Origin: Urechis unicinctus
Lineage: Eukaryota > Annelida > Polychaeta > Xenopneusta > Urechidae
Length of the DNA stretch: 64,000 nt
Assembly (NCBI GenBank): GCA_034190875.2
Contig: CM067356.1
Span: 32,118,285-32,182,284, forward strand
Reading direction: 5' to 3'
Shown here: positions 1 to 64,000 of the stretch, in pieces
Layout of the letters: each line of letters begins with the position of its first letter
How positions within the stretch are numbered: the stretch's first letter is position 1
Notes under the pieces: model-generated
Told to the model about the DNA's origin: nothing
What the model saw: the letters and a program-made list of their open reading frames with translations, nothing else
The model's database searches: none
Position numbers and translations under genes: made by a program

Positions 1-2339
1 AACGATGCATATTTTGATAGAACGAGACAATTATAAAAAGTTTGCTATTGGTTCAAGCTTTTTTTTTATGATCAAATGATAATTGGCTGATAAATTAGGA
101 ATTTAAAAAAAATCCAGATTTTGGATACCATATTTTATTGAGAAAAATTTGACTCGGACCTCGATTATTTGGCTTGGGACATTTGGAATATTATTCACAA
201 TCACATATATTAAGAAAATGAAATTTAGATACAAGATGATATTAATTTTGCAAAATTTGGATGATTATCCATGGAAGTATTAGGGGTTCCAGATATTTTG
301 TTTTTACCTTGACCTTAGTTTTAGGTCAAGGTCAAACTGCAAAAAAAATAATAAAAAATATTGATAATTGTGATCTGAATCGTGAAAAAAATTTGTTACT
401 AACAAACATGCAAACGGGACTGATCAACAAAGCTTCTTTTCGCCAAGTTATCAAAAGGCAATGCGGTGACAATGATGAACTTGGAAGTGGAGTTGTCGCT
501 AACTAATGACGAGGCCACCCGCGAGTTGCCTCCCTCTCCTAGCCTCTGAGACCCATGTCTTATTGATAAAGCCAAAATTAGTGTCTCCTTGCTTGTGGAT
601 ACAAGGCATTGGCCGAGGGAATCGTTGCCTAAATAAGCCAAAGGGGAACGCGGCCAAATTGGAAAACAAAGATAAAAGCAAGCGGTGAATAAAGACGCGG
701 GGGTGGCGGCAAGACAACTGCTCCTGCATCAATCAGAGACATCATCAATTTAGTCGCTGCTGCTGCTGCTGTTGTTGCTAGTGCTGTTGCTGTTGGTGAT
801 TGGACAGCGGACCTGATAAATGTCGTCCAGCTCGGCACTGTCGCCAATTCCCAGCTGTATAAGGCCATAACGAGAGAAGGCCGTATCAAGTTCCCGCCAA
901 GAATCATCTTCCAAAAGAGGGCGCTGAGAGGAAACAGACGACAAAACTCGACTAGCGATAAAACAAGACGCCGATTCATGCATGTCAAATAACCATCTTA
1001 ATAAAGGACTAGGGCTGCCTTCTTCTTCTGGATTCCTTTGTCGATTCTAGCAAGCGTGAACCAAATCTAGTAATGGAATATAATCTGTCAATATCTAAAT
1101 ATAGCCAATCCTTACACTTCTAACTTAAAACAGGCGCAGAGAGGTCGAGATTCTAATACCAGAACAAGATGGTGAAGGTGGATTGAGGTATGATCAGCGG
1201 CGGTGTCAGAAAGACAGGTGCGAATAAATAATTTGGCTAAGAAAATATGCCATTTGTATTCTATATATGAAATGTTTTCAGATAGGTTGGTTCTTAGTTT
1301 CCCATTTTGGAGCATCGTGTGCTATGACTCTGGTGTGGATATGAAACGGGGTGCGGGGGGAGAGATATTACTTCCAGGTGCATTAATTTCTACTCAGTCG
1401 TCTTTCAATCTGAAGCTCTATATTTTGGGGGTATGATTCAATAGCGACCCTTCCTGAGCAGTAAACAGGCAACAGATTCGATGAACCGGAAAAATAACTG
1501 CTCTTTGAAATATTGGAGTCCTCAAACGGAAGTCATTATGGGCCGGGGATCTTCACCGATAGATCGATTATTAATATGACAGATGAGAGAATTAGTGTGA
1601 GATGCGAGATTGGTGGCCGGCGGGTCAAGGTCGGCAAAGCGAGGGGTCGGGTAGGAGGGGAAAGGGGGTGTTAACGAGGCTGGTGTGCGGGCGACGGCCC
1701 TAGTGATCCCGTCGACCAGGAAGGGACACGCTACAAGTCCTCTCAACACTGAACTCTCAAACTACAGCCTACCGCGACCGCCACTAGGCGGCAGCACTTC
1801 TGCGCTGCGTTGCTGGCGACGACAGACTGCCTTGGTGTGGGTTCCCACATGAGCCAACACAAGCCACTTGTTGCTAATAGTTCCACCGTCATCTCATTAT
1901 GGCCAGCAGAATCAGCCGCAGACAGGCAGAAGAGGAAGCCACCCCAGCGCCGTTCCAGGAAGTCCCAGCTGTCCGACTTCAACATAGACACCGGACCTGT
2001 TTGTGACCCTCAACCAAACGCCACCCCCACCCCCACCCAAAAAACCCTGACCCAGCCCCTTTCCAAAGCCGCACAACTTCGACTCAATAATTCGTTATAA
2101 CAGATCACAAACGCCATTACTACAAGTGATATGATCAGTGTGTATCATTGTTAAATACAAAGCTATTGATGACGTCCATGACCTTTTGGGGTGGCATCAA
2201 CCTCGTGTCTGTCAGTCATTTCTGGCAGGTCTAATACATGTCGATCATCTCTTAGCTATACACCATTAATCGTGCAGCTCTTCACCTTTCGCCAATGTCA
2301 TGCATGAGTCAGCTCCATTCAGTCGGGAGGCGGGTCAGA

Positions 2340-3330
2340 GCACCATAATCTTCCACTCAAACCGATAACCTCCCATCAGAACCAATGATCTCTCCCCTGT
2401 TCCAATAACGCCCCACCCCCCTGCCGCCCATTTATCTTCCTCCCCAACCGATAACTTTCAGATCCGACCGATCACCTCCCTCCCTGACTGATAATCTCAC
2501 ACCCCCGTCAAATCAATTACCTCCCGCCCAAACCGATAACCTCCCATTCAGACCTGCAACCTCCCTCTCAGATAAGTAACCTCGGAACCGGTGACATCCC
2601 CCACAGACCTGTAACCTCCCACTCAGATAAGTAACATCCCACTCGGATCAGTAACTTCCCCCACAGACCGGTAACCTCCCCCCACAGACCGATAACCTCC
2701 GACTCAGATCAGTAACCTCCCCACAGACCGATAACCTCCCACTCAGACCAGTAAACTCCCCACAGACCGGTAACCTTCCACACAGGTCGGTTATCTCCCA
2801 CTCAGACTGGTAACCTTCCACACAGGTCGATAACCTCCCTCTCAGATCAGTAACCTCCCCACAGACCGATAACCTCCCACTCAGACCAGTAAACTCCCCA
2901 CAGACCGGTAACCTTCCACACAGGTCGGTAATCTCCCACTCAGACTGGTAACCTTCCACACAGGTCGGTAACCTCCCTCTCAGACAAGTAACCTCCCCAC
3001 AGGTCGGTAATCTCCCACTCAGACCGGTAACCTTCCACACAGGTCGGTAATCTCCCACTTAGACTGGTAACCTTCCACACAGGTCGGTAATCTCCCACTC
3101 AGACTGGTAACCTTCCACACAGGTCGGTAACCTTCCACACAGGTCGGTAATCTCCCACTCAGACCGGTAACCTTCCACACAGGTCGGTAATCTCCCACTC
3201 AGACCAGTACCCTACCACTCAGACCAGTACCCTCCCACTCAGGTCGGTAACCATCCACTCAGACCAGTACCCTCCCACTCAGGTCGGTAACCATCCACTC
3301 AGACCGGTAACCTCCCATTCAGACAGGTCA
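2340..3330. repeat. 20-bp minisatellite in CUX1 intron 4
   Basis: About 1 kb of tandem units of the type GGTAACCTTCCACACAGGTC alternating with GGTAATCTCCCACTCAGACC. The units are degenerate before 2560 and regular from about 2640 to 3330. The alternation suggests a 40-bp higher-order unit in the right half. Long open frames on the minus strand here (for example 2648-3058) are repeat artefacts. Confidence 0.9.
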
Positions 3331-5211
3331 GTCTGTTTAATCAGTCCGGATTTACGGAGATTTCGCCGCCAAACAACTTGGCGACATCAGCGCAGGGGGT
3401 AGCTGCCGTAAAGCAGTCGGGCGGATGCAGCGAGTACTGTTTGATGAGACTAGAGACATGATCATCTATTATTATTGAGTGGAGAGCCGATGCGTCAGTG
3501 TGGGCCGCTACTGAGAGATCTGCTAACACTTCTCACTGTCGGCTGGGAATCGATCACAGCAGTATTAGCGGACAGCGAATCATCACCGCTTCCACCATCA
3601 TTACTGCTTTCACGATGCACATTACTCCTGGAAAAAATAACATTATGAAGGGACTTGTTGTTGGAGGTGGGGTGGGGGACCCTATGGTGTATGCGTGCGC
3701 CGATCTTAATTGGGTGTCCCTCCCCTGGTCGGGGTGAAGGGGTTCGCTGGCCTCTGATGACATATCGAACACCCGGCAGCGATGTTACACCAAGTATTGA
3801 TCAATATTGGACAGAGCGGTGACAGAGGCGTAAGCCCCGCCCCTCACTACCCCCAGCAGAGCTGTGTCAGGGCCAGAGGAAACTTTTACCTGTTGCTCGA
3901 TGATAACAGAGAGGCAGCCCTTGACAACCCATCTCTGCCTGCAGTCTCAGCAGCTCCAAGCCACAACACTCCTTTCCCATAGAACACACAAATAGCTTTT
4001 CAATACGAGTTAGTCGATGCCTCCAATAACGACCGCCCATCCCCGACCCCAACACCATCACCACAATTCGACCCAGCCTCCAATTATGTGACACTGTAAA
4101 ACTAAGCCTTATTTGCGCGGTAGCATGCTCTAACAATACCATTTACACGGAGCGAATCAATAAAGCAGCCGAACCTGTTGTCGGCATCTGAAATCGATAC
4201 AGGACGCCTGGTTTACGCGGACACCCGTTAACATCGACGACACATCGATTGCCGAGTCAAATTCAATCCTGTCATAGGACGGAGTGGAAAGGGAGCGTTG
4301 TGTTTCGCGTGATGGAGGCGGGAACACACAGCGCAAACCACGTCGAACGACACTGCGATAGGTGGAGGGGGGAGAGGCAGTAATCGCGCCAGCAGCCCGC
4401 CATCTTGATTCCAACCACGTGACCTTGCCCAGCATCTTCCTCTTGTCATCTTACTCGAGTGAGGGAAAAAGGCACAGTGTTTGGCTGGCTTTGTCAAGTG
4501 ATGTGAATTATTAAACTTGATGCTATCGATTTCTGTTAGCTGCTAGCTGGTTGACAATGGGCGGTGTACGAAAGAAGCAGTCAGAGTCCTATCCCATCCG
4601 TCTTACTTATAACTCACTCCATAACGCCTCATCAATATTCAATCACAGCGGCGACATCTAGGTTTGAGCGCGGCTTTGATAAGTGGCAAGAGCAATAACA
4701 CTTTCCATCATTCCCTCAGACCTACCCCGCCATTGTTTACCTTCTATCACAACTTGTTTGACAAGTGCAACAAGTTTTTCAAGAAGTGTGAACCAGAGTA
4801 AATCTTCCAGCAGAATGGACCCAGTCAACTCGCGGAGAGTTCCAGCCGCCGGCCCGCGAGCCGATGTATCTTGCGGACGGTTATGATGAAAATGACCGTG
4901 GGGTTCAGAGGGACGTGACGAGAGGGACAGGTAAGGAATGGCCCTCTTTAACCGAGTCTTGTTTGACAGACGCAAGATGAGGACTCATGTAGAAGCGCTC
5001 ATCATCCAGACGAAACATCGCTCGGCATCAACTGCGCTCTGTATGATTCACCCTTACCAACCACGAAGTGGTGCAAGTGAGCAGAAGTCAAGCGAGAAAT
5101 TTAGCGGGTACAGCTCCACTGTGAGTCGGAGTGTTTCTCTTTATGACGAGATCACAAATCACACACCGCCGCCTCACGAAATATCGCCCGCCTGATGGGC
5201 CGCGATATATC

Positions 5212-5226
5212 ACACACACACACACA
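5212..5226. repeat. (CA)n microsatellite
   Basis: A short uninterrupted CA run following ATAT in CUX1 intron 4. Confidence 0.8.
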
Positions 5227-5376
5227 GTCCCGACGCGGCCAGCGAGATACGACGACCCGGTCGACGACCACGTGAACACCGAGCATTCATCCGGGTCACG
5301 CAAATATAACCATCAATGCACGCGCATTAGGTGTGATAGCGTGAACTTTTGGACAAGCAGCTCGGTGAGCTTAAGT

Positions 5377-5419
5377 CACGTGCCTATGCCACGTCACTGC
5401 AACGTCATTTGTGACGTCA
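5377..5419. promoter_or_regulatory. Cluster of bZIP/E-box sites (candidate enhancer)
   Basis: Within 43 bp there is a CACGTG E-box (5377-5382), two ACGTCA half-sites (5391-5396 and 5402-5407) and a full palindromic CRE, TGACGTCA (5412-5419). Known: CREB/ATF factors bind TGACGTCA, and bHLH or USF factors bind CACGTG. A regulatory role inside CUX1 intron 4 is inference only. Confidence 0.4.
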
Positions 5420-5677
5420 ACCTAACGTGGCCTCATTCGAGCTTGGGGCTGACCTCTATGACCACCCCATCATGATCACACACTGCAAGTTAATCACTAT
5501 ATGCAATCCTGAGGAGGGATCATAATGGTTAGCCACAAGAGCAAACCCCATGCCCCTCCAACCACCCTCAAACCAAAACAATACGGATCATAATCCGACC
5601 CCAACTTTCATACCAGGGCATAGATGTACAGTAACACTAACCACCGCTGACATGAGAGCCTATTCTAGGGGACGCAC

Positions 5678-8600
5678 CTTGGTTCTTGATCTCGGCGAAC
5701 TCATGGTTGTATTCTTCTAACGTGTCCCTCAGCTGACGATTCTCTGTCTCCAGATCCTTGGCTTTCTGTGCTTTCTTCTGCAGGAGGATGGCATGCTCCA
5801 GACTCGAGCTGGGGTCTGCACAGACACACAGCACACGCTCCAACACCGCACTCTACAGCGTAACAACATACATGTAAATACACAAGTCAGTTACTCAAAA
5901 GTTATCACGCAGCGATAAGATTTTACAGTTTCAGGAGGAGTGGAGTAGTCAGATTCGATGATGGACGAGAAATAAGATGAGCGCCAAGAAGGCTTGTGAG
6001 TCATGATAAGAAGAACCACCATAGACATCATTTATTCTAGACCATTGGCATCTCGTTAAATGGCACGAGCGCATGCATGGGAAATGACCAAATTCCCTCC
6101 CAGCAAAAAATACCACAGATAGACAATGTATAAACACTGCGATTGAGAACAATGTCTGCGACTGATCCAAGTCGCACACACTCTCCACCTCCCACCACGT
6201 GACCAATGAGAGCTCCACCTAACGAATGGTGCTAGAACAATGCTTCAACGCAGTTCGCCATATCGATACGAAACAGAACATAAGTTTAAAGTGAGTTTCT
6301 TTTACGCTAGCAAGACAAATATTTCAAAGTTTGAGGCCACAGAAGAAGTGAAGGGCAGAACAAAAGGGATCGGGGTTTACGGGCAGCAACGATCAGCGAG
6401 ACTCTATATCATTCGCAGCAGCGTATATTGATGAAAAACACATTCTTTGTCTGTATGGAAAGTTTCCGAGCGGTGAGTGAGTTGCAGCTAACACGCGTTT
6501 TTGGTGTGAGCTAGTTGTTATGGGAGGAATCACTCACCAGGAGGCAAGCGATCACACAGTCCCCTACCCGACATGGATAACATGTACCCCAATACTGACT
6601 AAGATGACAAGGCTCAGAGGTCGAACATGTAAAACCAGATATAGACCAGGATGAAAGTGAACTGATCCACCGGGATCCACGGATCTTAAACCCACTCCAC
6701 AGAGCCGCCGCGGATTATTTGTCAAGTCAACGGACACTATTCGCACTCCCAATGACCATTCACCCACTCCACAGGGCCAATATACACTCCACAGACTAAC
6801 ATACCCACTCCACGGACTCCACACCCACGCACCAGACCATATATGGGATCCACATGCCCTTCACTGGCCCTACATCCACTCAATGGACCCTATACGCATT
6901 CTGCAGACCCTATACCACTCCATGGACCCTATGCCCACTCCACGGACCCTATATCCACTCCACGGACCCTATAACCACTCCATGGACCCTATAACCACTC
7001 CACGGACCCTATATCCACTCTACGGACCATATAACCACTCCACGCACCCTATATCCACTCTACGGACCCTATACCTAATCCACGGACCCTATAACCACTC
7101 CGTGGACCTTATACCCACTCCACGGACCCTATAACCACTCCATGGACCCTATTACCACTCTACGGACCCTATACCCACTCCACGGACCCTATATCCACTC
7201 CATGGACCCTATATCCACTCTACGGACCCTATACCCACTCCACGGAACCTATATCCACTCTACGGACCTTATAATCACTCCACGGACCTTACAACCCTGA
7301 TAACCACTCCACGGACCTTGAACCAGCTCCCAATTACAGTGACCATACATACCCTTCCGCTTGACCACAGCACCCTGACAAGCACGCCACGTGATGTGAC
7401 AGATGGTTGATCTCGCCCATACACACACACTGCCTGACGTATCTCACACCACGTCGGCCTTTCCCACTGTATCGCCGACATTAACCAATACACTCTATTC
7501 AACACTCCAAACACTTTACAGCAATCTAAAGCAGCAATTTTTATTATCGAAAAAAAATGGTTAAGGATATAAAGTCAACATGATTGAATCGTTGGAGAAG
7601 AACTTGACAAAAGAAACGCATTAGTCTACTCAATACCTTTCAGACTTTGAGAACAGTTGGGCGATTTTCAACAGTATTTCAAATAAGTTTGACAGGCTTT
7701 GTGGTCCTGACTTCTGCGCATGACCGGAGCCGGCAGTCTTGCCTATGTTTCTTCAATATGTTAAATAGGCAAGGATGATAAAGTATATTAAAGCTGCGAT
7801 AGGAAAGAAGTTGCTTAACGACAGGACATGTGAAAAAACCGACAAAAGGCACGTATTCAATCACCTGTAGGCGTCGGCAGCTATATCACACGGCAGCTAT
7901 ATCACACGGCATCTTCACCCGACTTACAGCTCGGCCTCGTGGTTATAAAATCTTTGACAGTTTATTGAGAGCCGCATCTATTGTATACACCATGTCAAGA
8001 CACTGCATTCCTTCAATTTCCGATGACCCTGCGCGCTCGCCCGTGCCCTAACACGCGGTGCAAAGAAGTTATACGGCCCAAAAAAACGCCGCTAGACACA
8101 CCGTAAATAGCTAGATAGGATCACACTAGGGGGTCGGGGGAGGGGGTAGTAACGGAACGGATGACTTCTTTCCATGGTGAAGCCAGCAGGTATTGGATAG
8201 GGTAGGGTAGTGGGGTTGTTCCGACCTGTCTGGGGGACTTGCTGATTGATGGTGAGTCAGGTGAGGAGAGAAACAGGTAGAGGGAGGACATAACAGGTGT
8301 ATTGATTAGTATTGACCCATCACATGTAGGGACAGGTAGACACATTAAGTTATACACGATTCTAATAGAAGCCTTGTCGCCTGCTGCACGATCGATCACA
8401 CTGCATCGATCTGTACATCTACTAGAGACCACGACATCAAACCCCACCCCCCACCACCACCATCACCTCACCAGATCCATGGTTTGTTTTATCTGTCTTG
8501 CAACTTACACAACAGGTATTATATGCATTGTAACCCAAGACAGACACCCCCTCCGCCCGACCCCCGGAACAGGGTAGACATACGAATGACACAGGGGAAT

Positions 8601-11600
8601 GAACATATGCGATTGGCATCCACCTTACGAAGGGAGAGGGAGACCCACAATCAATAGCCGAAAACGTGATGACAAAAGCAGCGCCGATGAACGTCGCCAT
8701 CGCCCTACGATAAGTCGGAGATCGATAGCGTCACCAAGAGCAAGCTGGGTATGTTTGACCCCACCCGCTTCCCCGCCTCCAGCAGTCATCGACAAACACG
8801 AGTCTGGTGACATCAGTGCCGTACATGACACCACAACTTGCAACATCAGTTTTCTGTTAGGAATACTAACGAGGGGAGAGCAAATGGGGCGTGATCACAG
8901 CGCTATTGATATGCTATCATATGGTGGAGCAGAGAAGGGCGAGATAGTCGATAGACAATGGGGTCTGACACGATATAGACATGGGTAAGGGAAGACCTGA
9001 GGTCAGGGGAGGCGGGATGTCATGGATGACAATAGGTTATTGGAGATCGGAGGTCAGGGAAGATTGAAGATCATAGAGGACATGGACGACTGGAGGTCAG
9101 GGAAGATTGAAGATCATAGAGGACATGGACGATTGGAGGTCAGGGAAGATTGGAGGTCATTGACAACAAGAGGTCATTGACGACAAGAGGTCATATAGGA
9201 TTGGAGGTCAGGGAAGGCTGAAGGTCATGGACAATTGGAGGTCTGAGAAAGTTGGGGTGGTGAAGTGGCGCGAAGTTGACAGACACCGCGTTCCCGACGA
9301 GTGGAATGATGCATATATGTCGCTTGGATCACTTCCTATCGAATGTCACCTTCGTGTCGACACATTCATTCGGATGACACACCGATAGCAAAGCAGAAGA
9401 AGGGAACAAGGACACTTAATGACGGCTAAATATAGTGATGCCATAAAAATGAGTATCGTTGCCATTACAAGCACGAAGACGGGTGTTCCCTTATGACGGT
9501 CACGAGAAGAGCGGGATGTTGACGACAAAAGAAAACTGCTCGTAGTCTCACCCGGGGCGTCGATGAGCTGCTTATAAACGGCGAGGAAGGCGGCTTCGGC
9601 ACTCTTGCTGCGCTTGGATAACGAGTCGATTTCGCCCTGGAAGCTCTTCAGTAATGGCGCCACCACACGACGAACATCCTGCAACACATACCACATCTCG
9701 ACTTCAAACAACATAATTAGCGTATTAGAGACTCGAACTTAAACAGGTGTCAATAAATTGAATGATTAATGATGACAATATTCAGAAGTAGTCATCATTA
9801 AGTCCGATGTGATAAGGTGTCAGAAGTGGATTAAATAGCGTCAGAAGTGGGTCACAATGTGAAAAGTGGGCAACACGGCGTCAGAGGAGGGTTACACAAT
9901 GTCAGAAGTGGGTAACAATGTCAGAAGTAAGTTCCTGTTAACTGGTTAAGCATTGCATCAGAACCATCAAATGAATAAATGGGGTCAGCGGAAAGGAGTA
10001 GGCTGCCCTTGCACTCTATACATCAGATCGTTTGTTGAAGAAATACGAGCCCATATTCCCGATATGTTCCGCGCAACAGGAACCGAATGACAGACGTCGA
10101 AATGTATACATCCATTAAGCCTTATATAGCAGTATGAAGCAGGATCGGTAGGATCAACTAATGCCTCTGTGGAGGAGTATTGGGCTCGATTACCCGGCAG
10201 CCAGCCATTAGCGAGGCCAGAAAAGCAACATCACAGTATGGCATTCTGGGCATTGACGCCTGTCAGCGCGCCAGGCAATGCTATCCCGTAATGGAGTGGT
10301 CTGACCTCAAATGTTGAGGAAGTACGGGTAATTGGAGTAGTGATGGAAGTGTTAGGGGACGGGATACATGACAGGCAGTGAGTTTAACCCCGAACGCCTC
10401 ACCCAATTGGCCAAGTACCGCAACGAAGCCGTTACACTCGGCTCCAAATCCCGTCATACTCGGTCTCAGATCCCGTCATACTCGGCCCCAGATCCCGTCA
10501 TACTCGGCCCCAGATCCCGTCATACTCGGTCTCAGATCCCGTCATAATCGGCCCCAGATCCCGTCATACTCGATCTCAGATCCCGTCATAATCGGCCCCA
10601 GATCCCGTCATACTCGACCCCAGATTCTGTCACATTAAGCGTCCTTCCACATTCACCCTTACCCCTGATCCTGTCATGTTCACACTGGATCTCGCCACAC
10701 TCCACCCTTGATCCCGTCAAACTCACCCTGATCACGTCACCAACAGCCCCTATATTCTGTCAGATCAACCTCTGATCCAGCAACATTCATCCTGATCCCG
10801 TCACTATCATCCCCTCCACAAATCACCCGACCCCGTCAAATTCACCCCTGATCCCGTCACACAAAGCTATGACCCTGCCACATTTAAACCCTAATCCCAC
10901 CAAATTCAGACCTGATCCCAAAACATTCAGAAATGATCCCACATTCAGACATGATCCCATAATATTCAGACGCATTCCAACAATATTTACAACTGATCCC
11001 ACACTATACAGATCAGATCCAGTCATATTCACTTCCCTACATTATCCGAGTGGTATCATGGGTAAAGCTGAGGTTTTAAAAAATATATACGAATATGACC
11101 TTGACATTCAGAAACCTAAATATGGCATTCAATCGCAAGGTTAACGGGGCCTGCGTGTATGAAGGTTAAGGCATGATCATGACAAGGCAGGTTTGAAATC
11201 TTCCAGCCAACATTATTGAGGATCCAGTAACGCGATCGAAACGAGCGGTGGTGGACAGCGATGAACTACATTCGCACCAAGGAGCCTGGGGTGGGCGCTT
11301 CATAACGCGCCTCCTATAAATGACGCGCGTTCGATTACAAGCGGCATATCGACGGAGTGACAATGGGAGGGCATACCGGCGGCGAGTAAGATGACCCCTC
11401 TGGCGTTTGCCAGCCACGGAGCTAGCAGTCAGGAGCCAATCTCCTCACGTCATTAGCGGATGCGGCCCGTTTTTTTCTCCATAGCCTTCACCACATGTTG
11501 TATGATACGTGTCGTGTACACTGCCGTGAATTGGGTCTCCTGCGAGCGGCTGTCCCTAGCGACCTCATCACCACCTCTCGCCCTCTCTCTCTCTCTCTCT

Positions 11601-14600
11601 CTCTCTCACACATCCACATCTATACTCGCCATCTCCTCGCATGCTAATACATTTACTATTCATTTAAAATGAATTCCACTAAATTGCATAGAAAAGAATC
11701 GCATTGCCTAGATATGCCCAATTCTTTATCGCACGACAAAAGACACCCACCAAACTGCGACACCTGCCGGATTGGTTTATAGCACCAGACTGAATCTGTT
11801 ACCAGGGCAACGAACGCTCTGTTGGAGCGTATGCCAGGAAAGATCGATATCGATCAAAACTAGCGCTATTCAGGGGCGCATTAATAACGAACGAGTCGTA
11901 CTACCTGTTGCATGCTTAGATAGCCAAGGTGGGAGCGTGGTGTATAATAATACACACGGAGGTTGATAGATTCTACAGCCCCAAGAGACGGCCTCTTGAA
12001 TATGACACCCAACTCTAGCGAGTCGAGCACTGCCAGTGGTGGGGAAGACACCGATCATAAAGGTGGAAGATCACGGCGGCCTAGATGGTAGCGATGGCGG
12101 AGAAACGGATCAGCACAGTGAATGATGGTTGTGTTGTTAAAACACAGGTGTACTTTGTGTAGTTGGATCATGGCGGTGTAGATGGTTGAGCAGTTAGATC
12201 ACGGTAGTGTAGTTGGTTTTGTAGTTAGATCACGGTGGTGTAGATGGTTGTGTAGTTGGATCATGGCGATGTAGATGGTTGAGCAGTTATATCACGGTGG
12301 TGTAGTTGGTTGTGTAGTTAGATCACGGTGGTGTAGATGGTTGTGCAGTTGGTTGTGTAGTTGGATCATGGCGATGTAGATGGTTGAGCAGTTATATCAC
12401 GGTGGTGTAGATGGTTGAGCAGTTATATCACGGTGGTGTAGATGGTTATGCAGTTGGTTGTGTAGTTATATCACGGTGGTGTAGATGGTTATGCAGTTGG
12501 TTGTGTAGTTATATCACGGTGGTGTAGATGGTTATGCAGTTGGTTGTGTAGTTATATCATGGCTATGTAGATGGTTGTGTTTCGAAATTATGAGGCTTTA
12601 AATAAATCATTCACTTATCATCAAAAAGGACAGGATAGATGGCTGCTCCAAACTAGAATGCGGTGATTGACTGGTCTATGTTAGCCAAGACAAGGTCGAT
12701 AGTCAGAATCAGGCTAGTGGAAGTAATGTTTTTACTGATAAAATCGTTTGCTTTAAATTAATTAACCGCAAGCAGTCGATGGATGACATATCAACGGGTA
12801 TCCATAGGGCACCAACGTCGCCATTCAGTGCTGGCCTATTATCTGGGGGAGAGTTTTATGCTTGACTTGCACCGGGACTGGCGTGATTACGAGAGCGGAC
12901 AGGGGTCCTCTTGCAAGTGACAGGGCGTATATACAACAAGGACAGACGGAGGGGGCTGTATCAACCAGCAGACGGAGATTACAGACTCCACGACACCGCA
13001 GCACAGGCGAGAATCAACACAGAGAGGAGCAAAAACCACAGCCACAAAGAGCGAGAAGGGTGAGAAAGCGACAGGGAGAGAACCAATGAGAAGAGCTTTT
13101 ATGTGAGTGACAAAGCTGTCATGACGCTAAGCTCGCCCCAACAAAGCCCGGTCCGGTGGGCGGGGGGGTGAAGGATATTTTCCAGAGAGGCAGGAGGCTG
13201 AGGAGGGTGCTAGCGACACCTGTTGGCCGATCAGCTCAGGAAACAATAATATTGAGAGCAGCATTGGTGCTTTGTGACGGAGGCCGTTCGGAGGCTCGCC
13301 ACATCTTCACAGCTCGCCGCCGGCACTCTCGCCAAATGCTACAATGCGATTATCACTAACACCTCAGACGAAATGACGACCGACGGCCCGGGGCGGCCAC
13401 CAGAGAAACGAGGGGCCGGGCAAAGGGAAAAATCAGTCACTAATCTCCTTGAGGTCCGCAAGACCATTATGGTCATCTGCGCAGGTTGGGCATAAGACTG
13501 TATATGATGCAGCGGCGGTTGGTAAAATGATTCTTAGAATGATTGCGCGGACCAATGGAGAGTGATGGTGAACCATGACGCTAGAAACGCAATGAACAAG
13601 CTGTGACTGAAAAGATTGACTGATATTGATCAGGCATTGACTGAAACTATGACAAGACTGACCAAAACAATGATCAGGCTGTGACCAAAACAATGATCAG
13701 GCTGTGACCAAAACAATGATCAGGCTGTGACCAAAACAATGATCAGGCTATGACTGTCATAATAATTAGGCTGTGACCAAAGCAATGATCAGGCTGTGAC
13801 AGAAACAATGATCAGGCTATGACTGTCATAATGATGAGGCTGCGACTAATAACGATCTGGCTGTGACTGAAACTATGCCACGGTCAGGCAATGAATGGAA
13901 CAATGATCAGACTATGACACTGTTCATGGCCTGGGCAGCCTCATGGCGCATTGCGGCACGTCACCCCTTCGGCTTAGCGTCGCCTCCACACGCGGCACGC
14001 GTAGTCTCGCGACTGACAATCCCTGGAAACATGAAGGACGAGGAAGGACACAGACGATGGAGTCAAGGCGATGACTTATGACTGGAATCTCAAGCACCGA
14101 GGACACTGATCGGGACGTGGGAGAGCCGAGCTGAGGCTATGGTCTTGTGAGGAGGACACGCAGTCAATGAGCAACAAGCGACTATCATCAGATTGATAAG
14201 GCCCTCCCCCCCACCCACTCCAAGACGATATGGTGTCTGTCACTTAGGCCGATCCTCTTGTGTTCAACATGGCTGCGGCGGCAGAGCCGAGGAAACATGC
14301 TCGAATGACATCTGCATGACAGGGCCTGATAAAGACTAACGCGCCAAGCAATTACTCGTAGAACACGCTCGCGTTAAAAAGTAACGTCTCCTTCCGCCCC
14401 CAGACACGCGATGGAGTTGACAGGGCTGAGGCGAGAAGCGAAGCATATCTGCCAACAGCAGCAGCAACAACAACAGAAGCAACAACAACAATAACAACAA
14501 CAACAACAGCAGCAGAGTGAAAGTTGGGGCCACTTGAAAGCGAATGATGAGAGAGAGTGATAGAATTAGAGCGGGTCAGGGTGGCTTATGGTGGCACGGC

Positions 14601-17600
14601 AGAGGGCGGCCCTAGGAGTCAGGCGGGGCTCGTGACAGCTGTGAGGTGCCAGGCTAGGAATCAGCTCGGGTCTGATCATATGGACAGCACGGTGTGATCT
14701 CGTCATTCATCATGAGAGGAGGAGGTCAAGGGTGCCAATCAATCGACGCTCCGGCTGCTGCTCACACGGCCGTTTAGAAGCAGGCAAGCCGCATTAAGAT
14801 GGAATATTTTCATCAGTCGGGATATGAAAGAGGCGAGCAAATGAGAAGTTATGAGTCGGGGCGAGACATTGGTAGCGTGTGATCGAGCATAAAGCGTTAA
14901 TTCGCGGCTTGGAGACGATGGGGAAGCCGGGACAGGACGACGCGGATGACGATCACAGGCACATCGATCTCCATCAGAGCTAATCCCGGGGCTGCAGCGA
15001 GGTGGGGAACATAAGCAGATGACAGCAGACACCTTCGCCAACAGATGGCACCAATGATTACGCTCACATTGTTTATGACTCCCGATTCCTTATAAAGTGC
15101 CAGTTGCTTCAGTAGCCGCATTGAGCCGCACAAGGCCCCGGCGCCATAAACGACTTCAGTAAGACCAACCTATCGGTAGCTGCATGTGTTGAATACAAGA
15201 CTTATCGGGTGCTGTGATTGGTGGAATACTTGGCGTGTCAGGAGGCCATAATTAGTTGAATACTCGGCGTGTCAGGTGCTGAGATTGGTTGACTACGTGG
15301 CGTGTCAGGTGCTAAGATTGGTTGAATACTCGTTTGGTCAGGCGCGAGTGTTGATTAGTACAATAAGCAGCGGGTGATGTGCCGTGATTGGTTCAAAAGT
15401 GGGCGTGTCCGCGGGGTGTGATGCATTGAATAACGTAAATCAATGCGCGGCGGAATCAAGGAATTCAGCTCACACACTTGCTACTTACAACACACATCAT
15501 GTCCACAGACACGACTTACACGACATTAGCAACTGCTGTACTATGACGTTGACAACTATGGCGATATTGACGAGTGATGACCGAGTGAGGCAGACAGGAT
15601 TTGTGACACCTGCTGTGACAAAACACCCCCTACACCCAGACACTCAGTCACCACCACGCACCACCAAACAGAGCATCCCAAACGGTATCCACGTCACCAA
15701 GTACAACCTATCTATCACATCCCAGGAGGAAAACCAACAGCAGATTACGAATACACCACGTGGCGCTCAACACGGCCTGATTTGACTAGAAGACTATGCG
15801 CATGAACGGGTTTTTTTGAAAGTTGGTGTTGAGCAACACAGTAAGGATGCATTGCGCGGCAGACTGTGCGCTCGTAGATTCGATACAAGGTGTGGATGCT
15901 AAGATGAAGACGGTGGTTAGCAAAGCCAGCATGAGAACAGCGATAGCTGCAACATGGCTGGTCATACACTCACCAATAACTGGTTACTAGCCCACAATGC
16001 AACATTAATTGGCCCCTAATTCACAATCAACTGGTCAAAAATTTCCAAACAACTTGTCACAAATCAAAGCAATACCAACTAATAAACTTGTCACAAACTT
16101 GATGAGCAACTCACCACTGACAAGGCCACTTACATCACCACTTACTGGCCACTAAATCACCACTTACTGGCCACTACATCTCACTAACTGGCCACTACAT
16201 CTTCACTTACTGGCCACTACATCTCCACTAACTGGCCACTACACCACTTACTGGCATCTACATCACCACTACATCTCCACTAACTGGCCACTACATCACC
16301 ACTAACTGATCACTATATCACCACATTTCTACTAACTGGCCACTACATCTCCACTAACTGGCACTTCATCAGCACTTACTGGCCACTACATCACCACTGA
16401 CTGGCATATTTATCACCACTAAATCACCACTAACTGGCCAACACATCATCACTTAATGGTGTATATCTCACCAGAACCACTGCTACTGCATAGAGAAAGC
16501 AGACTTGACCCACCTCTGGTGTATTCTTTTTAAAGTCTCGGCTCTGTTCTACCAGTTTCTTGCGAGCGATCTCACTCTCATCCTGTCGGCTGGCTAGATC
16601 TGTGGCTGTTACATCCAAGTCTTTCTGTATTGGCAAACAAAACAAAAACTTCCATTAATGTTTAACAACTTGATGACTGCCGGGGCTTTCCCCGTATCAA
16701 TCAATCAACAATCAACAGGACTTTTTTCTCTTAAACTCTTCGTAAACATGCATAAAATCGTTTCAAAAACTATCGGGTGCAGTCCATTATCCCTGTGGAG
16801 TGGCATAGAACGCCATTTAACGCCTCACCAATTGTAATCAATCAATGACAGTTTGCCACATTCCAGCTATGCTGGGTTAAATATTCAATTGTCTTATCGG
16901 CACTGACTGAGCACTGGTGATATCATATCAACAACGATATCTGTGTACGAAACCACCATCAGCAGGCAGTAAGACATCCGATACCTCGCCTGGACCTGTT
17001 GGCCAACTCCCCACTTGATTGGAAGCCATTTGTTAGCATTCATATTGACACGAAATGCATCGCCGTTTAAAAAAAAAGGACAGGATACGGCGAATTCGGA
17101 CTGACAGGTCGATCAAACGGAAAGAAAAACGCGAAGATTGAGAAGGAAACATACAAAAATAACTGTTCGCAATTCAAAGAGTCACCAATACAATTTGCAA
17201 CCCTAAAAGAACGTCATGAAGATGGGGATTGAGTTACTAACCCATTTAACTCATTAAGTTGAATAAATCATTTTACTGCCCCCCATGATCGTACATTCAA
17301 CCAGCTGGACAGCACGGCGATGTGGCGACATCTAACGGAGAAATCGTGAGCAGCTAATCTGCTCACCACCCGGGCGCGGCATTTGCTATTTGTTTCATTT
17401 AGACTCTGCTGAATTTATCACCCGACCACATTTAAGCATTATGAACTATAGTTCTTTTGCGATCCGAGCGAGTCACTAAGCAAAATTGATAGTAGAGAGT
17501 TTCTGGGGTTTCAACATTCCTAAACATGTGATTAGAAGCGATAACCTGAGTGAAAACGAATGTTTAGACGCTCGGTAAAAAGCAGACGACAGATCAGCGC

Positions 17601-20600
17601 CGGACGGGGATATGGGATGAACGTCATAGCGTCGCCGGTAAATCCAGTCTAGTTTTATTGAAAAAGACGATTCTTATTAGTGTTTGACAAGGACAATAAC
17701 TCAACTACTTAGACACGGGCGAACGAAGAGGAAGAGAGGAGGAAGCTGTGATATTCACCAAATGCACGAGTTATGTTGCGTCAGAGCCAATCTAACTTGA
17801 TCTATAGATGCCAGGAGACTCGCGCGCCGTTCTTCAAGCCGCTTTTACACCCCACGTTTTACTTCTTCCAACTACACAGCCGTCAATAAGAGGACCGCCG
17901 CTCTCTGTCCGAGCAGAGACTCAGGGTCAACCCCAAATGGATTAGCGCCCCGCTTCATACTCCTCCCCGCGCCCGTCTCATCCTATCCTTAATCAACAGT
18001 AGCACACTTAATGGCGCATTTGTCATCACATCTTGGCCCAAGACAACAGGCCATATTTTCCCTGTCATATTGACATAGTTTATTTATCAGTAGCGTCTGT
18101 AGAAAGGGAAGTACCCATGCGTAGAACGGTGGTAGGTATATTAGCGGAAAGAGAAAAAAAAACGCTAACAAGGAGCATGGGCGGCGCGGAGTTGACTCCG
18201 GGTTTCTGCTTTCCAGGGAAGTAGAGCGCTGAGACTACTAATGGCAAACCAATCTTGATCAGAACTACTGCGCTAAGGCGACATTTGTTTCTGACAACTA
18301 CATCGCTTCTAATCTATAATGCAAGACGTCCAGAGTCCACACCGCCAAACCTCACCCGATGTACGGGGAATTAAAAGGCAGCAGCAAACATATCGCAGAG
18401 AAGGCGAATTATCGCTCAGCTGCAAAACACACAGCTAATTTGGCTAATGGTCCTGTAGCAGGAGGAAGAAGGACATATCAGCATTTCAAGGTCTCTATGG
18501 ATCACCCCATGTAAAATATTAGTTTATTTATTTTTGAACCAGGAAAAGTATATAAATGACGGTTTATGATTTGTTAGTAAAGTTGGCAAAAGCGGGCGTG
18601 AAATCGTCGGTTGACGAGCGGTTGTTGGCTGCAGCCAATCATACGTCTCCTCACCCCCTCCACCCACACACCTACCCAACTCATTACCGTAACTACCCAA
18701 TAAGGACGGCGTTTTTTAACGGTGAGGTGCGCAGAACACACTGACATATATCATAGCGCAGGTCATCTGGGAAATCTTCCCTTCTTTGTGGATGAAATCG
18801 AAGCGAGACCAGTCCAAACCCCGATGCACCCGACTACAAAGACAAAAGCCCATTGTCAGCAAAGAAACGAAGATTATCCACAAATTGAGCATCTCTGCCG
18901 CGTCCATATAACACACTCACCTACACTCACCCCAGCCTTCTGATTTCGCCAGATTTCTCGCCTCACATATTCATAAGCGCGGCACATCAAGCGAAAATGA
19001 TGCTATTTGGAGGGTAAATGCCACAGCAGTCGGGCAAATCATCTCAATCTAACTCATTATTAGTTGCTGGGCCCAGTGAAGGCGAGTTGATGGTATGGTC
19101 ATTGGGACAGTAGATTTGATATGAAGAGCAGGCAGGCCGGGAACACACATGGGGGTCCTCAATCATGAAAACACACAAGTATATTGCCAGTTGTGCTAAG
19201 ATTGCTCCGTCTAAGCTGGCCAGATCTAAACAACGAAGATTTCTCTTTTCCACCCATTACCGGCATGACATTGTTAACGTATTAAAAACCTATTTGCGCA
19301 CAAGGCCGACGTTCTTGAAGCTTTACAAACATCTCCACATGACATGGCACAATCGGCAGCCTCATAATCTCCGCCTATCTAATGGACTAATATCAACCGA
19401 CACTGGTTGTTTGCGTCTAATCCAGAACGCAGTTAGGTATTCATAATTGATCATCTTTACAAGGTGAGTGGCTTTGTTCTAAGTGTAAGGTCAACACGCA
19501 CATATATAGTATCAACCCCAATACAAAGCCCGAAATGTTTCTGAATATCTGCTTCAAACAGGAAACCCTTGAATCGGGTAGTAATTTACAGGCGATAGGA
19601 ACGATCGCCCAGACCATAAGTGTAAGGGGGGGGGGGGGGGGGGGTCACGGGTGTCACACGAGCTCTCAGAACTGATATTCGGAGATAGACGACGGGATTA
19701 TAGGTGCATTTCATCAAAAATCCTAAATATTTGCAAGGAAAAAACCCGATTCGCTTCTGCGCTAATTAACTATAGCACAAATAAAACTCGATTCCAATCG
19801 GCGACCCCGGCTATTTTTATTGCATTTGATAAAGGCCGATTGCTTATTTTTAACGGGACGTGAATTTTAAACCGAATGTGGCACACGGTAAACGCTACAA
19901 AACCCCCGAAAATGAACACGAGCCTTAGCGATGACACGAGAGAATGATTTGGTTGCGCATGCGTAGTTACTGGTCCAGGTTGCAATTCACTTGCATATTT
20001 TTGTAACATAAGTTTCAATTCTCCCTAATCGATCAATTATCGATTATGCGTTCATAAAAAAATACTCCAATCGGCGACGCCAGCAATTTTTATGGCATTT
20101 GTTAAGGCCGATTGGTGATTCAGCAAATTAAAGATGACACCATAGCCTCTTAAAATGCATCTTTAACGCCGGTTGCTCATCCGCCGGATCCGGACCCCCC
20201 CCCCCCCCCGGCCCACACACACCTCCCCACAACCCCAATACCGCGATTACAACCCGTCTCACCAGCATTCACAGTATACCCGACTATTGATGTATTGGAA
20301 TGTCAAACATGTGATGAAAGAGACGGAGACATTCTCTCAGTTATCGTCTCAGTCCGTAGCGGACGGATGAGAAGCCGGACAACAGAGCCCGGTCAAGTTA
20401 CCTCACTCCCTTTCCATTTACCATTTCCAATTACCGTACGTACTGTAATCACAAGGTAGCAGCGAAGAAATCCCCTGACACCCGACAAAGAGTTGACCTG
20501 AAAATTGTCAGCAGTCGTTCATGCTTGCATCGAACCCTAATTTCACTTTCCCACGACGGTCTTTCAATAGATTGAAGGGAAACGCTTGACTGCATCGCTT

Positions 20601-23600
20601 CAAACGCCATTGATCGCTGAAAAGATGTCAGGCCACATCGAGTCTAGAACCTATATGGCCCTGACTGAACGCCATTATTGATAGCGTTCAATACAGGGTT
20701 GTCATCAACAGGTGGTCGAATGAATGTCAGCACCAGTGGCCGTGGCGGCGGACGATAGAGGGCGCTGTCTGCATCACTGGTCAACATTACCAACAGAACG
20801 GCACGGCGAAGTAAACTTGGATGAGCGGGCTAATAGCCTACGACCATAGGATTGGATTTGTCAAATGGAATTGTGCCTTCAATAATGGATGCCAGACCCA
20901 ATGGTTAAACAAGAGCGGATGAGACAAACAAACATGAGAATGTCCAGTTGGGGGGGAGGGGAGAGGGTTAAACTTGGGAGCTTTTTTGCTCCCACGATTA
21001 CTTCAATAAGTTTCAAACATTTGAGATGAACACTCTCGGGTTTTGAAGGTGAAAAAACAAATATCCTACAGCCGCATGTCTTTGCACCATCCATGCGTCT
21101 TGAAACTAGCAATTGTTAAAACATGTTAGCCATTAATATTTATTGCGATTTGAGTTAATGGCGCGTTGCCGAGCCTTGGAAGACTGCGGGTGACAGGGCC
21201 TCGCTCTCGAGGTAGTAAATGTCACGTGTCAACAGTCTTGTTTCACAAACCCCCTCACTAAATGTAACACAATCTTAAACGCTGGCCTGTAAATATGGGA
21301 CATGATATGCGCCAGAGAAATGGAAATATTGGCTGCATTAGTGGAGAAAACGACTCGGCTCCTAGCTCCTCGGGCTTCATCAAGCAGGATACCCCTCATA
21401 GCGACCAGCTTCTCAATGAATAAATGCATGCTCCCTTCTACAAAACTTTCTCTTGGGGGACATTTGTTTTGATCGAATGCGGAGTTTATAAGTGTACTGT
21501 ATGCATGAATAGCACAATGATTTGAGACAAAGCGAGAAGTTGGTGATCAGGGGTTATGAACCAGCCACGGAATGCCACCCGAGAAGGCGACAGCTCCCAA
21601 AGAGTACGACCCATCGATGAGGCACGCTTCTTATGTGTGTCAAAGTCCATATGACAGAGGAATCCTCCTTGGTGCCACTGGAAACTTGGGGACAGGGTGA
21701 CAACGAACAAGGGAGTGGCAAGATTGCCTATAGCCATCAATCAATCCGAATACACACAGAGCAGAGCAACTGGTAGACCCATGGCCCTAAAACCAATCGC
21801 ACCATGACACAGGCCGTAAGTACAGCGCCTTGCAGCTCCGTGATCCTGTCACAATAAGAGCGAAGTGTAGAGAGCGACAAATCCCAGACCCTCTCGCTCC
21901 TCACAGTATTGATGTCACTCTCGAATCGGCAACCTCTTTTCCACACAACCACAGTCACACGGCTCAAACTGTTACCATGACGACGACGACCTACCCCCGC
22001 CTCCCCCGGGCTGTGGGTGATTTAACACATCACATCAGCGATACTGTGTTTTCCCAAGTTAAATGTTAAAAAATCTGGCTGTCGTAAACGAGCGACACGA
22101 CTGGCGTTTGATAGGGGTCGCAGATACCCGATGAGTCGAAAACAGTCTCCTCCCCAATTCCACATGAATACCGCCCCCCCCCCCAACTTTTTCGTAAGTT
22201 CTGCTTGAACTGCAACGTTATCAACTGTTCACAATGATCTATGAGACTGGTATGGTCGATAAAGGAAATTCAACTTGTTCTTCTTCGCGTAAATAGACGC
22301 TGTGTGGACTAAAAACATGATACCGACGTGACTGAAAACATTATACAGACGCTGTGGCGACTACACAACGTGATACAGACGCTGTGGTGACTACACAACA
22401 TGATACAGACGCTGTGGTGACTACACAACATGATACAGACGCTGCGGTGACTACACAACGTGATACAGACGCTGCGATGACTACACAACGTGATACAGAC
22501 GCTGTGGTGACTACACAACGTGATACAGACGCTGCAGTGACTACACAACGTGATACATACGCTGCGGTGACTACACAACTTGATACAGACGCTGCGGTGA
22601 CTACACAACGCGATACAGACGCTGCGGTGACTACACAACATGATACAGACGCTGCGGTGACTACACAACATGATACAGACGCTGTGGTGACTACACAACG
22701 TGATACAGACGCTGCGGTGACTACACAACATGATACAGACGCTGTGGTGACTACACAACGTGATACAGACGCTGCGGTGACTACACAACGTAATACAGAC
22801 GCTGCGGTGACTACACAACGTGATACAGACGCTGCGGTGACTCAATACGTGATACAAACACTTCAGTGACAACAAAAAAGCGGTATCAACGTCATTGAAG
22901 TAGTAACATTTCCGAGGCCGGCGGTGGGGATCGGTTTTTATGTAACAACGGCCCCAGTGACACTGATGGAACAAATTTAACCTATTAACAGCTGCTAAAT
23001 CGTAGCCATAGCAATTATGGGTAGGTGTGAATGCACTAATTTTCTCAGTTACTTAAGGCTATACCGAACCGCGGCGAATGATGTCGCCTTATGTTCATTA
23101 TCAACTTCAATGAACGGGTTATGCAACTAATTTATCTGAATCCCCGAGGTGGTGTAATGGGATGATCTTCATAGACCTGCAACGCCTGATGGAAGAAGTT
23201 ATACGAAGAAGTTGAGGTTAACGGTTGGGGATCTGTTTGATGTGATCCACAATTCATGTGTACGTAACACAACAAATACATGTTTAGATAACAAAGAACA
23301 AACAGTGTTGAGAACATTCCTCATGACTAAGTAAACTGCAATTGTGAAGTTCACCAAAGAGCTGATTTATAGAGACGCACTTGAACAAGGAACAACTCAT
23401 GTAAAACAGGGAGTCACTATGGAATGCCGGTCATTACCATGACAAATGGCCTCAACTCGCCGCCCCCCGTCTCACCAACTTCCACACGCCATATCCCGAC
23501 AAACCCTAATCCCCCACCTCATCGCCCGCCACCCTCTCTCTATTTTATTACACATCCCAAAGTCAAGCACTTGTTTAAAAGTTGAGTTTTTTACGCCCTC

Positions 23601-26600
23601 CACCTAAACAAAGCTCTGACAGCGGTGGTCCTTGACAATCTCAGATCTCAGTAGCACGGCTTCTTACATTGTTTCTCCAATTGATGGACCCAACGTAAAT
23701 TAAGTACGGCTGGACGGTGATACTTAGAAGTTCGGATACTGCTGTTAACAAAGGAACATACTCAATCACGTGGCTTGCGAGGCCCGTGGGTGGGCACTTG
23801 GTTGTATTGGCGGCAGGCGGTGAATTAGACTGCTCCAAGGAGCACACCTCGAGCCCGAGTTAAGCACCAGTTACCTCCCATCCCGCTACTCATAACAAAA
23901 CACATCTTCATCACGAGTCACACGCACGACCTTCATCACTCCCGTGGCTACTGCTGCTGCTACTGCCGCTGAGGCCGTCCACTAAATCCCTCCCATCAGT
24001 GACATATTGATTCGGATACATACTTAACCCTATCTGTAGCGTTACTGCGCCGCTCATGCCGCTTCTTTTAACGGACCAATCTCATTACGACCTCGTGCTA
24101 AGAGGCTTGCTGCACAGAAATGAAGACATGGAAGACAAAACGCCACAGCGCCGAAATGGCCTTTGCTTCTTTGTTTGGGGTGCGATGGTCGGGGTTAAGG
24201 GTGGGGTGGCGGGGGTGTGGAGAGGGCGGATCAAATAGACCCGGGTCATTACCAGTATACACACACCATAGTCAGTACAGAGCGCTCCACAACGACCACG
24301 TACTTTAGCATACTCTTGTAGTGCGATAGCCAAATAGTGAGCTAGCCGACGACTCATTAATCACATAGAACAAGCGCCTTGTCTATGCCCGGCATGATCT
24401 TCTGTCTATGCATAGAAAATAAGAATAGGCCCGCTTATTACCCACCATCCGCCAAAACTATTATATGCAGCTCTTTTATGGGCCATATTGACACACAGAC
24501 TGGAGTGTATATCGGGAAGGGGAAAGCAAGCACAATATTGCCCATTGATTTATGATCGGGGCTCATTAACTGGCGGCAATGATTTGCACGAGGCATGTCT
24601 TGGTTGTTAGCCTGGCACACAGCCGGTCCGCTACCAATTATCTCTCCGCCGCTGCCTCTTCCCGAAACAACGCCACAGCGCACCCACCGTTTACTCTCTC
24701 TATAACATATCCACTTGTTGAAATGGTTCTATTTGCCAATAGTTACCTATGTTGTTCATCGCTTGCCCGGATGATGGCTGGAGATGATGATAATGAAGGC
24801 GCGAGAAGCCTGAGAGAGCAAGGACGAGCCCCGCTAAACTGCCAGAGGTTTTGTTCTCAATGGCGGGCATGACATTTGGCGAGTCTAAGTCAATCTCTAT
24901 GTAATAATGAAATTACTCACACCCCTTCTGGGAGTAATCGAAATTAACGACAACAGGTCTATGAAATCACAGCCCCGCCCCCGTTGATGAAGCAGGTGCG
25001 CCTAGAGCATGCCAACCGAAGAGGTCAAACGACATAGTGTTCCCCGAGTCCCGCTATCTGTCAGGTGAATCCGCGTTGATGAGGGCCAGCAGCGCCAGTT
25101 GCCGGCAGTGTGTAAAGCGAGCCTGCGACGACCACTGGATATGAAGTACTCAGACAATCTGGAGCCGCCCATGCGACGCAGGCAACAGGTCCTGATCAGG
25201 CGACATGATCGACATGACAGCACTGCCCGGGTCGGACGGCATCCCGGACGGACCATGGCAGAGCGGCGTCCAACAGCGGAGTCGGGGCGCCTACTCCGCC
25301 AGGACCCATCAGTGCTCCCTAGCCTTCTTTGTGACTTGCTACGCTAATGCATCTTCAGGGGTGCAATCACCATCAAACCTGGAGACATTATAGGTTTTTA
25401 TCTCTAAAAGCCTGTCTTCTGTTGCTGCTTTTCAATTCCAATCCCTTCAGATCCCTCCACGGGGAGTACTCACTCCGATCACACACGGCCTTCACCCGTT
25501 TCCCCCACCGCCCTCTTATTATTGTCACCGCACCAGCTATGCACAAATCAATACATCTTTTCCTCCGATAAATCAATTTCCCCGCCCTAACCAACCATCC
25601 ATAGATCTAGGCATATGGGATATGGTGACAAAAATTATGGATTCTCTGACGCGATTGCACCTATTACAATCAATAGAATCACTGACGCAGCACAAACAAA
25701 GGGTATATGCCAGTGGATCGGCAAGACCAGGAGGGAGCAACAGGCCAATGACAGGCTGCCTCTTTTTATCTTAATGGACCGTTCCCATAGCCAGACACTG
25801 GCCGTTTGAATCCCCACTTAAACCGACCATCAATCCCATCCCTGTATCGCATCACCATATGCTGTAACATTCTGTCGAGCAACTAGATACATCCAATAAT
25901 TTATTGAGCGACTAGCAGAACATGGTTCTATGCCTTACAAGGCCTGCTGCTTAAGCTAATGGCTCTCCATGGTAATTGCAACCATAATTAATGAAAGAGA
26001 AAGGACAGCTACACCTCCGGTACTTGAGAGCAATCACAACAGAAGCTTTATAGCTAGAATATCAATGATAACACAGACAGCGGACGATAAAAACTCTCAC
26101 ATCAACTCACAGTATTGATCAAGATGTCGGTGAGTATAGAGAACCATCGTCAATTGTAACTTGTTGATGGCAATTTACAACGAGAGTGAGGAATGATGCC
26201 ATCAAATCTTGACAAGCCAGACAACAATAGGCTGACCACTGATCCATGCAGACTGCCCCAACCTTGATCAGTCAATACCCTTTCCCTACTCTTTGACCTT
26301 TTAATAGCAGTTACAGGGCCTTTTAAAGGGGTTGTTTGTGCAGATGAGGATAGGGGGGCGTGTTGGGAGGGGATAGGGTTGTGGACAAGTTGGAGTCCAG
26401 GCAGATGATTCAGTCAGCACCACAGATCATTACCTGAGACAAACATTATACAGGCAAGGCACATGGCCAGAGTCAGAAAGCCATTAAGCATACGAATTGG
26501 CTCGTAGCATGACAGCCATTACAAACCGCTTGGCGATATAACACAATACACTCTGCTCTGGTTTTTATGAGATAGTGAGTGTAAAGCGAGCGCTCTTCCA

Positions 26601-27943
26601 ATCCAGCTCATTTGATATAGGCCTATTGTCAATCAGGTCACAGCCCATTTCTAATAAGAACACAGCCGGGCGATCGTGACGAGCATACCAATCACACAGC
26701 AAGATGGGTTTGCTACTGATCATAGTCATTGTGTAGAACAACTGTTGCTTCTGGGCATACAATGCAATGATCACTTACAAAACACTGCAATACTGTCGTC
26801 TGCAGGCAGAAATGTCATTAGTGAATTCCTTCCTCCATCCATAAAGGTGTGTTAGTAGTTATTTTATAGACAAGGGGGGGGGGACATTTGCTTTGTATTT
26901 CCATTAAAAAAATAACTCACTTCAATGCATTGTTTTGTTAGATATCAAATTAATTCTGCCTACTGACATGAGAAGGTAAATGGAAAAATTTATTCAAATT
27001 GTGTGGCATAGTTTATAACAGGGAATTCTAGGATTGTAAAAAGCTCAAGTAACTATAATTTATCACATGTTGCACCAAGTCCCATAACAAAACAAAAAGG
27101 TTTGATTGCATAGTGAAGGGAGTGGCATGAAAGCACCTGTTGACAAATTGTCAAGCAGTTTGTGATGAGACTAATCATCAACTGTAACAGAACAGATTCA
27201 GTGAGTGTGAAGGTAGGTGGGGGGGGGGGGTGACTTACATAATCAACATTATTGATATGTTAATAAATAAACTCACAATATGGAAATAATTCATTACAAG
27301 ATCGCACTATGGCCAATCTAGGTACAGCTGAGGAGGGGTAGTTGTTATGTTATACAGATCTAGGGCTGGGCAAGAACAAATCTAGGGGCTTTAAATTGAA
27401 GAACTATGGCGAGGTAAGGTGATCTGTATTACGTAGCACACAAAAATCAACACAATACTGTGGTTCTACAAAAGGCAGTCAAACAATAATCATCAACACA
27501 ATTATTGAGAAGGCAACGAGAGAAACGGCATTAACTAAGCGTGACAAAATTGTCTGTTTCGAGTAACATTACATCACGCCGCAACCTTCATGTTACTGCA
27601 CTAGCTCGTCATTATAATATAAGAATGGATCTTAGTCTCTGCACGACTTGTGTGGCAATATTCAAGTAACGCGTGGCCATTGTCAGCGCTGGCCATTCAC
27701 AGAACGCGCACCCAGCGCCATATTGATTATTGGCCGATTCAGCTCTATCAATCGTTCGTTTGACACATCATCCAGCGTAAAGCTGCAGTAATCACAAGAT
27801 TCCAATCCCACAAACGACAAAAGAATTATATTTGTTAAACAAAACCGAATCATAGCATAAGTTGAAACTATCCTTACCTGAATTTCTGGTAAATTGAAGT
27901 TTTTCCAATACTGTTGCATAGACTGCAATTTCGATGCAGCCAT
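5678..27943 (-). CDS. CUX1: CUX1/CASP, first four coding exons (gene continues beyond the left edge)
   Basis: Seen: four minus-strand exons with GT-AG borders and matching phases: 27878-27943 (22 codons from ATG), 16514-16624, 9552-9678 and 5678-5815, about 147 codons. In order they encode [29 protein letters not shown]...[31 protein letters not shown] and [18 protein letters not shown]. These follow the N-terminus shared by vertebrate CUX1 and its splice form CASP almost residue for residue. Known: CASP is a Golgi membrane coiled-coil protein and CUX1 is a cut-repeat/homeodomain transcription factor; both share this coiled-coil start. No cut repeat, homeodomain or CASP transmembrane end lies in the window, so the isoforms cannot be told apart. 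Introns are 11.3, 6.8 and 3.7 kb, and the fourth exceeds 5.6 kb. The start is the first codon of the conserved MAA motif. The gene is head-to-head with NUP88. Confidence 0.93.
6760..7320. repeat. 20-bp minisatellite in CUX1 intron 3
   Basis: Tandem units close to TATAACCACTCCACGGACCC, with C/T and A/T variants, clear from about 6880 to 7315 and degenerate to the left. It is unrelated in sequence to the array at 2340-3330. Confidence 0.9.
8996..9250. repeat. Degenerate minisatellite, GGTCA-rich
   Basis: Imperfect repeats built on TTGGAGGTCAGGGAAGATTG and ATAGAGGACATGGACGA-like segments. It lies about 300 bp from CUX1 exon 3 on the donor side of that exon. Confidence 0.75.
9800..9935. repeat. 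Short minisatellite near CUX1 exon 3
   Basis: Five or six imperfect units containing GTCAGAAGTGGGTNACAAT. It lies about 130 bp upstream of the exon 3 acceptor (minus strand). Confidence 0.7.
10440..11035. repeat. 22-bp minisatellite (GATCCCGTCA family)
   Basis: Units CAGATCCCGTCATACTCGGC plus two bases are regular from 10440 to 10630. They decay to scattered GATCCCGTCA/ATTCA pieces up to about 11035. It is in CUX1 intron 2. Confidence 0.85.
11582..11607. repeat. (CT)n microsatellite
   Basis: An uninterrupted CT run in CUX1 intron 2. Confidence 0.85.
12125..12585. repeat. Minisatellite of TATATCACGGTGGTGTAGATGG units
   Basis: Repeats combine ATCACGGTGGTGTAGATGGT with TGTGCAGTTGGTTGTGTAGT. 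The right half forms a higher-order unit of about 60 bp. CUX1 intron 2. Confidence 0.85.
13590..13920. repeat. 23-bp minisatellite (ACAATGATCAGGCTGTGACC)
   Basis: About a dozen units around the core AACAATGATCAGGCTGTGAC. It is best preserved at 13660-13810 and degenerate on both sides. CUX1 intron 2. Confidence 0.85.
14456..14517. repeat. (CAA/CAG)n trinucleotide tract
   Basis: A run of CAG, CAA and AAT triplets. On the minus strand it reads as a leucine run, which is a repeat artefact and not a gene. Confidence 0.85.
15170..15400. repeat. Degenerate repeat, about 55-bp unit
   Basis: Four imperfect copies of a segment containing GGTTGAATACTCGGCGTGTC and AGGTGCTGAGATT. CUX1 intron 2. Confidence 0.6.
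16120..16450. repeat. 22-bp minisatellite beside CUX1 exon 2
   Basis: Units such as CACTAACTGGCCACTACATC plus two bases, with deletions. The array starts about 60 bp downstream (minus strand) of the exon 2 donor at 16513. The junction itself is not part of the unit. Confidence 0.85.
16640..22300 (-). other. CUX1 intron 1, distal half: no gene seen
   Basis: No exon or RNA gene was recognised. It contains homopolymer tracts (poly-G near 19627-19642, poly-C near 20196-20210 and 22176-22184), many short unsupported ORFs, and the duplicated CCAAT cassette at 19794-20115, listed separately. Confidence 0.5.
19794..20115. promoter_or_regulatory. Duplicated 49-bp cassette flanked by inverted CCAAT boxes
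   Basis: Two similar segments, 19794-19843 and 20067-20115, each start with CCAATCGGCGAC and end with GGCCGATTG. The ends are therefore inverted repeats carrying CCAAT and its complement. Between them lies ATTTTTAT(T/G)GCATTTG, which contains a homeodomain-like TTTATTG/TTTATGG core. The copies match over most positions and sit 273 bp apart. Possible NF-Y/homeodomain enhancer modules, or remnants of a small inverted-repeat element; function is inference. Confidence 0.45.
22305..22870. repeat. 30-bp minisatellite in CUX1 intron 1
   Basis: About 18 nearly identical 30-bp units containing GATACAGACGCTGTGGTGAC and ACACAAC. The unit length is a multiple of three, so it stays open in several frames on both strands (plus 22354-22869, minus 22309-22974). 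There is no sign of a start context, introns or family similarity, so it is not called a gene. Confidence 0.95.
22871..27877 (-). other. CUX1 intron 1, proximal half: no gene seen
   Basis: No exon was recognised between the 30-bp array and CUX1 exon 1. The sequence is non-repetitive apart from short poly-G runs near 26874 and 27219. Several short ORFs on both strands lack any recognisable family. Confidence 0.5.
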
Positions 27944-28220
27944 CTTGAGCCTGAATATGGATTGGTGCTGATCAATTAGGTCACATGACCAGTTGAGATC
28001 GAAACTCAATGATCGAGGCTTTGCCCTCTATATGCAACTAAAAGCGTTGCTCAGATGTCCAACAAGTGACGAGTATTCGTTTGTCGGCCAATTTATGAGG
28101 TATTGATCAGCAGGTGCCGCCTCTTGGCCAGCCTTTTCCCCGACAATCACGCTGATTTGTTTTGAAGGCAGCGCCCCAGTCAATGAGGCGAGAGAACACG
28201 AGAATCTCGTGTGAAGAAAT
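27944..28220. promoter_or_regulatory. Bidirectional CUX1/NUP88 promoter region
   Basis: Only 277 bp separate the CUX1/CASP start codon (minus strand, 27943) and the NUP88 start codon (plus strand, 28221). Transcription start sites and core promoters of both must lie here unless untranslated exons overlap. No TATA box is obvious. The segment holds a GGTCACATGACC-like palindromic E-box near 27981 and a perfect inverted repeat beside the NUP88 start. Shared regulation is inferred from arrangement alone. Confidence 0.65.
28197..28211. promoter_or_regulatory. Perfect palindrome CACGAGA-A-TCTCGTG
   Basis: Seven-base arms around a central A, ending 9 bp before the NUP88 ATG. It could be a transcription factor site resembling the TCTCGCGAGA class of housekeeping promoter elements, or a small hairpin in the NUP88 5' UTR. 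Function is inference. Confidence 0.4.
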
Positions 28221-31200
28221 ATGGCGGCCTCCATTGATTGGCGCTCGAAATGCAACGAACAGCCAATTTTTCTGAAAATACGCAAGAATCACGAACAAGA
28301 CAAAAGTCACACTAATTCAAAAAGCTTACTAATAATCAGAAATAACGAACTGTTTGTATATGATGGATCCAGCCACAGCGTGCTGGCGACTAACTTGCAT
28401 TGTTTTGGTGAAGAAAAATCAGCGAGTTCAAAGAAACGACAGCCATTTCAGGTATAAAGTCGTCTGTTTATTAAATCATACATAATAGTTTCTCCCTACA
28501 TTTTGTATGTTTTTAATGGTCATCCTTATTAAATCATCCCAAAAGGATGTCATTGCATATAAGCTGTCAATTGAGGAACATTACACTGAAATGTTTGCAT
28601 CAATGTCCGTCATGATTTAACACATCATAACGTGAAACAAGTTAACTCTTATCGTGGTGCAATCTAAAGTAATTGCAAACATTTCTACTTCTACTAGATC
28701 ACATGTAAAATCATCTTATTCTTATAATCAGCCATATTAAGTGTATATTGAAAATTTATATCATTTAAATCCAAATTTCATAGAAAAACATGAAAATGTT
28801 GTAGTGAAAACATACTTATCAACCAATTTCTTGTTATTTTTGGAAAAAAAACTGTTTTTGCTTATCTCTGACAGGATGTACTCATGCAAAGTTACTCAAT
28901 GTAGTCACTGCTCATTTACATATATTCGTAAGCAAAGTTCTGAGACAGTTTTCAATGTGCCTGCATCAATAAATTATCGATGCCAAGTAATTAATACAAG
29001 CAAGTAGTTTTAGAGACTAATCAAATCCGGATGCAAAATAACAATTGCAACTAATCAACGAAAATTATATCTTGAATTATAGTTGCTAGTGTATCACATC
29101 CTCATCGATAATAACACAAGGGTTTGCATGAGAAAAGTATAACCCGCTGATCAGCTGTATGCAGTTATTAGATAAACGACAAAGCTCACTTTAACAATAC
29201 CTTTGCATAACAGCCTATATTATTGTTAGTATTGCTGATATTTCCTATCAATTCACACATATAAAGCATTTCCTTGACTTTCACTGTCCTTAGGATTCCC
29301 AGGCCTTGTTGTATTTACTTTCTTGATTAAATGTCCAAACTATATGTATTGTCATCTGTTTTTGTTGTTTTTGCATATGTTGAGAATGCTACTGAACTCG
29401 CCTATCTTTGTGATTTATTTGTTGATCTATACAGATGTTATCATGCAGCCAGCCTCCAGGTTTCCAAGTCGAAAGCATGTTATTCAACATTACTGGTAGT
29501 CATTTAGCATTGATTGGTCAAACTGGCATTACAGTGCTAGAGTTGCCTCCACACAGAGGGAAGTATGGCGAGTTCGCCGGTGGAAAGGATCAAATTGTTT
29601 GCAGGTATTTGTGACAGCAATTTTCAAAATCAGCCATGTATGATGAAATGCTAATGTCACCATGTATTATATGATATGCACGATTTCATGATGCAAAAAA
29701 CTTGATACTGGTGCCAGTTTTTGTAGTGTGCAGTATTGCTTAAATTGGTAACTTGTAGCAATTGGATCATTCATCGCTGATTTCATCGTTTCAACTCAAG
29801 ACTAGAACCAATGCAGTAACTTGATCTGGATATTTTGATCACCTGTTCATTTCTCTCAATATAAGCTCTATCTCTATCCATGTTCCTGTTACCAAAAATC
29901 TATTGACTAGTGGCCATGGTGTAATCAATTATATCACTCCTTGATAACTGATCTGCAAATTTTGAATGCATTTCAAAATGTAGGAAGAGAATGACAGGAT
30001 CAGAGGATATTTTACCTTAAGCCAAATACTTAAAAACACTTGGACATGGGATAAGGTCAAACAGTCAGCAGTTCCAGCAGGCACATACAACAGCACACCA
30101 GTTGTTTTTTGGAACAAAGAAAATTAAAATTGATACAAATTATTTTAATTTGAGTGAAAGAAAATAGCAAGCATCATCAGACATTGTGAAGGTTTACCGG
30201 ACCCGTTGGAAATCCAGTAAACTTTTCTCTGGTCCGATAAAAAATGTGATTGTTCACCTGTCCTCGGTCCAGTAATAAATTCTAATATACTATACATGCG
30301 AGTAACCCCTCAAAAATGAAAATAAACCCAAGAATTCGCTGTTTCACGTCTCTTTCGTCTTTCTGTCAATATTTATAATTTTCGCTGGTTCGTTAGTCAT
30401 TCGCCATGCAACGTAACTTCGGAAGTTCGGGTGATTCCGTGGTTGCCGGAAACGCACAAGTAGATTTCACGCGGATTTTTAAAAGCACGGCGTGGCCATA
30501 TATGTTTGTCAAAACTTTGGTTCAGTATCTCAGTCCGGTAAGTTTTTCTAACTTTTCCGGACCGCGATCGGGTAAAGCTTGAAATTCCTTCACAATGTCT
30601 GCATCGTGCATATTTCAGTTATGTTATCGTAACCTAATCATATTTTTCTTTTCCTTCTTGCTTTTCGAGGCAAAAACTATTCATTTTTTTTGCGCCCCTT
30701 TTGTTTAAGGCATTTGAATTATTTCACATAGCTGTTTGCTTCAGAGCCGTTTCCATTGCTCAGCGTCTATTCGTGACCAGTGGATGTAAGTTGCTGCATG
30801 CAGCATGGCACCCAGGCAGTGACACTGACCTCCATCTGGCACTTCTCACTTCAGACAACACCATCAGGTGACCTCATCAGGTTCCTTTCATTCCACATTT
30901 GTTACGGGATGAAATATACTGATGTAGTTATATGACATTTTGACTCTAAGTGTATCTGTAATTATTCCTGTCAAATCAGTTGCCAGCATGACAGATTCAA
31001 TTTGTCTCTGAGAAAACTTCAATAATACTCTTCAACGTTCATGAGAATCATCACTGGAACTTCTACGCAGGTTTTTATGAACTTGTATCCCTTGCTATTA
31101 TTAATACTATAATTGTATTGACTGTTAACCAGGCTATACAACTTGATGAAGCCAGAGCAAGCAGAACAGAGCTATATACTGGGTACCTCCTGTATGTCCC

Positions 31201-34200
31201 CATCACAGCTGCCCATTCAGCGAGCACTCGGAGACAGTGCTGCAGCTTTTGATTTCGGTCCAGCTACAAGCTTGAGTCGTAAATATAGTCATGAATCGAA
31301 GAGTGATGCTGCAACAGAGACTGTTGTGTGGCCTCTCTACGTTCTCTGGGGCAACGGGGAGGTCTACCTATTGTACACGTCATGCGAGAGAATGTACGTT
31401 TATTATTGATGTGTAGTATTTCCTACCTTTTCTTATCCACTCTGATTGCATTGTATCTGTTTGATTAGCTGGGTCTAATGCCAAGTCTTGTCGTGATCAT
31501 CAAATTCCTTTATTCCCATTCATCCATTGTGTCCATAGGTTGATCATTAAATCTTGTGACAGTTAATGCATTAGGATGGCGTCTGATACATGGTGTGTAT
31601 TCTGCTGCTACTATAGTCCTATGAAGACAGATTTACAGGGGCCACTTGTCATGTACCCTGCCGCCGATGACAACTATGGCAGTGAGGCTTGTTCTATCCT
31701 GTGTCTACACACCACGCCCACTGTCCTTATACTGGCCACGTGTCAAGGCAGGCTACACCACTGTATTGTGCTTGGCAACTCCGACTCCTCAGACACTCAG
31801 GTTATTTCTTACCTGTACTCAATAAATCATGTGACATTTACCTTTGACTTTGTATAAGTCGTATTGACTGTTGTTTGACTCGTGCAATCTATTCTTTGAT
31901 AACACCACTGAATATACTTTTTTGGTTCTGTTGTGTGATGGGGTAATAATTGTTTGTGATAGGTCACTCATTGTATGTGATGAGTTTATTACTATGTGAT
32001 TCTACAAATACTGTGATAAGGTAATTACTGCAGTTATCCATTGTGGTTATTACTGTCCAATGTGATTATCACTGTCCAATGTGCTTATCACTGTCCAATG
32101 TGATTATCACTGTCCAATGTGCTTATCACTGTCCAATGTAATTATCACTGTCCAATGTGGCTATCACTGTCCAGTGTGATTATCTCTGTCCTATGTGGTG
32201 ATCACTGTCCAGTGTGATTATCACTGTACATTGTAATGCAGTCACTGTGTGATAAGCTTATCACTGTGTCCTGTGGTTATTGTGTTAAGTTGTTGCCACT
32301 GTGTGATGAGGTTATGCAGATATCATTGTGACATTGTTATCACTGTATGTGATGTAGTTAGTGGTTATCACTATGTGGTGTGGTTATCACTATGTGGTGT
32401 GGTATCACTGTGATGTGGTTATCACTATGTGATGTGGTTATCACTGTGTGATGTGGTTATCACTGTGTGATGTGGTTATCACTGTGATGTGGTTATCACT
32501 GTGTGATGTGGTTATCACTGTGTGATGTGGTTATCACTATGTGATGTGGTTATCACTGATGTCGTTATCACTATGTGATGTAGTTATCACTATGTGTGTG
32601 GTTATCACTGTGTGATGTGGTTGCAGTACAGGGATGAGGAGGTTGACCATGATGCTAGCATCATCTACGAGTCCCTCTCGCAGCCTTCTCTCTATGTGTA
32701 CGAGACGGTGGAACTGGAACTCTCCCTGACCACAGTGTCTGTCAACACCGCCGAGCTGGAGCTTGACGACTTCACCTGCCCCATACGGCTGCACACAGGT
32801 GAGTAACTCTGTATAACGACTTCACATTCCCAGCATGGCCACACACATGTAGTAACCCTGCAAATGACTTCACCCTATTCAGCTTCACACAGGTGAGTTA
32901 CCATGCAATGTTGCCAGATCGAGGTGAGTATCCTGCAATATTAAGATGAAAACCTTATAGACCCTTCAATATGACTAGTTGAAAGTGTGTAAGCAACAGT
33001 ATTACTAGATATAGGTGAGTAGCCGTACAGTATATCTTGTAGCGTGCCTAAAGAAATTCTAATCCAAGGTTAGTAACCCAAAATATAAACAGAAATAATT
33101 GATTCACACTACAATAGTTAGATTAGGTGAGTAACCTTAACTATTGCATCGCCTACCATATTACATGATAATGGTAAGCAATCTATACTATTACTTGATA
33201 CAGATGAGTAACCATACAATATTACTACATATAATTTAATCGCCTCCAATATTTCTGGATAATGGTAAGTTGCCCACCATCTGAGGTAAGTAACCCCTCC
33301 CTGCAACCCACGCCTAGCTGAGGCAAGTGTATATCTAATATAAAATCTTGTGACAAAATATAGAGAAGATGGGTGGGGTTGCGACCCATATTCGAGATTA
33401 GGAAAATTGTGTGCAGTAAAATGAACACTATAATCTATAGAAACTGCTTCACAGTCGCAAGCGCCTATGTGTAAATGATGTGATTGTGATACCTTTTTTG
33501 GAAATCATCTGCAAATTTATGATCCAATTGATGATCGAAAAGACCAAGACACTGGTCATATCTCTCTCATTCCCTAATCAGGGTCATCTCTCCAGGGTCA
33601 TCTCTCTCTCATTCCCTAATCTGGGTCATCTTTCTCTCATTCCCTAATATGGGTCATCTCTCTCATTCCCTAATATGGGTCACCTCTCTCTCATTCCCTA
33701 AGCTGGGTCATCACTCTCCCGTTCCCTAATCCGGGTCATCTCTCTCTCGTTCCCTAATCTGGGTCATCTCTCTCTTATTCCCTAATCTGGGTCATCTCTC
33801 TCTCATTTCCTAATCCGGGTCATCACTCTCCCGTTCCCTAATCCGGGTCATCACTCTCTTGTTCCCTAATCCGGGTCATCTCTCTCTCATTTCCTAATCC
33901 GGGTCATCACTCTCCCGTTCCCTAATCCGGGTCATCTCTCCCGTTCCCTAATCTGGGTCATCTCTCTCATTCCCTAATCCGGGTCATCCCTCTCTTGTTC
34001 TCTAATCTGGGTCATCTCTCTCCCATTCCCTAATCTGGGTCATCTCTCTCTCATTTCCTAATCCGGGTCATCACTCTCCCGTTCCCTAATCCGGGTCATC
34101 ACTCTCTTGTTCCCTAATCTGGGTCATCTCTCCCGTTCCCTAATCTGGGTCATCTCTCTCATTCCCTAATCCGGGTCATCCCTCTCTCGTTCCCTAATCT

Positions 34201-36731
34201 GGGTCATCTCTCTCTCATTCCCTAATCTGGGTCATCTCTCTCTCATTTCCTAATCCGGGTCATCACTCTCCCGTTCCCTAATCCGGGTCATCACTCTCCC
34301 GTTCCCTAATCCGGGTCATCACTCTCTTGTTCCCTAATCCGGGTCATCTCTCCCGTTCCCTAATCTGGGTCATCTCTCTCGTTCCCTAATCCGGGTCATC
34401 ACTCCTGTTCCCTAATCGGGGAAGAGCAAGCAAGTGTGGGGATCTTTATGTGGTATTGGCTAAGGGTGGGAATCTTTGTGTAGAGTCCTCGGAGGAGTAT
34501 GGGATCTTGATGAAGGGTTGGAAATTCATACAGTGTGACTTCTTAGAGTAGTTGTGATCTCGGAGTTATTGTTAAGTAGGAATACCCAGTGCTTTTAATG
34601 TTTACTTAAACATGTTACTTAATGCGGGTTTGTCACCTGGACCAGTCTTGTGACATGTCATGGTGATGTTAATAAACTTTCAACATTTTGAACATACAGA
34701 ATCTCGCAACACAGGTTCTATTCTCTAAATCGGGTTACAGGGTTCTGTGCTTCGTACTCGGGATAGGGTGGGGTGGGGAGGGGAAGGGATATTAAAGGCT
34801 AACCGCTAACAGCTAGACGAATTATGCTTCAAGTGACAAGCTTCGATGTAGCGTTTGTCTCTTGTAAAATCATTGACGCCTTCATTGCGTTCTTATTGGT
34901 TTCTAGATAATTGGTTAGTCCCTGTGTCACCGGAAGTTTGCTGTGGCCAACAATATTCTGTCGGCAAATTGTGCCGTCAGTGTCGGACAAAAAGTCAGTC
35001 GTTCCCTTTTGGAAACCTTACTCCGTAGAATATTTTTATCAATATATAATTCCATACTTTGTCAAGTGAGAGAAGGTGATCTATGTTGCCGACATATTAC
35101 GGGGATCTTGGGAGAGGTACCCCATGCGCAAAAAATATACCCACTTAATATACCCGATATCCTGGCGGAGACTTTAACGCTCAATCGAACCACAGCTCGG
35201 TTCGTAAAGAAGACGAATTCCTTTGTTGGCGTATGTCGATTTCAGTATTAATCGCATCAAACCTCCTGCAAGATGTCGGTTCTTGTGCCTTCTTGGCCTT
35301 GGCAATCTGTTTAAAGTAAAAAATAAATCTTTGTTCTCTTTCTCTTCTTCGCGTTTTTTTCGTCTTATCGAACAATGCTCATCGATCTTATACTCGTCGC
35401 ACCTTTGTTTGGCATGAATCGATGTTCGTCAAAGAGATTTAACGTCGATCATCATAAGCCATTTCCAGAAGTGCACAGTAAAGTAATTGAGGGCATGCAG
35501 AGCGATCTCGTGCAATATTGTATTCATTGAAAATTTTGGTTAAGATTTCCTCCATAAGCGCATAAAAAGTCCGATTCTTGAAATAGTCCATATTCTGAAT
35601 AAATCCATTCATCGTATTCGTAGCATGTATGAGCAGCCTGTGGGACTTCGGCTGAGACCATATGTGCACAGATGCTCATAGGAATAGATATTTGAGGGAA
35701 GGTATTTTTTTTCCTTTCATGTGAATGATAGTTTTGAGAGTACTTTCAATGCACATTGGAGTTTATCATGACCAGGGATATGCATAATATATAAGCGTTA
35801 TTGTGATCGGCGTGTCCTCGATAACCGGCAGAAAACTGAGGAGGATTTTTTTTTCTCATGATCATGCCATCTTCCAGTCAGACAGGAGAGGAAAAAAGAT
35901 TCTAGTCGTGAGACTGGGAGCACTTAAAGACGGACGTGTCTGAGATAATTGGCGCGCTGTTTCAATCATTACTACAAGTCGGCGGGTAGCACGCGACGCG
36001 GCCTCTATGCGCCAACAGCTCAATCACGTCGACGACGCGCGGCACGCATACTGGCGAATAGACCGGTTCCTGATCAACACGTGAGCTATTGTATGGTAGC
36101 TGTCAGCCATCTAAACTCGATATCTTGCCATTAGTGCTCAATACCTCCGCCTCCCCCCTCCGCCTCCCGGCTTCCGTACCCCTCGACATCACCACAACTC
36201 ACACCACCACGTCGCTCCTTCTTTCTCTTCAAGGAAGCCGCCGAGAATTTGTTGCCATGACAACGCATTGAGCGGGCTTGTGATTGCTAGAAATCGTTTG
36301 GTTATCTGGTGGTAGCAGAAAGCAATAGCCTAGTGATGGATCGCGTTCGTGGGCCGAGCTTTTGTTGCAAATGAAATGAATGTGTGGTATGGGTGGATAG
36401 GCCGCTAACACGAATGCGAGATCAATTGCTGGTGTTGTTACTTGGAGGAAAGCGGATCCACCGCATCACTTCCAGTCCACTGCTGTATCAATGCGTCTTA
36501 TAGCAGCAGTCACGCGATGTTACGCTCACTAGGCCGCCAACGCTATCAATTGGCGCGCGTCCTCGGCTCTTGCTTTTATGTCATGACACACGACTTATCC
36601 GCCGTTCGCGGGGAAGTTTTATTTTCATGTTTGCATTGGGCGCCTGTAATGCGTAGACAGCTGTGCGCATTCCGACTGTTGCTATTGCTGTGGCATATAG
36701 GCTGATGAATACATGACGTGAAATATATATA

Positions 36732-36829
<98 letters not shown>

Positions 36830-37692
36830 TTGATTGATATATATTCATATATATGTACCAACACCAATATGCCCTGTTCTTCCTTGAACAAACCAGATTA
36901 CCGAGCACCTGATCCCGTTCAGCCCAGCAAGTGTTCGTCTATGACAAATCCCATGATATCATTACGGTCAGAATGCCGACTTCAAATTGAACTCGTCCAT
37001 TAATCATTGCACAATGCTGTGTTGACAGAGAGCCCGGATCGATACCATTGTTCTCACAGTGCAGGCGTCCACACCATTGTGTTGCCATGGATGCATGACA
37101 TCCAACAGTTCATAGTGGCTGGTGAGTAATCTGACCTCTCCTCTGCGGCCCTCGTCCGCAGCCAACCCCACCCCTCCTCCAAGACGCCTTTGTCGTAGCA
37201 TCATGTTCACTGACCCTCCCTGACATCAGTAATGCACCTCAACTACCCTCCCCATACCAATCATAAGCAGTAGTTTCTTTTTGTTCGCACATTTCTCTTG
37301 TTCTTTAATTTCCATATGTTCTGTTTGCGTTGTAATTTTAGGAATCATTAGGTATAATCAAGGCTCTTAAAATAGAGTTATTTAAAAAGTTCTGCTAATG
37401 ATCAATTGCACTCCTTTTCCAAAACATCCTAAACACAAGACTATTCCCTGAACTCCCAGCCAATAAGAATGAAATGCACAGGTTGTCGTCATAACGTTCT
37501 CTACTTCCTCTCCCGTTCAGTTCAGTCCTATGTCGTAAGAATGTTGATGTTAGCCTATCCCCTACCTCCGAGCCGACTTCCATTTGCTATTTTAATCCAT
37601 CAAATGTGAGCAAAATATTTAAAGTGACATGTTGTTATGGACTTATGGTTTATGAACACTTCATCAATGTGTGCGTGCAGGCTTTTGTGAAC

Positions 37693-37726
<34 letters not shown>

Positions 37727-40700
37727 ATGTATGTATGTAAACAGATGAGGGTGGCAAGTTGGGAGAGTGGAGTCAGCAACAAGCCATAGTGGAACACCTC
37801 ATCTGCACCAAACCTCTGCCCTCCAGGTATCCTCTTCTAGTACTGTTAATGAAATCCACATTGTCTCTATGATTTTGTTCCCGGTTATATTGTTGTACAG
37901 GATAGCATATTGGCACTGCTTTATTAAACATGATTCCTCATTGACTATATTGTGGTATATGACCTCACTGTGACTATATATTGATGTACACAACCTCACA
38001 ATTAATGGATTGTTGTACATAACTCAACATTGACTCTAAATTGATATGCATTACCCACATGATTGCATTATTGCTCACGACTGACTACATGTTGACCCTA
38101 ATTTGTAGTACATGACCCCACATTGACAACATTGTTGAACATTATTTCACATTGGCTGCATTGTTGTACACAACATTGACTGTACATCTTGAAAAAATGA
38201 CTCATTGCTGTTCGTGACTTCAGTTTGACTTGACATCATAGTACATGGCCCTGTGTTGACCCTGACTTTACCACACATGTCTGTGACAGTCCCCCGCTGC
38301 CTGTACTGGGTCTGGATGTAGTCAGTGATCGCACATTGGGAACCACCCTACTCTGCCTCACAGCCACCCTCCAGTGCATCACTCTGCCCCTCCACAGGTA
38401 CCACTCTATATCCCTCTCTACTCATGGCTTCTGTATATTCTAGTATGTTTGGTAGTTAAATAGTTGAATAATGTGTTGGTACGGTGATGCAGCAGCAGCA
38501 GTCGGCGTGTAGCCATGCCGCTTCTCTCCTCGTCTTCAGCATCCCATCATCACCCCGCGTCACCCCTCAGACATCTACAACAGGAGCCATTTGATGTACA
38601 TATTCGCAGGATCCTGCAGCGCACCTCCTCAAATCCCATCATACTGTGAGTACTGAGGCTCCTCCTCCAATCCCATCACACTGTGAGTACTGAGGCTCCT
38701 CCTCCAATCCCATCACACTGTGAGTACTGAGGCTCCTCCTCCAATCCCATCGTACTTTGAGTACTCAGGCCCCACCGCCAATCCCATCACACTGTGAGTA
38801 TTCAGGCACCTCCTCCAATCCCATCACACTGTGAGTACTGAGGCTCCCCCTCCAATCCCATCATACTGTGAGTACTCAGGCCCCACCTCCAATCCCATCA
38901 TACTGTGAGTATTCAGGTCCCACCTCCAATCCCATCACACTGTGAGTACTCAGGCTCCCCCTCCAATCCCACCATACTGTGAGTACTCAGGCCCCACCTC
39001 CAATCCCATCATACTGTGAGTATTCAGATTCAGGTCCCACCTCCAATCCCATCACACTGTGAGTACTCAGGCTCCCCCTCCAATCCCATCATACTGTGAG
39101 TACTCAGGCTCCCCCTCCAATCCCATCATACTGTGAGTACTCAGGCCCCACCGCCAATCCCATCACACTGTGAGTATTCAGGCTCCTCCTCCAATCCCAT
39201 CACACTGTGAGTATTCAGGCTCCCCCTCCAATCCCATCATACTGTGAGTACTCGGGGCCCCTCCGCCAATCCCATCACACTGTGAGTATTCAGGCCCCTC
39301 CTCCAATCCCATCACACTGTGAGTATTCAGGCTCCCCCTCCAATCCCATCATACTGTGAGTACTCGGGGCCCCTTCCTCCAACCCCATCACACTGCGAGT
39401 ACTCAGGTCCCTCCTCCAATCCCATCATACTGTGAGTACTCGGGCCCCTCCTCCAACCCCATCACACTGTGAGTACTCCGGCCCCTCCTCCAATCCCATC
39501 ATACTGTGAGTACTCGGGCCCCTCCTCCAACCCCATCATACTGTGAGTACTCGGGGCCCCTCCTCCAACCCCATCCTACTTTGAGTACTGAAAGGTAAAA
39601 AGTGGTGATGGCCACCATGAAGAGGTCTTCAGTTTATGTTGATGTTGTGTTTGTGACAGAACTGAAGGGAAGACGGACCTAACACCCCAGGAATCATTCC
39701 AGTTACTCAGACGAGCAACGCAGGTGTTCAGAGAGGAATACATCCTCAAGCTGGGCCATGCACGACAAGAAATCGATAAGAGGTGCCAAGGATAATCTTT
39801 ACAACTCAGGGTTGATAGTGTTAACTTGATCTTGCTGTTTATACTCCGGAAACTTGTGTGTCTGCCACAGGGTGGATCTGTTGCGCCAGCAGAAAGAAAG
39901 ATTGAAAGCTGATTTACAAGACTGTCTGCAGACAAGGAACATCTTGACGGTGAGAGCCGGAGAGCTGGCTGAGAAATACACGGACTGCAAGGACAAACAG
40001 GCAGAGCTCATATCCAGGTCAGTACGTCTTATGTACAAGATGTTAGTGAATTGGTGTATGTTACTTCCTTAAGTAAATGAGTGCCTTTTATAGTGAAGAT
40101 GAATTGTAAGAAGTCAATAAGATAGATGTCTGGGGTTTGAGGTTGTTTTTGGCCTCTTGTCAGCCTTTTCATGTTGTGTATGACCTCTTGCACCCCGAGT
40201 GGGGCAGTGTGTGGCTTCCTCTCATCCTGTGTCATGTTGCATGTGGCCTCCTGTCACCCTGTGCGATGTGTGTGTGGCCTCCTGTCACCCTGGGTGAGGT
40301 TGTGTGTGGCCTCCTGTTACCCTGTGTCATGTTGCATGTGGCCTTCTGTCACCCTGTGTGAGGTTGTGTGTGGCCTCCTGTTACCCTGTGTCATGTTGCA
40401 TGTGGCCTTCTGTCACCCTGGGTGAGGTTGTGTGTGGCCTCCTGTCACCCTGTGTCATGTTGTGTGTGGCCTCCTGTCACCCTGCATGTGACCTTCTGTC
40501 ACCCTGGGTGAGGTTGTGTGTGGCCTTCTGTCACCTTGTGTCATGTTGTGTGTGGACTTGCACCCTGAGTGAGGTTGTGTGTGGCCTTCTGTCACCCTGT
40601 GTCATGTTGTGTGTGGGCCTCCTGTCACCCTCTGTCATGTTGTGTGTTGCCTTTCACCCTGAGTGAGGATGTGTGTGGCCTCCTGTAACCTTGTGTCATG

Positions 40701-41532
40701 ATGTTGCATGTGATTGTAGAGCGGAGAAGGCACTCAGGGTCCTACAGTCGCATGCTCCCATCCTCACCGATGCTGAACGCAGCATGTCTAAACAGCTCCA
40801 AGAAATGGACTCGCGCCTCTCCGAGTACAAGACTGCCATAAAACAGGTAACACACATCAACTGCTCACATTGCTATCAAACAGGTTATACAACCATTAAC
40901 AGTTGACAAACAAGAAACATTCACCTGCAATAGAACTATTCTCGGATCAGATGTTATCTGAAGTTGATAAGGCACTTTTGTTGATTGTTGTTGTCAGCTG
41001 AGAATCAAACAGGACTACCAGACAAAGCAAATCAGTCAACACAAGAGGACGGAGAGCAAGTCAGTGCCATTCTCCAAGACACAGACGGAGTCCATACGCA
41101 CACTACTCAAGGACGAGTGAGTGTTGTTAAAGTGCTGTAGCGAGTTGACATCAACTGTATGATGAGCTCTAACTGATTGCTGTTGGCTGACAGGAAATAT
41201 ATTTGAAAAAATATGGTTGCTTTAAGGGCCTAGAGAGATTAGTTTAAACACTGTATATGATTGGGATGGGACCTTCACCAAAGCCCTAAAGGTTTCCATA
41301 TATCTGGCTATGCTCTAGATGGCTAAGTCAATGTGAAAGGTATGTTATCATGGGAATACTAATATGTATGTTACTGTTTGATCCAAGTGACATCTTGAAT
41401 TGTGTTTGTATTAGTATGTTACTGTTTGATCCAAGTGACATCTTGAATTGTGTTTGTATTAGGGGAGAAGACATAGCTGACTTGGTGAAGAAAGTTGAGA
41501 GTCTTCGTACCAACCTCGACCTTTTTCAGTGA
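28221..41532 (+). CDS. NUP88: NUP88, nuclear pore complex protein Nup88
   Basis: Exons: 28221-28451, 29435-29604, 30745-30867, 31133-31393, 31617-31800, 32627-32798, 37029-37121, 37745-37826, 38290-38397, 38493-38645, 39660-39782, 39871-40017, 40720-40846, 40998-41116, 41463-41532. All junctions are GT-AG with agreeing phases; total 2163 nt, 720 aa (human 741). Conserved stretches include [56 protein letters not shown] and [16 protein letters not shown]. Known: Nup88 has an N-terminal beta-propeller (here about residues 1-490) and a C-terminal coiled coil (here about 535-715). It sits on the cytoplasmic face of the pore with Nup214 and Nup62 and aids CRM1-dependent export. Introns 5, 6, 10, 12 and 14 carry minisatellites, three of which include the splice junction. 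Exon 10 could start at any of four in-frame AGs. Exon 7 was found by phase and the RYHC motif. Confidence 0.95.
30178..30601 (+). mobile_element. MITE-like inverted-repeat element, copy 1 (NUP88 intron 2)
   Basis: The element starts with CAGACATTGTGAAGG and ends with the exact inverse CCTTCACAATGTCTG. A second copy in inverted orientation at 46407-46830 shares most of the interior: GGCCATATATG, AATTCGCTGTTTCACGTCTC and CGCTGGTTCGTTAGTCATTC, read here on plus. It has no coding capacity. Flanks (CATCAT left, CATCGT right) are only approximate repeats, so the target-site duplication and superfamily are unresolved. A non-autonomous DNA transposon is the simplest reading. Confidence 0.8.
32030..32620. 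repeat. 19-bp minisatellite filling the end of NUP88 intron 5
   Basis: There are two related blocks: TATCACTGTCCAATGTGAT units (about 32040-32220), then TATCACTGTGTGATGTGGT units (about 32340-32620). The last partial unit, GATGTGGTTGCAG, supplies the polypyrimidine/AG of the exon 6 acceptor at 32626. The array therefore abuts the splice site directly. Confidence 0.9.
32755..33300 (+). repeat. Degenerate duplications of the NUP88 exon 6 donor junction
   Basis: The true junction ends CTGCACACAG|gtgagtaactctg at 32798/32799. Downstream, decayed copies keep GACTTCAC, CACACAG|GTGAGT and (A/G)ACCNTGCAAT. Further GTGAGT/GTGAGTA motifs start at 32893, 32924, 33015 and 33127, with weaker ones at 33066 and 33199. 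Copy length drifts around 40-110 bp. The first two downstream copies are clearly exon-derived; the rest keep mainly the donor. Confidence 0.7.
33560..34420. repeat. 28-bp minisatellite in NUP88 intron 6
   Basis: About 30 units of GGGTCATCTCTCTCTCATTC plus CCTAATCC, with Y/R variants (CCCGTTCCC, CTTGTTCCC), in a pyrimidine-rich array. Larger blocks of about 170-200 bp recur inside it, suggesting segmental expansion. It is not next to an exon. Confidence 0.95.
34421..37028 (+). other. NUP88 intron 6, distal part: no gene seen
   Basis: This 2.6 kb stretch separates the 28-bp array from exon 7. It contains GC-rich, CpG-containing sequence around 35940-36080 and an (AT)n tract at 36722-36824. The longest ORF (34943-35251, 102 codons) resembles nothing I know and has no splice context. 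The stretch is oddly CpG-rich for an intron, so an unrecognised regulatory element or short nested transcript is possible. Confidence 0.45.
36722..36824. repeat. (AT)n microsatellite
   Basis: About 100 bp of nearly pure AT dinucleotide, about 200 bp upstream of NUP88 exon 7. Confidence 0.95.
37691..37740. repeat. (AT)n(GT)n microsatellite next to NUP88 exon 8
   Basis: A TA run followed by TG and GTAT repeats ends within a few bases of the exon 8 acceptor (AAACAG, 37739-37744). Confidence 0.85.
38618..39595 (+). repeat. 37-bp minisatellite built from the NUP88 exon 10 donor junction
   Basis: The exon ends ...CAAATCCCATCATACT|gtgagtactgagg (38645/38646). The unit CTCCAATCCCATCATACTGT plus GAGTACTCAGGCCCCAC repeats this junction about 26 times, so intron 10 (1014 bp) is almost entirely array. 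Most units keep a consensus-like donor, CT|GTGAGTA. In frame, every donor reads CTG TGA, so using any downstream copy adds a stop codon at once. Confidence 0.95.
40150..40719. repeat. Minisatellite ending at the NUP88 exon 13 acceptor
   Basis: Units of about 37-75 bp contain GTGTGGCCTCCTGTCACCCT and GTGTCATGTTGCATG. The last copy runs GTTGCATGTGATTGTAG straight into exon 13 at 40720. The array therefore provides the acceptor, although earlier copies lack the AG. Open plus-strand frames here are artefacts. Confidence 0.9.
41366..41462 (+). repeat. Tandem 48-bp duplication carrying the last NUP88 acceptor
   Basis: The segment TATGTTACTGTTTGATCCAA...TTGTGTTTGTATTAG is present twice with no visible difference. 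Both copies end in GTATTAG. Only the second is followed by exon 15 (GGGGAGAAGACATAGC). It looks like a young two-copy stage of a splice-site minisatellite. Confidence 0.9.
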
Positions 41533-41654
41533 CACACAGCATCATCCCCACCACACAATAACAGTGAATGCTTATGATGTATCTCACAAAAATCCCTGCC
41601 TTCCATCTGATATATATAATCATGAAGTTTCATTCTTGGATACATTTTTCAACA

Positions 41655-41660
41655 TTTATT
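41655..41660 (-). other. Candidate PEX12 polyadenylation signal AATAAA
   Basis: TTTATT on plus, about 315 nt downstream of the PEX12 stop. It lies beside the NUP88 signal of the opposite strand. Confidence 0.5.
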
Positions 41661-41667
41661 TTGAACA

Positions 41668-41673
41668 AATAAA
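41668..41673 (+). other. Candidate NUP88 polyadenylation signal AATAAA
   Basis: It lies 136 nt after the NUP88 stop codon in AT-rich sequence. Confidence 0.6.
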
Positions 41674-41975
41674 ATATTATACCTCCTATTGGTTTTGGAT
41701 AAATTATCATAGATAACAGCGTACCATGAAACACAATATTTTTTATGAAAAAAATTCATACAAAAATTGACATGTCTCCACTTGGACATGATGCAATCAA
41801 AGCTCTTGTATTTTAATTCTCCAGTTAGTTTAACTGGGGGAGAAACAGATGGAGCTGGAAGAGAGTAACAGCTTCAGCCAGTGACAAGTATTGTTATTCT
41901 TCTATCAACCTTAACATGGGTAACAGAAGCTTCGGTTGGTGGGGTAATAGCTCCAGCTGGAGGACAGTAAAGGTG

Positions 41976-43989
41976 TCAGGTGGGGAGATAAATCTTGACA
42001 AGATGCCCGGTAGTGGCTGGGTAGCCTGTGATAGGGCACTGACCGTGGTCACGTACAAATAAGTAGATACACGGGTAGCAGAACACATACCTGAACACAT
42101 GATGTTACACAGAAGGGATCAAAATGAATAGAGTAATGAACTGATATAAAGCAAAGATTTCCATTCATGAAAGGCAAGTAGGAAATTAAAAACTTCTCAG
42201 GGTCGCAGAGAGGAAGTTTTTCTTACTCGTGTAGAGCCTCGATCTGCATTTTAAAAATGATGATGCAAAAATAGACCTAGGAGTTACCCTGTAATGGAGA
42301 GAGCTGTGTCATTCGTACGCATCTTCTGGCAAAGGGGGCAAATACTGTTCAGCTTGGGTAGAGTGGAGTACTGCTTGGCCTTCACATCCCAGGAATTGGA
42401 TATGAGAACAGGTTCAAAGTCCCAAAAATAATGTGTGATACTCATTTGTAATAACAATCCACACAGTTACCTGGTCTCTGTCAAGTTCACTCACCTGTGG
42501 AGCAGGTGGGTTGGACAATGAAGTCAGGGAAGATGACCTCTTATCACTTGAATACCACAGCTCCAGAAAACGTAAAAAGAACATTCCAATTGACAAGCTG
42601 CTTGACAACACCCTAGAAATCGTCCACAGACTGTGGTTGCATAGCATAAAAGCTTTTTCCACAACCTGTAGGAAAATGAATCAAATCAGGTGTTAAAGAT
42701 AACTACAGATTGAAGTTCTACAAATCCTAGCATAGTTTAACACTAGATTATATCACCTACGGTTTGTTTTTTAGCTGTAAACTTCCAAACGTAGCACTGT
42801 TATGAGCTGCCCAGTCATCTGCATTTAAGTATTCAAGATAAACACCAGCCAGTTTTAACAAGGGGCTGTGAAAACGGAGTCTGTTGAGGATGTATGCCAA
42901 ATGACACAACAGCACAGCTGCCTCCCATGTTGCATGGAGATAGGGGTAGAAGGATACGAATGCACGACACAAGCGTCCACGTACACCCTGAAAGCCACAC
43001 AGAGAATACTTGGATATCTTGAAATAGAATTGATTTATGAATTCTAATTGAATCCAAATTTTAAAAATGCAACATCAAAGGAGAATAACCAATAGCTTTT
43101 TTAGGATGGTTGTGTACAATAAGAAATTGTAAGCATTCGGAAACTTAATATTTTCTTAGTAAGACAAATGGCAGAAAAAGTCTAACCTGCTGGGCTGGAT
43201 TGCCTCGATCAGATGCCAGTTCCTCATAAAAATCACTGCATTTAGCTTTCAGGTAAGGAACCAGCACCTGTTGCAAACATAATCTGATAAATGGTTAATC
43301 ACAAAGATATATCCCACATCAACCATTTAAAACCGTTTGATGTTGATGTCTCCTATGAAGAATATTGACATATTAAAATTTTCTTTCTGAAACTGACCAC
43401 ACAGACAAGAGATTTGATGTGTGTGTCAAGAGGCAGAGTGAATTTCTTTGGGGTAAAAGCATATGTTTTTCTGCCATCATCTTCTGAATCCTCTTTAGAG
43501 GGAAAAATTGGCATTCTTTTCATTCCATAGAAATTCTCAGAGAATGAAGCACCTGAACCCAGAAAAGTGTTAGATGTGTATCTGCACATTTGCCTGTCTA
43601 TCAAATTTTATATGTTCTCAAAAACAGATAAAATAATAAATTCTTAATAAAATACAACCTACCATAATGTTTGAGATGGTAGTGTTCCAGCAGTAACTGA
43701 AGGACTGCATACACCTCATCCGATAAAACATGAAGTCTCCCATACCTCACAGGGTTTCTCTGTGCCAGTATCTAAGTCAACACGACACATACTTTATCTA
43801 ACCATTAAATTGCTACAAGATGTAATAAATACATGTGTAGACTGTGTTCGTTTGCTATACCTGGAGGCCATGTTTCACTGCAGGACGTAGTGTTGACACA
43901 AGATCTTCATCAGCAAGTACATCAAATATCGATGGCCGGCCTTCATCATTACTGGCTGTCGATGTCAAATGAGCTCCAAATTCTGCCAT
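41976..43989 (-). CDS. PEX12: PEX12, peroxisome assembly protein 12 (RING E3 subunit)
   Basis: Minus-strand exons: 43861-43989, 43663-43771, 43398-43552, 43187-43267, 42761-42987, 42495-42665, 42288-42379 (start tentative), 41976-42090. Conserved pieces are MAEFGAHLTST, ASFSENFYGMKR, VPYLKAK, SPLLKLAGVYL and a RING-like end with C305-x2-C308, C326-x2-C329 and QCPITGYP. Only one zinc-binding set is present, as in other PEX12. Known: PEX12 is a multi-spanning peroxisomal membrane protein that, with PEX2 and PEX10, forms the ubiquitin ligase recycling the import receptor PEX5. Hydrophobic segments are visible in exons 5 and 6. Oddity: exon 5 leaves two bases but exon 6 (VVEKAFML) must start in phase 0, so one base is missing, most simply in the A-run at 42767-42772. 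With it the protein is 359 aa, equal to human PEX12. Confidence 0.94.
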
Positions 43990-44006
43990 TGTTCAAAGAA
44001 CGGAGC

Positions 44007-44036
44007 CTAGCTTAGTCCGTGTCCAAAATCATCCAT
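44007..44036 (-). other. Short upstream ORF in the PEX12 5' leader
   Basis: Nine codons (MDDFGHGLS, then TAG) end 17 nt before the PEX12 ATG. A good acceptor (T-rich tract then TTTCAG|GCC, exon start 44045, minus strand) lies just upstream. The uORF would therefore be in the same exon as the start codon. Translational dampening is possible. Confidence 0.4.
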
Positions 44037-46406
44037 GAAATTGGCCTGAAATAAAAAAAAAGTGTATGAAGGATAAATAGTCATAAAGTTTCTGGTCCTT
44101 ACATCAACAAGGTTTCAATAACGAATAATCACCAACTCGCTCAGTCCAAAAGTCGCTACTGCAAAAACACCCTTTTATCGATCATAGCCAGAGTGAATGA
44201 GTTTCCAGCGTCATTATCGGTAACCAAAGTTTAAGAACCAAATGAATACTAAACGAATATAGCTTATTTTACATTTTGAAACTAATGTGACTGCAAGACA
44301 ACCATAAATTGCTTGGGTTTTCTAATATATTCATTTACATCATTAAACATCTGGGACTAACATTGGAATATCTCTGTGTCGGATAATTAGCGGTCAACAG
44401 GTCAAGGCCATTTTACCGGAGAGGTGTCAGACATTTTGTGGGAGGAAACATAACATTCTAAAAGCTGTTTTAACAGGTATGTCGTGTTAAATGATGTTTA
44501 TCCGCTTCCCAGATCGTTCGGACCATATCAATATTATTTATTTATCTGTTATCAACGATATCTTTTCGTTGCGTTAGTGGTTATTCATTTCCATTTCATG
44601 GTTAATATCTTATACCGTCCGGCATTGGGCATAAGTAGTACTCCACTGGTAGTCTAGACTCTAGTACCGCCACTAGCTCTTGCGAACGAGGTACGGGAGA
44701 TCCTGCTGCACTTCCTCACAAGGTAATAAAACCTGACCTTGGTTTAATGGGCTAATTGGCACTTGACTTGCAGTGGTCAGGACTCGGGTAGCAGTCGCAT
44801 TTTAATTAGCATAGCCATAGGTTCTCGGACAGGTACTCGAGTATCATGGCCTCTGATCCGTGCTTGAGTCTCGCAAGATGGCGAAATAAAAGGTTGCAGC
44901 CAATATGCTGGTCAATTCCTGGCCCGTCAAAAACTAGCTGAACCATGGGTAGGCAAGGCACTCGCCCCTGGTGTTTTTATGATCTGATGCCACCTTAGGG
45001 GCGAGGGTCCGTATGGCAGAATCTCGAGGGATATAAGCAAATTTGCTCCTTCTCGCAATGCAGACAAGGGACAGTTTAAAAAAACATACATTTTCATATC
45101 CATAAATGTCTTAACATCAATCTTGCCTAGAGTGCAACAACAGCCATACTCCTTAATCAACAGAATCAACGAAATCCAACACAATTTCTAAATTGTTGTC
45201 CAACATGGCTACCGCGCAAATCGAAAACATGAGCGTTATCACAGTGAATTAACGATAATTAACTCAATTATGTTGCATTGTGGGAGTCAGCCATGAACAA
45301 AGTTTCATGATGTGCCGTATTTTAGTGCTCAAACAGAACAATTAGACAAAACTGTAGTAACAGAAACAGTCCTCGTGTCATTTTGTCATGTAATCTTTCA
45401 TTTTGTCACAAATATTTTTTGCTTGGAGGGCTTTGGTAAGTTTTTAGCGAGTTCATCTGTCATTTTGACTTCGGAAGCTCAGAAATTTCACTGGCAGCTC
45501 TTCGCCTCTACAGCTCGGATGTGAGAGATCGAAAGTAGTAAATAGCGCGGAGCTGTCAGAGGCCGAGTTTCTTTGCCTAAACCTTGGGTAGCCCAGGTCG
45601 GACGGTTATATACATATATAACGTCCTGCAGACATCGTAACCACACTACGGAATACCATATATTTCGAGCGGTCGAGCCTTCACATCAATGTTGTGTACT
45701 GATGTATTTATATATGTTCAGAATCGCGATGAATATCTTAGCAATTATCTGTGAGAATCGCAACTTTCCTTCACGGCAAGCTCCATCTTGGAAATATGAT
45801 GTCATATTAGGTAGTTTCAGTTTCACTCGCCATGTGGCTGCAGGTATCCAGAAGTGTTATTTTTTTTAATTGTCAAGGCAATATAGTTGAATACATTTTC
45901 CTCCTGTTAGGTAGGTATTGCCAGATAATAATCATTGACAAAATAATTGTATAACAGTTGCATGCTAAGGTTGAGCTAGTTTCCCGGAGCAGGGAACTGA
46001 CTGGGCACATTAATGTTCCCGCATGTTTAGTAAAACCCTTACTTTGATCTGAGGCCTTGCAACCCAAGGTACTGGCCAAGAACTGATGCTAGGTTTTGAT
46101 TAGGCCAAGGACTTCAGCTTGTATATAGGGCAGACATATAATCCAACCAATTACCCTGCCATGGTGAAATAATGAGATTGTAATCCATTTCATTAGATAT
46201 TAAAGGCTTATAATATCATGACTGGAATGGATTAGACAGCTATTGGGAGATGTTATGAATCACACATGGTGTGTGCAAAGGGATAGTGAACAAAAGTTTT
46301 GTCTCCAGGGAGGAGCCCAGGTCAAAGGTCAACCATTGAATGAATTCATGAGTGATGGAGACCTAAACTATTGATCTGCTTATGTTTAATTAGTCAGAAT
46401 GGATTC

Positions 46407-46830
46407 CAGACATTGTGAAGGAATTTCAACCTTTACCGGACCTCAGTCCAGAAAAGATTGGAAAACTTACTGGACTGAGATTTTGTTTACTGGACCGAAG
46501 TTTTGACAACCATATATGGCCACGCTGTACTTTTAAAAATCAGCGTGAAATCTACTTTTGCGATTCCAGGAAACCATGGAATCACCTGTAGTCATGTCGC
46601 CTGGCGAATGACTAACGAACCAGCGAAAATTGTAAATATTGGGAGAAAGACGAAAGAGATGTGAAACGGCGAATTCTTGGGTTTATTTTCATTTTTGAGG
46701 GGGTACTGGCATGTATATTATATAAGAATTTATTACTTGACCAAAGACCGGTGAACAATCACATTTTTTATCGGACCAAAAAAAAATTTACTGGATGTCT
46801 GACGGGTCCGGTAAACCTTCACAATGTCTG
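46407..46830 (-). mobile_element. MITE-like inverted-repeat element, copy 2
   Basis: It has the same terminal inverted repeats as copy 1 (CAGACATTGTGAAGG and CCTTCACAATGTCTG), with the interior in opposite orientation relative to copy 1. Flanks are GGATTC on the left and GGATTG on the right, a likely 5- or 6-bp target duplication with one mismatch. It is non-coding and lies about 620 bp upstream of the AP beta start codon. Confidence 0.8.
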
Positions 46831-47449
46831 GGATTGTATTCTTGTGCCTGGATACTACTGAGCACCCCTGTGTGTCCGGGGTAGATTAAGCCCAATGTAT
46901 CCTCATGTATTAACCAAGCAGGTTGCCCCCTGCATATAGGGGCAAACTGCTTGTCATGGGTTGTGACTCACCTGGATTTCACTTAGACAAGAGGCTCGAA
47001 TGACCTGGTCCAGTCAATTGGCTGGTGGTAGCATGCTGTAGGATAATCATTTTCATATTAATCTTTTCCACCGTCTTGTTCATTTTCATCCACATGGATT
47101 TCCTTTTTTTCCCCTTTATCTTAGAAGATGGCTGCTCAATCAAGTCAATCTCACATCTTCATTTTTACTTTTGTAGGCACCATATAACTCTATACTTACC
47201 TTAAAGAACACTACGGTGTACATAAATTCATTGAACAATATGTCGTCATATGACATTTTCTAGGTGTTCGACTAGGTTTTGATAAGCTAATCTTGATATG
47301 GTGTGCAGATTTTTAGCTTTATACAATTACCAGTACTTGTGTATGGCATCAATTACATTCACTAGTTTGTTGATATTATTATTCTCTGATAGGGAGGTGC
47401 ATTTTGTGTGCAGAAATAATCTGAATACGGCTGTAAGAAACAATTCACA

Positions 47450-50400
47450 ATGTCTGATTCAAAGTACTTCACCACCACCAAGAAAGGTTGGTCCATCTTT
47501 ATACTAATATATATTTAATGAGTAGGAGAATTAAAACCTGTTTTTTTCTACCGTTGTTGATATGTTGTTTTATTTATCGTTTAGGTGAGATGTTCGAGCT
47601 GAGAGGGGAATTAAATTCAGACAAGAAAGATCGTAAAAAGGAAGCTGTCAAGAAAGTCATTGCTAGCATGACAGTTGGGAAGGACGTTAGGTGAGCTTCC
47701 TTGTTTACAGTAACATGGTATGTCAATGGCACTGTATTATAACTTGTTGTATGAGATATATGGATAATTAATGTTCCCTCATTTGAACGTTGCTTCTTTA
47801 TTTGTTTGTAACCAGCGTCACTCTGCATGTTGTTTTTGACAGTGCTCTTTTCCCAGACGTAATCAACTGTATGCAGACAGACAACCTGGAGCTGAAGAAG
47901 CTTGTTTACCTTTACCTGATGAACTACGCCAAGAGCCAGCCCGACATGGCCATCATGGCAGTTAACACGTTTGTCAAGGTCTGTCTACTAACATTGAGAA
48001 TACTGTGATTATCCCACCAGGCCAGTTTATGACTGTTGTTTTGATTGATTTTGCAGGACTGTGAAGACAGCAATCCCCTGATCCGTGCCCTTGCTGTGCG
48101 CACTATGGGCTGTATCCGTGTGGACAAGATCACAGAGTATCTCTGCGAACCTCTGCAGAAGTGTCTTAAAGATGAGGATCCTTATGTAAGAAAGACAGCA
48201 GCAGTATCTGTAGCCAAGCTGTATGACATCAACGCCCAGCTGGTGGAGGATCGAGGATTCCTCGACATGCTTAGAGATCTCCTCTCAGACTCCAACCCAA
48301 TGGTACTTATGAGCTGTAATTGTTGTGTTTTTAGAACAACCATCTCTGATACTGGTCAAAATTGCTTAAATCTTTCTGCCCGTTGTGTTAAAAAACTATT
48401 TTTCCTGTATTGAAGTTCTTATATTAATTTTATAACTATCCTCCAGCATCAAGAATGATATTTGGGTGATTGGGTGTAGGTGGTGGCTAATGCTGTGGCA
48501 GCTATATCTGAGATAATGGAGACATCACAGACCGCAGCGGCCATGTTGGAAGTCAACTCTCAGATTATCAACAAGCTTCTGACTGCCCTCAATGAGTGTA
48601 CCGAGTGAGTTGCTCATCCTTAGTGTGGTAAAGTTATGTGGTACGCAATGGAAAATAAGTTTACAGTTCATTATGAGTTGGGGACAGGTGTTGTATGATG
48701 TGATGATGATGTTTGTCAGGTGGGGATGGGTATTCTATAATGTTATTCTTTTAATCAGGTGGGGACAGGTGTTTATCCTGGATGCTATTGCTAACTATAC
48801 CCCTAAGGACGACCGTGAAGCCAGAGCATTGTAGAGAGAATCACACCGCGTTTGGCTCACGCTAACTCAGCTGTTGTCCTGTCGGCGGTCAAGGTGAGCC
48901 TTGTAATTATTTCCATCTGGACAGAGGCTCTAGATGCAATCATCTTAAGTTCCATTTTTTTCTCTCATTTTCAAGAGCAATTGAAATGTTGTATGTATCA
49001 GGTAATTATGAAATTCATGGAGATGATGGAGCCAGGCTCGGAACTAATCTCGCTTCTGGTGAAGAAGCTCTCCCCTCCTCTGGTCACCCTCCTCTCAGCC
49101 GAGCCAGAGATACAATATGTCGCTCTCCGCAACATCAATCTCATTGTGCAGAAAAGGTGCGTAGAGTACTGACCTCTCGTCGTCGTTTGTAGATTCTCAT
49201 TCCATCCGGTTCCTATACTCACGACGCGTATGTCATTACAGGCCTGACATCCTGAAGACTGAGATGAAGGTCTTCTTCGTCAAGTACAACGACCCAATCT
49301 ACGTGAAGCTGGAGAAACTAGACATCATGATCCGACTCACAAACCAAGCCAATATTGCTCAGGTCCTCGCTGAGCTGAAGGAGTATGTCCTGCCTCCCAA
49401 CACCATGACTTTATTGTTGATTGTAAAATCTGACAAATGATGACACCACCAATATCGTGTTTATGTGCGATGAATGATATTGTGCCTAGACATGTGATAT
49501 GTACGACCATTTTCATGTGTACACAGGTATGCTACAGAGGTAGACGTGGACTTCGTTCGTAAGTCGGTTCGTGCCATTGGCCGTTGTGCCATCAAAGTTG
49601 AGCAGGCAGCTGAGAGGTGTGTCAGTACATTACTCGACCTCATCCAGACCAAGGTCAATTATGTGGTGCAGGAGGCTATTGTCGTTATCAAGGTAACCAC
49701 CCCAGACGCATATCAACATGCTCAGGTATATCTCATATGATATCTGTATGACAGCAATATTTGTACGCATGTCGTATATTGTTGTTTGCTTAGGATATTT
49801 TCCGCAAGTATCCCAACAAATATGAGAGTATCATCGCCACCTTATGTGAGAATCTGGACACCCTGGATGAGCCGGAGGCAAGGTCAGTCAATGTGTCTGT
49901 ATTATGTGTATGTTATAGGCACAGCTGTTTGAGTGGTATTGTTTCAGAGCTGTGTTTGTGACTGTGGAAGCCTATGAAGCCTATGAGCTGTAGCTGTGTT
50001 TTGGTGATATGACTGTCTGTGTTGATGTTTCTGTTTAGCCTGCAATGATGTGGTAGCCTGCAAGCTGTGTTTGTGATGTGGTATAGCAGCCCATAAGCTG
50101 TGTTTGTGATATAGCAGCAAGATGTGTTTTGTGACGTGGTAGCCTAAGCTGTGTTTGTGGTTTGACATCTTGGATCCTGTGTGGTATGTGACAGAGCTTC
50201 CATGATATGGATAATTGGTGAGTATGCTGAGAGAATCGACAATGCCGACGAGCTTCTTGAGAGCTTCCTCGATGGTTTCCAGGACGAGAACTCACAGGTC
50301 CAGTTACAGCTTTTAACAGCCATCGTCAAGCTCTTCCTCAAACGGCCGACAGACACACAGGAGCTAGTACAGCAGGTGCTCAGTCTGGCCACACAGGTGA

Positions 50401-53400
50401 GCTGTGAATCGGTTGCTATGGCATCCGTTGTTAAAATTACCATGATAGTCTGCTGGTTAATGTGATGATGACACTTGGAAACTCACAAAAAAATATATAC
50501 AATGGCCACAACGGGTTGACACATAGTCTGTGATGCAATTTAAAAATATATTTGACACCCTAACCATATCTGACGTGTCTGTGGCTGTGATAGGACAGTG
50601 ACAATCCTGATCTGCGTGATCGGGGCTACATTTACTGGCGTCTCCTCTCTACCGACCCTGCTGCTGCCAAGGAGGTAGTGCTGGCAGAGAAGCCGCTCAT
50701 CTCGGAGGAGACCGACCTCATTGAACCTACGCTGCTTGATGAACTCATCTGCCATATCTCAAGTCTGGCCTCTGTCTACCACAAACCCCCCAATGCCTTT
50801 GTGGAGGGGCGTGGTGGAGTACCTGCCAGGAAGGTGCTGCCCCCAAGGACAGGATCGTAAGTTAGCTGATCCTAGTTAACTATCGTGTATCTATGGCTCA
50901 GCCTCATCAGGAGTGGTCGTTCACTAAATTAACTTTCTGTGGTTGTTTACACAGAACAACACCAGAAGATGCTGCTCAGACTGAATCAGCTCCACAGGGG
51001 GCTGTTCCCCAGGCAACTGTTATTCCAGGGGCAGACTCTCTGATTGGAGACTTGCTGGATATGGATTTGGGTGCACCTGTACAGCCGTTCCAGCAGCCAG
51101 GCATGCCTCAGGGCATCTCCCAACCACCTGCCATGGTGGACCTGCTGGGGGAGGGGCTCGATGGACTCGTGGGTTCTAATGAAATACTCTGCATGCATCA
51201 TCATAGCCAGTTAACCATGGCTCAGATTTCATATATTTTGTGTATAACCATGTGATCAATGTCCTCATTGCTTTGACTAGATGGGGAGCAGTGCTCCTGC
51301 AGCTGGCCCTATGGATATGGGAGGTTCCAGTGGACTGGGGGGGCTCGGGGACATCTTTGGACTGGGTATCGCTCCTATCTACACTCCACCACAAGAGGTC
51401 AGTAGAACTAAACCTTCCACTTTATCTGTCAACACAGCTTATATGTGACTGACTGTGGGTCTATCTGTGCTCTGTTAGACCTGGCTGGCCGCAGCCAAGG
51501 CTAAAGGCATGGAGGTGTCGGGCAACTTCGCGCGCAAGAACAACCAGGTGTGTATGGAGATCACCATCACCAACAAGGCCATGCAACCCATCTCTGGATT
51601 TGCCATACAGTTCAACAAGAACAGGTAAGCTTCCTCTGGGCTTAGTGACTGTGAGGGGCTGTCATTGTGAGGGCTATTCATTTTGTGGGGTGTCTTTGTG
51701 ACATCATTTTATGGGATATCATTGTGTGGGGTGTCTTTGTTTGTGACATCATTTTATGGGATGTCATTGTGTGGGTAGTCTTTGTTTGTGACATCATTTT
51801 ATGGGATGTCATTGTGTGGGTAGTCTTTGTTTGTGACATCATTTTATGGGATGCCATTGTGTGGGGTATCTTTGTTTGTGACATCATTTTATGGGATGTC
51901 ATTGTGTGGGGTGTCTTTGTGACATCATTTTATGGGATGTCATTGTGTGGGGTGTCATTGTGTAGAGTGTCATTGTGTGGGGTGTTGTTGTGTGGGGTGT
52001 CGTTGCTTGAGAAGTTGTTGTTTGGGATGCCATGGTATGAGAGTGTGGGGTATCATTGTATGGGGTATGATACAGTGACTTGATCCATCACCTGCCACTC
52101 AGCTGACTGTCTGTGTGTATGGTGTGTAGTTTTGGCTCGTCTCCTGTCACTCGGCTGACTTTCTGTGTGTATGGTGTGTAGTTTTGGCTTGTCTCCTGCC
52201 ACTCGGCTGACTTTCTCTGTGTGTATGATGTGTAGTTTTGGCTTGTCTCCTGTCACTCGGCTGACTTTCTGTGTGTATGGTGTGTAGTTTTGGCTTGTCT
52301 CCTGCCACTCGGCTGACTTTCTGTGTGTATGGTGTGTAGTTTTGGCTTGTCTCCTGCCACTCGGCTGACTTTCTGTGTGTATGGTGTGTAGTTTTGGCTT
52401 GTCTCCTGCCACTCATCTGACTTTCTGTGTGTATGGTGTGTAGTTTTGGATTGTCTCCTGCCACTCGGCTGACTTTCTGTGTGTATGATGTGTAGTTTTG
52501 GATTGTCTCCTGTCACTCGGCTGACTTTCTGTGTGTATGGTGTGTAGTTTTGGCTAGTCTCCTGCCACTCAGCTGACTTTCTGTGTGTATGGTATGTAGT
52601 TTTGGCCTGTCTCCTGCCACTCAGATGAACATCCCCAACCCTCTCCAGCCAAATTCGAATGTGAGTGTGTCTCTGCCTCTCAACACCATGGGTGCCGTAC
52701 AGAGGATGGACCCACTCACCAACTTACAGGTTTGATAACAAAGCTAAGATAATTGTTGTGTTTTTTTCAGAATAATGAGATTCTTATTTAATATTTAAAT
52801 GTATGCTACATCTATAGAATATATAGGGGTTGTGCAAAAGCTATAGTGTATTAGATCTCTGTGATTATTAGCTTTATTAAAGATGTTGGTTGATATAACC
52901 GCATTCACATCAATGTAACAGATCATGGTGTCTTTTCAATTTTGGTCCTCTGTAGACTAGGTTATACTTTTTGTATTGTAGTTTCTATTTAACACATCCA
53001 GATATTATGCTTTGGTTTATCAATATGAAACTGTGCTGTAATGTTGAACTGTTCAGCTTGTGTAGTCATGTTACTTCAGTGAATGTGTGTATGGTGAGTA
53101 TCGCTAGCCAGTTTTCCTTATCTCTGTCTGACAGGTTGCCATGAAGAACAACATTGACGTGTTCTACTTCAGCGTGCTCGTGCCAATGCACACGTTGTTT
53201 GTGGAGGAGGGTGAGATGGAGAAGCGTGTGTTCCTCGCTACCTGGAAGGACATCCCACCTCAGAATGAGGTCCAGTTTGAGATCCGCGATGTACAGCACA
53301 ATGCTGGTGAGGACATGTTGTCTGATTCAGCCTCAGGGGGCTGGTTTGATTGAGGCGGGTGACATATGCTGATTCAGCCTCGGGGGGCTGGTCTGATTGA

Positions 53401-56400
53401 GGCGGGTGACATATGCTGATTCAGCCTCAGGGGGCTGGTCTGATTGAGGCAGGTGACATATGCTGATTCAGCCTCAGGGGGCTGGTCTGATTGAAGCTCA
53501 GGTGGCTAGTCTGATTGAGGCTCAAGTTGTTTGATTGATGCATGTGACATTATCTAAGTGTGGCTCAAGTTGTCTAATTTAAGGGTGTGATATTGTGACA
53601 TGATTGATGTCAATATTTATAGTTGATTGATCGTTTCCCTTAAGCATATGGCTGTTTCTGGTGATGGTGCTGATATTCATGTGCATCTTTGTTTTACAGA
53701 TACGCTCTCATCGAAACTGAAGAACAACAATATCTTTACGATTGCTAAGCGTAACGTCGAGGGACAGGACATGCTTTACCAGTCTGTCAAGCTTACCAAT
53801 GGTATCTGGGTGCTGGCTGAACTCAAAATACAGCCTGGGAACCCTACCATCGTGGTCAGTATTCCCCTGTACTCCAGTGTTTACATGTCGTTGTTGTTGT
53901 TGTTGTGAAGCTATTGGAGTGGCTTCGTTTTTTCTCCATTTAAAACAATATGTGTAATACGGGAAAATTACCTTGTGCTCAGATTTTCATAGAATTCAGT
54001 TTTGCGTGAGATATGTGGCGTGTCATTCAGTTTTTCGACGTGTGTAATTGAGTGATGCCTCTGGTGTTTTGATGGATTGATGTTTGTGATGTGTGTGATC
54101 GGGTCATGTGTTTGTGTGTGTAATTGATAGATGTTCTTGCTGTGTGTATAATTGAGTGAAGTTTTTAGCTCTGCTCTTGAGCATGGCTTATCATGTACAT
54201 TTACTTTGGCACCAGTCTGTTGCACGTTTTCATTATCCAACAAGCTACTATTTTCAAATTATACATGGACCTCTCTTATGTTGATGACTTCTTGCAAACA
54301 TAAAATTCAGCCCCACTAGACCTTTCTATCCCTGATTATCAGGGACAATACCAAACAAAATCTCTTGTCCTATGTTATAGCACATTTCCTTATCAAACAA
54401 GCTAGCTGACCCAAATTATGCTTGGACCCCTCTGATGTTTATTTTTTCTTGCAAACTTATAATCAGCCCCATATGACCTTTAGCCCTAAGTTACTTGAGA
54501 AAATCTTTTAAGACAATCTCTCATACTATGGTGACCCAATAATGAATGACTTTTGATGGCACTTTTTCTAATGAAGCGAGCTGGATGACCTGAGTTACAT
54601 AAATGAACCAGTTGGATATTCATGGCTCTTGCAAACTTAAAGTCAGATTTATAGAGAAGAAAAATCATAACAGTATATCTAGTGGGGATTATGTTGATGG
54701 CACTTATTTAGCTGTTCAGCAAATCTAATTGTATACCTTCACTCCGGCGGCATCTGTCCATTCATAAACTTTTATGGAGAGTTTTCTTATAAAGTGCCCC
54801 AAATAAAACTTCTCATGACAATGGGTATCTTTGCATGCTAACAATCAGCTCTGCATGACCTTTGTATTATTAAAATTAATGTAATAGAACTATGTTTTGG
54901 TGTATATGATTGAGTGATGTTTTTAGTATGTGTAATTGACTGATGTTTTTGGGTGTGTTTAATGAGTGATATTTTTATGTGTATACTTGAGTGCTGTTTT
55001 TGGTGTGTATAATGGGCCTCTTCACAAGCTCTGGTAACTTTCACACCTGCCAAGAGTCCCACCCTCGTGCACAGCACTTTAGACTGAAACAGGGGTCATG
55101 TTTTGTTAGTACTATAGCGATACTGTTTTGCATCCTTGCGTTGGAGGCATCAAAGACTTCCCTGAAAGTGTTAAGTGTATTTTGAATTGTTCTTGAGTTC
55201 ATCTGAATGCTCTCAGCACATTTTGAGCTGTTCTCATGAGCGCTGAAAACTACAAAGACAGTGAAATGCCCTGCTCTAGTAACAACAAATCCTGGTTTAT
55301 GGTGTCAGCTAGAAATGCCCTTTGCAGCACAGGTGCTGTGGACTTGGTTGGGGAAGATGACAGGCTTTCTCATCATGCGGCTCCTTTGTCATGGTTGCAT
55401 GTGAAATGGCACATCATTGCCCTCATTTTTCATCCAGTTTACAGCTTAGCATCGCCTTTTTCCCCATTAAATTTTGAATGCAGAAGGCTAAAAAGTCAGG
55501 CCCAGAATCATATCTGAAGTCGTTTAAATACTTGCGCTTAGCTACGCAAACTTCAATGATGAGTAAATGCATATTCGACAAGACGACGCAGGGAATTGAA
55601 AATCACCATTATTTTTGGTACAATGTGATTTTCCCACAAGTAGCACCCACTATGATTCAACTGCTTGTTTTTGACTGCGTGAATATGTCTGTTGAGGAAA
55701 AGCCCTGCTTGAATTCCAATTGCAAGTGGTCATTAGATATATAAGGCAGTTAGTGTCTGTGAACTGCCATGCAGTGAGTTTGTTGGGTCTGGAAGGGTGA
55801 TCTGCTGGCCCTCTATGGTCGTAGTTCTTCTCTCTTTATCAATCTTGTCTCGATCATCTTCCCCATAAAATCGCACGACTACAATGCGTGCTCGTAGGCA
55901 GGGAGGCAAAGCAGCATCACTAAAGCACTAACAACGCATTGACAGCTTGACAGCCAAGAAATATGACACTGCTTCCTGTTCAAAATCAGTATCGCTGCCT
56001 GGCGGTTGCAAAATGATATGTAGAGCTTGTGAAGAGATCAATTGAGTGCTGTTTTCGGTGTGTATAATTGAGTGATGTTTTTGCTGTGTATAATTGAGTG
56101 ATGTTTTTGCTGTGTATAATTGAGTGATGTTTTTGCTGTGTATAATTAAGTGCTGATTTGGTGTGTATAATTGAGTGATGTTTTTGCTGTGTATAATTGA
56201 GTGCTGTTTTTGCTGTGTTTAATTAAGTGATGTTTTTGCTGTGTATAATTAAGTGATGTTTTTGCAGTGTATAATTGAGTGCTGTTTTCGGTGTGTATAA
56301 TTGAGTGATGTTTTTGCTGTGTTTAATTGAGTGCTGTTTTTTGGTGTGTATAATTGAGTGATGTTTTTGGTGTGTATAATTGAGAGATGTTTTCGGTATG

Positions 56401-56510
56401 TATAATTGAGAGACGGTTTGGTGTGTGTACAGCTTTCTCTCAAGTCCAGAGCCACTGATGTCTGTCATGGTGTGAAGGGGTCCTACGAAACTATTCTGCG
56501 CAATGCCTAG
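47450..56510 (+). CDS. AP2B1: AP-1/AP-2 clathrin adaptor complex, large beta subunit
   Basis: Exons: 47450-47486, 47585-47690, 47843-47978, 48057-48302, 48480-48604, 48759-48893, 49002-49156, 49242-49382, 49527-49692, 49794-49882, 50195-50396, 50594-50856, 50955-51168, 51281-51397, 51479-51624, 52600-52729, 53135-53306, 53700-53854, 56433-56510. It starts [12 protein letters not shown] and matches beta-adaptin throughout: trunk ([40 protein letters not shown]), hinge with a clathrin-box-like LLDMD (about 634-638), and appendage ([23 protein letters not shown]). Known: beta subunits of AP-1/AP-2 bind clathrin and dileucine cargo at the trans-Golgi or plasma membrane. Invertebrates often have one gene for both, so AP1B1 is equally apt. 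Exon 6 lacks one base after DDREARAL, making a TAG; restoring frame gives 937 aa, equal to human AP2B1. The last 25 residues (LSLKSRA...YETILRNA) come from an exon 2.6 kb downstream. Confidence 0.95.
49930..50165. repeat. Degenerate repeat in AP beta intron 10
   Basis: Imperfect units with AGCTGTGTTTGTGATGTGGT and AGCCTATGA/GCCTGCA segments run up to about 30 bp before the exon 11 acceptor. Confidence 0.65.
51640..52075. repeat. 46-bp minisatellite, AP beta intron 15, first block
   Basis: Units contain GTCTTTGTTTGTGACATCAT and TTTATGGGATGTCATTGTGT. The block decays to GTGTGGGGTGTCATTG pieces by about 52010. It starts about 20-40 bp after the exon 15 donor. Confidence 0.9.
52095..52625 (+). 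repeat. 52-bp minisatellite built from the AP beta exon 16 acceptor junction
   Basis: Each unit holds TTTCTGTGTGTATGGTGTGT-AG followed by TTTTGGCTTGTCTCCTGCCA-CTC, that is the intron end plus the first 25 exon bases. Ten AG|TTTTGG junctions occur at about 52-bp spacing. Only the last (exon start 52600) continues into ATGAACATCCCC. Skipping the array is required to read [21 protein letters not shown] sequence in frame (AG from exon 15 plus T). Using an earlier copy reads into TAG at the next acceptor. Confidence 0.95.
53302..53530 (+). repeat. 47-bp minisatellite starting at the AP beta exon 17 donor
   Basis: The exon ends AATGCTG|gtgagg at 53306. Units begin GCTGGT(C/T)TGATTGAGGCGGG and include TGACATATGCTGATTCAGCC and TCAGGGG. 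About five copies are present, the first containing the real donor. Reading through gives a stop inside the second unit. Confidence 0.85.
54000..54180. repeat. TGTGTATAATTGAGTGATG repeat family, block 1
   Basis: Degenerate copies of a roughly 26-bp unit, GTGTATAATTGAGTGATGTT plus TTTGCT, in AP beta intron 18. The same unit recurs at 54880-55015 and 56030-56430. Confidence 0.75.
54236..54870. repeat. Degenerate long tandem repeat, about 165-bp unit, AP beta intron 18
   Basis: Four decayed copies share ATCAAACAAGCTA, AAATTAT(A/G)C(A/T)TGGACC, TTCTTGCAAACTTA and AATCAGCCCCATATGACCTT, at roughly 54236, 54395, 54570 and 54720. This is a longer and older class than the other arrays here. Confidence 0.65.
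54880..55015. repeat. TGTGTATAATTGAGTGATG repeat family, block 2
   Basis: Four or five degenerate units of the family described at 54000-54180. Confidence 0.7.
56030..56430 (+). repeat. TGTGTATAATTGAGTGATG repeat family, block 3, abutting the last AP beta exon
   Basis: About 14 regular units of 26-27 bp. The final GTTTGGTGTGTGTACAG is a modified unit providing the acceptor of exon 19 (56433). Confidence 0.9.
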
Positions 56511-56658
56511 TTCAAATACCACATCTGGAATGCTGTGTGCATTAGCATGGCTTGATACAACTTATTCTCCAAATATACCCCAACAATGTTCACTCTTACA
56601 TGGATCTTTATTAGGAATATAACTTTGTTGTCCGATATTAATGTTGTGTGATTAGATA

Positions 56659-56664
56659 AATAAA
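56659..56664 (+). other. AP beta polyadenylation signal AATAAA
   Basis: It lies 148 nt after the stop codon, within ATAAATAAAAGTC. No other gene end is nearby on this strand. Confidence 0.65.
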
Positions 56665-57798
56665 AGTCATTCCAAATTGAAAATAATATATATTGCTTCT
56701 GTTTTATGCACTCTTGTTTGATTAACAATGTCAGCCTTCAAAGTGGTTGGATTTAACTCGCTCTGTAGCCTGGCCGTACCTCGATCTCCTTGTGCATCGG
56801 CTTCTGGGCAGGCTGGGATTCGCATGTTATGTTAGCATAGCGTCAAACATGTCTGCCATGGAGAGTGGCCGTACCTGTGTTCTGAATGAGGTCAATAGTC
56901 GTCAAAAGAATGTCAACAACTATCTGTTGTGTTCTCCCAAATATAGGTGTTGATGATGAACTATTGATTATAGTGGCAAGGTCAGGATCTTACCTGGGCT
57001 GTGGTGTGATGGACTGTCAGGTGTGTTAACTTTATTGGTTCATCCAATGCATCTTAGACAACACCCAAATTTCTATCTTGGCTGAAAATATGTTACTTAT
57101 TATAAATGGCCTTCATCTATGTTGTGTGTTTAAATGCATCTGGCTTTAAGTTGATTGCCTTGATCCCAATGGAGTATGAGAAAATGCATTTGGACAAAGT
57201 TTAATAGATTTCCTTTCATTCTCCACAAATGTATGAAATACATAGACCATCGTCTTGAAAATCCAAAACCATAAGGTACCATACTTGAAGAATCAAGAAC
57301 CTATAAAAGTATAAACAGGTTTTGATATGCCAATAACGTATTTTTATCTGTTGAATTTCTGTACACTTTGTCATGTTAATTATGGGTTGATGAATTCAGC
57401 ATAATTTATTATCATTGTCACTATGTCTGTGGGGGGGGGGGGGGGTATGTGTGGTTGGAGGTATGTTTGTGTATGCATAAGTGAATGTGAATATGTGTGT
57501 CCTTTAGTATTGCGTTTCTGTGTAAATTAGTGTGTGTGTGCATAAGTGGGGTGGATGATGGGGGCTGTATTTTTATTGAGGGCATGGATAGTGCGTGTGT
57601 GTCTGCGTATGGCTCTCTGAACCTCGACATTGACTGATATTTATGAAAACATTATAAAACTGCGTATTTGGGTTGTTTTCACTGAGGAGTTATTGTAACT
57701 CCCTACTTTCAGATATGGTGAGAGTATAAACCAACAGGGTGTAAATCAACAACAATGAAGTAAACATCATGATATGGATTCACAGGGCTCTGAATACC
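56665..57798. other. Intergenic, AP beta 3' end to P4HA copy 1: no gene seen
   Basis: Tail-to-tail spacer of about 1.1 kb. It contains a poly-G run near 57431-57446 and TG-rich sequence at 57447-57600. A candidate AATAAA for P4HA copy 1 lies at 57572-57577 (minus strand). Confidence 0.55.
57572..57577 (-). other. Candidate polyadenylation signal for P4HA copy 1
   Basis: TTTATT on plus, 221 nt downstream of the copy 1 stop codon. Confidence 0.45.
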
Positions 57799-59427
57799 CT
57801 ACTTGATAAAGATATCCAGCGAGTCTGGTGTCTTGCCACAAAGACGAGTGAATTCCTGTCCTCTTTCGTGGAACCATTTGTTGGCAACCCACTTGGATCC
57901 AGCAAGAACGGGACACGCGGCGTGGCGCGTGCTGTAGTCGCCTGTGCCGCTTGGTAACAAGTTGTACCAAACCGCGGCCGTGCCTTTTTTAGGCCACACT
58001 TTCAGACCGGCGTTGATGAAGGCAGTGGCGCCGCCAGCCTCCACGTCTGACATGTAGAAAATGACAGTCAGAATACGATTTCCTCTAAATTCTCCAAAAG
58101 CCTTGGCTTCTTCTGGCTTGGCGAAGTCCAGATGCGGTTCGTAGTGACCACCGATGCCGTAGTTGACCACCTGCAGCTCCTCCACCGTGTCCAGAGTGAG
58201 GTTCGTGAGTGCCGAGCAACGGGCGCTGATCCGCGCAATGAGAGGGTCTTCTTCATCCTTCAACCAACCACTTTTACTGATGCGGTATTTAGCGTACTCA
58301 AGCTTGCCAGTCAACGAATTATGTACAGTCGCTCTAGCCAACCTCGGGGTGCCAAGCTCCTTAATTCTCTCTATTTCAGAGTCGCTCATGATATCGTGGT
58401 AAACCGCTAACCAAGGCTTGAAGCTCATCGTCTCTTCCTTCAGGGGGCTGATATAAAACATGGGGTGCCAGAAGCGATATTGGCAGGTGAGCTTATGGGC
58501 GTCTAGTCTTTTCCTTATTTCTTCACCCCGACATAAAGCTTCATATCTCTGAAACTCGCCTGAACTCTTGTATGCGTTAGAAGCATCCTGATATCTGTCA
58601 CTCTTCAAATTTTCAACGCCGTTGTGTGTTTCTGGAGATAGACCTTGTTCCTCGATTTTCTTTTCAAAGAAGATTAGGTTTCGTATGGCGCGATCATGAT
58701 TAGGTTCTAGACTGAGTATTCTTAGAGTGAGGTTTTGGGCATGGAAAATGTTGCCTTGCACAAAAGTGGCAAATGAGAGATAATCAAGAATTGAGACTTC
58801 GTCAATTGTTGGGTTATCTCCCTCCTCCTTCCTCCTCAACAGGGCCTCTTGCATCCACTGGAGGGTGTGGTATTGGTCCCCTTCGTTATAAGCAATACGC
58901 CCCATCTCAAAGCAGTCATGACCTGACATCGTGGCAGAGTCCATCACGCCTGGTATTATACCACGGGCCAGGTTATGAGGATCAAGTTTGTAGGTGTCCT
59001 GCAGTCGGAGAAGAGCCATCACAGCACCAGAGTAATCTTCTGCTCCAGGAAATGAATCCGTGTGTGGTTGCATCGAATCCAGTAATTCTGCGCTGCTTTC
59101 AGTTTCTATAAGCGAGTTAACTAGTTTTTTCCAGTCCACTGCGAATCGTTTCACGGTTAGGAAAGCGTGGACAGGGTTGCCCAAGAAGCGAGCTGGATTC
59201 TGGAGTCCCTGAGTACTGTGTACAATCATGTCATCTGCGACCGACTTGAGCTTACTCAGTCGTTCCTCTTCACGGGTTATATAGTCGTCAATAAGTCTGG
59301 CCACTTCAGCTTCGCTTTTCAGGGACTGCTCCATTTCGACAAGTGCTGTAAACATCTCTCCCTGTCCGGAACACAGAAGGCTGGCCAAAACCAGCGCTGC
59401 TACAGCACATACACGCGACAGATCCAT
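57799..59427 (-). CDS. P4HA: Prolyl 4-hydroxylase alpha subunit, copy 1
   Basis: Known role: the alpha subunit pairs with protein disulfide isomerase in the ER and hydroxylates collagen prolines using Fe(II), 2-oxoglutarate, oxygen and ascorbate. Seen: 542 aa with no coding intron. A signal peptide covers about residues 1-23 (MDLSRVCAVAALVLASLLCS). The P4Ha N-terminal domain follows at about 25-160, a TPR-like peptide-substrate domain at about 165-255, and the catalytic double-stranded beta-helix at about 340-525. Iron ligands H432, D434 (PHLDF) and H502 (RHAACP) and the 2-oxoglutarate lysine K512 (SKWVANKW) are present. NLTL sequons at 232 and 409 are potential glycosylation sites. The first in-frame ATG (59496) is upstream of a likely acceptor (TTTCAG|ATTG, exon start 59455), so the later ATG directly before the signal peptide is preferred. 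Tandem with copy 2. Confidence 0.95.
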   Translation of the reverse strand: MDLSRVCAVAALVLASLLCSGQGEMFTALVEMEQSLKSEAEVARLIDDYITREEERLSKLKSVADDMIVHSTQGLQNPARFLGNPVHAFLTVKRFAVDWKKLVNSLIETESSAELLDSMQPHTDSFPGAEDYSGAVMALLRLQDTYKLDPHNLARGIIPGVMDSATMSGHDCFEMGRIAYNEGDQYHTLQWMQEALLRRKEEGDNPTIDEVSILDYLSFATFVQGNIFHAQNLTLRILSLEPNHDRAIRNLIFFEKKIEEQGLSPETHNGVENLKSDRYQDASNAYKSSGEFQRYEALCRGEEIRKRLDAHKLTCQYRFWHPMFYISPLKEETMSFKPWLAVYHDIMSDSEIERIKELGTPRLARATVHNSLTGKLEYAKYRISKSGWLKDEEDPLIARISARCSALTNLTLDTVEELQVVNYGIGGHYEPHLDFAKPEEAKAFGEFRGNRILTVIFYMSDVEAGGATAFINAGLKVWPKKGTAAVWYNLLPSGTGDYSTRHAACPVLAGSKWVANKWFHERGQEFTRLCGKTPDSLDIFIK

Positions 59428-60353
59428 CAGGAACAACGTGTATGGACGCGGCAATCTGAAACACCAAACGTCAGTTATCAAAGCATGCAATGCCACTGGT
59501 ATGCATTCGTTGGTGCCATTTCCACATTACAGGCACAGATCTTAAGCATTTTTTTCTAATGCTGTCCATCACTTTGTTGACTGGGAACATCGGTGATCTC
59601 ATCTTTAATACCTCAGTCGATAATGTTGGTGACAGTTACATCAACAAAGACAAACGTAATGATACTCAAGAAGTATGAGTAATTATCAGATGCTGTTATA
59701 TTCTGTGTAAAAGACCAACACATACACCTGCAAATTATAAAATTGTTCTAACAATACGATATGTCATTTATTCAACAAAATAACAGACACAGCGTCATAT
59801 ATAAAGTCATATATAAAACTAGGTTGCTATAAGCAACATATAAGGCAGCATGCAAATACAGTCGGGAGCGGAATCGAGATTTGACGTAACGAGAATGAAA
59901 CGAGAAGTGGGAGTATATAATACACATCCAGAATATAACAATAATATACAGCAGAATAAAATATACGAGCAGAAAAAATAGCAGTTTTGAAACTCAATGT
60001 TACACAAAGACGCATTGAGTAACAGAGCAACCTTGTTGTTTAGCAAATAAGCAATATAAGCCAGTTATTCGTGGCCGTCAAAGTTAAATGTATTTGTCGG
60101 ATAACATACTCTTATGGATAGAATTTTTTCTTCAATGATATATCAATAAATTTCATTCATTTATAAATGTTAATTGTGGGTACTATAAAATATAGTGATT
60201 AAAGCAGCTAGACAGATAATTAAGCAGTGAGTAAATGGGCTTTTGGTCCACGGAGGTTTTGGGTTTGTTTTTTTTAGGGGGGTGCTTCATGAGATGATTC
60301 ATGTATCTAAAATATGATATAATATAATGATGTCATCATTATCACTGAAACCC
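59428..60353. other. Spacer between the P4HA copies: no gene seen
   Basis: AT-rich. It must hold the 5' leader, upstream exon and promoter of copy 1 and the 3' UTR of copy 2. No coding sequence was recognised. Confidence 0.5.
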
Positions 60354-61976
60354 CTAATTGGTAAAGATATCCAGCGAGTCTGGTGTCTTGCCACAAAGAC
60401 GAGTGAATTCCTGTCCTCTTTCGTGGAACCATTTGTTGGCCACCCACTTGGATCCAGTAAGAACGGGACACGCGGCGTGGCGCGTGCTGTAGTCGCCTGC
60501 GCCGCTTGGGAACAGGTTGTACCAAACCGCGGCCGTGCCTTTTTTAGGCCACACCTTCAGGCCGGCGTTGATGAAGGCAGTGGCGCCGCCAGCTTCCACA
60601 TCAGACATATAGAATATCAGAGTAAGAATACGGTTTCCTCTGGCTGTTTCAAAAGAAGTAGGCTCTTCTCTTCTTGAAAAATCAAAATGAGGTTCGTAAT
60701 GGCCGCCAATTCCATAATTGACAACTTGTAGATCCTCCACCGTGTCCAGTGTGAGGTTTGTAATGGCAGAACAGCGTGCGCTGATATGGGCCACCACCGG
60801 GTCCAAACCATCACTCAACCAACTGCTTTTACTGATCCTGTATTTGGCAAATTCAAGTTTCCCAGTTTGGGGATTATGAACAGTCGCTCTTTGCAGTCTT
60901 GGTGTGGCAAGAGCTTTAACCTTCTCGATCTCAGCGTTGGTAAGCACATCGTGGTAAAACGCTAACCAGGGCTTGAAGCTCATCGTCTCTTCCTTCAGGG
61001 GGCTGATATAAAACATGGGGTGCCAGAAGCGATATTGGCAGGTGAGTTTATGGGCGTCCGGTATTGGCATGATATTTTCCCCGCGACAAAGAGCCTCGTA
61101 GTTCCTGAACTCATATGAATTTCTGTACTCATCTTTATTTCCATAAAAACGATAATTTTGTGGTTGATCTTTGGGTAAGGCCGTGTTCTCGTTTTGTTGT
61201 GAAGCGATAAGATGATTGAAGTTAGCGAGGTTGTTAATGGCCCTAGGTTGGTTAGGTTGAAGTGCGATCCACTGCAGAGTAAGGTTCCTGGCATGGTACA
61301 GATTCCCTTGCATATAGGTGGCATAGGACAAGTAATCCAGAACTGTAGCTTTATCCGATAGAGAATATGTTCCTTCCTCTTCCATTTTGTTTAGGGATTC
61401 TTGCATCCACATTAAAGTATGATAATGATCATCGTCCGCATAGGCTTTCCGCCCAATCTCAAAACAGTCTCCTGCTGAAAGCGGAACAAGATCATCGACT
61501 CCGGGTATAATTCCCTGGGCCAACTTGTGTGTATTTAGTTTATATGTGTCTTGTAAACGCAGAAGAGCTTCAATAGCACCGTAGTAATCGTCTTGATTCG
61601 GGAAAGACTCTGAGAACGAGTCAAAAGTCTTCAGGAGAGTTTGTTCGTTATCATTTTTCAATAGCGAGGTCACATGAGAATCCCAGTCGACCGAAAATCG
61701 CTTGACTGTGAGAAATGCATGGACAGGGTTGCCCAAATAGCGAGATGGGTTCTCTAAAGCTTCGGCGCTATGATGAGCCAGTTCGTCCACAATAGACTTG
61801 AGCTTATGCAGGCGTTGTTCCTCTGTTGATATGTAATTATGAATTATCTTTGCAATCTCTGCCTCTGCCTTTAACGCTGGCTCCATTTCTACCAGGGCCG
61901 TGAAAACCTCGCCGCGTCCAACGTGCACAACACACGTCAGCACGACCAAGACGCTGGTCAATACGCTGGTCTCCAT
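60354..61976 (-). CDS. P4HA: Prolyl 4-hydroxylase alpha subunit, copy 2
   Basis: 540 aa, uninterrupted, starting METSVLTSVLVVLTCVVHVG (signal peptide, about 1-21). Same domain order as copy 1. Catalytic residues H430 and D432 (PHFDF), H500 (RHAACP) and K510 (SKWVANKW) are all present, so the enzyme should be active. A likely 5' UTR acceptor (TTGTTTCAG|GTGTC, exon start 61989) sits just before the ATG, matching copy 1 and supporting a duplication that included the leader intron. The N-terminal half differs widely from copy 1, whereas two blocks, the last about 80 codons and a stretch around YRFWHPMFYISPLKEETM, are nearly identical even in DNA. Both genes read the same way, about 930 bp apart. 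Confidence 0.95.
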   Translation of the reverse strand: METSVLTSVLVVLTCVVHVGRGEVFTALVEMEPALKAEAEIAKIIHNYISTEEQRLHKLKSIVDELAHHSAEALENPSRYLGNPVHAFLTVKRFSVDWDSHVTSLLKNDNEQTLLKTFDSFSESFPNQDDYYGAIEALLRLQDTYKLNTHKLAQGIIPGVDDLVPLSAGDCFEIGRKAYADDDHYHTLMWMQESLNKMEEEGTYSLSDKATVLDYLSYATYMQGNLYHARNLTLQWIALQPNQPRAINNLANFNHLIASQQNENTALPKDQPQNYRFYGNKDEYRNSYEFRNYEALCRGENIMPIPDAHKLTCQYRFWHPMFYISPLKEETMSFKPWLAFYHDVLTNAEIEKVKALATPRLQRATVHNPQTGKLEFAKYRISKSSWLSDGLDPVVAHISARCSAITNLTLDTVEDLQVVNYGIGGHYEPHFDFSRREEPTSFETARGNRILTLIFYMSDVEAGGATAFINAGLKVWPKKGTAAVWYNLFPSGAGDYSTRHAACPVLTGSKWVANKWFHERGQEFTRLCGKTPDSLDIFTN

Positions 61977-64000
61977 TGTGCACAGACACCTGAAACAAGC
62001 ATCGCAATGCGTCTACAGTCATCTCCGCTAATATCGCCCATAACGTCACTACATATGTGTCATGGCACGTGTACGTCATGCGGAACTTGTTTATACCCGA
62101 AACGAGACTGACCAAACAAGACTCTCAATAAAGATAGTGGACTTTTCTAAGCATGCGTTCATATAAAAAAATACGGACACAATATATGTTTATTATTAGC
62201 AAGGTCAGAAACGCGCATCACCTGACCGTATGTTTTAAAGAAAATAAAGAGAGGAATGTGGACGAATTGTGAACAAAATGTTTTGCACCACATAAAAATC
62301 CGCAGCAAGTCGCAATGCCCTCGATAATAGGTGTTCTTTGCCTCAAGCCCGGCAGTTTCTGTGTAATCCAACAAATAAACGGATGTCTTTGCATCAATTA
62401 TGGATGATAAATTCCTTGCGAAGTATTGTGACTAAACTAAAGAGTAGCACGCGCGAAAATTCATCGAGCTGCTTTTATGGGTTTTTGTTCATTTTTTAAA
62501 CCCTCCATGACCTGTAAACACAATGGTCTGGTCAATGATGTAGACCCTTTGGCCAAATTTTTTTGGCTTTTTTAGCGACAGACTGGGACACAATAGCCCG
62601 GTCTCAGCTCCACCTCTGCCTCCGATACTAAACCGACCGTGACTCTACCCTAATCCCCGCCTTGACTCTACCCTAATCCCCGCCGTGACTTCACCCTTAT
62701 CCCCGCCGAGACCGAAATGTAATAGTAGCCCACTACGTTTATAGTAGTCTGTTGGCTAATTCCTGGCATTAAGTTGCCGGCAACTATTTGCAAAAGGTGG
62801 CAACTGGTGCAGACGTTTTTTTAATTCTCGTTTGGACCTCCAAACAGTATTGGCAGCAGCAGATTCCCAGTAAAATGTTGCATTGGGAGGAGAAGATGTA
62901 CAAACAGATATGCAGACAGAAATACAAACACAAACCTTATCAAATATGTATAAAAATTGTATGTATCCGCTCAGCATATAAAATCCTTACACCAGGAACC
63001 ATTTAATCTTAGTATAGTGTTAAATCGTTGGGCCATACTTACATGATTCCAACAGTATCTGAACGATTATATCTTAGTTGGCCCCCTATGATTCATGTTT
63101 GATGAACTCTGTATACTCAAATGCCAAATCAACATTTTCTTAAAATATCTAAAATATTCAAGATCAGAATGGAGTGGCATACTGGGTCACGTTGAAAACG
63201 CTAAAACCGTAACATTTGGACGGGGTCGGCACCTTTTTTTTTTAAATGCGTTCAATGGATAACTTCGATATTGTGGATAAGTATCATTTCGAAAGTTAAG
63301 TTACACTTATATTTCAATTGCAATTAATATCCTGATGTTAATTCCGTACTTGAATTATAATAAATTTCGCATCAAGAGGCCAACCAGCCTTGAAGCTCGG
63401 CTACTTTTGACATGATTTAATACTATTATATGAGAATGAAATAAGTGTGTGAGCTCATTCTCCTTATGATGCGTGATGGTTTGTCTATATCAGTTTCTTG
63501 AAGCCACCGAAAATAAAATATCATGACAAACGCCAATCGCTAGCAGCGCTGCCGATAAAAATCTAATTTATGTGTATGATTCGGGATCGCCATCCTTCTT
63601 TATAACAAAAGTGTCTTTTCGAACAGCAGACAGACGACGCCGAATGTGTGTGATAAATGGAATTTTACATAATGTTTTAACACGGCATGGAGTCCTGCTT
63701 CTCTAATGAAAGACACTCCAGAAGTACACCTGCATGAACTAAATGGCCCAAACACACAGATCTTGTCTCCATAAGAAAGTCATCATCGTGTAAGTAAGTA
63801 AAGTACGTATAATGTTTAACGGTACCCTAGCACTAATGTGTTAAATGAAGCTGGTTAATATGATAACGATAAAGGCAGAGATACGATTAACCTGATTGGA
63901 CAGTCGCCTTCTCGGATGAATGGAAAAAAAGATGGAAATCAATGTGGATGGAAATGAACAAGAAAGGGGAAAAGATACAAATGAGAACGGTTATCATAGG
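61977..64000. other. Right-hand intergenic region: no gene seen
   Basis: It contains the 5' leader of P4HA copy 2 and AT-rich sequence with short unsupported ORFs. About three copies of a 22-bp repeat (GACTCTACCCTAATCCCCGC) lie at 62635-62712. Nothing else was recognised. Confidence 0.5.
62635..62712. repeat. Short 22-bp tandem repeat
   Basis: Three to four imperfect units of GACTCTACCCTAATCCCCGC plus two bases. Confidence 0.75.

What the first reader, a model, noticed from the sequence alone, without database searches (positions are those of the whole stretch)
38618..39595. Intron made almost entirely of about 26 copies of its own 5' splice junction (NUP88 intron 10)
The 37-bp unit repeats the last exon bases and the donor GTGAGTA. 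Nearly all of the 1-kb intron is this array. In frame each donor reads CTG TGA, so any downstream donor yields a stop at once and presumably mRNA decay. Thirty-seven is not a multiple of three, so there is no in-frame escape.
Basis: partly seen in the sequence, partly recalled or inferred. Interest (0 to 1): 0.85.

Follow-up and report, generated by a model that had tools for sequence, protein, structure and literature searches.

The report
Intron built from repeated splice junctions
In what is probably a worm's nuclear-pore gene, one intron consists almost wholly of 25 tandem copies of the stretch where the preceding exon ends and the intron begins, giving many equally good splice signals of which only the first can make the protein; similar arrays were described before in lancelets and in a human gene, so this is a striking new case of a known kind.

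Summary
NUP88 exon 10 ends at 38645 and exon 11 starts at 39660 (15-exon model, one open 719-aa frame). The 1014-bp intron between them is 93% tandem array. The unit is 37 bp: the last 24 bases of exon 10 plus the first 13 of the intron. There are 26 copies, the real junction plus 25 decoys; 22 of 25 decoys keep GTGAGTA, one reads GC, two TT. Using any decoy gives a stop at once (ATA CTG TGA).

Protein trees place the window near the annelid Capitella, not a lancelet. The same window has a mirror case: ten 52-bp copies of a 3' splice junction in an AP-1/2 beta gene. NUP88's last intron also has a flush 48-bp duplication of its acceptor.

Tandem junction repeats are known: amphioxus "mirages", and the human ABCA7 intron-18 VNTR, whose unit begins with the exon-18 donor. 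Most likely this is a minisatellite born by local duplication and splicing-silent, with rare leakage to decay. No RNA, sister-species genome or own-genome search was available. Interest 0.5; new member of a known kind.

The parts
38496..38645 (+). NUP88 coding exon 10 (start uncertain: weak CAG-run acceptor; end firm)
   Evidence: spliced alignment; open frame through 15 exons
38622..38658 (+). copy 1 = the real exon/intron junction: 24 exonic bases + 13 intronic bases, donor at 38646
38622..39593 (+). 37-bp tandem array, 26 copies of the junction (1 real + 25 decoys; decoy donors at 38683 to 39581)
38757..38763 (+). decoy donor broken to TTGAGTA (another at 39581)
39395..39401 (+). decoy donor changed to GCGAGTA
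39543..39549 (+). most downstream intact decoy donor; would give a 117-nt intron, near the median of the neighbouring AP gene (144) but shorter than NUP88's own median (543)
38646..39659 (+). NUP88 intron 10, 1014 bp, 948 bp of it array
39660..39782 (+). NUP88 exon 11 (acceptor TTTGTGACAG|AACTG, phase 2)
41367..41462 (+). two identical 48-bp copies ending exactly at the acceptor AG of the last NUP88 intron (exon starts 41463)
52091..52622 (+). 52-bp array, 10 copies of a 3' splice junction (intron end TGTGTAG or TATGTAG plus the exon start TTTTGG...) in an AP-1/2 beta gene; the last copy (exon from 52600) is the real one

Best explanation
A junction-spanning minisatellite of the kind called a 'mirage' in lancelets, here most likely in an annelid. 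Shown: the last 24 exon bases and first 13 intron bases of NUP88 exon 10 are repeated in tandem on the intron side, so the intron now consists of decoy 5' splice sites. Inferred: it arose by local tandem duplication of the junction (slippage or unequal exchange) and then expanded and homogenised like any minisatellite. Only the first donor can give NUP88, because every later donor leaves the TGA formed by CT|GTGA in frame. The spliceosome is expected to use the first donor nearly always, since it lies next to the real exon and is made first, and the decoys to be mostly silent; any leakage would give a truncated frame (525 aa) that nonsense-mediated decay should remove. No dedicated function needs to be assumed.
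For: Exact repeat anatomy. The exon end was found independently by spliced alignment and the protein there is conserved (N-P pair aligned in 19 of 22 relatives), so the exonic half is old coding sequence. Decoys nearest the exon keep the real intron half best: intronic identity to copy 1 falls along the array, Spearman -0.61, p 0.001. Donor motifs are not kept better than the best part of the exonic half: the donor window is intact in 22 of 25 decoys, and so are two windows that do not touch it. All 25 downstream donors give the same stop. Precedents with RNA data in print: amphioxus globin and Adh arrays are said not to disturb splicing (PMC3087553); in human ABCA7 one-unit retention from a downstream donor occurs and shifts the frame (PMC5954066).
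Against: No RNA was examined, so use of the first donor is inferred from the protein alone. The decline of identity along the array is weak over the whole unit (p 0.09) and absent in the exonic half (p 0.79). The donor window ties for the most intact of all 37 windows, so weak selection on it is not excluded, though the units were found with a donor anchor. If intron definition ruled, a distal decoy (117-nt intron) might be expected to win, which would break the gene.
Confidence: 0.8

Rival explanations
1. A regulated poison array: many equal donors let the cell set NUP88 level by diverting a share of transcripts to immediate stop and decay.
For: All 25 decoy positions (22 with an intact donor) give an immediate stop; donor strength is identical to the real one by the matrix used, 2.6 for each intact copy; the donor window ties for the most intact window of the unit.
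Against: Two windows of the exonic half are kept just as well; the stop follows automatically from CT|GTGA in this phase; two decoys are dead and one is GC.
Confidence: 0.08
2. A self-masking array: an RNA palindrome over most decoy donors (UGAGUA, C or U, UC, A or G) makes decoys pair with one another, leaving the first donor freer.
For: 19 of 25 decoys have the full palindrome; the real junction and copies 2, 3, 6, 21, 23 and 26 lack it. Copies 12-13 and 13-14 fold alone into a 10-bp hairpin of -12.8 kcal/mol; copies 1-2 and 2-3 fold differently, at -8.8 and -9.2. Median predicted unpaired probability is 0.0007 for decoys against 0.008 for the real donor.
Against: 15 of 60 column-permuted arrays mask decoys as well or better; the 30 other donors of the two genes have a median of 0.004, so the real donor is ordinary; in the minimum-energy fold the real donor pairs with copy 12.
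Confidence: 0.05
3. The intron itself is young: it was created by duplication of a coding stretch that carried a latent donor (Rogers-type intron gain).
For: The array fills 93% of the intron; such models are in print for amphioxus globins and for human repeat genes.
Against: The acceptor in use lies outside the array: the last 66 bases of the intron are not repeat units. Intron positions in other species could not be read.
Confidence: 0.12
4. A dispersed satellite that happens to abut exon 10, or an assembly artefact.
For: None found in the calls made.
Against: The unit includes coding bases at a conserved protein stretch; no other copy in the window; copies differ from one another (mean pairwise identity of decoys 0.88), unlike a collapse or stutter.
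Confidence: 0.03

Closest known systems
Amphioxus 'mirages' (Adh3, globin BflGb6/BflGb9; PGBD5 and troponin C also cited)
   [quoted passage not shown] many copies carry splice signals; said not to disturb splicing; Adh3 units of 10-72 bp are of similar size (PMC3087553 passages; PMC3902484 passage; the original Adh paper was not held).
   Different: Nearest named relatives are annelids, not lancelets. The globin cases have units of 157 bp and 150-160 bp, the latter in 3 and 6 copies; here 26 copies of 37 bp fill 93% of the intron. Copy numbers of the Adh3 arrays were not seen.
Human ABCA7 intron-18 VNTR
   Same: Short unit (25 bp) whose first two bases are a donor GT, the first being that of exon 18; 23.7 copies in the reference; use of a downstream donor retains one unit and shifts the frame to a stop (PMC5954066 passages).
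   Different: By its description the ABCA7 array starts at the GT, so its units carry no exon bases; here each unit carries 24 coding bases. Length polymorphism and disease association are known there, nothing here.
Human internal tandem repeats at exon-intron boundaries; UBC/VCX3A dual-specific sites
   Same: Tandem repeats at boundaries that alter splicing or create introns (PMC2812944 passages; PMC10809524 passages).
   [quoted passage not shown] here one intron is filled by copies of its own donor junction and its acceptor lies outside the array.

Membership tests
Amphioxus-type mirage (junction-spanning minisatellite) | tandem unit includes both exon and intron sequence across a splice boundary | tested here: met
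   24 exonic + 13 intronic bases
Amphioxus-type mirage (junction-spanning minisatellite) | copies carry splice signals | tested here: met
   22 of 25 decoys with GTGAGTA
Amphioxus-type mirage (junction-spanning minisatellite) | normal splicing despite the array | not testable with these tools
   no RNA data; only the protein frame supports it
Amphioxus-type mirage (junction-spanning minisatellite) | length instability among haplotypes or cells | not testable with these tools
   single haplotype; own-genome search unanswered in 10 tries
Amphioxus-type mirage (junction-spanning minisatellite) | occurs in cephalochordates | tested here: not met
   P4HA genes group with Capitella (SH-aLRT 100, 22 chosen relatives); NUP88 only 43% identical to Branchiostoma. 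This concerns the host, not the structure
ABCA7-type donor VNTR | units bring copies of the 5' splice site directly after the exon | tested here: met
ABCA7-type donor VNTR | low-level use of downstream copies giving a stop | not testable with these tools
   the stop is predicted; usage unknown
Intron gain from tandem duplication (Rogers model) | intron absent at this position in relatives | not tested
   no eukaryote genome was read
Dispersed satellite | unit found at other places without exon sequence | tested here: inconclusive
   none elsewhere in the 64-kb window; the rest of the genome was not reached

The most novel reading that the evidence does not exclude
In this annelid lineage splice junctions are preferred birthplaces of minisatellites, at both 5' and 3' ends, so that introns are repeatedly colonised by arrays of their own junctions; 'mirages' would then be a widespread way for introns to grow and not a lancelet oddity, and each array a natural test of how the real site is chosen among many identical ones.
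Probability: 0.35. Interest if true: 0.7.

Novelty: new member of a known kind. Interest (0 to 1): 0.5.

Why it matters
The intron offers 23 donors with the same core GTGAGTA (22 decoys plus the real one), mostly 37 nt apart, in one natural gene, with a clean predicted readout: the first gives protein, the others a stop. Junction reads would show directly whether exon definition, intron definition or order of synthesis decides. With a 3' counterpart in the next gene and a flush acceptor duplication, it suggests that junction minisatellites, in print for lancelets and human, also arise in lophotrochozoans.

Tried and rejected
Lancelet origin was my first guess, from the minisatellite-rich introns. 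It was rejected: in the P4HA search the named protein of highest identity over most of its length is from Capitella teleta (60% over 95%), although a longer beetle protein (Holotrichia oblita, 43% over 81%) ranks above it by E-value, and no Branchiostoma name appears in the 120 rows listed of 2622. NUP88 is 45% identical to Owenia (99% covered) and Capitella (89%), and 43% to Branchiostoma. Trees of 22 chosen relatives each are.

Selection on decoy donors: not shown. The donor window is intact in 22 of 25 decoys and ties with five other windows for the best of 37; three of those five overlap it, two lie in the exonic half. Self-masking by the donor palindrome: not above control. Higher-order repeat: neighbour identity peaks weakly at lag 3 (0.93 against 0.87-0.90 at the other lags up to 12); not followed. 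In the gene models a 6-base micro-exon at 32918-32923 was dropped as spurious, exon 1 was extended to an ATG, exon 5 end, exon 6 start and the last exon's end were set by hand; in the AP gene two neighbouring pieces (48759-48819, 48825-48893) were merged and the last piece (54381-54413) left out.

Array-junction test: I carried 15 rows by hand into, some of them merged from overlapping rows; one further weak row in the NUP88 span (36144, score 50) was not carried and would have failed the cut. I kept 9 (score at least 150, period at least 10, inside the two gene spans) and dropped 6. 3 of 9 are flush with or cross a junction (expected 0.08, P about 5e-5); 7 of 9 lie within 25 bp (expected 2.0, P 8e-5; the distances were chosen after seeing the data). 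The null is simple and the exons are predicted.

Conservation at the junction: a first pattern search showed the right stretch for only 6 of 11 relatives (one wrong stretch, four nothing); the alignment covers 22, with the N-P pair in 19.

Papers: 10 searches; passages seen in PMC3087553, PMC3902484, PMC2812944, PMC2632668, PMC10809524 and PMC5954066; no paper was read whole. The passages of PMC2632668 (lancelet VCBP genes) say nothing of junction repeats. No paper reporting such arrays in an annelid was seen in the listings; the library holds only open-licence papers and most listings were cut, so this is weak.

Full report
What is there. The window carries a NUP88 gene on the + strand. Spliced alignment to human NUP88 (protein recalled) gave the exons. 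After dropping one spurious 6-base exon and setting the first ATG, the end of exon 5, the start of exon 6 and the last stop by hand, 15 exons from 28221 to 41532 join into one open frame of 719 aa. It matches Pfam Nup88 from residue 7 to 714, E 4.5e-194, and is 45% identical to NUP88 of Owenia fusiformis over 99% of its length. Exon 10 ends at 38645 and exon 11 starts at 39660, in phase 2. The start of exon 10 is uncertain.

The array. From 38622 to 39593 the sequence is 26 copies of a 37-bp unit. In register with the junction the unit is 24 exon bases followed by 13 intron bases. Copy 1 is the real junction. The other 25 lie in the intron; 22 keep GTGAGTA, 38757 and 39581 read TTGAGTA, 39395 reads GCGAGTA. 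Of 25 spacings one is 43, one 39, two 38 and 21 are 37. The array makes up 948 of the 1014 intron bases. The unit is found only here in the window: 26 matches, none in 100 shuffles.

Direction of origin. The exonic half codes for S-N-P-I-I-L; Owenia has SNPILK, Capitella SNPLLQ, Branchiostoma SNPILK, a turtle ANPLLL, and the N-P pair is aligned in 19 of 22 relatives. So the exon sequence is old and the array was most likely copied from it. The intron half of the decoys resembles copy 1 most near the exon (Spearman -0.61, p 0.001); the exonic half shows no such trend (p 0.79), and over the whole unit it is weak (p 0.09). One base (column 10 of the unit, A) is private to the exon copy.

Consequences for the message. 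I joined exon 10, extended to each decoy, with exon 11 and the rest. All 25 extensions stop at the same place, after 525 codons, because CT|GTGA reads CTG TGA in this phase. Truncation would remove the last 194 of 719 residues (27%), and with downstream exons present decay is expected (inference).

How the right donor could be chosen. With the simple matrix used here the intact decoys score exactly as the real donor (2.6 each), so donor strength cannot decide. Position can: the real donor ends an exon of about 150 bases, whereas decoys imply exons of 187 to 1085 bases. Intron size may point the other way: the decoy at 39543 would leave a 117-nt intron, near the median of 144 in the AP gene, though NUP88's own median is 543. 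I tested folding. 19 of 25 decoy donors sit on a full RNA palindrome, and decoys have a median unpaired probability of 0.0007 against 0.008 for the real donor; but 15 of 60 column-permuted arrays hide decoys as well or better, and the 30 other donors have a median of 0.004. So no special masking is shown. Nor is the donor shown to be specially preserved: its seven columns are intact in 22 of 25 decoys, which ties for the best of 37 windows with five others, three overlapping it and two in the exonic half; the units were found with a donor anchor, which favours that window.

Neighbours. The same window holds two more arrays at junctions. In an AP-1/2 beta gene (spliced alignment; adaptin domains in two of its frames), 52091-52622 is ten copies of 52 bp, each with an acceptor GTAG|TTTTGG and the following exon bases; the last is the real exon start at 52600, and each of the nine upstream acceptors leads to a stop within 3 to 35 codons. 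In NUP88's last intron a 48-bp unit is exactly duplicated, ending on the acceptor AG. Of nine sizeable arrays in the introns of these two genes (nine kept of 15 rows carried over by hand), three are flush with or cross a junction, where 0.08 are expected, P about 5e-5. Against this: the sample is two genes, the exons are predicted and the null is simple.

Whose genome. Two adjacent P4HA frames without introns (minus strand, 57802-62012) group with two Capitella teleta proteins and two unnamed rows at SH-aLRT 100, among 22 relatives that I chose; NUP88 falls with Capitella and an unnamed row at 87, in an unresolved fork, and Owenia is outside that fork. The window is therefore most likely annelid. 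The species is not known, and its genome could not be searched.

Against what is known. Tandem repeats over exon/intron boundaries are reported in lancelet Adh3 and globin genes as 'mirages', at either end of exons, said not to disturb splicing (PMC3087553, passages), and again for PGBD5 (PMC3902484, passage). Human ABCA7 has a 25-bp VNTR of 23.7 reference copies whose first GT is the exon-18 donor; use of a downstream donor that retains one unit is seen and shifts the frame (PMC5954066, passages). So the kind is known. New here, as far as these searches show, are the likely annelid host, the near-complete take-over of an intron by its own 5' junction with 24 coding bases in each copy, and a 3' counterpart about 12.5 kb away. 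I file it as a new member of a known kind, interest 0.5.

Noticed in passing
52091-52622: Ten tandem 52-bp copies of the 3' splice junction of an AP-1/2 beta intron; the nine upstream copies all lead to stops. A mirror image of the NUP88 case.
   Followed up: yes
41367-41462: Perfect two-copy 48-bp duplication ending exactly at the acceptor of the last NUP88 intron.
   Followed up: partly
57802-62012, minus strand: Two neighbouring P4HA-like genes without introns in their open frames (542 and 540 aa, 65% identical), grouping with two Capitella proteins; the two window copies are closest to each other.
   Followed up: partly
32361-32622: 19-bp array that runs to within 4 bases of the exon 6 acceptor (exon from 32627) without including it.
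   Followed up: partly
9349-9738, minus strand: Exon-like frame matching the CUX1 N-terminal domain (Pfam CUX1_N, E 4.4e-14); suggests a CUX1/CASP-like gene on the minus strand in the left part of the window.
   Followed up: no
38646-39593: 19 of 25 decoy donors sit on a self-complementary RNA stretch; the real donor and copies 2, 3, 6, 21, 23 and 26 lack its full form. Folding control did not single it out.
   Followed up: yes
22343-22874: 30-bp array, 17.8 copies, 93% matches, open in one + strand frame for 177 aa (and in minus frames); no gene assigned.
   Followed up: no
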